In this document: positions 1 through 37,772 of the stretch, piece by piece
Numbering within the stretch: position 1 is the first letter of the stretch
Layout: each line of letters opens with the position of its first letter
DNA from: Anaerolineae bacterium
GTDB lineage: Bacteria; Chloroflexota; Anaerolineae; B4-G1; SLSP01
Assembly: GCA_026991395.1 (NCBI GenBank)
Contig: JALXBP010000133.1
Location: 1 to 37,772 of the forward strand
Length of the DNA: 37,772 bases
Direction: 5' to 3'
Position numbers and translations under genes: made by a program
Notes under the pieces: model-generated
Database searches by the model: none
What the model was told of the DNA's origin: nothing
The model's input: the letters and a program-made list of their open reading frames with translations, nothing else

Positions 1-201
1 GCTCCAATCCTGCGTCGGCAGCGGGGTGGGTGTGGCGGTCGGCAGGGGCGTGCCGGACGGTGTGACGGTGGAGAGTGTGGTGGGCGCGGGCGCGGCGGGC
101 CGCCGGAGGAGGGCGGCAGCCGCGAGGGCCAGGAGGGTGAGGAGTAGCACGGCTCCCAGCAGGACCGGCCAATGTGTGCGGTTCGTTTGGGTTGTGTTCA
201 T
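1..201 (-). CDS. Partial secreted or membrane-anchored protein, N-terminus only
   Basis: This ORF is open to the left window edge, so it is absent from the ORF track. It was read by hand from an ATG at 201-199 on the minus strand, giving 67 codons. AAGGAG lies 9 nt upstream. The product starts MNTTQTNRTHWPVLLGAVLL, which is a short polar N-region followed by a long hydrophobic segment (about residues 12-32), and then RR. A Thr/Pro-rich linker follows, resembling the linker of the 172-aa protein at 718-1236. It is probably an exported or single-pass anchored extracytoplasmic protein. The functional domain is outside the window, so no function is assigned. It may once have belonged to the giant-protein operon, but an FGE-fold fragment now lies between them. 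Confidence 0.8.
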   Translation of the reverse strand, partial: MNTTQTNRTHWPVLLGAVLLLTLLALAAAALLRRPAAPAPTTLSTVTPSGTPLPTATPTPLPTQDWS

Positions 202-256
202 CGGGTTGTGCTCCTTTCTGTATCACCAACGTTAGTGGTGGCAGCGGCGCGATAAA

Positions 257-285
257 AGTATACCATGATTTCATCTACTCAGCAA
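257..285 (-). promoter_or_regulatory. Candidate sigma70-type promoter for the partial gene at 1-201
   Basis: On the minus strand TTGCTG (285-280) is followed after 17 nt by TATACT (262-257). The -10 matches consensus at 5 of 6 positions and the -35 at 3 of 6. The predicted start near 250 leaves about 49 nt of leader before the ATG at 201. Confidence 0.45.
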
Positions 286-311
286 CAGATCAGGTGGCAA
301 GTAACGCAGGG

Positions 312-668
312 ATGGAAGGTTGCCGGAGACGGGGGGACGATCCGGACCCCAACCGTGCCAACTACGACGAGACCGGCATCGGCACGACCAGCGCGGTGGG
401 CTGCTTCCCCGGCGGAGCCAGCCCCTGCGGAGTGGAGGAGTTGAGCGGGAATGTCTGGGAGTGGTCGAGGAGTTTGTATCGCGGCTATCCTTACGTCCTT
501 GAGGATGGACGCGAGGACCTTGAGGCGGATGGCCGCCGGGTGGTGCGCGGCGGATCGTTCCACCTCAATGAGAGCTTCGTCCGCTGTACCTATCGCGACG
601 GGCACTTCCCGGACGGTCGCTGGTTCAACTTCGGGTTTCGCTTGGCGGTGGTGCCCCGCTCTCTATGA
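312..668 (+). pseudogene. Orphan C-terminal fragment of an FGE-sulfatase-fold protein, with DGR-like variable region
   Basis: The ORF called from 174 starts inside the promoter and coding region of the divergent gene, and only its part from about residue 50 is recognisable. From NDPDPN-like text onward it matches the end of the NACHT-FGE protein at 23,038-26,133: NYDE.GIGTTSAVGCFPGG, SGNVWEW, V.RGGSF, RC.YR, GFRLAVV. The region around 333-420 is nearly identical at nucleotide level to about 25,811-25,890. The N-terminal half of the FGE fold and any NACHT part are missing, and homology decays around 312-330. This is most likely a truncated paralogue. The last 24 variable codons (561-632) differ from the paralogue mainly at first and second codon positions. 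A very short expressed protein cannot be excluded, but no ribosome-binding site supports one. Confidence 0.75.
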
Positions 669-681
669 GCGCTGTCCCTCT

Positions 682-702
682 GGTCGCGCCGCAGGCGCGG
701 CC
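682..702. repeat. GC-rich hairpin, copy 1, 3' of the FGE fragment
   Basis: Arms GGTCGCGCC and GGCGCGGCC flank the loop GCA; one base pair is G-T. The hairpin lies in a 28-bp stretch (676-703) that recurs exactly at 26,199-26,226, behind the intact NACHT-FGE gene. It also lies between the converging ends of the fragment and the 172-aa gene, so it could act as a terminator, although neither side has a T-run. It may instead be a dispersed element or part of a DGR target site. Confidence 0.75.
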
Positions 703-717
703 TCCCCGCCTGACCGC

Positions 718-1236
718 CTACGGATCGGCGAGCCACACCGCCACGGTCGTCACCGCACCGACGGAGCCGGGCAGATCGAAGGGCTTGCTCGTGCCCAGCC
801 GCCGACCTCCACGGCCTGCACAGGCCACCCAGCGGAAAGGCCCCTTGCCCAGGTCGGCCTCGGCGACCCACCACCGCTTCCGGGCCGTGACCTCGCCACC
901 GTCCACGGTTACGTCGTCCGGCGTCCCTTGCCAGCCCTCGACGTCGTGCCACTCGCCCAGGCCATCCTGCCACTGGACGACGGTCCACACGCTCTGCCAA
1001 TGGGCCTCGTTCCAGGGCCAGGTGGCGGGGAAGTGCGCCTGCAACTCGATCGTCGCGCCGGGCGGAGCCGGGCGGCGCGGGTGCGGCGGCGCAGGGGTAG
1101 CCGTCGGTGTGGGGGTGGGGGGCCGTGGCGGAAGCGACGGTTGGGCCTGCGCCAGCCCCGGCAACAGGATGAGGAGGGTCAGCATGCCGAACCAGAGGGT
1201 CGGCAAGGGATGCGGATAGCGTCGGCTCCCGTTCAT
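718..1236 (-). CDS. 172-aa secreted protein with Pro/Thr linker, coupled to the giant gene
   Basis: The start chosen is ATG at 1236-1234, with GGAGG about 6 nt upstream, not the longer ORF in the track. The product starts MNGSRRYPHPLPTLWFG, has a hydrophobic core and ends the signal peptide with an AQA-type cleavage site near residue 31. A PPTPTPTATPAPP linker follows. The C-terminal ~120 residues form a Trp-rich beta-type domain (WPWNEAHWQ, WQDGLGEWHDVEGWQG, ARKRWWVAEADLGKGPF) with one Cys. I do not recognise the family. The W...G..W.DV..W pattern resembles a small secreted beta-sandwich or SH3-like unit, but that is only an impression. The start codon overlaps the giant's stop as ATGA, so the two are almost certainly translated together. 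It may be a partner or anchoring factor of the giant surface protein. Confidence 0.85.
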   Translation of the reverse strand: MNGSRRYPHPLPTLWFGMLTLLILLPGLAQAQPSLPPRPPTPTPTATPAPPHPRRPAPPGATIELQAHFPATWPWNEAHWQSVWTVVQWQDGLGEWHDVEGWQGTPDDVTVDGGEVTARKRWWVAEADLGKGPFRWVACAGRGGRRLGTSKPFDLPGSVGAVTTVAVWLADP

Positions 1237-4200
1237 CGTGCCTCCTTTCCTCTCGGCGCGCCCCGGGGGCGGGGTGGAAGGTGGTCCCCGGCGGGATGTT
1301 CCGTCGTGCCGTCGAGGGCTGCCGATGTTACGCCCGCCGCGTGCAGGACCACGTCCACCGGCCCCCTGATGTTGTCGTATGCGCCGCCGAGCAACTCGTG
1401 ATTCTCCTGCACCGCGCCGTAGTCCGTGGCGGTGTTGGCCGAGTCCACCTGCGCCCACACCTGGGTCTCCTCGGCCAGCGGACGGTCGATCCGGCTTAGC
1501 TCTGCCCGATAGTAAGCATCGCCCACGGTGAGCGTGAGCCTCCCGCCCGGCGTGAGGGCGGGCAGGGCGTCGGCGGTCACGCCCCACACGACCCCCTGCT
1601 CACCCAAGAGGCTCCAGGTCTGGTTGACGCCGGTCGGCGCGCTCTCCGGGTCGAGGTAGAGATCGACCCAGAACTCGTCGGTAACGGGCCTGTCGCCGAT
1701 GTTCCGGATGACCACCTGCACGTTGTCGGGGGTGGCGACGATGCGCTCGACCACGAGGTTGGGGGCCGGGACGTGCTCCCTCGCGACCATCGGCAGATGG
1801 ACGATGGGCCGGGGGAAGAGTTCCACCTCGAACGGCCCCGCCGTGGTTACGTTGCCCGCCTCGTCGGCAGCGGTAACCCACAGGAGATAGCGCCCGGCGA
1901 TCGGCGGATGGAGGTCGTAGCGCCACGTCCGGCCCGAACGCTCCGGCGGCTCGCTGTAGAACTCGCCCGTCGGCGTCCGGACATCCACCCGCAGGTAAAC
2001 CGTCGGCCCGCCGTCGCTCGCCGTCCCCTCCAGCACGCGGAGGGTGGGGGTATAGACCACGGCGCTCACCACCTGCATCGCCGTGATCACCGGCGCGACG
2101 TTGTCGATGATGACGAGCATCGTCGTCGGATCGGCGGTGCGGTTGCCCACTGCGTCCGTGCCGTAGAGCGCGAGGGTCTCGGTTACGAAGTCCAGCGGCT
2201 CGTCGCCGATCACCCGGTAGGTCCAGCGGCCCGACGTGGCGGCGCTGGAGCGCGGCGTCAGCACCAGCAGGCTGCGCTCGTAGGCTCCGTCGTCGGTGGA
2301 CGGGTTCGAGTCGCAGATGCGCAGCGTCCACGTGCCCGCCGCCGTCTCGCCCCGGAAGGCTTGCAGCGGCTCGCGGGGCCTGGCCCGCCGTTCGTAGTAG
2401 GGGGCGGTCGGGTCCTGGTCGCCGCGCAGATCGCCCAGGCCCACCGGCTCGGCGTCGTCGAGGAAGAGGTCGGCGTTCCGGAAGTCGGTGCCGGGGATGC
2501 CGTCGTCGAGCAGGCGCACGCTCGCGCCCGTCGGCGATTCCAGCGTGACGCGGAGGTCGTCGCGGCGGGCGTGGGCGGCGACGAAGCCGACGCTCACCCG
2601 CCCGATGGGGAAACTTTCGGTAACCGTGAAGGTGCGCACGATCTCGCCGCCGCCGCAGGTCGTGGTGCCGTCGATGGCGACGGGGGCGGGCGGCACATCC
2701 TCCCGCACGACGATCGGGGGAGCGGGGGCGTCCGTCAGCAGCGTGGCCGGGCCGCAGGTGGCATCGGCGCAGAGTTCGACCCCGGCTACGCCGCCCTCGT
2801 CCACCACCTCGCCCTCCAGCGCGAAGGTGCCCGCCCGCAGCAGGCTGCCGGAGACGATCCCCGTGGCGGTTACGTCGAAGGTTACGGTCGGCGGCCTCGC
2901 ATCCACCAGGAAGGGCTGCCAGGCGCTCCAGGCGCTCTCCTGCCCCCAGGTGTCCGTGGCTCCGAGGCGCAGGTTGAGGGTCTGACCGTCGCGGGCGCTG
3001 CTCGTATCCCAGGCGCACGACCATCGACCGTCCTCCGGCGTCTCGTCCGGGCAGGCGAAGCTGCCGATCCCCTGAACCTCCACCGTCACCAGGGGGACGC
3101 CGGAGTCGTCGTAGGCGTAGCCGATCAGCCTGTTCTCCCCGGCGGCGATCCGGTAGGTCGGCTCCTGAATCCCCAGGAAGCGCGGGCTTTCGTTGTCCAC
3201 CCGGTGGTCGGCCCATATCCACTCCAGCGGCTCGCCGGAGGAGGGGTGGGCGTCGTCGTAGAGGCGCGCCTCGACCGAGGCCCGGGGCGCGCTGCTCCGG
3301 CCCGTGTCCACCACGCCCCGGAAGACGAGCGTCCCCTCCCCGCCCGGAGCGATGTCGCCCAGGCTCACCAGCCGGTGGTCGTCGCCGGGCGTCAGGCGCA
3401 GGGCGTCGTGGGCCGAAAGGTCCACCTGCACGCCGGTAGCGGGGTCCGTCCCCTCGTTGCGGTAGCGGAGGGTGTAGGTGATGACCTGGCCGTCGCCCAG
3501 CGGCGGCACGTCGGCGTTCGGCCGCTCGCCCGGCAGCAGCCCCCACAGGTCGAACAGTCCGTCGTCCAGGTGATGATAGACGGCCCCCGGCGGCTCGACC
3601 GAGAGGCGGAGCCGGAGATCGGCGTCCGGGTAGGGGGCGGTGATCCCGTCGCTCCCGTTGGGGCAGACCCCCGCGCCCAGCCCGTCCCAGTGGTAGCGGT
3701 GGTCGAGGGCGAACTCGTGCGCCCCGTCGGAGGGCCTCTCGATCACGCGGCGGCTGTCCACACTGTTGCCGTTGGGCATCACGGCCCACAGGCGCAGGCC
3801 GTCCTCCTCGCTGGCGAAGGCCACCAGGTTGAGCGGCGTCGAGGCCGGATCGGCGATGCCCAGCAGGTCGAAGGGGAGGTAGAGGTCGGTCTGCCCGTCG
3901 CGCAGGGCCGGGTCGAAGCGGTACTGCGATGTCGAGAGGGCGCGTTCGAAGGCCCAGGCGCGCCCGTCCCACTGCAGCAGGAGGGCGGTCTCGGAATCGC
4001 GCACCCAGACCAAATAGTCGGCAGCCATGCCGACCGTCGGCGAGAGGGGCGTGGCATCGGGCAGATAGAGGCGCGTGTCGGTCATCGTGGCGCTGTAGGG
4101 GTCGAAGGCGGTGATGGTGCCACCGGCCCGGATATCCAGGTAGATGAAGAGGTCGCCGTCGGTGGACCAGTTAGCGCCGGTCCAGGCCAGGCGCAGCGCT

Positions 4201-7200
4201 TCCTCGTTCCAGGTAACGTAGAAGGTCTGCTCAGCGCTCATGGCGGCCCGGCCCGTCGCGTTGCGGCTGACCCGCCGGTCCACGCCGACCCGCGTGCAGC
4301 CGCTCTCCATCCAGCCGTCGTAGAGGCCGTCCGGATCGTCTAAGAGCACGTAGTCCGGCGTGGCGGGGCCGTCCACGTAGACCGGGCCGATGCGCTGCGC
4401 CCGCTGCTGGCCGTACACATCCCGGCAGGTAAGCTGCACCGACACCTTCTGACCGTCGCGGGCCTGGTACCGGGCCTGCCGCACGGGTGGACCGTAAGCG
4501 GCGGCGGTCGTCGTTACCGTGCCGGTCGTCCGGATCGTCCATTCGGCCAGGTAGTCGGCCAAGCCGCTGCCGTCGCTGCTGGCGGTCCAGGTGAGAATCA
4601 GCGTGGGCGAGACGGCCCGCAGGGTATCGCCGGGGGCGAGCGGGGTGCCGCCGCTGCTCAGGGTGAGGGTAACCGGGGCGGGCGGAACCACGTCCACGGT
4701 GACGAGCGCGGTGGCCTGCGCCGTGTGCACGGCGATGTCGGTGGCCTGCGCCGTGACGGTGTAGGTCTCGCCGTCGGGAAGCGGCCCCGCGCCCAGATAC
4801 CAGGGCACGACCCACGGGCCGCTGGCGGAATCGACGCTCCCCTCGAAGCGGCGCGCGCCGGTGACGACGACCCGCACGCCGGGCCGACCGACGGTGTCGG
4901 TAACCCGTCCGCTCAGGTCGAGGGTGTTGGGCAGGTGGTAGTGGGTGGTGGTGAGCAGCGTGGGGGTGATGACGACGCTCGGCGGCTGAGCGTCCACGGT
5001 GACGGTGAGGGTGTCGGTGGCGACGTTCCCCTCCCGGTCGGTAATCAGCGCCCGGAGCCGGTGCTCCCCCTCGCCGGAGGGTGCCCAATCGGTGGACCAG
5101 TAGGTGCCGGTAACGATGCCGCTCCACGTCTCGGTGTAGAGGGTGGCGGCATCCACGGTAACGGTCAGGGCCTGCAGCGAGGAGGTGATCGCCTCGGCCT
5201 GGCCGGTAACGCTAACCGGCGCCAGGCTGCCGAGCACCGGCGGCACGCTGAGGATGGAGACGGTGAGGCTGGGTTGGCTCTGCGCCTGGGGCAGGGCCGT
5301 CGCGGGGAGGGGCTGCCGGGTGGCGGTCAGGGTAACCGTGGTGCAGTTGCCCGCCGTGTCGCAGGCCGTGGCCTGCTCGCCGCCTGTCGGGTCGCAGGCC
5401 GCCGTCCCCCCGCCGACGCCCGAGAGGCTCAGCACCCGCAGCCCGTAGTCCCAGGCGGCGACGCAGGCGTAGCCGCCGGAGAGGGCGACGCCACGGGCGT
5501 AGCCCGGCGTGTAGAGGCCGTCCGTGAACCGGGGGTCGGCGGGGTCGGCGATGTCGATGACGGGCATCCCGCTGAGGCCGTCGGCCAGGTAGGCGTAACG
5601 CCCGCGGATGGCCACGTCCTCGGCATAGCCCGGCGTCTCGTAGGAGCCGACCTCGGTCGGGCTGAGCGGGTTCGACACGTCGATGACCCGCAGACCGGCG
5701 GGGCCGTCGGCCACGCAGGCGAGGGTGCCGGAGATGGCGACGCCGACGGCATCGCCCGGCGTATCGAAGGAGGAGACGACGGCGGGCGATGCGGGATCGG
5801 TTACGTCCACGAGCGCCAGGCCCGCGCTATCGCCGACCACGTAGGCGTAGTTGCCGGAGACGGCGACGTCGTAGGCGGGGGCGAGGCTCGGAACGATCCC
5901 CGCGTAGAAGCCGGTCGAGAGGTCCAGCACTATCAGCCCGTTGCCTCCGTCGGCCACGTAGGCGTAGTTCCCCGCGACGGCGACGGCATGGGCCTCCGGC
6001 GTCTCGGCCCCTCCGAGCAGGGCCGGGTGCGCCGGGTCCGAGACATCCACGATGACCAGGCCGTCCGTCTCGTCGGCCAGGTAGGCGCGGCTGCCGACGA
6101 TCGCCACGTCCAGCGCCCTGCCCGTCGTGGCGAAGCGGCCCAGTGGGCGCGGATGGCCGGGGTCGGCGATGTCCACCACCTGCAGGCCGCGCTCCCCGGC
6201 GGCGACGTAGGCGCGGGTGCCGGAGACGGCGACGGCATGGGCGATGCCGACGGTGTCCAGCGCGCCGACCTCCCGCAGCGTCGCGGGGAAGAGGTCGCAG
6301 ACGGCGGTCAGCCGGTCGAGGGGGCGCGCCGTCTCGGCGGTGCCGCCGGAGAGGGCCGCGTACCAGGGGGAGCGGACGTGGCGGCGCTCGGTGGCGACGC
6401 CCACGCCGCACGGCGTCCGGAAGCGCTCCGCGTCCAGGCTGAAGTCCTGGGCGACGGTGGTGTAGCGGCAGTAGGGGCCGATGATGGTGCGCGTCATCGT
6501 CAGGCGCGGGGCGAGGGTATCCACCTCGCCGCGCCACACGCCACGGCTCTCCACGGCGTTGTCCACGTGGCCCGCCGCATCCCGGCCCCGCAGGTCGAGC
6601 CGGTAGGAGCCTTCCAGCCCGGCGGGCGGCGTAACGCTCCACTCGGCCACTTCCCCACCGGCGGGGACGAGCGTCGTCTCGCGCCAGCGGCTCTGGTAGA
6701 GGGCGTTGATCTCCTGCTCCGACAGGGCGCGCGGGTAGATGCGCACATCGTCCAGCCGCCCCTGCCAGTACGCCAGGACGTCCGGGGCGGCGGTTACGTC
6801 CCAGCGGAGCGTGGCCGAGGTGCGGGCATCGGCGAAGGTGTGGCTGCCGGTGCCGAGCGTGGTGTCGAGGGCGAGGGTCCCCAGGGAAGACCAGACGAAG
6901 CGCCCCGTCGTCGGGTCCCATCCCGCGCGCTCCACCTCGAGGGTGGCCGGGCCGCAGAGGGTGATCGCGCGGTCGATGGGAAGCTCCCGATTCGGCGCGG
7001 GCCAGGGCGGGGTGATGTACGCCGCCGCGCCATCGACGCTGACCCGATAGAGCGGGGTCCAGGCCGGATGGGGGATGATCCCCTGCAGGGTGAGGACGGC
7101 GCAGGAGGTGTTGGCGACCGCGTCGCGGCCCACATCGAACCGCTGCGTGGGGTAGGGGGTGCGACCGGCGAACCGGTCGGTCGCCGCCCGCTCGACGCCG

Positions 7201-10200
7201 TCCACGTAGATTCGGCAGGTGGTGCCGTCGAAGGTAACCGCCACGTGGTGCCACGCATGCTCGGTGAGGATGCTGCCGGTGGTGAAGGTCTCCCGGCTGC
7301 TGCCGTCGCCGAAGCCGACCTGCAAGGCGGTGCGGTTGACGACCCGCAGGAAGGGGTAGGCGTAGGGAGCCTCGCCGTAGGCCCCGCTGCCCAAGATGGG
7401 GTAGGCCCCGTCATCGGCGGGCGCGGGGTAGACCCAGGCCATCTGGGTGAAGCGGCCACCGCTCAGGTCGAGACCGGCGTCCGGGGCGACGCCGACGTAG
7501 TCGTCCGTGCCGTCGAAGGGCAGCGCGTAGGCTCCGACCGGGCCGGGCACGGCCTGTTTGGCGGGGTCGTCCGCGCCGATGTGCAGCGTGCCGTGGTGTT
7601 CCCAGCCGGAGACGTCCTCCAGGCGCGCGCCGTCGGCGGCCCAAGCGCTCTCGAAGGGCAGCCGCAGCAGCGGGCCGTCGCCCAAGTAGAGAGCCTCGAT
7701 CTCGTCGGCGGAGAGGGCGCGGTCGAAGAGGCGCACCTCGTCGATCCGCCCGGCAAAGGGTTCCTCGCCCCAGAGGTCCCGCCCGATGAGCAGGTCGTCG
7801 TCGGCATCGGGGTTGGCGGGGGCGCTTCCGGCGATGGTCTCGCGGGCCTCGCCGTCCACGTAGAAGGTAACGCTGTTGTCGGCACCCATCACGGCGGCGA
7901 CGTGGTGCCACCTCCCCGGCGTCAGCCCGACGTCCGTGGCCTCGTAATCCTGCACGCCGAAGGTGGCGAAGCGCAGACCGGCCCCGTCGAGGAAGAGGCC
8001 GAACCCGTCCGCGCTGTGCCAGCGCTCGGTGCCGATGATGCGCTGCACGCCGGTGAGCCGGTCGGGGTTGATCCAGGCCATCACGGTGAAGTCGTTGGTC
8101 AGCCGGTTGATGGCGCTCTTCCTGATCCAGACCCAATCGTCCAGCCCGTCGAAGCGGGCCGCGCTGCCCTCGTGGCCGGTCGCGCCGACGGTCGGACAGA
8201 GCGCGCCGTAGCACCACCCGTCGTTCCCCTCGCCGGAGATGTCGCGGAAGGTAACGTTGCCGTTGCGGTCCGGGGCGTCCTCGAAGGGGAGGTGGAGCAG
8301 TTCCCCGGCGGGCGCGGGTTCGTCGCAGAAGGGCGAGCCGGGCAGGGTGGACTCGAAGGCCGCCTCGACGCGGGAGAGACCGGCGACGGAGAGATCGGGG
8401 CAGGTGGCGGCATCGGCGACGAAGGAGACGGCCGTCCCGGCCCCGTAGTTCCCGTCCCACGCGGCGACCGTCGTGCCGCAGACCTGCACCGTGCCGGTTA
8501 CGCCGCCGTCTCCGCCGCCGTCGCTCAGGGTGATCCGGCAGGCCGCGCCCTGGTGGCCCCGTCCGTCCCAGGTGTAGGTCGTCCGCGAGGCGAAGGTGCC
8601 CTGCTCGACGCGGTAGAGCGTCGTCTCCAGGCACCTGATCTCGATGCCGGTCTCGTCGCCCGCGTCGTCGGTCGTCCAGGAGACGAGGAGGGGCACGGCC
8701 CGGTCGGTAACGTCGCCCCGCAGGGTAACCGTGCCGGTGAGGGTGGCCGTGGGGATGCCCGCCAGGTCGAGGTGGGCGGCGGGGGCGTCCGCGTCCACGT
8801 AGAGGGTCGCCAGATCGACGCCCGTCCGGTTGCCGACCCGGTCGGCAGCCTCGGCGTGGACGGTGTAGGGGCCGTTGGGCGCGCCGCCGGTGAAGAGGTA
8901 GGCCACGCTCCAAGTGCTCCCCGTTACCGTGGCGGCCTGCGTCCCCAGACCGGCGGGGGTGCCGTCGGGGGTGAGCAGCGTTACCCGCAGGCTGCCCTCG
9001 GCCAGACCGCTGCCGTCGTACCCGCCGGGGAGGGAGGGATCGCTTACCGTGCCGCTCAGGCGCACCATCCAGGCGTGCTCGATGGCGGGGTGCGGCACGG
9101 CGTCGAGGCGCGAGCCGTCGGCTGCGTCCAGCGTCAGCGCGGGGGGCGTGCCGTCCACGTAGAGGGTGTAGTCCTGCGGCGAGCGCTGCCGGTGGCCGAC
9201 GCGGTCCACGGCGCTGGCGCGCAGGGTGTAGCGCCCCTCGCCGGAGGGGGTGAAGGTGGGGCACCAGGCGGTGCCGTTCGGGGCATCCAGGCAGCGCGGG
9301 GCACTGACCCAGGTGAAGGCGCTCTGGCCCTCGCGGCGGAAGCCCAGGCCCACCTGCATCACCTCGGAGGTGGGGTCGATGGCCTCGACGTGCATCACCA
9401 CGTCCCGCTCGGCGCGGTAGTCTGGGCCGTCGGTGCGGATGGAGCGCAGGAGCGGCGTGGGGTCGTCGGCGTCCACGATGACGGGATGGCTCTGGCGGTC
9501 CTCGACCCACTTGCCCTGGTAGAGGAAGACCTCGCGCACCTGGCGGGGCGAGAGGGCGTAGTCGTAGAGCATAACCTCGTCGATGCGACCGGCGAAGGCG
9601 GTGAAGAAGGGATTCCACTCCCGCCCGATCTTGAGCGGGGCGTCGCTCTGGCAGACGGTGCTGGTAAGCGCCACGCTCCGATCCAGACTGCCGTTGATGT
9701 AGAGGTTGACCTGCTGCCCGTCGTAGGTCATCATCAGGTGGTTCCACTGGTTCAGGAGCAGTTCGCCGACGCTGTCGTAGGCCCGCCAGGTGCTGCAGTT
9801 GCCGGCCTGGAAGGAGAAGCGCACCTGGGTCGAGTCGGGCAGCAGCATCAGGCTGTAGTTGCGTTCACCGCCGTTGTCGTTCTCTTTGGCCAGGATGACC
9901 TGCCGCCCGCTCTTGAGTTGGGTGGGCATAACCCACGCGCCGACGCTGAAGGTGGTCACGTCCAGGGCCGGGTCGTCGGGGACGGTGATGACGTCGTCCA
10001 CGCCGTCGAAGCGGGGGGCCAGGCCGACCCGTCCCTGCGCGCCGACGGCGGGGCAGGCGGCGCTGTCGCCGCACGCGCCGTGATTGTCGTGGCCCGAATC
10101 GTCCCTGAAGAACGGCTCCCACCAGAACCGGGCCACGGCGTCGCCGGTGCGGTCGTAGTACTCCACCTCGAGGTGGTGGATGCCCTCGGAGAGGGTGCGG

Positions 10201-13200
10201 GTGGCCCGGTACTCGTGGAGCGTCTGGTCGAACCAGCGGTCGATGATGAGGCCGTCGTCCAGCCGGACGCGCATGCCGTCGTCGGTGCGGGCGATGAAGG
10301 TGTAGGTGCCGGCGTCGAAGTAGAAATCGCCGCTCCAGCGCGCGGAGAAGTCGTCGGGGCCGATGCCGCCGACGGGGCCGCCGGTGCCCCACTCGTGGTC
10401 GAGGGGCCAGGTGTCGCAACCGGTGAAGGCCGGATCGCCGCTCAGGTCGGCGTTGGCGTAGTATTCGCTCCGGAAGGCGCAGGCGGGCGTGGATTCGTCC
10501 AAGTGCATCTGGAAGCGGGGGGCGGCGTGGAAGAGGACCTGGACTTCGACGTCGGTCAGGGGGCGGTGGAAGAGGCGCACGTCGTCGATGCGGCCCTCGA
10601 AATAGTCGTGCCCGGCGTCCCTGGCGTAGCCGATGTTGACGCCGGTCTGCCGGTCGAAGTCGGAGGAGGCCTTGCTGCCGGAGGCGACCGGCGTGCCGTC
10701 CACGTAGAGCCGCTGTCCTCCCGCGATGCCGCCGAAGGTGTGCACCAGGTGGTGCCACTCGCCGTCGGCGTAGTTCCGACCGGAGGAGCAGATTCTCTCC
10801 TGGCTCCACAGCCGCGCGCAGAGGTCGCCGTTCCGCAGGTAGATGTCGCGGTCGTCGTCGTAGTCCCCGCCGCCCGGCGTGCCGCTGAAGGCGGAGAAGA
10901 TGCCGCAGTCGGGGCATCGGGTCCGGAACCAGAGGGAGAGGGCGTAGGCCCGCTCGGAGACGTCGATGTTGACCTGGATGTTGTCGTCCACGCCGTCGAA
11001 GAGGGCGGCCTGGTTGATGCGCCCGCTCACGCCTGCGGTGGGGCAACTTCCGCCGTCGGTGCTGTTCCAGGCGCAGATGCCGTCGCCCATACCGGCGACG
11101 TTGTCGAAACTGCTCGTGCCGGGGGCATCGTCGAGGGGCAGGTGCAGGCCGGTAGCTCCGGTCTGGTAGAGTTCCAGCACCTCGTCGGCGGTCAGCGTCC
11201 GCTTGTAGAGGCTCAGTTCATCGATCCGGCCCTGGAAGCGGATGGAGGGGTTCCGGTAATCCACCCAGACCGAGCCTTCCGAGTCGCCGGAGAAGGTCAT
11301 CGTGTACCATTGAGTGCCGTCCTTGTATTCCTGCGGGGTGTCGTTGGTGTCGAAGAGCCAGCCGCCGCCGTCGAGCGGGTCGTCGCCGTCGTCGGGAGCC
11401 GAGCCGCAGCGCTCGCCGCCGTCGTCCTCCCACATCCTCAACGTGCTATCGCCGTAGATGGTGCGTTCCACGTGCACGCCGTACCATCTGCCGTCGCCGT
11501 GATTGTCGTCTATGTCCCCCTGGTTGAATATCTCGCTCCCGTTCCAGGTCATACAGAGTTCGGCAGTGCCGACGCCGTCGTTCTCGTTGGTAACCTCGAT
11601 GCTGTCGATGTCGATGCGGGCCTGGTCGGTGGTGCGGCCGATGTAGAAGATGTACGGGAACGTGTTCGGCGCGGGCCGGTCGTTGCCCAGGTTCCACTCG
11701 TCGGTTCGCTGACCGTTGACGTAGAGCGTGGCGACGTTGCCGGTGAAGTTGCCGTCCGAGTCGTAGGAGGGGCCGAAGGTTACTGCCACGTGATTCCAGG
11801 CGTCGAGGGTGAGGACGTCGCCGCTGGTGCGCTGGACCCATCCGCTGCCGGTGCCGAAGCCGAAGCGGAGTTTGCGGCCCAGGCGCAGCAGGGAGGGGTA
11901 GGCGTAGGGATCGGCATGGGCGGGGTCGCTGCCGTCGGTCTTCCCGTAACCTTCGTAGCGGCCAAAGATGCCCTGGGCGTAGTCGCTGCCGGTATCGTGG
12001 CTGCCGGAATCGGGATAGAGCCAGAGCGCCAGCGTGAACAGGCCGTCGTCCAGGGAGAGGGTATCGTTGGGCACGACCGAGATGTAGCTGCGGCCGTCGA
12101 AGTGCGCGGCCTGGCCGTTCATCCCCGTGGCGCGACCGGGACAGGCCCCCGTGCAGCCGCCCACGCTGCCGAAGCCGGAGGCGTCCAGGAAGGCCGTCGC
12201 TCCGGGCGGCTCTTCGAAGTGCATCTCGAAGACGGGGCGGAGGTAGAGGGCGCGGATCTCCTGCGGGCTGAGGGGCCGAGCGAAGAGGCGCACGTCGTCG
12301 ATGTAGCCGTCGAAGCGATTGCCGCCGTAGGCGCGGCCCAAGTGGACCGTGTCCTTTCCCCGGAAGGGGGCGTGCCCCGTCTCGACGGCCGTGAGTTCGC
12401 CGTTGACGAAGATGGCCATCTCGCCGGTGGCCTCGTCGTAGCGGAAGACGAGGTGATACCACTCGCCGCTCGCCAGCGTGGTGTCGCTGCTCAGCGCGTT
12501 GTTGTAGAAGTTCATACGGGGATGACCGTTGCGGACGCCGAGGAACAGGCCCTCGTTCGTCGCCCGCCTGTCCGTGCCCATCACCGTCCTGCTGCCGGTG
12601 AAGTCGTCCCCCTTGACCCAGGCGGAGAGGGTGAAGCTGCCGTCGTCGAGGCCCAGCGTTTCGGCGTCGGGGAGGATGACGTACTTGTCGCCGCCGTCGA
12701 AGCGGAGGGCGTAGCCGAAGATGCCGGATTGCTGGCGGGCCGGGCAGTGGCTGGCGCTGCACGTGCCGTTGCGGGGCGGCAAGGCCCCGGAGTCGTCGAG
12801 GAAGGTGGTGGCACTTACCGCTTCGTCCAGGCGCAGCCACAGTTCGGCGAAGTTCGATTGCTCCTGCCGGTCGGTGACGAGCGCACCGGCCACCTGGGTC
12901 AGGTCCATCCGCGCCGAGGGGGCCTCCTCGCTCACCTGGACGTTGCCCGCCATCGTGGCCCGGCCCTGCGGTTCGAGGACGAAGGTGGTGAGCGGTACGT
13001 CGTCGGCGAGCAGGCCGGGGAAGTCGGTGCTCAGCAGGCCCTGGGCGTAGCGACCGGGCAGATTGTTCTCGACGGTGGCGCGGTAGTCCAGTTGCTCGCC
13101 GGGGCGGACGATGAGGTCGTTGGGGTTGTAGAGGCCGTCCCGAAGCCGTTGGACCTCGGCGTGCGAGAGGGCGTGGTCGAAGAGGGCGACCTCGTCGAGG

Positions 13201-16200
13201 GTGCCGACGAAGTAGAGGCCGACCTCGAAGACCCCGGCGGCGAGGTCTTGCGCCGGAGCCTGCGCCGAGTTGTCCAGCACGCCGTCGATGTAGAGTTCTC
13301 CCCTCCCGTCCGCTTCCCGGACGCCGACCAGGTGATGCCAGGTGCCGTCGTTGACGGCCCGGCGCGAGGTTACGCGGAAGCCGTAGCCTTCTGGGCCACG
13401 GGTGTACCAGAGGATGCGCCCGTCGTTCTGCATCTCCATCGCGTAGCCCGAATGCCCGTCGGGCGAGAACTGGTCCAGGATGTGGAGGCTGCCGTGATGG
13501 TCGGTCCTGACCCAGGCGGCTACGGAGAAGGGGCCGGGGCCGGAGATGGCGGTGTTGGCTTCCACCGGCTGCGGGCCGGAGCCGTCGAACTGCACGGCAT
13601 GGCCGTACCTGCCCGTCACGCCTGCGGCGGGACAGCCGTCGCTGCCGCACGAGCCGACGTTCCCGTAGCCGGACGAGTCGGCGAAGACGGTCGCGCCAGC
13701 CGGTTCCTCGAAGCGCAGCAGCAGGCGGGGGGCGTCGGCCTCCGAGACCTGCGAGGAGAGCGAGAGGACGTTGGGATTCGAATAGGCACGGGGATTGAAG
13801 CCGTAGGCCCTTTCCAGGAAGTCGGAGAGCGTGTCCCCGTCGGCGTCGGCGTCGAGGGGATCGGAGGTAACCCGGGTGGTGAGGGCGGAGCCGTCGGCGG
13901 CGAAGCCGTACACGATCTCCCAGCCTGCCACTTCCTCCCCGTCGGTCAGGCCGTCGCCGTCGGTGTCCGGACGGCGGGGGTCGGTCTCCAGCCGAAGCTC
14001 CTCGGCGTCGCTGAGGCCGTCGCCGTCGGTGTCGAAGAGGGTGGGGTCGCTGCCCACGTCGAGTTCGAAGCGATCCGAGAGGCCGTCGCCGTCGTCGTCC
14101 CACCGGCTGTCGTTGGGATCGGAGCCGTTGTCGGCAGGGTTGGGCAGGCCGTCGCCGTCGAAGTCCTTCTGGCGCGGGAAGACGAGGGGCAGGCCCAGGG
14201 TGTTCTCCACGTCGGCGTCCTGGCCCCAGGCCAGACTGTAGCCGCCGTCCTTGGGGACGGGGGTGTAGAAGTCGTCCAACGTGGCGGGGAAGATGTCGTA
14301 CTCGAGGTCCCGGCCCAGGTCGATGTGGTTCGTGGCCTTCTCCGTGCGGACGTAGCAGATCGGAGGGGTTCCGAGGGACCAGCATTCCTGGGCGGGGATG
14401 GCATACCCTTCGGCCAGATAGAGCCTCACCGTGCGGTTGATGCCCGGCTCGTCCAGCAGCACGCCGCTGCCGTCGGTGGCGACCCGGCGCACGATGAAGA
14501 CCTTCTTGCCGTCGGCGGGCGTCCAGTCCGTAACCTGCCGCCGGGAGAGGCTCTCGTGGATGTCCCATGCCTCGGTCTGGTAGGCGTAGCGGAAGGTCGA
14601 TGAGCGCAAGGTGCGCTGATTGTACTGCCAGGCGTAGATGGCGGCCTTCCAATCGAAGGGGAGCCTGGCGAGGCCGATGGTGGTGGTGACGGTAGCCTGA
14701 ATGGCGAGGGCGTTGCCCGCCGCGATGCCCTTCGCCGGATCGAGGACGTTCTGCCGGAACTCCTGGATGTCGAGGCGGTCGTCGGCTTCCATATCCACCA
14801 TGATGTTGCTGGAGTAGATGGACCACTTGACGACCTCGGAGATCAGCCCGCTGATGCCCTTGCAGAACCACCGGCCGACCTTGCCCTCCTCCCAGCCGAA
14901 GGCGGTGCAGAGGGCGAGGATCACGGCGTCTATCGCGGCGATGACGGCGGCGATGATCTGCCCGACGACGGGAATCAGCGAGATGGCGAACATGACGACG
15001 GCCGTGACGATGGTGGCGAGGGTCCCGGCCACCATTGCGTTGAAGGCCAGGCTGCCGATCGTAACGCCGCTCGCGGCCCACATAGTGATGAACGCTCCCA
15101 CGGCCACTACCGCGCCGACGATCAGCCCGATGATGCCGGCCTTCATACTGGACTCGCCGACCGTGTCGATGGCCTCGAGGCCCACGGCGAGGCGGCTCAC
15201 GTTCTGGAGGAATACCCGACCGTGCTCCACGACATCCTTGATCGCCATCCCCACGCTGACGACGGACAGGACGACGCCGAGCGCACGCCCGGCCGTCTTG
15301 CCTTGGGCGGCCAGCGCGACCGTTACCCCCACGGTGAGGATCGCGCCTGCGGCCAGCCCGCCGATCCTGGCCTTGCTCATACGGGAGAGCTTGGAGGTGA
15401 TGTTGCCTAACGTGGCCCTGATGGTGCTCCATCGCAGGGCGTGTCTCGTCATCTGCAGCGCCTCGCCGAGGTAGGCGTAGAGGGCGATCATCCTCCCCAT
15501 CGGCGTCTTCAGGTCGGCGGCCAGCCTCTGGAAGCCCGAATCCATCAATTCTCCCAATGTGTCTTCCAGGTACAGCAGATAGTCCTCGGCCAGGAAACTG
15601 ACGACGATCCCGATGCCGTTTCCGACCTCTTTGGCCAGTCGGCCCGTTTCCCGTGCCAGGGAGAGGTCTGCCTCGCTGGCGTCGAGGTCCCAGACGTGCT
15701 GTTCTCCGATGCGCACCATCTTCGTCACGCCTATGAACATGGCGAGATAGAAGGATCGGGCCAGCGCGGTCTGCCCGGCGGCCACGCGGACGCCCTGCAC
15801 GTCGGCGGGATCGCCCACCGGGAAGACCTCCTGGAGGCGCACCTGGAGGAGGTCCCAGTACTCGTCGATGGGATAGGACTCCCAGCGGCCGTCGCGGTAG
15901 CGGAAAGGTGCCCAACTCAGGAAGGTCATCGTCATCTCCGGCGCGCCGGTCGGCTCCGCATCGACGGCCAGACGGTCGCCATCGAGGGTGACCAGGCTGG
16001 CGTCGTCCAGGTTGACGCCGCGATACCGCTCCTCGCGGGCGAAGAGCAGGGTGGGGGCGCTCGCCAGCGGCTGACCGCCGTCCGTAAAGTAGGTATGCAG
16101 GACGTTGACCGTCTCGGTCATCATCACGGTGGCGATGTGATCCCGGTCGGGGTAGGAGAAGTTTTCGACCTGCATCGTCGCCGTCACGGGGATGCCCCAG

Positions 16201-18788
16201 CGGTCGGTGATGGTGGTGCCGGGGGCGATCTCGTCGGCGTCGAAGCGGTCGGCGATGGTCGTGTCGCCGTGCTGAGGGAGGATGCTCACGTCGCGGAGAC
16301 CGTTGCCGTCCTGGTCGCGTCCGGTGAGGAAGACAGTCTCCAGCCCGTTCGCCAGCAGCCACAGGTGATCGTCGAGGTTCGGGTTGTCGTCGCTGCGCGG
16401 GTCTTCGAAGGCGATGGCGACATCCATCCCGTGATCCTCGCGCACCTCCAGGCCGGTGAGGACCCATTCGTCGGGGTAGGTATGGACGGGCCGCTGCCGA
16501 TTCAGCACCCAGTTGGCGGCGTCATCGCACCAGGTGGCGGCCTCCTCCTCGCCCGTGCCGGGAGGGACGGGCTTGCAGGCGTCGGTGAGCATCATCACCA
16601 GCCAGACGACGCGCACCTGGTGGGCCACGCCCCAGCTATCCGAACGGGGCCAGTAGGCTATGCGGGCGGCGAAGGCTTCGCGCCCCCCGCCGGTCTCGTC
16701 GGCGACGATGTTCAGGGGGACGTAGACGAGGAGGGTGCCCTCGTCGTCCTTCTTGCGCACCGAGATGCCGTAGGCGTCCGTCCTCGCCTTGTCGAGCCAG
16801 TCGTCCACCTCGGCGTCCTTGTCCCGGATGGCGGGAGCGCCCGGCTTGACGGGCAGGTTGCCATAGCCGCCGTCGTAGGGGATGGTGATTTCGAGCATGG
16901 GGACCAGGCGCATATCGCCGTTCTCGTCGCCGGAAGAGGGCGTGTCGCCGTTGGCTGTGGCGACATCGGCGAAGGTGGCGTCGTTCCCCCTGCGGCGCTG
17001 AATCTGGCCCTCCTCGTCGCCGCTGGGCCAGTCCAGGACGTTCATCGCGTAGGTGAGGTGGGCGGCCTCGACGGGGCGGAGTTGCAGGTCCACCATGACG
17101 GGGTAGCCTGGTCGGAGGCCGTCCACCTGGAGTTCGAGGGCGCGGTCGGCGTCGAAAGGAGCGTCGGGGCTTCCCGCCTTCCCGGCGGGCGAAAGGTCCA
17201 CCCGGTCCGAGACGCCGTCGCCGTCGTCGTCCCGGTCGAAGAGATCGGGCGTGCTGTCGCCGTCGCTGTCCTTGTCGCAGGGCGTAGTGTAGGGCGGGGA
17301 ACCGGCGGGCGGGAAGGTGCTCCAGCACTCGTAGGTGTCCGCGATGCCGTCCCCGTTGCTGTCCGGATTGTTGGGGTCCGAGTACCAGCGCTGCCCGCTG
17401 CCGACGGGGTACTCGAACCCCCGGACCTCGGTGGCGTCCGAGATGGAGTCGCCGTCGGTGTCGGCGCTCTCCGGGTCGGTGCCCAGGATCATCTCTTGGG
17501 CGTAGGTGAGGCCGTCGTGGTCGGCGTCGCCGTCCGGGTCGGGAGCGGACGCACCTTCTAAAAGGAAGGAGGGGGAAGCGGCGAGAGGGAGGTCGGCGGG
17601 CGGCGTCGAGGGCCGCTCCTCGAGGGGATTGCGATGGGGGTCCCAGTCCGGTGCCCGGAGTGCCCGGAGCACATCGTCTTCCGCCTGGCTCTCCTCTTCG
17701 CGCCGTTCCTGCGCTTCCCGCTCGACCGCCAGGCGCTGCGAGAAGGCATAGACCTGCCGGCTCTGGAGCAGCGGCGCGACGACCATCGAGAAGAGGATCA
17801 CCAGCACGAGGAGGGCGTAGGTCCGCTTCGAGCGGCGGTGGGTGAGGAGCAGCCAGAGCAGGCCGACCATGCTCGCGGCCATGCTTCCCTGCCGGGCGGC
17901 CCGCTGCCGCTCGCGGGGTGAGCGCGGCAGGCCCGGCAAGCCCGTCAGCCGGGCGAGGGGGCTGCGGGCTTCGGGGAGCGGCCCGAAGTCCCAGAAGTCG
18001 GTCCGGATCTCCGCCTCGATCCGCTCGCCGCTGCGCTGCGGCGGATAGGCCAGATGGACGGTCAGGCGCAGGGGCAGGCCCCGCCCGTCGATCCAGACCT
18101 CGCCGTGGCCGGTGGCCCGGCGGAACTCGTCCGAGGCGGAGAGCGTGACCCCGGCGGGCAGTGCGCCTTCCTCCCGCAGGTAGTCCTCGAGCTGCCGCTG
18201 CAGGTAGTCGGCAAAGGCGGGGCCGTCCAGGTCGAAGCGGTAGCGGGTGAAGGTGATACCCCCGTCCCTGGCCTCTCCTCCCTCGGGGGAGGGGAGCGCG
18301 CGGGTCTCCGTGCCCGCCTCGCGCACGTTGGCCGCACCGGCCAGGTAGGCCATCAGGTCGCTGCCGGGGGCGAAGGCGTCGGTGAAGTCGTCGATCTCCT
18401 GCCAGGTCCCGCCGATGGGGCGACCGTAGGCGCTGTCGCCCTCGATGCGCACCTCGACGCCGTCCCGCCCGGTCAGGACGTTGCCGCCGTCCTTCCACAG
18501 GGTCAGGAGCAGCGTGCGGTCGGGCAGATCGGCCTGCCCTTCGAGGTGCAACGTCTCCCGGCGGCTGCTGTGGCCCACGTTGACCAGCGTCGGAGCGGGG
18601 TGGGTGGTCTGCACGATCTCGGTGGCGAAGTGGTAGGCCCCGCTCTCCTGAGCGCGTCGCCAGGCGTTTTGCACCGCTTGCGCCGGTAACGGCGTGGGTG
18701 CAGCCCGCGAGGAGGTGCCGAAAATCAGCATCAGCGAGAGGATGATGCCGAGGCATAGAGTCCCATACCTGTGCTGCTTCGTCTTCAT
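1233..18788 (-). CDS. Giant (5,851 aa) secreted multidomain surface protein: TSP3, LamG, PA14, LVIVD, Ig-like, P-domain
   Basis: The track starts at 18848, but ATG at 18788 is better: AGGGAG lies 5 nt upstream and a signal peptide begins there (MKTKQHRYGTLCLGIILSLM). Approximate residues: 30-290, LppX/LolA-like beta region; 320-340, a TM segment (YALLVLVILFSMVVAPLL); 418-530, thrombospondin-3 Ca-binding repeats (DTDGDSISD, DDDGDGVSD); 530-1140, an unassigned conserved-looking region; 1140-1330, a strongly hydrophobic region with several potential membrane helices; 1540-1660, a second TSP3 block; 1680-2760, four LamG-type domains; 2760-2900, PA14-like; 2900-3090, LamG; 3100-3480, Ig-like; 3490-4030, two LamG; 4170-4450, LVIVD beta-propeller repeats; 4480-4800, Ig-like; 4810-5020, CBM9/DOMON-like; 5050-5170, DUF11-like; 5370-5520, proprotein-convertase P-domain-like; 5660, VHLPMVAR; 5680-5800, CARDB-like. 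No catalytic domain is evident. A structural or adhesive cell-surface role is inferred. It follows the 72-aa gene and overlaps the 172-aa gene. Confidence 0.9.
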   Translation of the reverse strand: MKTKQHRYGTLCLGIILSLMLIFGTSSRAAPTPLPAQAVQNAWRRAQESGAYHFATEIVQTTHPAPTLVNVGHSSRRETLHLEGQADLPDRTLLLTLWKDGGNVLTGRDGVEVRIEGDSAYGRPIGGTWQEIDDFTDAFAPGSDLMAYLAGAANVREAGTETRALPSPEGGEARDGGITFTRYRFDLDGPAFADYLQRQLEDYLREEGALPAGVTLSASDEFRRATGHGEVWIDGRGLPLRLTVHLAYPPQRSGERIEAEIRTDFWDFGPLPEARSPLARLTGLPGLPRSPRERQRAARQGSMAASMVGLLWLLLTHRRSKRTYALLVLVILFSMVVAPLLQSRQVYAFSQRLAVEREAQERREEESQAEDDVLRALRAPDWDPHRNPLEERPSTPPADLPLAASPSFLLEGASAPDPDGDADHDGLTYAQEMILGTDPESADTDGDSISDATEVRGFEYPVGSGQRWYSDPNNPDSNGDGIADTYECWSTFPPAGSPPYTTPCDKDSDGDSTPDLFDRDDDGDGVSDRVDLSPAGKAGSPDAPFDADRALELQVDGLRPGYPVMVDLQLRPVEAAHLTYAMNVLDWPSGDEEGQIQRRRGNDATFADVATANGDTPSSGDENGDMRLVPMLEITIPYDGGYGNLPVKPGAPAIRDKDAEVDDWLDKARTDAYGISVRKKDDEGTLLVYVPLNIVADETGGGREAFAARIAYWPRSDSWGVAHQVRVVWLVMMLTDACKPVPPGTGEEEAATWCDDAANWVLNRQRPVHTYPDEWVLTGLEVREDHGMDVAIAFEDPRSDDNPNLDDHLWLLANGLETVFLTGRDQDGNGLRDVSILPQHGDTTIADRFDADEIAPGTTITDRWGIPVTATMQVENFSYPDRDHIATVMMTETVNVLHTYFTDGGQPLASAPTLLFAREERYRGVNLDDASLVTLDGDRLAVDAEPTGAPEMTMTFLSWAPFRYRDGRWESYPIDEYWDLLQVRLQEVFPVGDPADVQGVRVAAGQTALARSFYLAMFIGVTKMVRIGEQHVWDLDASEADLSLARETGRLAKEVGNGIGIVVSFLAEDYLLYLEDTLGELMDSGFQRLAADLKTPMGRMIALYAYLGEALQMTRHALRWSTIRATLGNITSKLSRMSKARIGGLAAGAILTVGVTVALAAQGKTAGRALGVVLSVVSVGMAIKDVVEHGRVFLQNVSRLAVGLEAIDTVGESSMKAGIIGLIVGAVVAVGAFITMWAASGVTIGSLAFNAMVAGTLATIVTAVVMFAISLIPVVGQIIAAVIAAIDAVILALCTAFGWEEGKVGRWFCKGISGLISEVVKWSIYSSNIMVDMEADDRLDIQEFRQNVLDPAKGIAAGNALAIQATVTTTIGLARLPFDWKAAIYAWQYNQRTLRSSTFRYAYQTEAWDIHESLSRRQVTDWTPADGKKVFIVRRVATDGSGVLLDEPGINRTVRLYLAEGYAIPAQECWSLGTPPICYVRTEKATNHIDLGRDLEYDIFPATLDDFYTPVPKDGGYSLAWGQDADVENTLGLPLVFPRQKDFDGDGLPNPADNGSDPNDSRWDDDGDGLSDRFELDVGSDPTLFDTDGDGLSDAEELRLETDPRRPDTDGDGLTDGEEVAGWEIVYGFAADGSALTTRVTSDPLDADADGDTLSDFLERAYGFNPRAYSNPNVLSLSSQVSEADAPRLLLRFEEPAGATVFADSSGYGNVGSCGSDGCPAAGVTGRYGHAVQFDGSGPQPVEANTAISGPGPFSVAAWVRTDHHGSLHILDQFSPDGHSGYAMEMQNDGRILWYTRGPEGYGFRVTSRRAVNDGTWHHLVGVREADGRGELYIDGVLDNSAQAPAQDLAAGVFEVGLYFVGTLDEVALFDHALSHAEVQRLRDGLYNPNDLIVRPGEQLDYRATVENNLPGRYAQGLLSTDFPGLLADDVPLTTFVLEPQGRATMAGNVQVSEEAPSARMDLTQVAGALVTDRQEQSNFAELWLRLDEAVSATTFLDDSGALPPRNGTCSASHCPARQQSGIFGYALRFDGGDKYVILPDAETLGLDDGSFTLSAWVKGDDFTGSRTVMGTDRRATNEGLFLGVRNGHPRMNFYNNALSSDTTLASGEWYHLVFRYDEATGEMAIFVNGELTAVETGHAPFRGKDTVHLGRAYGGNRFDGYIDDVRLFARPLSPQEIRALYLRPVFEMHFEEPPGATAFLDASGFGSVGGCTGACPGRATGMNGQAAHFDGRSYISVVPNDTLSLDDGLFTLALWLYPDSGSHDTGSDYAQGIFGRYEGYGKTDGSDPAHADPYAYPSLLRLGRKLRFGFGTGSGWVQRTSGDVLTLDAWNHVAVTFGPSYDSDGNFTGNVATLYVNGQRTDEWNLGNDRPAPNTFPYIFYIGRTTDQARIDIDSIEVTNENDGVGTAELCMTWNGSEIFNQGDIDDNHGDGRWYGVHVERTIYGDSTLRMWEDDGGERCGSAPDDGDDPLDGGGWLFDTNDTPQEYKDGTQWYTMTFSGDSEGSVWVDYRNPSIRFQGRIDELSLYKRTLTADEVLELYQTGATGLHLPLDDAPGTSSFDNVAGMGDGICAWNSTDGGSCPTAGVSGRINQAALFDGVDDNIQVNIDVSERAYALSLWFRTRCPDCGIFSAFSGTPGGGDYDDDRDIYLRNGDLCARLWSQERICSSGRNYADGEWHHLVHTFGGIAGGQRLYVDGTPVASGSKASSDFDRQTGVNIGYARDAGHDYFEGRIDDVRLFHRPLTDVEVQVLFHAAPRFQMHLDESTPACAFRSEYYANADLSGDPAFTGCDTWPLDHEWGTGGPVGGIGPDDFSARWSGDFYFDAGTYTFIARTDDGMRVRLDDGLIIDRWFDQTLHEYRATRTLSEGIHHLEVEYYDRTGDAVARFWWEPFFRDDSGHDNHGACGDSAACPAVGAQGRVGLAPRFDGVDDVITVPDDPALDVTTFSVGAWVMPTQLKSGRQVILAKENDNGGERNYSLMLLPDSTQVRFSFQAGNCSTWRAYDSVGELLLNQWNHLMMTYDGQQVNLYINGSLDRSVALTSTVCQSDAPLKIGREWNPFFTAFAGRIDEVMLYDYALSPRQVREVFLYQGKWVEDRQSHPVIVDADDPTPLLRSIRTDGPDYRAERDVVMHVEAIDPTSEVMQVGLGFRREGQSAFTWVSAPRCLDAPNGTAWCPTFTPSGEGRYTLRASAVDRVGHRQRSPQDYTLYVDGTPPALTLDAADGSRLDAVPHPAIEHAWMVRLSGTVSDPSLPGGYDGSGLAEGSLRVTLLTPDGTPAGLGTQAATVTGSTWSVAYLFTGGAPNGPYTVHAEAADRVGNRTGVDLATLYVDADAPAAHLDLAGIPTATLTGTVTLRGDVTDRAVPLLVSWTTDDAGDETGIEIRCLETTLYRVEQGTFASRTTYTWDGRGHQGAACRITLSDGGGDGGVTGTVQVCGTTVAAWDGNYGAGTAVSFVADAATCPDLSVAGLSRVEAAFESTLPGSPFCDEPAPAGELLHLPFEDAPDRNGNVTFRDISGEGNDGWCYGALCPTVGATGHEGSAARFDGLDDWVWIRKSAINRLTNDFTVMAWINPDRLTGVQRIIGTERWHSADGFGLFLDGAGLRFATFGVQDYEATDVGLTPGRWHHVAAVMGADNSVTFYVDGEARETIAGSAPANPDADDDLLIGRDLWGEEPFAGRIDEVRLFDRALSADEIEALYLGDGPLLRLPFESAWAADGARLEDVSGWEHHGTLHIGADDPAKQAVPGPVGAYALPFDGTDDYVGVAPDAGLDLSGGRFTQMAWVYPAPADDGAYPILGSGAYGEAPYAYPFLRVVNRTALQVGFGDGSSRETFTTGSILTEHAWHHVAVTFDGTTCRIYVDGVERAATDRFAGRTPYPTQRFDVGRDAVANTSCAVLTLQGIIPHPAWTPLYRVSVDGAAAYITPPWPAPNRELPIDRAITLCGPATLEVERAGWDPTTGRFVWSSLGTLALDTTLGTGSHTFADARTSATLRWDVTAAPDVLAYWQGRLDDVRIYPRALSEQEINALYQSRWRETTLVPAGGEVAEWSVTPPAGLEGSYRLDLRGRDAAGHVDNAVESRGVWRGEVDTLAPRLTMTRTIIGPYCRYTTVAQDFSLDAERFRTPCGVGVATERRHVRSPWYAALSGGTAETARPLDRLTAVCDLFPATLREVGALDTVGIAHAVAVSGTRAYVAAGERGLQVVDIADPGHPRPLGRFATTGRALDVAIVGSRAYLADETDGLVIVDVSDPAHPALLGGAETPEAHAVAVAGNYAYVADGGNGLIVLDLSTGFYAGIVPSLAPAYDVAVSGNYAYVVGDSAGLALVDVTDPASPAVVSSFDTPGDAVGVAISGTLACVADGPAGLRVIDVSNPLSPTEVGSYETPGYAEDVAIRGRYAYLADGLSGMPVIDIADPADPRFTDGLYTPGYARGVALSGGYACVAAWDYGLRVLSLSGVGGGTAACDPTGGEQATACDTAGNCTTVTLTATRQPLPATALPQAQSQPSLTVSILSVPPVLGSLAPVSVTGQAEAITSSLQALTVTVDAATLYTETWSGIVTGTYWSTDWAPSGEGEHRLRALITDREGNVATDTLTVTVDAQPPSVVITPTLLTTTHYHLPNTLDLSGRVTDTVGRPGVRVVVTGARRFEGSVDSASGPWVVPWYLGAGPLPDGETYTVTAQATDIAVHTAQATALVTVDVVPPAPVTLTLSSGGTPLAPGDTLRAVSPTLILTWTASSDGSGLADYLAEWTIRTTGTVTTTAAAYGPPVRQARYQARDGQKVSVQLTCRDVYGQQRAQRIGPVYVDGPATPDYVLLDDPDGLYDGWMESGCTRVGVDRRVSRNATGRAAMSAEQTFYVTWNEEALRLAWTGANWSTDGDLFIYLDIRAGGTITAFDPYSATMTDTRLYLPDATPLSPTVGMAADYLVWVRDSETALLLQWDGRAWAFERALSTSQYRFDPALRDGQTDLYLPFDLLGIADPASTPLNLVAFASEEDGLRLWAVMPNGNSVDSRRVIERPSDGAHEFALDHRYHWDGLGAGVCPNGSDGITAPYPDADLRLRLSVEPPGAVYHHLDDGLFDLWGLLPGERPNADVPPLGDGQVITYTLRYRNEGTDPATGVQVDLSAHDALRLTPGDDHRLVSLGDIAPGGEGTLVFRGVVDTGRSSAPRASVEARLYDDAHPSSGEPLEWIWADHRVDNESPRFLGIQEPTYRIAAGENRLIGYAYDDSGVPLVTVEVQGIGSFACPDETPEDGRWSCAWDTSSARDGQTLNLRLGATDTWGQESAWSAWQPFLVDARPPTVTFDVTATGIVSGSLLRAGTFALEGEVVDEGGVAGVELCADATCGPATLLTDAPAPPIVVREDVPPAPVAIDGTTTCGGGEIVRTFTVTESFPIGRVSVGFVAAHARRDDLRVTLESPTGASVRLLDDGIPGTDFRNADLFLDDAEPVGLGDLRGDQDPTAPYYERRARPREPLQAFRGETAAGTWTLRICDSNPSTDDGAYERSLLVLTPRSSAATSGRWTYRVIGDEPLDFVTETLALYGTDAVGNRTADPTTMLVIIDNVAPVITAMQVVSAVVYTPTLRVLEGTASDGGPTVYLRVDVRTPTGEFYSEPPERSGRTWRYDLHPPIAGRYLLWVTAADEAGNVTTAGPFEVELFPRPIVHLPMVAREHVPAPNLVVERIVATPDNVQVVIRNIGDRPVTDEFWVDLYLDPESAPTGVNQTWSLLGEQGVVWGVTADALPALTPGGRLTLTVGDAYYRAELSRIDRPLAEETQVWAQVDSANTATDYGAVQENHELLGGAYDNIRGPVDVVLHAAGVTSAALDGTTEHPAGDHLPPRPRGAPRGKEAR
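5430..6270 (-). repeat. LVIVD-type beta-propeller repeat block inside the giant protein
   Basis: At least six tandem units of about 45 residues carry the pattern A.DVA..G.YAYVAD...GL.V.DVSDP..P...G. Examples are GLQVVDIADPGHP, GLVIVDVSDPAHP and GLRVIDVSNPLSP. Such repeats normally fold into an extracellular beta-propeller. The repetition is visible at DNA level as recurrent tagGCGTAg-like strings on the plus strand. Confidence 0.85.
6700..13745 (-). repeat. Seven LamG/concanavalin-A-like modules (with embedded PA14 and Ig-like units) in the giant
   Basis: Each module opens with a LHL.F.E-type strand and D.SG..N.G, then C....CP..G..G, A..FDG.DD, FT..AWV, and W.H......G....YVDG. It closes with F.GRIDEV.LF.RALS..EI..LY. 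Closing signatures include YFVGTLDEVALF, YIDDVRLFARPLS, FQGRIDELSLY, FEGRIDDVRLF, FAGRIDEVMLY, FAGRIDEVRLF and WQGRLDDVRIY. Conserved Cys pairs near each N-terminus suggest disulphides outside the cell. A PA14-like unit (about 10,100-10,500) sits in front of the fifth module. Confidence 0.85.
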
Positions 18789-18793
18789 GGCCG

Positions 18794-18799
18794 CTCCCT
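18794..18799 (-). promoter_or_regulatory. Ribosome binding site deciding the giant's start
   Basis: AGGGAG on the minus strand lies 5 nt before the ATG at 18788-18786. The upstream ATG at 18848 used by the ORF track lies within the inverted repeat and would put 20 extra residues before the signal peptide. The 18788 start is preferred. Confidence 0.75.
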
Positions 18800-18843
18800 T
18801 TCCGTGAAACGATCCTTTGGGCCACGGCGGATAGCCGGTTTCG

Positions 18844-18883
18844 TCCATCGCGGCAGAGGGCGCGCCCGCTGCGCCGCGATGGA
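18844..18883 (-). promoter_or_regulatory. Inverted repeat in the leader between the 72-aa gene and the giant
   Basis: Perfect 11-bp arms TCCATCGCGGC (18844-18854) and GCCGCGATGGA (18873-18883) flank an 18-nt loop that itself contains GGGCGCGCCC. It begins 4 bp after the stop of the small gene and ends 55 bp before the giant's start. There is no T-run, so it is not a classical terminator. It could be an mRNA processing or stability element, or a partial terminator setting different expression of the two genes. Confidence 0.6.
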
Positions 18884-18887
18884 TGAC

Positions 18888-19106
18888 TCAGGCGTCGTCT
18901 TCACGATCCCCCTCTGACCGCACATCGCCGGTGATCTCGGCCTCTGTCTTCATGCGCAAAAAGGCCAGCAACTGCTCGATGTCGGCAAAGCCCCACCGTT
19001 CGCCCGTATGGGGGCTTTCCAGCGAGACCCGCCACAAGAGATGGCCTTCCCGCCTGACCTGCCACAAACGCAGCAGATAGGCCAGGTAGAGCGGCTTGTC
19101 GGTCAT
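18888..19106 (-). CDS. 72-aa conserved small protein (YLAYLLRLWQ...W..SLE.PHTGER.GF type)
   Basis: This is the true gene hidden at the end of the 733-aa track ORF. ATG is at 19106-19104, with AGGAGG 4 nt upstream. The sequence contains PLYLAYLLRLWQVRREG, LLWRVSLESPHTGERWGFAD and IEQLLAFLRMKTEAE. It has no signal peptide or membrane segment, so it is cytoplasmic. From memory, small proteins of this pattern recur in Chloroflexota genomes; their function is unknown to me. It is the first gene after the candidate SARP-controlled promoter and is followed by the giant gene after a 99-bp spacer containing an inverted repeat. It may be a small regulator or adaptor of the giant operon. Confidence 0.85.
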   Translation of the reverse strand: MTDKPLYLAYLLRLWQVRREGHLLWRVSLESPHTGERWGFADIEQLLAFLRMKTEAEITGDVRSEGDREDDA

Positions 19107-19148
19107 ACGGCCTCCTGCGACTCGTCCACAAGGCATCGAATTTCGCTC

Positions 19149-19181
19149 ATCATAACGGACGAACGTGGGGATAACGTGGGG
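19149..19181 (-). promoter_or_regulatory. Promoter with SARP-type direct repeats for the 72-aa/giant operon
   Basis: On the minus strand a -10 TATGAT (19154-19149, 5 of 6 matches) lies 43 nt before the start of the 72-aa gene. There is no good -35. In its place are two copies of CCCCACGTT (19181-19173 and 19170-19162) with an 11-bp period. Read as heptamers CCCACGT, they are separated by 4 bp, and the proximal one lies 8 bp from the -10. That is the described layout of SARP operators in actinobacteria. A SARP-family gene is transcribed divergently beside it. Confidence 0.6.
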
Positions 19182-19224
19182 AAGGGCGGCCTGCCTCGAT
19201 ACCGGCTTCCCAAAGTCGTCGAGG

Positions 19225-19253
19225 TTGAAAAGGAGACGCCGAGGGGGTATAAT
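19225..19253 (+). promoter_or_regulatory. Sigma70-type promoter of the SARP-like regulator
   Basis: TTGAAA (19225-19230), a 17-nt spacer and a perfect TATAAT (19248-19253). The predicted start near 19,260 gives a leader of about 117 nt before the ATG at 19,377. The promoter lies 44 bp from the direct repeats on the divergent side. Confidence 0.75.
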
Positions 19254-19376
19254 GTTCACAGGATCGGGTCTTTGATACGAGCTTGAAAGGAAGCGCCGTC
19301 TGGAACCCCTGCCCGATCGGATTTGCCGAGCACCGCTTTTTCGAGTCTTCCGAAGAGAGCCAACGCAAGTGTAGCT

Positions 19377-22300
19377 ATGAGCCGCCTCTCCTTGTGCCTT
19401 CTGGGAACCTTCCAGGCCACCCTCGACGGTCGGCCTGTGAAAGGCTTCGATTCCGACCGCGTGCGGGCACTGCTGGCCTACCTGTCGGTCGAGGCCGACC
19501 GGCCTCATCGCCGCGAGAGGCTGGCCGGGCTTTTGTGGCCGGAGCAGCCGGAGCAGGTCGCCCGCAGCAACCTGCGTTATGCTCTCTCGAACCTGCGGGG
19601 TGTGATCGGGGATCGCACCGCCTCGCCGCCTTTTTTGCGCATCACGCGCCACACCTTGCAGCTCAACCCCGAGGGCGACACGTGGGTGGATGTCGCCGCC
19701 TTCGTCCGGCACCTCTCCCTGGCAGAAGGAGCGCCGGATTCGGCATCCGTGGCCCATCTGGAAGAGGCGGTGGCCCTGTACCGGGGCGACTTCATGGCCG
19801 GCTTTTCGCTGAGCCACAGTGTGCTCTTCGAAGAATGGGTGCTCTTCACCCGCGAAGCCCTGGCCTGGAAGGCGGCGAATGCCCTGCGCCGCCTGATGGC
19901 CTGCGCGCAGCAGCGCGGCGATCTGCAGGCCGCCCAAAATCACGCCCGCCGCTTGCTGCAACTGGAACCCTGGCAGGAGGAGGTTCACCAGGCCCTGATG
20001 CGCCTGCTGGCGCTGGACGGGCAACGGGCGGCGGCGCTGGCGCAGTACGAAACCTGCCGCCGGGTGCTGGCGGAGGAACTGGGGGTCGAGCCTCTGCCGG
20101 AAACCGTCGCCCTGTACGAGCGCATCCGCGCCGGAGCGCTGGAAGGAGAAGCGGCCAGGCTCCACCGTCCCCCGGTAACCTTCTCCATCGCGAGGCTGGC
20201 CCCCGGCCTGACGGCGACGAGCCAGCCCTTTGTCGCCCGCGACGATGAACTGAATCGACTGCATCGGCTCCTGGAAGAGGTGCTGAGCGGCGAGGGGCGG
20301 GTGATGTTCGTCACCGGCGAGGCGGGGAGCGGCAAGACGGCCCTCATCCGCCGCTTCGTGGAGCAGGCGATGGCCCGGCATACGGGGCTTGTGGCAGCCT
20401 ACGGCCGGTGCGACGCCTTCACCGGCGCGGGCGACCCTTACCTGCCCTTCCGCGAAATCCTGCAGACGCTCACCGGCGACATCGAGACCCGGCGGGCCGG
20501 AGGCGAGATCGAGGCGGAGCACGCCCGGCGGCTGTGGTCCATCTGGCCGGAAGCCATCCGCGTCCTGCTGGAGGCCGGGCCGGACCTCGTTGACCTCTTC
20601 GTGCCGGGGGACGTGTTGGCCTACCGCGCCGAGATGTTCCTGCAGACGGACGGCATGGCCGACTGGGTCGGTCGGCGGGTCGCGCTCGCCAGGCAGCGCG
20701 CCGCTTCTGACGGGGTGCAGCCGCCTCAGAGGAATATCTTCCAGCAGGTGGCGCGTGTGCTGCAGACCCTCTCCGACTATTGCCCGCTGGTGCTGGTGCT
20801 GGACGATCTGCAATGGGCGGACAACACCTCGCTCGACCTCCTCTTCCATCTGAGCCGCGGGCTGACCGGCCACCGCATCCTCGTGCTGGGGGCCTACCGC
20901 TCCACCGATGTGGCGTCGGGCGGCGATGCTCGCTCCCCCCTGCCGGCCGTCGTCCACGAGATCGAGCGCCTCTTCGGCAACTGCCGCCTCGACCTGGACC
21001 GGGCGGATGGCCGACAACTGGTCGAAGCCTACCTGGACACCATCCCCAACCGCCTGGGGGCGACGTTCCGGGAGACCTTCCTGCGGCATACGGGCGGCAA
21101 TCCCCTCTTCGTGGTCGAGTTGCTGAGCAGCCTGCAGGCCGGGGGGAGCCTGGTCCGTGATGAGAGCGGCCGCTGGGTCGAGGCCCGGAGTATCCGCTGG
21201 CAGCGGTTACCGGCGCGGGTCGAGGCCGTCATCGCCGAGCGCATCGGACGGCTGCCGTCCGCCTGGCAGGCGCTGCTGCGCGTCGCGGCGGTCGAGGGGG
21301 AGGCATTTACCGCCGAAGTCGTGGCCCGCGTCCGGGGGGAAACGCCGCAGAAGGTCATCCAGACGCTGAGCGAAGACCTCGGCAGGCGTCATCGGTTGGT
21401 GCGGCCCACCCGTCTGCAGTGGTCCGAGCACGGTGTGCCGCGCCTTTCCCGTTATCGCTTCCGGCACAGCCTCTTTCAGCGGTACCTGTATGACCGGCTG
21501 GACGAGCCGGAGCGGGCCGCGCTGCATCGGGCGGTGGGCGAAGCGCTGGAGCACCTGTACGCCGACGCCAACCTCGAAACGACGGAGATCTGGCCGCGGC
21601 TGGCCTATCATTTCGAGGCGGCGGGGGTGCCGGACAAGGCCGTCGGCTATCTGCTCAAGGCCGGGGAGCGCGCCGCCCAAATGTCGGCTTACGGCGAGGC
21701 GATGACGCTGTTCAGCCGAGGGCTGGCGCTGCTCGAAGCGCTGCCCGATACGCCCGAACGTGCGCAGCAGGAGCTGGAGTTGCGCTTGGCGCTGAGCGGC
21801 CCCTTGCTGGTCATGCGCGGCTGGGGGGCCGACGAACGCGCCCGCGCCGCCGCGCGGGTCATCGAGTTGTGCCGACGCGCCGGAAACGAGACCCAGTTGC
21901 TGCGTGCCTTGTTCCTCCAGGCCGATATGCTGCGGGCGATCGGGCACCACAGGGAGGCCCTGCCCGTTGCGGAGCAGTACCTGGACCTGGCCCAGGCGAG
22001 TCAGGCTCCCGCCCAGATCGGGCTGGCACACTGGAGCCTGGGCGAAACGCACTTCCTCATGGGAAACCTGACGGCGGCCCGCAGGCATATGGAACGGGTC
22101 GTTGCCCTCTACGACGCGCGGCAAAATCGGGCGCTGCTGGCTTTGACCGGCGTCGATCCAACGGTGGCCTCTTCGAGTTGGCTTGCCTGGACGCTGTGGA
22201 TGCTGGGATACCCGGAGCAGGCCCTGGCCTATAGCAAGCAGGCGCTGGCGGCGGCCCGCGATCTGGATCACCCTCTCTCGACGGTCTTTGCCCTGACCTT

Positions 22301-22922
22301 TGCCGGTTGCGGCCTGGGCCATCTGTGCCGCCGACCTCAGGCGGTGGAGGAGGCGCTGAGGGCGATGGCGCAGCTCACGGACGACGAGATCGCCAGCATG
22401 CGAGCCTGGAGGCGGGTCTTCCAGGGGTGGGCGAGCGTAACGCGCGGGCAGGTCGAGGAGGGGATCGAAGCCCTGCGTGCGGGGATGGAGGCATGGCGGG
22501 CGATGAAGGCCGTCAGCGGCCTTTCCTACCAATCGCTCCTTCTGATAGAGGCATACGCGCGGAGCGGACGAGTCGAGGACGGCCTCTCGCTGGCCGCCCA
22601 GGTGCTGGCAGGGATGGAAGAGACCGATGAGCGCCTGGTCGAGGCGGAGGTCCATCGGCTCCGGGGGGAACTCGAACGGCTCCGGGGGCGGCAGGCCGAA
22701 GCGGAGGCCTGCTTTCTCGAGGCCATCGAGGTGGCGCGTCGGCAGCAGGCCAGATCGTGGGAGATGCGGGCCACGATGAGCCTGGCCGCATTGTGGCGTC
22801 GCACGGCCAGGCGTCGAAGGGCACGGGCTATGCTGCGCGACCTCTACGCCTGGTTCACCGAGGGCCTGGAGACGCCGGACCTGCAAGAGGCCGGGCGGCT
22901 CTTGCAGGCCTTGCGCTCGTAG
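19377..22922 (+). CDS. SARP/AfsR-like transcriptional activator: winged helix, BTAD, AAA/STAND ATPase, TPR
   Basis: The start chosen is ATG 19377 (MSRLSLCLLGTFQATLDGRP), because SARP proteins typically begin with this LxLLGxF strand. The track start at 19323 adds 18 residues without family support. Length is 1,181 aa. Approximate residues: 1-90, OmpR-like winged helix; 95-245, bacterial transcriptional activation (BTAD) helical repeats (EAVALYRGDFMAGF, EALAWKAANALRRLM, LLQLEPWQEEVHQALMRL); 280-640, STAND-type ATPase with P-loop GEAGSGKT (~314) and Walker B LVLVLDDLQWAD (~472); 740-1181, TPR-type helices. This architecture belongs to large ATP-dependent SARP regulators that bind direct repeats near -10 boxes. 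It has its own promoter and lies divergent to the giant operon, its probable target. The inducing signal is unknown. It has no C-terminal LuxR helix-turn-helix. Confidence 0.92.
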   Translation: MSRLSLCLLGTFQATLDGRPVKGFDSDRVRALLAYLSVEADRPHRRERLAGLLWPEQPEQVARSNLRYALSNLRGVIGDRTASPPFLRITRHTLQLNPEGDTWVDVAAFVRHLSLAEGAPDSASVAHLEEAVALYRGDFMAGFSLSHSVLFEEWVLFTREALAWKAANALRRLMACAQQRGDLQAAQNHARRLLQLEPWQEEVHQALMRLLALDGQRAAALAQYETCRRVLAEELGVEPLPETVALYERIRAGALEGEAARLHRPPVTFSIARLAPGLTATSQPFVARDDELNRLHRLLEEVLSGEGRVMFVTGEAGSGKTALIRRFVEQAMARHTGLVAAYGRCDAFTGAGDPYLPFREILQTLTGDIETRRAGGEIEAEHARRLWSIWPEAIRVLLEAGPDLVDLFVPGDVLAYRAEMFLQTDGMADWVGRRVALARQRAASDGVQPPQRNIFQQVARVLQTLSDYCPLVLVLDDLQWADNTSLDLLFHLSRGLTGHRILVLGAYRSTDVASGGDARSPLPAVVHEIERLFGNCRLDLDRADGRQLVEAYLDTIPNRLGATFRETFLRHTGGNPLFVVELLSSLQAGGSLVRDESGRWVEARSIRWQRLPARVEAVIAERIGRLPSAWQALLRVAAVEGEAFTAEVVARVRGETPQKVIQTLSEDLGRRHRLVRPTRLQWSEHGVPRLSRYRFRHSLFQRYLYDRLDEPERAALHRAVGEALEHLYADANLETTEIWPRLAYHFEAAGVPDKAVGYLLKAGERAAQMSAYGEAMTLFSRGLALLEALPDTPERAQQELELRLALSGPLLVMRGWGADERARAAARVIELCRRAGNETQLLRALFLQADMLRAIGHHREALPVAEQYLDLAQASQAPAQIGLAHWSLGETHFLMGNLTAARRHMERVVALYDARQNRALLALTGVDPTVASSSWLAWTLWMLGYPEQALAYSKQALAAARDLDHPLSTVFALTFAGCGLGHLCRRPQAVEEALRAMAQLTDDEIASMRAWRRVFQGWASVTRGQVEEGIEALRAGMEAWRAMKAVSGLSYQSLLLIEAYARSGRVEDGLSLAAQVLAGMEETDERLVEAEVHRLRGELERLRGRQAEAEACFLEAIEVARRQQARSWEMRATMSLAALWRRTARRRRARAMLRDLYAWFTEGLETPDLQEAGRLLQALRS

Positions 22923-22981
22923 CCGCCCGCCGCCCTTCTCCCGCTCGTGAGATGGTCTCGATGGAGCGATGCGTCGTGAAG

Positions 22982-23010
22982 TTGACAAAGCGGGCCGCGA
23001 GGGGTAGAGT
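22982..23010 (+). promoter_or_regulatory. Promoter of the NACHT-FGE gene
   Basis: A perfect TTGACA (22982-22987), 17 nt, then TAGAGT (23005-23010, 4 of 6 matches). The predicted start near 23,017 gives a short leader containing AGGAGGTGAG directly before the ATG at 23,038. This separates the gene from the SARP gene that ends 115 bp upstream. Confidence 0.7.
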
Positions 23011-23037
23011 TTTGGCAGCCCGATGAGGAGGTGAGAG

Positions 23038-26000
23038 ATGCCCGTCGATCCACGAATTGCCGAGGTGGCCGCTGCGGTCGTGACCGCCCTCGTCCCTTAC
23101 CTGACCGAGGGGGGCAAGGCGGCGGCCCGGAAGGCCGGAGAAGCCTTGTTCGGTGCCATCAAGCGCCGGTTCAGCGGTCGGACAATCGCCGAGGCTGCTT
23201 TGGAGGAGTTCGAGGCCGACCCCGCCGACGAGGAAAACCGGCAGACCCTGGAAGCGCAGATCAGAAAAGCGCTGAAGCAGGATGCCGACTTCCTGGCCGA
23301 ACTGACCGAATTGCTGAAGGCGGCCCAGCCCCAAGTGACGGCGACAGGGCGCAGCGTCGGCGTGGGGAGAGATATGGATCACAGCGCCGCCATCACCGGC
23401 GACGGGAGCAGCGCGGCGATGGCCGACAGGGGCGGTACTGCCGTCAACGTCCAGAACGGCGACTTCGTTGGGCGGGACAAGATCGTCCTTGCCCCGTCGC
23501 CCACCCCTTCCCCCGCCGAGTTGCGCCGCGCCTACCTCAACCACATCTACGAGACGGTCGGCGCTCTCTCCCTGAGCGGCGTGGACCCCAAGGCGGCCAG
23601 CGAGGCCGAAACCCGCCTCAACCTGAGCGCGGTCTACACCGGTCTGTTCACCCGGACGCCGGAGGAGCAGGAGCGGGCCGAAAAGCCGGAAGCCCGCCTT
23701 CGAGGTGAGCAATCGCGGCGGCTTTCCGCCCTGGCCCACCTGGACCGGAGCCGCCGCCTGGTGCTGTTAGGCGACCCCGGCTCCGGCAAATCCACCTTCG
23801 TCAACTTCGTCGCCCTCTGCCTGGCGGGGGAGGCCTTGGGCAAGGAGGAGGCCAACCTGAAACGCCTTACCGCGCCGCTGCCCGTCGAGGACGAGGACGA
23901 GGAACCGAAGCCCCAGCCTTGGTCCCACGGTCCACTGCTGCCGGTGCGGGTGGTGCTGCGCGACTTCGCCGCCCGCGGCCTGCCCCCGGCCGGGGAGGAG
24001 GCCACCGCCAAGCACCTGTGGGCCTTCATCGCCGCCGGACTGGAGGGCCACGGTCTGGACGAGTACACCCCCCACCTGAAGCGCGAGTTACAGGAGCAAG
24101 GCGGCCTGCTCTTGCTGGACGGGCTGGACGAGGTGCCGGAGGCCGATCAGCGCCGCGAGCAGATCAAGCAGGCGGTGGAGGACTTCGCCGCCCTCTTCCC
24201 CCGCTGCCGCATCCTGGTCACCAGCCGCACCTACGCCTACCAGCGGCAGGACTGGCGGCTGCGCGGGTTCGAGGTGGCGGTGCTGGCCCCCTTCAGCAAC
24301 GGGCAGATTCGCCGCTTCGTGGATCGCTGGTACGCCCACATCGGCCAACTGCGCGGCCTCGATCCCGATGATGCGCAGGGGCGGGCGGAACGGCTCAAGC
24401 GGGCCATCTTCGACAGGGAGCGGCTGCACCGTCTGGCAGAACAGCCCCTGCTGCTGACCCTGATGGCCTCCCTCCACGCCTGGCGCGGCGGTGATCTGCC
24501 GGAGCGGCGGGAGGAACTGTACAACGACGCGGTGGACCTGCTGCTGGACTGGTGGGAGGGCCACAAGGTGCTGCGGGACGCGCGGGGCCAGGTGGTGATG
24601 CAGCAGCCCAGCCTGGCCGAGTTTCTGCGGGTGGGCCGAGAAAAGGTGCGGGAACTGTTGAACAGTCTGGCCTACGAGGCCCACAAGGCCCAGCCCGACC
24701 TGGTGGGGACGGCCGATGTGCCGGAGGGGAAATTGCTGAGCGGGCTGATGCACCTGAGCCGGAATCCGGAGGTCAACCCGGCTTTGCTGACCAGGTACCT
24801 GAGCCAGCGGGCCGGGCTGCTCCTGCCGCGCGGTGTGGGGGTCTACACCTTCCCGCACCGCACCTTTCAGGAGTACCTGGCCGCCTGTTACCTGACCGAC
24901 CACGACTACCCCGAGGCGGTGGCCGAGTTGGCGCGGCAGGAGCCGAACCGCTGGCGGGAGGTGGCGTTGTTGGCGGGGGCCAAGGCGGCGAGGGGCACCT
25001 CCTCCGCTATCTGGTCGCTGGTGGAGGCCCTCTGCTACCGGGACGCGGGGGAAAAGGAGACCCTGCCCGCAGAGGACGCCTGGGGCGCGCTTCTGGCGGG
25101 GCAGGCATTGGTGGAAAGCGCGAACCTGGAGCGGGTCAGCGAGCGCAACCGGCCCAAGCTGGAGCGGGTGCGGCATCATCTGGCCTGGCACGTCCTGCGG
25201 GCCGACGGGCTGGAAGGCCGCCCCTACTTGCCGCCGATCGAGCGTGCCGCCGCCGGCCGCACCCTGGCCCGCCTGGGCGACCCCCGCTTCCGTCCCGACG
25301 CCTGGTACTTGCCCGCCGACGACCTGCTGGGCTTCGTGCGCATCCCCGCCGGGCCGTTCCTGATGGGCAGCAGCGACGATGACGAGATGGCCTATGGCGA
25401 CGAGAAGCCCCAGCATCCGGTGACCTTGCCGGAGTACTACATCGCCCGCTACCCGGTGACCAATGCCCAGTACCGGGCCTTTGTCGAGGCGGGGGGATAT
25501 GAAAACCGCGCCTACTGGACCGAGGCGGGGTGGAGGTGGAAGGAGAAGAAGCAGGTAACCGGGCCGCGGGATTACGGCGAACCATTCAACCCGGCCAACC
25601 ACCCGGTGGTGGGGGTTACGTGGTACGAGGCGGTGGCGTACTGCGAATGGCTGACGGAGAGGCTGCGCGAGTGGGAGGGGACGCCGGATGAACTGCGCAG
25701 GCGGCTGGTCGGGGCGGATGGCCGTCCGCCCTGGCGCATTACGCTGCCCTCGGAGGCGGAGTGGGAGAAGGCGGCGCGGGGGGAAGATGGGTGGCGTTAC
25801 CCTTGGGGGAACGATCCGGACCCCAACTGTGCCAACTACGACGAGAGCGGCATCGGTACGACCAGCGCGGTGGGCTGCTTCCCCGGCGGGAAAAGCCCCT
25901 ACGAGGTGGGGGAGATGAGCGGGAACGTGTGGGAATGGTGCCGCACCAAGTGGGAGGGTGATTACCGGGATTACCGGGGCGATGACGCTCTGGAGGGCAA

Positions 26001-26133
26001 TGCCCCCCGGGTGCTGCGCGGCGGGTCGTTCGACGACGATCAGAGGTTCGTCCGCTGTGCCTATCGCAACTGGAACTACCCGTACCTCCTCCTCAGGAGC
26101 GTCGGGTTCCGCCTGGCGGTGGTGTCCCGTTAG
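23038..26133 (+). CDS. NACHT NTPase fused to a C-terminal FGE-sulfatase (C-type-lectin-like) domain
   Basis: 1,031 aa with a strong ribosome-binding site. Residues 1-105: a helical N-terminal domain (TALVPYLTEGGKAAARKAGE). Residues ~105-155: Gly-rich text with VNVQNGDFVGRDKI, a motif type common before NACHT and WD40 modules in multicellular-type bacteria. NACHT: P-loop GDPGSGKST (~245) and Walker B LLLLDGLDEVPE (~357), then a helical region with FPHRTFQEYLAA near 605-625. FGE fold from ~762: IPAGPFLMGS, YPVTNAQYRAFV, HPVVGVTWYEAVAYCEWL, LPSEAEWEKAARG, SGNVWEW, RVLRGGSF and GFRLAVV at the end. NACHT proteins are STAND switches, several of them antiphage in bacteria. The FGE fold here is probably a ligand-binding scaffold, not an enzyme. 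Its last ~30 residues have the layout of a DGR variable region. Confidence 0.92.
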   Translation: MPVDPRIAEVAAAVVTALVPYLTEGGKAAARKAGEALFGAIKRRFSGRTIAEAALEEFEADPADEENRQTLEAQIRKALKQDADFLAELTELLKAAQPQVTATGRSVGVGRDMDHSAAITGDGSSAAMADRGGTAVNVQNGDFVGRDKIVLAPSPTPSPAELRRAYLNHIYETVGALSLSGVDPKAASEAETRLNLSAVYTGLFTRTPEEQERAEKPEARLRGEQSRRLSALAHLDRSRRLVLLGDPGSGKSTFVNFVALCLAGEALGKEEANLKRLTAPLPVEDEDEEPKPQPWSHGPLLPVRVVLRDFAARGLPPAGEEATAKHLWAFIAAGLEGHGLDEYTPHLKRELQEQGGLLLLDGLDEVPEADQRREQIKQAVEDFAALFPRCRILVTSRTYAYQRQDWRLRGFEVAVLAPFSNGQIRRFVDRWYAHIGQLRGLDPDDAQGRAERLKRAIFDRERLHRLAEQPLLLTLMASLHAWRGGDLPERREELYNDAVDLLLDWWEGHKVLRDARGQVVMQQPSLAEFLRVGREKVRELLNSLAYEAHKAQPDLVGTADVPEGKLLSGLMHLSRNPEVNPALLTRYLSQRAGLLLPRGVGVYTFPHRTFQEYLAACYLTDHDYPEAVAELARQEPNRWREVALLAGAKAARGTSSAIWSLVEALCYRDAGEKETLPAEDAWGALLAGQALVESANLERVSERNRPKLERVRHHLAWHVLRADGLEGRPYLPPIERAAAGRTLARLGDPRFRPDAWYLPADDLLGFVRIPAGPFLMGSSDDDEMAYGDEKPQHPVTLPEYYIARYPVTNAQYRAFVEAGGYENRAYWTEAGWRWKEKKQVTGPRDYGEPFNPANHPVVGVTWYEAVAYCEWLTERLREWEGTPDELRRRLVGADGRPPWRITLPSEAEWEKAARGEDGWRYPWGNDPDPNCANYDESGIGTTSAVGCFPGGKSPYEVGEMSGNVWEWCRTKWEGDYRDYRGDDALEGNAPRVLRGGSFDDDQRFVRCAYRNWNYPYLLLRSVGFRLAVVSR
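26032..26103 (+). other. Candidate DGR variable region (VR) at the 3' end of the NACHT-FGE gene
   Basis: The 24 codons between the conserved RGGSF and GFRLAVV were aligned without gaps to 561-632. Seventeen codons differ and seven are identical (ttc, gtc, cgc, tgt, tat, cgc, ccg). In 13 of the 17 differing codons the third base is unchanged. Many variable codons end in C (gac, aac, tac, ctc, agc, gtc), as expected if the template codons were AAC and adenines were mutated. Position and fold match known FGE/CLec DGR targets. No template repeat or reverse transcriptase was seen in the window. Confidence 0.55.
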
Positions 26134-26179
26134 CTCTGGTCTCTGACTCTCTGGACTCTGGAACTCTGACGGGGGGAGT

Positions 26180-26206
26180 CCAGAGGGGGGCCAAGCCCCC
26201 CTCTGG
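26180..26206. terminator. 11-bp perfect hairpin downstream of the NACHT-FGE gene
   Basis: Arms CCAGAGGGGGG (26180-26190) and CCCCCCTCTGG (26196-26206) with loop CCAAG, 47 bp past the stop codon. It is preceded by several CTCTGG direct repeats (26,134-26,165). There is no T-run after it. It could terminate transcription before the membrane-protein operon, or be the cruciform found 3' of DGR variable regions. Confidence 0.6.
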
Positions 26207-26225
26207 TCGCGCCGCAGGCGCGGCC
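26205..26225. repeat. GC-rich hairpin, copy 2, after the NACHT-FGE gene
   Basis: The same arms and loop as 682-702 (GGTCGCGCC, GCA, GGCGCGGCC), inside a 28-bp block identical to 676-703. It overlaps the last two bases of the preceding 11-bp hairpin, so the two structures are mutually exclusive at that edge. Confidence 0.75.
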
Positions 26226-26233
26226 TTCTGGGG

Positions 26234-26261
26234 TTGTCTGGCCCATCAACCGTGTTAGAAT
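26234..26261 (+). promoter_or_regulatory. Promoter of the complex-I-like operon, probably giving leaderless mRNA
   Basis: TTGTCT (26234-26239), 16 nt, then TAGAAT (26256-26261). Transcription would start about 7 nt later, at the ATG at 26,269. No Shine-Dalgarno sequence precedes that ATG, which fits leaderless translation. The earlier ATG at 26,260 used by the track overlaps the -10 box and is unlikely. Confidence 0.6.
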
Positions 26262-26268
26262 GCCCGCA

Positions 26269-27813
26269 ATGTACAAGCTCTACCCGCTGCTTTTCTACAC
26301 CGGTCTGACAGGGGCGCTCGTCGTGCTGGGCACCGCCGCCACTCCGCGCCTGAAACGCCTGCAGGCGGCGTTGACGGCGGGCTGGATGACGCTCCTCGCG
26401 CTCCTCTGGCTCCTCCTGCCCCGCTATCTCCACTGGCTCTTCTCGCTCTGGGCACCGCTGCGCTTGCTGGACGGGGCGCTCCTCATCGACCTGACGCCGC
26501 CGCTGTGGGCACTGGGGGCGGTCGTCGGGCTGGCGACGGCGGGCGTCGCCTGGGTCGGGGCCGCCGAGCGGCGTCGGCCTTCCGCCGTCGGCGGGGCCTT
26601 GGCGATCCTCCTGCTCCTCGTCTTCTGGCTGACGATCGGCGCCGGTTCGCTGCTGCTGACGCTGACGACGTGGGCGATCTTCGACCTCATCATCGCCGCG
26701 GCGCTGCTGATCAACGGCGGCGACGGGGAGCGCGTCGCCTTCACGCTGATGCTCAACGGCTTTGCGACGATCCTCCTGTGGATCGCGGCGCTCATCGCCG
26801 GACGGGAGGGGATCAGCACGCTCTGGCGGACGATGTGGCCCATTGGCTCGATGACGGCGATCTTCTTCCTCGCCGCGGTGATCCGCTTGGGGCTTTACCC
26901 CTTCCACATCGTCGCCCTCCACCGCCGCCCGCGGGGCGATCTGATGCTCGATTTCGCCACGATGCTCCAGCCGCTGCCCGGCTTGATGCTCCTCGTCCGG
27001 CTGCTGGCCCTGCCCGCCGCGCCGACCTTGCCGCGCTGGGTGATGGGGCTGGCCGCCGCGACGCTCCTCTGGGGGGGGCTGTACGGGCTTGCCGCCGGTG
27101 CGGAGCGGTGGCGCTACGCGCTCTACGGCCTGATGGGGGCGCTCGTCCTCGGGATGGGCGGGCGTGCCGATGTGATGCTGTTCCTCGCGGCGGTGGCGCT
27201 CTGGGTGGCGGCGGTCGCCCTCCTGCTGCTCCATCGAGGGGTGGAGCGGGGGAGACCCGCTTCGGCCTGGCCGAGCTGGCTGGCCGCCCTCTGGCTGCTC
27301 GGTCTGCCGCCCTCTCCGGCGGGGGCGCTCTACCGCGCGGCCTTCGCCGGGCTGCCCTGGGTGGGGAAGGTGGTGCTCGTGCCGCTCGTGGCGCTGCCCT
27401 TCGCGGCCCTGCTGCTCAAGGCGGGGGAGAAGGCCCCGGCACCGACGCGCCCGCCCTGGCCGCATCGGTGGCTTGCGTTGGAGGTGGGGGTGGCGATGGC
27501 GGCGGGGGCACTCCTCGCCGTGGGAAGGGTGGCGTGGGCCTCGTGGTCGGGGTGGCTCTTCTGGCTGGCCGCGGTGGGGATGGCGGCGGCGCTCGTCCGC
27601 TTCGCCGGGCAGCGGCTCCGTCTCGACGGCCCGGCGTGGCTCTCCCTCCTCGATCTCTTCGATCTGCGCTGGTTCTACCGTGCGCTGTGGCGCGGGTGGG
27701 AGCACACGTTGGGCGTGGTGCGGGCAGCGGCGGAGATCGTCGAAGGACGCGGGGCGCTGATCTGGTCGCTCCTCATCGTCCTCGTAACCCTATTGATGGT
27801 GATGCAGCGATGA
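26269..27813 (+). CDS. NuoL/M/N-like proton-antiporter-family membrane subunit
   Basis: 514 aa from ATG 26269 (MYKLYPLLFYTGLTGALVVL), chosen because the track's ATG overlaps the promoter -10. Roughly 14 hydrophobic helices cover almost the whole length. The core resembles the Proton_antipo_M family of complex I, Mrp antiporters and membrane-bound hydrogenases, with VIRLGLYPFHIVALH as the equivalent of the TM7 K...PFH..LP segment. The lysine expected five residues before PFH is Arg here. The TM5-type Glu appears replaced by Asp (TWAIFDLIIAAALL). This suggests an altered or non-pumping antiporter-like subunit. The gene overlaps the next by ATGA, and no NADH, quinone or FeS subunits are nearby. 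Assignment to L, M or N is not possible by eye. Confidence 0.75.
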   Translation: MYKLYPLLFYTGLTGALVVLGTAATPRLKRLQAALTAGWMTLLALLWLLLPRYLHWLFSLWAPLRLLDGALLIDLTPPLWALGAVVGLATAGVAWVGAAERRRPSAVGGALAILLLLVFWLTIGAGSLLLTLTTWAIFDLIIAAALLINGGDGERVAFTLMLNGFATILLWIAALIAGREGISTLWRTMWPIGSMTAIFFLAAVIRLGLYPFHIVALHRRPRGDLMLDFATMLQPLPGLMLLVRLLALPAAPTLPRWVMGLAAATLLWGGLYGLAAGAERWRYALYGLMGALVLGMGGRADVMLFLAAVALWVAAVALLLLHRGVERGRPASAWPSWLAALWLLGLPPSPAGALYRAAFAGLPWVGKVVLVPLVALPFAALLLKAGEKAPAPTRPPWPHRWLALEVGVAMAAGALLAVGRVAWASWSGWLFWLAAVGMAAALVRFAGQRLRLDGPAWLSLLDLFDLRWFYRALWRGWEHTLGVVRAAAEIVEGRGALIWSLLIVLVTLLMVMQR

Positions 27814-28430
27814 TCTCGATCTGGGTCGGTCGGCTTTCCGCCTGGGCCTCGACGCCGGCCGTCTGGGGCCTTTTCGTGACGGGAGCGATCATCTACATCG
27901 TCTCCCAGTGGCACGTGCGCCTGGTCGCGCTCCTGGCGCAGTATTTCCTCATCGGCATTCTCTTCAGCCGCCTCTTCGCCGACCGTCCGGAGATGGCGCT
28001 GGTGAAGATGCTCGTCGGCTGGCTGATCTGCGGGGCACTGCACCTGAGCGCCCGCATCCGCGAGGAGGTCAACCCGCGGGAGGCCCCACGCCACGGCAAG
28101 GCAGAGATTCCCTTCCGCCTCGTCACGCTCTTCACGCTGACGGTGGCGGCGGCGATGGCGGCGCAGCACTACCCCCTGCCCTTCGTCCCCCCCGACCTGA
28201 CGCTGGCCTGCTACCTGCTCGCCGTCCTCGCCCTCCTCTTCATCGGCACCGAGGCCGATGCCGTCGTCGTCGGCGTGGGGCTGCTGAACCTGCTGACGGC
28301 GCTGGACCTCTTCTACTCGGCGCAGGACCCGGCCATTCTCGTCACGGGGATGATCCTGATCATCGAGTTGCTCGTCGGGCTGGCCATTTCCTACCTGGCG
28401 GTGCGGCAGGTGCCGGAGGGGGAGCCATGA
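27810..28430 (+). CDS. NuoK/HyfE-like membrane protein (206 aa)
   Basis: ATG 27810 overlaps the previous stop (ATGA), and its own stop overlaps the next start, so the three genes form one tightly coupled operon. There are about six to seven hydrophobic helices: an N-terminal group (VWGLFVTGAIIYIVSQW, LVALLAQYFLIGILF), a polar loop rich in R, E and K, and a C-terminal NuoK-like part. The latter has FIGTEADAVVVGVGLLNLL and, after a D-P loop, GMILIIELLVGLAISYL, where the Glu before GLAI matches a conserved glutamate of NuoK. The size and extra N-terminal helices are more like HyfE of hydrogenase-4 than NuoK (~100 aa). It would form the small ion-path subunit between two antiporter-like subunits. 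The family call is by pattern only. Confidence 0.65.
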   Translation: MISIWVGRLSAWASTPAVWGLFVTGAIIYIVSQWHVRLVALLAQYFLIGILFSRLFADRPEMALVKMLVGWLICGALHLSARIREEVNPREAPRHGKAEIPFRLVTLFTLTVAAAMAAQHYPLPFVPPDLTLACYLLAVLALLFIGTEADAVVVGVGLLNLLTALDLFYSAQDPAILVTGMILIIELLVGLAISYLAVRQVPEGEP

Positions 28431-29836
28431 CCATCGCGGGGCCGTGGGTCATCGTCGGCGTGCCGCTGGTCGTCGCCGCCGCGCTCCAGGTGCTGCGGCG
28501 CTGGACGACGGTGGCCGCCTGGGTGGGGGCCTTCACCGCGGCGGCGATGGGGGCGCTGCTCGTCTTCGCTCCGGCGGATGGGGAGATCGGCCTCGGGCGC
28601 TTGACGCTGGCCCTCTACGAACCGCTCGTCTTCCGCGGGCGCGAGTTGGTCATCGGCGGCTCCGATCCGTGGGCGCTGGCCTTCCTCTTCTTCACGACGG
28701 CGGGGCTGCTCGTCATCGCCTGGCGGCTGCTTCCCCAATCCCTCTTCTTCCCCGCGGCGCTGGCGACGGCGGCGCTCCTGGCCGCGGCGCTGATGGCCTC
28801 GCAGGTCGTCTACGTGGCGCTCTTCATCGAGATGGCGGCGCTGCTCATCGTCTTCCCGCTGCAGGAATCGGGCGGGAGCGGCGGCCTGCGCTATATGACC
28901 TACGCCACGCTCGCCCTGCCGGGGTTGATGGTTACGCAACTGCTGCTCGATCTCTTCGCCGTCTTCCCCAATGACGAGGGGCTGCTGGTTACCTCGGCGG
29001 CGCTGCTCAGCCTCTCCTTCGCCATTCTCTTCGGCGCGGTCCCCTTCCAAAGCTGGCTTTCCACCGTCGCCACCGACGGTTCGCCGCCCGTCGTTACCTT
29101 CATCTTCACCGCCCAGTTGGGCACCGTCTGGTTCATGCTCCTCGACTACCTGCAGACCTATCTCTGGCTGGAGCGGCAGGCGGCCCTGGGCACGATGCTC
29201 ACCAACTTGGGGATCGTGATGATCGTCCTGGGCGGCCTGCTGGCCGCGGCGCAGCGGCGCTTGGGGCGGCTCGTCGGCTACGCGATGCTGGCCGACAACG
29301 GCGCGATGCTCCTCGCCCTGGGCAGTGAGCGGACGGAGGGGATGGCGCTGGCGATGCTCATCCTCCTCGCGCGGCCCCTGGCCTTGGGGCTGATGACGCT
29401 GGGCCTGCAGGGGCTGCGCGACTTCGGTCAGGGCAGCGATGCGCACGAACGGCTGATGGGGGCCGCCTGGCACGTCCCCTGGCGGGCGGCGGCCTTCCTC
29501 ATCGGCGGGGTGGCGATGGCGGGCTTCCCCGTCTCGCCGGGCTTTGCGGCGCGCTGGGGACTGTACCACCTGCTCGCCCGCCGGAGCTTCTTCCTCACCA
29601 CGGCGGCGCTGCTCGGCAGTGCGGGGGTGATGTTGGGCGTCGTCGGGGCCATCCGCGCCCTGCTGACGCCGGAAAAGCCCGTCGGCGGGCGTCCCGTAAC
29701 CGTTGCCGAGGACCGCGTCGTCATCGTGCTCGTGGTCGCGCTCATCGTGGCGACCGTCCTCCTCGGCCTCTTCCCGCAGACGTTGGGCAGGACGGCGCTC
29801 CATCTGGCCGAAGGCTACACCTTCTTCGGCCCGTAG
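28427..29836 (+). CDS. NuoN/M-like proton-antiporter-family membrane subunit
   Basis: 469 aa. ATG 28427 overlaps the preceding stop, with GGAGGGGGAG just upstream. About 13-14 hydrophobic helices. Recognisable Proton_antipo_M features: YVALFIEMAALLIVF, which keeps the TM5 Glu; LRYMTYATLALPGLM; and FGAVPFQSWLSTVATDGSPP, the counterpart of K...PFH.W.PD....P. The TM7 lysine position is Leu. Later helices carry QRRLGRLVGYAMLADNGAMLL and GVAMAGFPVSPGFAARWGLY, both typical of NuoN/M. It is probably a partner of the 514-aa subunit. A histidine kinase follows 12 bp after the stop, suggesting a link between membrane energetics and signalling. Confidence 0.8.
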   Translation: MTIAGPWVIVGVPLVVAAALQVLRRWTTVAAWVGAFTAAAMGALLVFAPADGEIGLGRLTLALYEPLVFRGRELVIGGSDPWALAFLFFTTAGLLVIAWRLLPQSLFFPAALATAALLAAALMASQVVYVALFIEMAALLIVFPLQESGGSGGLRYMTYATLALPGLMVTQLLLDLFAVFPNDEGLLVTSAALLSLSFAILFGAVPFQSWLSTVATDGSPPVVTFIFTAQLGTVWFMLLDYLQTYLWLERQAALGTMLTNLGIVMIVLGGLLAAAQRRLGRLVGYAMLADNGAMLLALGSERTEGMALAMLILLARPLALGLMTLGLQGLRDFGQGSDAHERLMGAAWHVPWRAAAFLIGGVAMAGFPVSPGFAARWGLYHLLARRSFFLTTAALLGSAGVMLGVVGAIRALLTPEKPVGGRPVTVAEDRVVIVLVVALIVATVLLGLFPQTLGRTALHLAEGYTFFGP

Positions 29837-29848
29837 GGGGAGGGGGCG

Positions 29849-31468
29849 ATGGCGCTGCTCTATGTCGATTACCGCGTCCGCCAGCGGGATCACCTCATCC
29901 GCCTCGTCAAGGCGATGGTCTCGCGGCTGAACCTGCGGGCCGTCCTGCGGATGACGTTGGAGAGCGCGGTGGAGATGCTCTACGGCAGCGTCGGGCTGAT
30001 CGCGCTGCGCCGCGAGGGCGATCTCTTCACCTTCGCCGCCACCTACGGCATCCCGCCCGCCGTCGCGGAATCCTTCCGCCCGATGCTGGAGGGGCTGAGC
30101 TATCGGGAGGGACGTTTGCACATCCCCCCGGAGTTGATGGAGGAGGTCGCCCGCGAGACGGGGCTGCTCCTCCGGCAGATGGTCGCCTTGCCGCTGCTCG
30201 TCGAGGGCAATCTGCTGGGGGTCATCTTCGTCTTCCGTCCGCACAGCGCGCGGTTCACGCCCGATGACGAGGCGATCCTGGCCGTCTTCGCCGACTATGC
30301 GGCCATCGCCGTCTACAATGCCCGTCTCTACGAGGCCGTTGACGCGGAGCGGATGCGGCTCAACGCGCTGCTGGAGGTGAGCGCCGACGGGATTATGATC
30401 TTGGGTCCCGACCTGCGCATCGAGCGCTTCAACGCCGCCTTCGCCGCGCTGACGGGGTGGCCTGCTGCGGAGGCCAGGGGCCGCCCCTACGATGAGGTCG
30501 TCGTCTGGGCGCGGCGCAGCGCCCCGCAGACGCTACGCCACCTGGTCGCGGAAGGCTGGCCGCCCGATCACCCCAGTCTCTACGTGGAAGGCGACCTGCG
30601 CCGACGGAACGGGAGCCTGGTCGGCGTCGGCATCACCTACGCCCCGCTCCTGACGCGGCGCGGCAAGCTGATGAACATCATCGCCGTGGCCCGCGACATC
30701 AGCCACTTCCGCGAGGCGGACAAGCTGAAGGAGACCTTCATCTCCATCGTCTCCCACGAGTTGAAGACGCCCGTCGCCATCATCCGCGGCTATGCCGAAA
30801 CGCTCCTCCGACCGGAGGCGCGGCGCGACGAGGCGCTGACGGAGGAGATGCTCTCCGCCATCGTCGAGGAGACCGACCGCCTGGCGCGGCTCGTGGACGA
30901 TCTGCTCGATGCCTCGCGGCTGCAGGCGGGGGGCATTCCCCTCAAGGAGATCGGCGAGGTCGATCTGGCGGCCATCGTCCGCCGTGTCGTCGAACGTTAC
31001 CGCCTGCAGACGGATCGGCACACGATCGTGCTCGACCTCCCCGCGGACTTCCCCATCATCCGCGGCGATGCGCGGCGGCTGGAGCAGGTCTTCGACAATC
31101 TCCTCTCCAACGCCATCAAGTACTCGCCGCGCGGGGGGACGATCGTCGTGCGCGGCGAAGTCCACCCCGCCGAAGTGCGCCTCTCCGTCAGCGATGAGGG
31201 CGTCGGCATCCCCCTCGAGGAGCAGGACAACATCTTCCAGCGTTTCTACCGCGTGGAAAGTCCGGAGACGCGGGCGGTGGCGGGTACCGGCTTGGGGCTT
31301 TACCTGACGCGGGCGATCGTCCAGGCCCACGGCGGGCGCATTTGGGTGAAGAGCGCGCCGGGCAAAGGCTCCACCTTCACCGTGGCCCTCCCCCTGCAGA
31401 CGGACCTGGCTCTCCGCGGCGGTCAGTCGGCGAAGAAGCCGCCGCCTATCACCTCCTCGCCGCGGTAG
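29849..31468 (+). CDS. Soluble GAF-PAS sensor histidine kinase
   Basis: 539 aa with GGGGGAGGGGG directly upstream, 12 bp after the NuoN-like gene. Residues ~20-165: GAF domain (MLYGSVGLIALRREGD, MVALPLLVEGNLLGVIF, FADYAAIAVYNARLYEAV). ~165-290: PAS domain (ALLEVSADGIMILGPDLRIERFN, ALTGWPAAEARG). ~293-360: HisKA with phospho-acceptor His303 in SHELKTP. ~400-515: HATPase_c with NLLSNAIKYSP (N box), DEGVGIP (G1), FQRFYRVE and GTGLGLYL (G2). It has no membrane helix, so it reads a cytoplasmic signal (redox, ligand) or acts through the membrane subunits encoded before it. No canonical response regulator is adjacent; the nearest regulator, at 32,466, has a degenerate receiver. The 3' end overlaps mnmA by 46 bp on the other strand. 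Confidence 0.92.
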   Translation: MALLYVDYRVRQRDHLIRLVKAMVSRLNLRAVLRMTLESAVEMLYGSVGLIALRREGDLFTFAATYGIPPAVAESFRPMLEGLSYREGRLHIPPELMEEVARETGLLLRQMVALPLLVEGNLLGVIFVFRPHSARFTPDDEAILAVFADYAAIAVYNARLYEAVDAERMRLNALLEVSADGIMILGPDLRIERFNAAFAALTGWPAAEARGRPYDEVVVWARRSAPQTLRHLVAEGWPPDHPSLYVEGDLRRRNGSLVGVGITYAPLLTRRGKLMNIIAVARDISHFREADKLKETFISIVSHELKTPVAIIRGYAETLLRPEARRDEALTEEMLSAIVEETDRLARLVDDLLDASRLQAGGIPLKEIGEVDLAAIVRRVVERYRLQTDRHTIVLDLPADFPIIRGDARRLEQVFDNLLSNAIKYSPRGGTIVVRGEVHPAEVRLSVSDEGVGIPLEEQDNIFQRFYRVESPETRAVAGTGLGLYLTRAIVQAHGGRIWVKSAPGKGSTFTVALPLQTDLALRGGQSAKKPPPITSSPR

Positions 31469-32469
31469 AAGACGGCGGACTGCCCCGGCGCGAGGCCGCG
31501 TTGTGGCCGCGCGAAGCGCAGTCGCCAGCCCTCCTCCTCCCGTTCGAGCGTGGCCGCCGCCAGCGGCGCGCGGTGGCGAATGCGTACCTGCAGCGGTAGC
31601 GGCAGCGCTTCCGGCTCCCCGGCGGTGAAGACGACCGCTTCCAGCGCCGCCGTTTCGCGCAGGAGGGCGGAAAGCGGCCCCACGATCAGCGTGCGGGTTG
31701 CCTGCTCCATCCCCACGACGTAGAGCCGCTCGTCGCTGCCGACGCCCAGCCCTTTCCGCTGCCCGATGGTGTAGGCCGGCAGGCCGCGGTGCTCTCCCAC
31801 CACCCTGCCATCCGTGGTCACGATGGGGCCGGGGCGGAAGGCGTCCGGACGGCGGTCGCGCAGGAAGCGGCGGTAATCCCCCTCGGCGATGAAGCAGAGG
31901 TCCTGGCTGTCGCGCCGTTCGGCGACGAGGGGGAGGGCGCGGTCGCGGGCCAGCGCCCGCACCTCGGCCTTCGAGCGCATCTCCCCCAAGGGGAGCAGGA
32001 GGCGGCGCAGCATCGATTGGGGGAGGCGGTAGAGGAAGTAGCTCTGGTCGCGCCGCGGATCGCGGCCTGCGAGGAGGTGGACCGTGCCGTCCGCCTCCCG
32101 CCGGAGACGCGCGTAGTGGCCGGTCGCGATCCATTGGGCACCGAGGCGGTTGGCCTCGGCGAGCAGCGCCCACAGCTTGACCTGGGGGTTGCAGAGGACG
32201 CAGGGATTCGGCGTGCGTCCGGTCGAGTAGGCTTCGATGAACGGTTCGACGATGCGCTGCCGGAAGCGTTCGCTCAGATCGACGGTGCGCCAGGGCAGGT
32301 GGAGGTGCTCGGCCACGGCCTGTGCAGCGCTCAGCGCCGTCTCCGCCGCGGGTGGCCACAGGCGCAAGGTTACGGCGTAAGGCTCGTAACCGGCTTCGAG
32401 GAGGAGGACGGCGGCTACGGCGCTATCCACGCCGCCGCTCAGCCCGAGCACGACGCGGGGCTTCGTCAT
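31423..32469 (-). CDS. mnmA: tRNA-specific 2-thiouridylase MnmA
   Basis: 348 aa. ATG 32469-32467 overlaps the stop of the upstream regulator gene (ATGA), and no separate Shine-Dalgarno is seen, so coupled translation is likely. It catalyses ATP-dependent 2-thiolation of U34 in tRNA-Lys/Glu/Gln. Motifs: PP-loop GLSGGVDSAVAA near the N-terminus; TPNPCVLCN with the first catalytic Cys; ATGHYAR; DQSYFLYRLPQ; SQDLCFI with the second catalytic Cys; and YTIGQRKGLG. A C-terminal beta domain ends RPQRGLAPGQSAVFYRGEEV. Length and motifs are normal for the family. The unusual aspects are its coupling to an OmpR-type regulator and its convergent 46-bp overlap with the histidine-kinase gene. Confidence 0.95.
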   Translation of the reverse strand: MTKPRVVLGLSGGVDSAVAAVLLLEAGYEPYAVTLRLWPPAAETALSAAQAVAEHLHLPWRTVDLSERFRQRIVEPFIEAYSTGRTPNPCVLCNPQVKLWALLAEANRLGAQWIATGHYARLRREADGTVHLLAGRDPRRDQSYFLYRLPQSMLRRLLLPLGEMRSKAEVRALARDRALPLVAERRDSQDLCFIAEGDYRRFLRDRRPDAFRPGPIVTTDGRVVGEHRGLPAYTIGQRKGLGVGSDERLYVVGMEQATRTLIVGPLSALLRETAALEAVVFTAGEPEALPLPLQVRIRHRAPLAAATLEREEEGWRLRFARPQRGLAPGQSAVFYRGEEVIGGGFFAD

Positions 32470-33146
32470 CGGGAGGCTGCTGTCGGCTCCGTCTCTTCGC
32501 GCCGCGAGAGGCGGTAGCCGTACCGTCGGCGTGTTTCCAGCACGAAGGGCGCTTCCAGCTTGCGCAGGGCGCGGCGGAGCCAGTGGATGTGGACATCCAT
32601 CGTGCGCGTGTTGCCCACATAATCGGTCCCCCACACTTCCTGCATCAGCCAGGCGCGCTGCAGAAGCCGCTCCGGCGCGCGGAGGAAGGCGGCCATCAAA
32701 GCCGCCTGCCGCGGGGTGAGGCGGACTTCGCGCCCGTCCCAGCACAGCGTGTGCGAGGTCATTCCCAGGCAGAGGCCCTCCCATCGGAGGACGTAAGCGT
32801 CGTGCGGCGAAAAGAGCCTCGTGAGCACGTTGCGCAGACGCCGCGGCGTCAGCGGGGGGGCGAGCATCTCATCGGGGGGCGGATGGCCGTCCGCTTCCCC
32901 CTTCCTGCCGAGGAGGTAGAGCAGGAGTACGTCGGGCCAGCGGGCGCGGCTGTCTTCGACGAAGCGGTGGAGATCGAAGCGGACGGAGGGCAGGTGCAGG
33001 ATGATCAGGTCGGGGGGGCGGTCTTGCATCAACGCCTCGCGGCGTCCACGGGCGACGTGGACGTCGTAATCGTCCTGCAGAGCCGACAGCAGGGTCCTTT
33101 CCGGCGTGCGTCGGCGGATGACGAAGAGCACTTGACGGCGCTCCAA
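32466..33146 (-). CDS. OmpR/PhoB-type winged-helix regulator with degenerate receiver domain
   Basis: The track ORF starts at 33248, but a TATAAT box on this strand at 33198-33193 overlaps the in-frame ATG at 33194. Translation should therefore start downstream. TTG 33146 (226 aa, after a G-rich GGAGG stretch) is preferred; GTG 33131 is an alternative. Residues ~1-115 resemble a receiver fold, but the residues for phosphotransfer are lost: FVIRRRTPER in place of the acidic pair, PDLIILHLPSV with His for the phospho-Asp, and Pro where the Lys of KP is expected. Residues ~125-220 form an intact winged helix (VRLTPRQAALMAAFLRAPERLL, VWGTDYVGNTRTMDVHIHWLRRAL, RYGYRLS). It is thus probably a phosphorylation-independent DNA-binding regulator. 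It is coupled to mnmA. Confidence 0.85.
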   Translation of the reverse strand: MERRQVLFVIRRRTPERTLLSALQDDYDVHVARGRREALMQDRPPDLIILHLPSVRFDLHRFVEDSRARWPDVLLLYLLGRKGEADGHPPPDEMLAPPLTPRRLRNVLTRLFSPHDAYVLRWEGLCLGMTSHTLCWDGREVRLTPRQAALMAAFLRAPERLLQRAWLMQEVWGTDYVGNTRTMDVHIHWLRRALRKLEAPFVLETRRRYGYRLSRREETEPTAASR

Positions 33147-33192
33147 CCCCTCCCCCCCGAATGAAGTCGGACCGACAACGGGCCGCCTTCCC

Positions 33193-33220
33193 ATTATAGC
33201 CTCCCCGGCAGGGAGGACAA
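33193..33220 (-). promoter_or_regulatory. Promoter of the regulator-mnmA operon
   Basis: On the minus strand TTGTCC (33220-33215), 16 nt, then a perfect TATAAT (33198-33193). The start would fall near 33,186, giving a leader of about 40 nt to TTG 33146. Its -35 is only 21 bp from the -35 of the divergent cassette promoter. Confidence 0.65.
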
Positions 33221-33241
33221 GGAGGGGAGATGGCGTGGCGC

Positions 33242-33270
33242 TTGACAACCTTATGAAGGCGGGCTATATT
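33242..33270 (+). promoter_or_regulatory. Strong promoter reading into the cassette array (Pc-like)
   Basis: A perfect TTGACA (33242-33247), 17 nt, then TATATT (33265-33270, 5 of 6 matches). The first cassette gene starts 188 nt downstream, and no other plus-strand gene lies between. The stretch 33,271-33,431 holds no gene or RNA I can recognise. The function resembles the cassette promoter of integrons, though here it lies beside a chromosomal regulator and not inside an intI gene. Confidence 0.65.
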
Positions 33271-33431
33271 TTACTTGGGGCGTGGTGCAAGGCAGGAATT
33301 TTCCCTTGTCGAGGGCCATACGTGGCGAGGGGGTGGCCTGAATGCAGCGGACAGGTCGTCTGTGGGGCTGAAGAGGGGGAAGGCAGTAGTTGTGCTGTGT
33401 GATGGTGGATCAGATTTGCCTCTAATTATAA

Positions 33432-33438
33432 GTTAGGC
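33432..33438 (+). other. Left cassette boundary GTTAGGC (attI-like or solo R' core)
   Basis: GTTAGGC matches the R' consensus GTTRRRY and precedes the first cassette gene by 20 nt. The context ATTATAAGTTAGGC resembles the end of a classical attI site, where a short A-rich stretch comes before GTTAGGC. No convincing R'' partner or long inverted repeat is seen upstream, so it is either attI-like or a remnant. Confidence 0.5.
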
Positions 33439-33457
33439 GAGCAAGAGGAATGCAAAA

Positions 33458-34357
33458 GTGACCGTATACGAGCTTTACCACGATGAATCTATGGAAAATG
33501 GATACTGGCATGGCATCTTACTGGTTCCGGCGGAGAAAAAGCCATTATTGCTTGAATACCTTGGGAAAGCGCGCCATAATACTGGTTATCGTGACCCCTT
33601 GGGCATAAAGAAGGTGAAGAGAAATAACCGAGTTTTTGATTGTGCTTCATCATGGGTGCAACTTGGGCTGGGTTTCATGCGCTCTCGTGCTAAAACGCAG
33701 CCATTTTCCGTGTCACTTGGAAAACAAGGGAGGCAACGAATTCTTATCAACTTGCCGCAAGGCGCAATAGGAACTAAATTTATATTGTTTCGGGAACGTG
33801 ATAACCATAAAGCAATGACAGGCTACCCTGATAGGGCGAGTAAGATTGAGACAACATTCCGTTTTGGAATTAAAGGTGGTTTGCACTTCTTGGGGTCGGA
33901 CGAGCAACCTATTCACATTGAGAAAATGCACTTTGATGGTCACAAGCATCATCTCAGGCATTTGGACCGCAATCGCATTGTAGGACGATTGCAGGGGTTA
34001 CGAAGATATTGTAGTATCTCGTCACGACCGGATATTATTGATGATAGATCGTCGGATCACAGGGCAGAAGACGCGCAAAGTTATGAGGATTGTCAGTTGT
34101 TGCAATTGACGGACCTGTTGATAGGGAGTTTCAGGACTGCATTAGGGGTTGTAACTAGAGATATTCACAAAGAGTTGGCTCGACTACCTAAAGAATTAAT
34201 CTTAGACTACCAAAAGGGCTATGCCAGGATGAGAAACAGTAGGTGGTTCAGTTCCTTTTGGTTGAGTGAGTGTTTCCTTCAAAGCGATGGATGGCACTTC
34301 CAAACCTTGGAATTTGTTGAGGGCGATACAGATGTGAAACAATTATCTTTGCTGTAA
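33458..34357 (+). CDS. DUF3800-family protein (cassette 1)
   Basis: 299 aa from GTG 33458, with AGAGGA 9 nt upstream; the ATG at 33450 is out of frame and stops at once. The N-terminus MTVYELYHDESMENG carries the D-E-S motif and the C-terminal region has QLLQLTDLLIGSF. Both are hallmarks of DUF3800, an RNase-H-like fold found in many mobile and defence-associated loci. The invariant acidic residues of the family appear to be present. The gene is AT-rich (codons such as gat, aaa, ttt) compared with genes left of 33,200, which points to recent transfer. It lies between a GTTAGGC core and an attC site, so it is a complete integron-type cassette. Its molecular activity is unproven; a nuclease-like role is inference from the fold. 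Confidence 0.82.
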   Translation: MTVYELYHDESMENGYWHGILLVPAEKKPLLLEYLGKARHNTGYRDPLGIKKVKRNNRVFDCASSWVQLGLGFMRSRAKTQPFSVSLGKQGRQRILINLPQGAIGTKFILFRERDNHKAMTGYPDRASKIETTFRFGIKGGLHFLGSDEQPIHIEKMHFDGHKHHLRHLDRNRIVGRLQGLRRYCSISSRPDIIDDRSSDHRAEDAQSYEDCQLLQLTDLLIGSFRTALGVVTRDIHKELARLPKELILDYQKGYARMRNSRWFSSFWLSECFLQSDGWHFQTLEFVEGDTDVKQLSLL

Positions 34358-34362
34358 TACTT

Positions 34363-34489
34363 GCCTAACCACGGCTTCGCCTGACCCGCCTCCAGCGGCG
34401 GGTAAGCGACACGAAATTTGCCCGCTGTGATTCTAGTCGAAGTTTCTCAGATTGCCCGTTCCGGCGGGCAGGAGAGCCCAGCGTTAAGT
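34363..34489 (+). other. attC recombination site 1 (127 bp)
   Basis: It starts 5 bp after the DUF3800 stop with R'' GCCTAAC (34363-34369) and ends with R' GTTAAGT (34483-34489). The arms form an imperfect inverted repeat: the left side reads ...GGCTTCGCCTGACCCGCC and the reverse complement of the right side ...GGGCTCTCCTGCCCGCC. Length is in the range of VCR-type attC sites. Confidence 0.8.
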
Positions 34490-34523
34490 ATTTGGAAAAT
34501 TTCCTTCCGCAGGAGGTCGACTT

Positions 34524-34952
34524 ATGAGTGATGTTAAGGTGTATATCTCAGGAGCATTGACCAATGCTCCGAACCTAAAAGAACTACGTTCTTTCTATGA
34601 AGATATTGGTGCACTTTGTCGCGAACTTGCTATGGAACCTTATCTGCCTCACAAGTTTTCAGACCCGGAGCTCAACCCTGATCTTTCTCCAAGGCAGGTT
34701 TATGAGCAGGACAAGAAGCGTGTCCTCAGCTCAGATCTGGTGATTGCCTATGTAGGGGTCCCTTCGCTTGGTGTCGGGATGGAAATAGCCTATGCTGATG
34801 AGCACGACATTCCAGTGATTTTGGTTTACCCTGAAGGCGCCCGTGTATCAAGATTGGTGAGGGGTCTTCCCTCACGTATACTGATAGACGAAGTGCGATT
34901 TACCTCTAAGGAAGAAGCGCTATCACAGATCAGGAAAATTCTTACCGGGTAG
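34524..34952 (+). CDS. Nucleoside 2-deoxyribosyltransferase-like protein (cassette 2, gene 1)
   Basis: 142 aa with AGGAGG 8 nt upstream. Rossmann-like fold of the nucleoside 2-deoxyribosyltransferase superfamily: VYISGALTNA at the N-terminus, then SPRQVYEQDKKRVLSSDLVIAYV, and SLGVGMEIAYADEHDIPVIL. The Glu in GVGMEIAYA corresponds to the usual catalytic glutamate. The family transfers or hydrolyses N-glycosidic bonds of deoxynucleosides or nucleotides, and related domains occur as effectors in some retron-type defence systems. It shares a cassette with a dCTP-deaminase/dUTPase-like gene, so a joint action on nucleotide pools is inferred. After the stop, 34,953-35,154 has no clear gene; a 24-codon open stretch (LKSGIEEEDAERVIECC) from 34,958 may be a remnant. 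Confidence 0.8.
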   Translation: MSDVKVYISGALTNAPNLKELRSFYEDIGALCRELAMEPYLPHKFSDPELNPDLSPRQVYEQDKKRVLSSDLVIAYVGVPSLGVGMEIAYADEHDIPVILVYPEGARVSRLVRGLPSRILIDEVRFTSKEEALSQIRKILTG

Positions 34953-35154
34953 TTTATTTGAAGAGTGGAATTGAAGAAGAAGATGCGGAGCGTGTGATAG
35001 AGTGTTGTGCTGGCTTCATCAACAGGGTGTAATTCCCTAGCGAGTTTATGTTGGAGTATGAAAAACAGGTGATTTGATGTGATCCTCAGTACCAGTTTAT
35101 ATCGAGTATCAGGGGTAATCGTTATCTATGCGTTTTAAAAGAGGAGCATAGACT

Positions 35155-35904
35155 ATGCAAGAGGAAAACTACCCTTCGATTCTTATAGACACCCAGATAG
35201 TGCAAGCGGTTCGTGATGGAGAGTTACAAATAGTGGATCCTGATGGCCGCCCATTAATTGATGCTGGTACCGGAACAAGATCTGCAGATTCAGGATTAGA
35301 TGCGCATGGTTATGTGCTACATCTCAGGAATCTATATAGCTGGCGTGAAGGGAAGTGGATTTCTTTAAAAGGTGGGCGCTCATATGTCTTGCGCCCGGAC
35401 GAGTTTATTATCGCAGAGACATATGAAAAGCTTTCTTTGATGCGAAATGTTTGTGCTACTATTCATGCCCTAGCTCGTTTAACTTTGCAGGGGATTTCCC
35501 ATATTTCTACAACAGTCCATCCTGGTTGGGGGGCGTCTTCCCCTGAAGTTTTGCGGATAGGAGTTCGGAACATGGCACCTTGGCCTATAACTCTGCGAGA
35601 TAAACAACGAATTGCTCGTATGCTTCTCTGTAGAAGTTCTATCCCTGCTCAATTGGTTTCTGCTCCGACGGCGAAGGATATTTTTCAGTATATGGACACA
35701 ATTATTGGGGAGTATCAACGTATACGCAATAGGCAGAGTAAAGCTGTAAAAGTTTTGCTTCTGCTTGTAGGTACGTTCTTTGTAATTGTAGTTGCCTCCT
35801 TGCTCCCTGGTAATCAATCCCCGATTTTTGATTGGCTCAAAGCGTTAGGGGCGGCGCTTATTGGATTATGGGCAGCGTATATGTTTAGGATGATGGGATT
35901 GTGA
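35155..35904 (+). CDS. dCTP deaminase/dUTPase-fold protein with C-terminal membrane helices (cassette 2, gene 2)
   Basis: 249 aa with GAGGAG 8 nt upstream. Residues ~5-165 follow the Dcd/dUTPase trimer fold: ILIDTQIVQAV, SGLDAHGYVLHLRNLY, YVLRPDEFIIAETYEKLSL, ARLTLQGISHISTTVHPGW, RIGVRNMAPWPITLRDKQRIARMLL. The Asp before PGW in Dcd is His here, and the catalytic Glu of the VLEF strand is not obvious. Either the chemistry differs or the domain only binds nucleotide. Residues ~200-245 contain two hydrophobic segments (KVLLLLVGTFFVIVVASLLPG and ALGAALIGLWAAYMF), unusual for the family, suggesting membrane anchoring. Free dCTP deaminases are known antiphage proteins that deplete dCTP. Together with the neighbouring deoxyribosyltransferase-like gene this is a candidate two-gene nucleotide-targeting defence unit. 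Confidence 0.78.
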   Translation: MQEENYPSILIDTQIVQAVRDGELQIVDPDGRPLIDAGTGTRSADSGLDAHGYVLHLRNLYSWREGKWISLKGGRSYVLRPDEFIIAETYEKLSLMRNVCATIHALARLTLQGISHISTTVHPGWGASSPEVLRIGVRNMAPWPITLRDKQRIARMLLCRSSIPAQLVSAPTAKDIFQYMDTIIGEYQRIRNRQSKAVKVLLLLVGTFFVIVVASLLPGNQSPIFDWLKALGAALIGLWAAYMFRMMGL

Positions 35905-35909
35905 TAAGT

Positions 35910-36029
35910 GTCTAACCTAGCGTACATCGGACACGGCTTCGCGGTGGGGCAACGTTGGCGGTTTTGAGGCGATATAGCGTCGCCCCTCTTGGGTAAACTC
36001 GCCGCTGCCGTTAACATCTTTCGTTGGGC
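35910..36029 (+). other. attC recombination site 2 (120 bp)
   Basis: R'' GTCTAAC (35910-35916) starts 5 bp after the preceding stop and R' GTTGGGC (36023-36029) ends it; both fit RYYYAAC and GTTRRRY. The right half has TTAAC then CGTT, the spacing of classical attC sites. The arms are only partly complementary, as usual for attC. The preceding segment 34,490-35,909 holds two genes, so this is a two-gene cassette. Confidence 0.75.
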
Positions 36030-36054
36030 TAATTAACCAAGGGAGAGCGTAGAA

Positions 36055-37002
36055 ATGAACGGCGAAGTGGCTCAGATAGTTGCCCTAGTAGCGCACGGGA
36101 ATCTATTTCTGAGTGGCAAGGATGTTGACCTTTCCACAAATTCCACACTTCAGTACATTTCCTCGATCAGGTTCGTTCGCTATGAAAGCAGGCAGAACAC
36201 ACAAGGCGTGGAAGTAGCCAGCAGTGTTTCCGAGTGGTTTGCTTTTTTGCGCTCGGCAAAAGCAACTCGTTTGTGGCATGTTGATTTTTACCACCAAAGG
36301 CAGGATATTCCGACACATATCGCCAGTGCTTTTTCGGGGGGTGTTTCAGCAGCCATTCAAGTCGATTTGCCCGAGGGTTTTGAACTATGGTTTCCAAAAT
36401 GGAAAACAACGGGACTTATCAATGCCGGAAGAAAAAGTGTAAAACAGGAGAGAGAACATCACCACAAGGCAACTTTGCAAAAGCTATCGTTACTTCTGTG
36501 CAGGGTTTTTCGATGCCGCGGGTCCCGCAACCACGCCTCCCCTGCAGTATCGAAAAGCAAGGGGGAGGCAGACTTTGAAGACAGATCCAAGCCCTGGTCT
36601 GTAGAATATCGTGGTTTTATGTCTCCAGATTCTTGTGCTTTACCCATGCAAGAGATGCGTGCGGTCAAGGAGAGGCTCAGGGAGGCCGTCTCGCGGGCTA
36701 AAGAGTTCGCGCAAGGAACGCACTGGACGAAAGATTTTACGAGGTCGTTGGAAGCATTAGAATCTCCTGCGCCTGTATTCCCCTTCCCGGATATGCTTCC
36801 TTCTTCCGGTTTTCCTTTGGAAGCGCGTCAATTGCTGGCTGCGGCTGCACAGGCCTATGTCTTTGGCGGTATGGGTTCCTGGAATGATCTGAGCTTGCCA
36901 AATGATCCGGACATCATCGAGGAATACGAAGAAATTAGCACGGAGCTTTACGAAGCCATCCAATTTGCTATCCTAATGGCGTCCAATGCCTTTGCGGCTT
37001 GA
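36055..37002 (+). CDS. Unknown 315-aa cassette protein
   Basis: ATG 36055 with GGGAG 9 nt upstream, directly behind attC site 2. I do not recognise the family. The N-terminal ~130 residues look like a globular alpha/beta domain (WFAFLRSAKATRLWHVDFYH). The C-terminal ~110 residues contain EARQLLAAAAQAYVFGGMGS and YEEISTELYEAIQFAI, a helical domain with a conserved-looking GGMGSWND motif. Between them, residues ~145-180 are basic, contain Cys (LLLCRVFRCRGSRNHAS) and coincide with a GC-rich inverted repeat (36535-36569) that is out of keeping with the flanking sequence. This may be a small insertion or local frameshift. No signal peptide or membrane segment is seen. Confidence 0.75.
   Translation: MNGEVAQIVALVAHGNLFLSGKDVDLSTNSTLQYISSIRFVRYESRQNTQGVEVASSVSEWFAFLRSAKATRLWHVDFYHQRQDIPTHIASAFSGGVSAAIQVDLPEGFELWFPKWKTTGLINAGRKSVKQEREHHHKATLQKLSLLLCRVFRCRGSRNHASPAVSKSKGEADFEDRSKPWSVEYRGFMSPDSCALPMQEMRAVKERLREAVSRAKEFAQGTHWTKDFTRSLEALESPAPVFPFPDMLPSSGFPLEARQLLAAAAQAYVFGGMGSWNDLSLPNDPDIIEEYEEISTELYEAIQFAILMASNAFAA
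36535..36569. repeat. GC-rich inverted repeat inside the 315-aa gene
   Basis: GCCTCCCCTGC (36535-36545) pairs with GCAAGGGGGAGGC (36557-36569) with small bulges across an 11-nt loop. It is GC-rich in an AT-rich gene and lies at the junction of the two apparent domains, so it may mark an inserted element. Confidence 0.5.
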
Positions 37003-37014
37003 GCGTTCGAATCA

Positions 37015-37118
37015 GCCCAGCACCGGTCGCAGCGGACAGCAGCTTCGCCAATCGCGAGAGCGGGCGCGAGAGGGACAGAGTGATTGTGCGGTCGCTGCTG
37101 CTGAGCTACACGTTGGAG
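37015..37118 (+). other. Degenerate attC-like site 3 (104 bp)
   Basis: Follows the 315-aa gene by 12 bp. The possible R'' is GCCCAGC and the possible R' GTTGGAG; each has one mismatch to consensus. Inner arms GGTCGCAGCGGACAGCAGC and GTCGCTGCTGCTG are partly complementary. Position between two cassette genes supports it, but the boxes alone would not. Confidence 0.45.
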
Positions 37119-37168
37119 TAGAAGGAAAATGATCTTTGTAGACCATAGAGAGTAGGAGGGATGAGCGC

Positions 37169-37408
37169 ATGGAGAGGATCTGTCCCGGATGTAGAGGCAA
37201 AGGAGTCATCGAATGTCCTGTGTGTGGTGGGAGTGGCGTTGTTGTGAAGCGGCGGGGTGTGGTGGGGGAGATAGGGTTGAGGTCATTAAGGGAAGAGTGT
37301 CACACCTGTCAAGGAACGGGCAAGTTGCTGTGCGAGATGTGCGGGGGTGTGGGGAAGATCTTGGTGAGGGAGTTGGATTCGAGGAAGCGGAAGAGAGGGG
37401 GATTCTGA
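37169..37408 (+). CDS. 79-aa DnaJ-type zinc-finger protein (CxxCxGxG repeats), cassette
   Basis: ATG 37169 with GGAGGG 8 nt upstream. Four cysteine knuckles are arranged as in the DnaJ central domain: CPGCRGKG, CPVCGGSG, CHTCQGTG and CEMCGGVG. They are expected to bind two zinc ions. There is no J-domain or substrate-binding domain, so this is a free-standing zinc-finger module. A basic tail (RKRKRGGF) ends it. Such small proteins may act in protein folding, redox or RNA binding; the specific role is unknown. It is flanked by a degenerate attC-like site and by a good one at 37,495, making it a cassette of its own. The stretch 37,409-37,494 shows no gene. Confidence 0.8.
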   Translation: MERICPGCRGKGVIECPVCGGSGVVVKRRGVVGEIGLRSLREECHTCQGTGKLLCEMCGGVGKILVRELDSRKRKRGGF

Positions 37409-37494
37409 ATCGAGACCAAAGGGTGGGTTGAGGAAGAGTTGAGAGTTGAGCTGCACCAGGGGCGCAGAGAATGCGTGAGGGAAATGCGCATCTC

Positions 37495-37620
37495 GCCTAA
37501 CGGTTCACTTGAGCGGACTGGGCTATCGTGTGGGTTGCAAGGAGGATTGGGGCCGCTATTGGAACTCTGAGCATGGGGGAACCCGGGACCGATCCGCCAC
37601 TCAGCTTGATGTCGTTCGGT
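37495..37620 (+). other. attC recombination site 4 (126 bp)
   Basis: R'' GCCTAAC (37495-37501) and a probable R' GTTCGGT (37614-37620, one mismatch in GTTRRRY). The left arm ...TTGAGCGGACTGGGCTATCG resembles the reverse complement of the right arm ...AAGCTGAGTGGCGGATCGG. Length nearly equals attC site 1 (127 bp). Confidence 0.65.
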
Positions 37621-37657
37621 GGCTGTCTATGAGAGGATGCTGAAGGATAACCCAATT

Positions 37658-37772
37658 ATGTCCAACGTACAGGCGTTCTATGACCAGAACCCGGAGGCAG
37701 AATGGACGCGCCTTGATCGTCACAGAACTGAGTTTGCGGTAACTTTGCGGGCGTTGAGGGAGTTTCTGCCCA
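37658..37772 (+). CDS. SAM-dependent methyltransferase, N-terminus only (cut by window edge)
   Basis: It is open at the right edge and so absent from the track. The in-frame ATG at 37658 is preferred (MSNVQAFYDQNPEAEW), with AAGGA about 11 nt upstream; ATG 37637 is an alternative. The sequence continues through RLDRHRTEFAVTLRALREFLP. From memory, class I methyltransferases often begin V..FYD.NPE.EW.RL..H..E...TLR.L..FLP before the SAM-binding GGG motif, which would lie just beyond the window. It follows attC site 4 directly, so it probably is the next cassette gene. Confidence 0.7.
   Translation, partial: MSNVQAFYDQNPEAEWTRLDRHRTEFAVTLRALREFLP

Follow-up and report, generated by a model that had tools for sequence, protein, structure and literature searches.

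The question raised by this locus is which protein reads a pair of direct repeats lying between two divergent genes, and which genes it would switch on. The site is located between a regulator gene (19377..22922, + strand) and a gene encoding a protein of 72 aa (18888..19106, − strand) in the window, i.e. the whole 37.8-kb stretch of DNA that was analysed. The first-pass annotation had described the regulator as a SARP/BTAD ATPase, and Pfam confirms this with matches to Trans_reg_C (7e-7, 29.6 bits for a cut-off of 26.2), BTAD (3e-24), AAA_16 and TPR. The protein is a large SARP: it carries the N-terminal OmpR-type winged helix followed by BTAD that characterises the class, and its PDB relatives are EmbR (9e-14) and AfsR (8e-8). 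No receiver domain was found in it by Pfam. Its ATPase/TPR part (residues 449-1137, window 19825-22790) also resembles the TOMM kinase/cyclase fusion family TIGR03903 with a score of 220 bits, far below the cut-off.

The candidate operator (19162..19181, − strand) consists of two units, CCCCACGTT AT CCCCACGTT, whose exact 9-mer copies occupy 19181-19173 and 19170-19162. The 11-bp period claimed in the first-pass annotation is therefore exact. The spacer CGTCCGT, 7 nt long, separates the second copy from a predicted −10 element, TATGAT (19149..19154, − strand). This element was said to lack a −35, which holds: a scan of the − strand from 18600 to 19500 detected no sigma-70-like promoter. The distance of 8 bp proposed between heptamers and −10 depends on the register. 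It is correct if the heptamer is read as CCCACGT, while the 9-mer ends 7 nt away and the exact 7-mer most conserved across relatives (here CCCCACG) ends 9 nt away. Since gaps of 7-9 nt are obtained according to register, the spacing in the window equals within one base the published SARP rule, in which the 3' repeat lies about 8 bp from the −10 (PMC10936776). The SARP gene itself has a separate sigma-70-like promoter, TTGAAA-17-TATAAT (19225..19253, + strand). Similar promoters exist in relatives, where this type is found on the SARP strand in 31/75 loci versus 5 on the opposite strand.

We analysed the conservation of this geometry in two sets of loci. For the first, 400 bp were taken in front of each of 76 SARP/BTAD genes from related genomes, probably Chloroflexota of the class Anaerolineae judging from named relatives of that class, and 9-mer repeats were called with at most one mismatch. 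Repeats of period 11 are present at 43 of the 76 loci, the other periods at 0-9 loci, except the multiples 22 and 33 (11 and 10 loci). In control stretches 1,000-1,400 bp upstream, period-11 repeats appear in 4/65. When TAnnnT was required as a −10 at a fixed gap after the repeat, period 11 gave 18, 21 and 19 loci at gaps of 7, 8 and 9 nt, while periods 8, 9, 10 and 13 gave none at those gaps and periods 12 and 14 at most one. This peak is limited to the strand that runs divergently from the SARP gene; the SARP strand displays no peak at 7-9 nt (1-3 loci). With exact 7-mers of period 11 the gap peaks at 9 nt (25 loci), and most aligned sites have 9 nt between the end of ACG (or its equivalent) and the −10. 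In 34/36 loci the sequence before the operator −10 agrees with a −35 at only 1-2 of its 6 positions.

The second set comprises 100 loci found through the family of the 72-aa protein. A divergent SARP N-terminus lies upstream in 70 of them, and among the 98 scored for repeats 52 have period 11, with the same gap peak (other periods, 1-22). The two sets come from the same group of genomes and hence are not fully independent. About half of the loci have no repeat by these criteria, some of them with both the SARP and the small gene present (e.g. L205). The arrangement recurs nevertheless at orthologous positions in relatives. Three close orthologues (L038, L039 and L040) have about four repeat units, versus two in the window, in the same register to the −10.

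While the geometry is constant, the letters of the repeats vary by locus (TGACG, TCACG, CCACG, TACG, GAACG, TGATA). For 67 operators, called solely on periodicity and −10, we set the letters against the adjacent SARP N-terminus, after shifting the sites of L067 and L150 by 2 nt to the common register. Over all columns the highest mutual information links R67 to positions 8 and 9 of the unit, Y68 to position 5 and N72 to position 4 (z of 23, 21, 14 and 11 respectively); the next pairs are S26 with position 3 and S64 with positions 5 and 6. R67 goes with ACG, S67 with ATA, AGA or AGG, and Y/F68, which includes the window SARP, with [CG]CACG. Ignoring relatedness, CG at positions 8-9 is absent in 11/11 S67 proteins and present in 54/56 others (Fisher 6e-11), and [CG]CA at positions 5-7 is found with all 6 Y/F68 proteins, the window one among them, and with no others (1e-8). 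The codons of recognition-helix residues 63-76 (RSNLRYALSNLRGV; 19563..19604, + strand) would thus encode the proposed reader of the repeats.

The distance between operators follows the distance between recognition helices once the rest of the domain is removed (partial r 0.60, p 0.0005), with a set of helix residues partly derived from the covariation result. Residues chosen from AfsR alone give r 0.54 (p 0.001) and buried helix residues 0.16. The remainder of the domain contributes little (0.10), and none of 300 random six-column sets exceeds 0.30. When the helix is left out, the tree requires at least six changes between R67 and S67. It is weakly resolved, so that the formally independent switches of helix and letters are few: a single pair of such changes falls on well-supported branches, agreeing in nearly all pairings.

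Further loci were obtained from a scan with the ortholog alignment A3 (80 loci); a scan with the window SARP sequence alone found no relative. TGACG with TATGAT is found at L255 (RQ), CCTGACG at L264 (RQ) and GGGAACG at L260 (RR). At L250 four GGGCG-type units are correctly spaced, the letters not being those expected from RN, and two held-out loci, L249 and L251, depart from what the helix would predict. L246 (RY, CCACG) lies on the same contig as G059; it repeats a known case and adds no new locus.

Residues 26, 67, 68, 71, 72 and 74 of the window SARP align with S46, R87, T88, S91, R92 and R94 of AfsR (PDB 8hvr), the AfsR numbering being fixed by the residues named in PMC10936776. The AfsR initiation complex has T88 and R92 in contact with bases at −36 and −38, S46 and R87 with phosphates (PMC10936776). 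Thus the covarying columns are largely DNA-contacting residues. The base offsets also agree with this complex, assuming that the −10 begins at −12. Reading of the repeats by a SARP recognition helix is in this way indicated indirectly, by covariation and structural alignment. Together with the geometry and its conservation beside SARP genes, which like the covariation were established computationally, this makes the CCCCACGTT repeats very probably the docking site of the SARP encoded next door, and we strongly infer that this protein physically binds them. The SARP-type operator predicted at first reading is upheld by the geometry kept at SARP loci and by letters that covary with the adjacent SARP; its motif, however, is not the classical TCGAG.

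A search of the own genome for the same repeat pair, proposed in the first-pass annotation as a check, found the site exactly once. No second CCCACGT pair with TAnnnT was detected there at up to 2 mismatches, and for this reason the window SARP looks dedicated to its neighbouring operator. A wider regulon in this genome was considered and rejected: the site occurs once, and matches at 3 mismatches occur at the rate of the reversed control. The same genome encodes a SARP paralogue on contig C27, with the helix NLRRALWNLR and a small-protein gene divergently adjoining. Its operator reads TTCAACG-gtgc-TTCAACG, then 9 nt, then AACAAT; L220, which has a helix similar to that of this paralogue, has TCAACG units. 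With another helix and another repeat on C27, two different regulator-operator pairs appear to coexist in this genome. A further copy of the small protein is found on contig C73 (23402-23593), with no repeats found upstream and no obvious SARP adjoining.

The 72-aa gene is the first downstream of the operator and is preceded by a ribosome-binding site, AGGAGG (19111..19116, − strand). Its family (about 60-90 aa; motif YLLRLW...WRASLE..TGER..FA.L..L..FL) is present in 168/298 genomes of the class with up to 16 copies each, and is strongly tied to divergent SARP genes, a secreted protein often coming next. The protein is predicted to adopt a beta-beta-beta-alpha fold (pLDDT about 95-97 in residues 11-50); it has no match in Pfam or NCBIfam, and the fold search against PDB gave no significant match. 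Beyond its stop, 99 bp precede the likely start (MKTKQH, 18788) of a giant, predicted secreted protein (1233..18788, − strand) with LamG, TSP3, PA14, LVIVD, P-proprotein and Ig-like domains. From this gap, the lack of a promoter found in it and the gene order in relatives, in some of which giant homologues follow the small gene, the giant would be transcribed together with the 72-aa gene from the operator promoter.

The reading that best accounts for the whole, and in which we have high confidence, is that of a dedicated SARP operator which would activate both the 72-aa gene and the secreted giant behind it. Two SARP monomers would sit side by side on the same face of the DNA, one per 11-bp unit, and take the place of a −35 element. 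They would bring sigma-70 RNA polymerase to TATGAT, turning on the 72-aa gene and then, through read-through, the giant. The SARP itself would be made from its separate promoter and presumably kept inactive by its ATPase and TPR parts until a signal is perceived. Position, gene order and the example of AfsR suggest that the SARP activates transcription, that the giant is cotranscribed and that a signal controls the SARP; the inducible expression of the giant proposed at first reading would likewise follow from the ATPase/TPR architecture and from AfsR.

A repeat arising by chance, or as a general feature of GC-rich sequence, was considered for the operator. Indeed 0.6 period-11 9-mer repeats are expected anywhere in a sequence of the size of the window, where the CCCCACGTT pair is the sole exact one (in two overlapping registers). 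But among Markov-simulated 270-bp intergenic regions 0.17% contain a period-11 repeat, and none of 20,000 such regions or of 200 simulated windows holds repeats and −10 in the full arrangement. With its recurrence at orthologous positions, this leads us to reject chance, whose likelihood we regard as negligible. The repeats could also be bound by another regulator of the OmpR/PhoB type. The pho box is made of 11-bp direct repeats replacing the −35, with the same period and promoter position, and is read by the winged helix of a response regulator. Here, however, the repeats adjoin SARP genes and their letters follow the recognition helix of that SARP, while in the adjacent reader Pfam finds BTAD but no receiver domain. 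The covariation thus disfavours another PhoB-like reader, which we hold to be very improbable.

If the SARP is the reader, it might bind mainly to control its own gene, as autoregulator or repressor, rather than the 72-aa gene. The close orthologues L004 and L005, in which the repeats lie directly against the SARP promoter at its −35, speak for such a role; but it is the divergent −10, not the SARP promoter, to which the spacing is fixed, and 44 bp separate the end of the repeat in the window from the SARP −35, which is intact, so that we consider it unlikely. A somewhat more serious alternative, although still rather unlikely, is that the operator drives the 72-aa gene only and that the giant has its own promoter, for which the 99-bp gap leaves room and which the scan would miss if it were of another type. 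Against this, the scan found no match to a − strand promoter or terminator in the gap, and homologues of the giant N-terminus lie at SARP or small-gene loci in six cases among relatives (L044, L182, L205, L206, L236 and L101). Moreover, the ORF following the small gene has a hydrophobic N-terminus in 65/89 loci versus 7/86 internal controls, a count somewhat favoured by the choice among alternative starts.

Most of what is known about SARPs concerns the activation of antibiotic synthesis in Streptomyces. The classical small ones (DnrI, ActII-ORF4, RedD) act on TCGAG heptamers whose period is 11 or 22 bp and which lie about 8 bp from the −10 of promoters with a poor −35. The window shares the direct repeats of 11-bp period, the distance and the absent −35, but has no TCGAG motif (its units are CCCCACG), a regulator with ATPase and TPR parts, and belongs to a different phylum. 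In the afs box of the afsS promoter of Streptomyces coelicolor, read by AfsR, two 11-bp direct repeats cover the −35 position of a sigma-70-type promoter (PMC10936776). Like the window regulator, AfsR is a large SARP with a winged helix, a BTA domain, nucleotide-binding and TPR parts, and equivalent recognition-helix residues (PMC10936776). In contrast to AfsR, which reads other letters and targets a regulator of antibiotic synthesis, the window operator adjoins the SARP gene, and the genes it precedes encode a small protein and a secreted giant. PimR and other SARP-LAL regulators bind CGGCAAG heptamers repeated directly with 4-bp spacers, at least two repeats being needed (PMC5930380). PimR also combines a SARP domain with an ATPase region, and has a dedicated operator between divergent regulator and target; its main operator, unlike that of the window, does not overlap a −35 box, has other letters and controls polyene synthesis (PMC5930380).

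A non-exhaustive search found no paper on SARP operators in this phylum. It appears that secreted and giant surface proteins are controlled via dedicated operators by a large family of SARPs, from bacteria that are Chloroflexota-like and mostly uncultured. As the letters are partly predictable from the helix, one could predict the target sites of many regulators that are still uncharacterised; the family would also provide natural, probably orthogonal, regulator-operator pairs, and a small conserved protein family gains a regulatory context. A group-wide signalling module is a possible but doubtful extension: each large SARP would have its own divergent operator, with letters readable from few helix residues, and would control a secreted or surface protein with the adjacent small beta-beta-beta-alpha protein as its partner, acting as feedback modulator or signal relay. 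If so, many insulated copies could run in one cell.

The next gene beyond that of the SARP (23038-26133) encodes a NACHT NTPase fused with an FGE-sulfatase domain, and at 27908-29836 the window encodes a Proton_antipo_M protein of the NADH:quinone oxidoreductase/Mrp antiporter type.

What the first reader, a model, noticed from the sequence alone, without database searches (positions are those of the whole stretch)
34524..35904. Two-gene cassette: deoxyribosyltransferase-like plus membrane-anchored dCTP-deaminase/dUTPase-like protein
Both products are predicted to act on deoxynucleotides, no attC site is visible between them, and the second has unusual C-terminal membrane helices and altered active-site residues. 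Nucleotide-depleting enzymes are established antiphage tools, and cassette arrays often carry defence genes. The combination looks undescribed to me.
Basis: inference. Interest (0 to 1): 0.72.

Follow-up and report, generated by a model that had tools for sequence, protein, structure and literature searches.

The report
Nucleotide hydrolase beside membrane-anchored dead deaminase
A small mobile gene cassette in an uncultured bacterium carries a probably active enzyme that cuts DNA building blocks, next to a membrane-anchored relative of dCTP deaminase whose catalytic residues are all replaced; the pairing looks unrecorded, but nothing found shows that the two genes work together or defend against viruses.

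Summary
The two genes are real and sit between two attC-like sites (34363-34489, 35910-36029), with no attC-like pair between them. Gene A (34524-34952) is a nucleoside-deoxyribosyltransferase-fold protein. It aligns best with the 5'-nucleotide N-hydrolases DNPH1/MilB and keeps the catalytic Tyr/Asp/Glu and both phosphate-binding serines, so it is predicted to be an active deoxynucleotide N-glycosidase rather than a nucleoside transferase. Gene B (35155-35904) has a confidently predicted dCTP-deaminase/dUTPase fold and a C-terminal two-helix membrane hairpin. The catalytic positions (Ser, Arg, Asp, Glu138-equivalent) are replaced, so it is most likely a non-catalytic, membrane-tethered relative. 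There is no defence-library match. Known antiphage dC deaminases use the unrelated zinc fold. A's closest relative (60% identical, Planctomycetota) stands alone in a housekeeping neighbourhood. No conserved A-B pair turned up in roughly 900 genomes or in the plasmid, phage and viral collections. Function of the pair remains inferred: A acts on a (modified) dNMP; B is a membrane nucleotide-binding or scaffold protein, or simply an unrelated passenger. New variant of known folds; modest interest.

The parts
34363..34489 (+). attC-like site upstream of the pair (cores GCCTAAC ... GTTAAGT), 5 nt after the stop of the preceding gene
   Evidence: RNA-parameter fold pairs the two ends, DNA fold of the bottom strand not better than shuffles
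34511..34516 (+). Shine-Dalgarno-like AGGAGG for gene A
   Evidence: sequence
34524..34952 (+). gene A, 142 aa, DNPH1/MilB-like nucleotide N-hydrolase (nucleoside deoxyribosyltransferase fold); predicted catalytic Y7, D63, E87, base-contact H43, phosphate-binding S81 and S109
   Evidence: residue roles from PMC10603095
34953..35154 (.). spacer of 202 bp, 40% G+C, no attC-like core pair, no terminator-like site
35140..35146 (+). Shine-Dalgarno-like AGAGGAG for gene B
   Evidence: sequence
35155..35904 (+). gene B, 249 aa, membrane-anchored DCD/dUTPase-fold protein lacking the catalytic residues
35155..35640 (+). B residues 1-162: DCD/dUTPase-like domain (predicted cytoplasmic)
   Evidence: AF2 pLDDT mostly above 90 over residues 50-160; Foldseek to DCD/dUTPase structures
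35671..35802 (+). B residues 173-216: long helix, charged first half then membrane-spanning second half
35821..35892 (+). B residues 223-246: second, weaker membrane helix
35910..36029 (+). attC-like site downstream of the pair (cores GTCTAAC ... GTTGGGC), 5 nt after the stop of B

Best explanation
The segment is a two-gene integron-type cassette. Gene A most likely makes an active dimeric N-glycosidase of the DNPH1/MilB kind. It removes the base from a deoxynucleoside 5'-monophosphate (possibly a modified or damaged one) through a covalent Glu87 intermediate, with Asp63 as acid/base. Gene B makes a dCTP-deaminase-fold protein that no longer has the residues for deamination or dUTP hydrolysis. 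A charged helix and a two-helix hairpin hold it to the inner face of the membrane. The most likely role of B is non-catalytic: an oligomeric, membrane-bound nucleotide-binding or scaffold protein that may place or regulate A. Shown by computation: folds, A's conserved active site, B's replaced catalytic residues, membrane helices, attC-like borders. Inferred: A's substrate, B's ligand and oligomer, and any co-operation of A and B.
For: A: PF05014 over cut-off; best solved relatives are MilB CMP hydrolase and DNPH1 by sequence and by fold (DNPH1 and MilB at ranks 1-3, TM 0.77-0.85). It keeps Tyr (Y7 = DNPH1 Y24, not the MilB Phe of the ribose-specific enzyme), D63 = D80, E87 = E104, S81 = S98, S109 = S128' and H43 = H56 (residue roles PMC10603095). 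B: PF22769 E 9.5e-11; AF2 pLDDT above 90 over the core; Foldseek to M. tuberculosis, E. coli and M. jannaschii DCDs at E 1e-10 to 1e-8. Of 36 columns near-invariant in 16 viral Dcds it keeps 17, mostly Pro/Gly/Asn/Leu structural ones. It has A107 and R108 for Ser-Ser, L111 for Arg, H122 for Asp, G136 for the catalytic Glu and R155 for Gln. The host has its own canonical DCD-family gene elsewhere (111 bits). Borders.
Against: No homologue of B closer than housekeeping Dcds was found, so conservation of its unusual features cannot be tested. Nothing shows that A and B act together: A's nearest relative lacks B, a 202-bp spacer separates them, and B has its own ribosome-binding site. With S111/R115-type phosphate contacts gone as well, B may not bind nucleotides at all.
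Confidence: 0.45

Rival explanations
1. The two genes are unrelated passengers: two former single-gene cassettes, or a gene and a captured fragment, that now share one attC. A works alone as a nucleotide-pool hydrolase; B is a separate membrane protein or a decaying one.
For: A's 60% identical relative in a Planctomycetota MAG has no B and lies between aspS, a glycosidase, an FHA protein and asnS. That genome has no DCD-family match at all. Chloroflexota relatives of A occur without a B-like gene in the 1.5 kb on either side. The 202-bp spacer is long for a cassette operon (general knowledge).
Against: No attC remnant in the spacer even with one mismatch per core. Both products belong to deoxynucleotide-handling folds, which would be a coincidence. 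B's reading frame, Shine-Dalgarno and fold are intact.
Confidence: 0.35
2. Antiphage or stress effector pair: the degenerate DCD domain of B senses a nucleotide made or removed by A and opens or disturbs the membrane through its two-helix hairpin, in the manner of two-helix effectors of nucleotide-signalling defence systems.
For: Architecture (nucleotide-binding fold, long helix, two membrane helices); cassette setting; nucleotide-acting partner. A distant relative of A is carried by P1-like IncY phage-plasmids.
Against: No PADLOC match for any of the four cassette genes. No conserved pair or defence neighbourhood found. A's relatives mostly stand alone. B's phosphate-binding residues are changed.
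Confidence: 0.13
3. One reading: both proteins are active enzymes that deplete deoxynucleotides to stop phage.
For: Family-level matches of both.
Against: B lacks the catalytic Glu, Ser, Arg and Asp. Known antiphage dC deaminases such as AvcD are deoxycytidylate deaminases (PMC10511110), a different fold from the zinc-independent trimeric DCDs (PMC12088426). No conserved pair.
Confidence: 0.04
4. B is an active nucleotide hydrolase with a rebuilt active site.
For: The fold is intact and some polar or aromatic residues (R108, H122, W125, R155) fall at positions of the canonical active-site motifs (alignment).
Against: None of the catalytic positions of DCD or dUTPase is kept; no relatives show a new conserved set.
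Confidence: 0.03

Closest known systems
DNPH1 (Rcl), 2'-deoxynucleoside 5'-phosphate N-hydrolase, and bacterial MilB CMP/hmCMP hydrolase
   Same: A: fold (TM 0.77-0.85), catalytic Tyr/Asp/Glu, SLGVGxE motif, phosphate-binding serines, base-side His as in DNPH1 (PMC10603095)
   Different: About 20% overall identity to both. DNPH1's Glu55 position is Pro42 in A. A belongs to a distinct 'YISGALT...YLPH...' group rather than the 'YFSGSISGGR' group common in Chloroflexota. No activity shown.
dCTP deaminase and bifunctional dCTP deaminase-dUTPase (DCD, DCD-DUT; E. coli Dcd, M. tuberculosis DCD-DUT)
   Same: B: fold of the first 162 residues (E 1e-10), structural Pro/Gly/Asn/Leu positions, PF22769
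   Different: Catalytic Ser, Arg, Asp and Glu replaced; a four-residue insertion before the catalytic strand; a C-terminal membrane hairpin instead of the soluble C-terminal tail
AvcID and other antiphage dC deaminases
   Same: Nominal link to dCTP metabolism only
   Different: AvcD is a deoxycytidylate deaminase with an RNA antitoxin (PMC10511110); unrelated to B by fold; no similar RNA or partner looked for here
SLATT-type two-helix effectors of nucleotide-signalling conflict systems (recalled lead)
   Same: Two adjacent membrane helices linked to a nucleotide-related cytosolic domain
   Different: No SLATT family match for B in Pfam; membership not claimed

Membership tests
DNPH1/MilB 5'-nucleotide N-hydrolases (A) | Nucleoside deoxyribosyltransferase fold | tested here: met
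   PF05014 E 7.8e-7; AF2 pLDDT 87.7 and Foldseek to DNPH1/MilB
DNPH1/MilB 5'-nucleotide N-hydrolases (A) | Catalytic triad Tyr24/Asp80/Glu104 (DNPH1 numbering) | tested here: met
   Y7, D63, E87 (PMC10603095)
DNPH1/MilB 5'-nucleotide N-hydrolases (A) | Phosphate-binding Ser98 and Ser128' of the helical extension | tested here: met
   S81 in PSLGVGME and S109 in VSRLVRG
DNPH1/MilB 5'-nucleotide N-hydrolases (A) | Base release from a 5'-monophosphate | not testable with these tools
   needs enzyme assay
dCTP deaminase / DCD-DUT (B) | DCD/dUTPase fold | tested here: met
   PF22769 over cut-off; Foldseek E 1e-10
dCTP deaminase / DCD-DUT (B) | TIGR02274 dCTP deaminase equivalog cut-off | tested here: not met
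   35.9 of 92.8 bits
dCTP deaminase / DCD-DUT (B) | Catalytic Glu (E. coli Glu138) and Ser-Ser / Arg / Asp motif residues | tested here: not met
   G136, A107-R108, L111, H122; E138A E. coli enzyme has been solved with dCTP bound (1xs4 title)
dCTP deaminase / DCD-DUT (B) | Homotrimer | not testable with these tools
   only a monomer was predicted
Integron gene cassette | attC sites with RYYYAAC and GTTRRRY cores bounding the unit | tested here: met
   34363-34489 and 35910-36029, only two such pairs in the window; 0.005 comparable hairpin pairs per shuffle of the segment
Integron gene cassette | Imperfect single-strand hairpin of attC | tested here: inconclusive
   RNA-parameter fold pairs the ends on the + strand, but DNA fold z -1.3 and 0.3
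Integron gene cassette | Nearby integron integrase (intI) | tested here: not met
   Best TIGR02249 match 84.7 bits against a cut-off of 265 in the whole assembly; contig ends at 37772, so the array may continue or be a cluster lacking an integrase
Antiphage defence system | Match to a known defence family, or conserved pair in defence islands | tested here: not met
   PADLOC none above chance; no conserved pair found
Antiphage defence system | Phage protection on expression | not testable with these tools
   needs plaque assay

The most novel reading that the evidence does not exclude
A previously undescribed two-gene mobile system in which a membrane-tethered pseudo-dCTP-deaminase senses a deoxynucleotide and acts through its two-helix hairpin, while a DNPH1-like hydrolase makes or removes the signal.
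Probability: 0.1. Interest if true: 0.7.

Novelty: new variant of a known kind. Interest (0 to 1): 0.35.

Why it matters
DCD/dUTPase-fold proteins are known as soluble enzymes. A catalytically dead member fixed to the membrane would be a new use of the fold, and its pairing with a DNPH1-like hydrolase would be a simple testable link between nucleotide-pool cleaning and membrane signalling. If the genes turn out to be independent passengers, the case is just one more example of unusual enzyme cargo in environmental cassettes.

Tried and rejected
Searched for B relatives: class and phylum of the host (298 and 400 genomes, overlapping), 246 Planctomycetota, plasmids and phages by tblastn, viral contigs and genome contigs. 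All empty or only housekeeping Dcds; apparent longer hits L013 (protein kinase) and L014 (membrane segment only) were rejected as chance. Degenerate-pattern scans for B and A in viral contigs gave nothing. A profile comparison of B against an alignment containing itself is circular and not used. Considered and rejected: A as an NDT-type transferase (it carries the DNPH1 phosphate serines); B as the host's only Dcd (a canonical one exists); an attC between the genes; a promoter or terminator between them (no site above chance). Literature searches found no description of a membrane-anchored DCD, though only open-licence papers were searched.

Full report
Setting. The window is the whole of contig C133 of a 2.46 Mb, 153-contig assembly. 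Up to about 33248 it is 70% G+C; from 33249 to the contig end it is 49%. This low-G+C segment holds short genes on one strand: 33458-34357, A (34524-34952), B (35155-35904), 36055-37002 and more beyond. In the entire window only two pairs of integron-type core sites (RYYYAAC ... GTTRRRY, 50-160 bp) occur, at 34363-34489 and 35910-36029. Each begins 5-6 nt after a stop codon. Shuffles of the segment give 0.5 core pairs on average but only 0.005 with a comparable hairpin. The DNA fold of the bottom strands is not better than shuffles, so I call them attC-like. No integrase over the integron cut-off is in the assembly. A simple pattern found further attC-like candidates on contigs C45 and C81, but the reversed control pattern gave as many hits.

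The pair is one unit. Between A and B (34953-35154) there is no core pair, even allowing one mismatch in each core, and no terminator-like site. A and B each have a Shine-Dalgarno-like stretch. It does not prove co-operation: the spacer is 202 bp.

Gene A. Pfam gives Nuc_deoxyrib_tr (E 7.8e-7, over cut-off). By sequence the nearest solved proteins are the nucleotide hydrolases MilB and DNPH1/Rcl. The AF2 model (pLDDT 87.7, two-row alignment) matches DNPH1 and MilB best. In DNPH1 the catalytic residues are Y24, D80 and E104, S98 and S128' bind the phosphate, and H56 touches the base; MilB, which uses ribonucleotides, has Phe for Y24 and Glu for H56 (PMC10603095). A has Y7, D63, E87, S81, S109 and H43 at these places. 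The prediction is therefore an active, deoxy-preferring 5'-monophosphate N-glycosidase. DNPH1's Glu55 is not kept (Pro42).

Relatives of A. A degenerate search of 85,462 genomes found one clear close relative, 60% identical over 136 residues, in a Planctomycetota MAG (L080:4995-5441). It lies among genes that read as aspS, a C45-type peptidase, a glycosidase, an FHA-domain gene, a MEMO-like gene and asnS, with no DCD-like neighbour; that genome has no PF22769 match. More distant members occur in Chloroflexota fused to a C-terminal sigma-factor-like helix-turn-helix region (L085-L090), and in P1-like IncY plasmids next to a YaaC-family gene. In none was a B-like gene adjacent. Neighbourhoods searched were about 1.5 kb on each side, 4-5 kb for L080 and L046.

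Gene B. Pfam gives DCD (E 9.5e-11), while the equivalog model for true dCTP deaminase is far from met. With 16 viral Dcds fetched for the purpose, AF2 gives pLDDT above 90 over most of residues 50-160 and a C-terminal helical hairpin, 173-216 and 223-246. Foldseek matches DCD/dUTPase structures at 1e-10. Of 36 columns near-invariant in those Dcds B keeps 17, whereas single Dcds left out keep 70-100%. The losses are the catalytic ones: Ser-Ser to Ala107-Arg108, Arg to Leu111, Ala-Gly to Ser118-Thr119, Asp to His122, catalytic Glu to Gly136, Gln to Arg155. That Glu138 is the key residue of E. coli Dcd is established knowledge; structures of E138A with dCTP or dTTP bound exist (entry titles), so loss of this Glu alone would not stop binding. 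In B the phosphate-side Ser and Arg are gone too, so even binding is uncertain. Hydropathy supports one strong and one weaker membrane helix. The charged stretch RIRNRQSK before the first suggests a cytoplasmic DCD domain with a hairpin insertion (inference). The host also has a canonical DCD-family gene elsewhere (C61, 111 bits), so B is not its housekeeping enzyme.

No family for B. Sensitive searches of roughly 650 Chloroflexota and 246 Planctomycetota genomes, tblastn against all held plasmids and phages, and exact-peptide scans of viral and genome contigs found nothing closer than ordinary Dcds. The scans of contig collections only reach close relatives, so B may have distant kin that were missed.

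Defence reading. None of the four cassette genes matches PADLOC (one chance-level hit at E 0.05). Antiphage depletion by dC deamination is known for AvcD, a deoxycytidylate deaminase (PMC10511110); DCDs are zinc-independent homotrimers of a different architecture (PMC12088426). With B's catalytic residues replaced and no conserved pair, nucleotide depletion by B is unlikely. A sensor/effector reading (degenerate nucleotide-binding fold plus two-helix hairpin, with A controlling the ligand) is not excluded but has only architecture in its favour.

Verdict. The combination appears unrecorded in what I could search. The functional interpretation is only partly supported; the co-operation of A and B and any antiphage role are inference.

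Noticed in passing
window 23038-26133, 174-668; L125 (G000:C52:6458-6582): Three FGE-sulfatase C-termini (one on a 1031-aa NACHT + FGE protein) share RGGSF....VRCAYR.......GFRL.V with hypervariable residues between, like diversity-generating retroelement variable regions. No reverse transcriptase (PF00078) was found in the assembly and the differences are not biased to A.
   Followed up: partly
L085-L090 (six Chloroflexota genomes): A-like hydrolase domain fused to a C-terminal region resembling sigma-70 region 4 helix-turn-helix: a possible nucleotide-linked regulator.
   Followed up: no
L100:1075-3229: An A-like domain between two helix-turn-helix-like regions in one 431-aa protein, followed at once by an ORF with an AHEIGHLL motif resembling ImmA/IrrE peptidases.
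   Followed up: no
L046:2961-4510: P1-like IncY E. coli plasmid: a distant A-like gene overlaps a YaaC-family gene, an apparent two-gene unit in a phage-plasmid.
   Followed up: no
window 33249-37772: Sharp fall in G+C (70% to 49%) marks the start of the cassette-like segment; genes 33458-34357 and 36055-37002 match no family above cut-off.
   Followed up: partly
window 1233-18848 (-): A single 5871-aa reading frame with many repeated LamG-like and Ig-like stretches, apparently a giant surface protein (reading of the translation).
   Followed up: no
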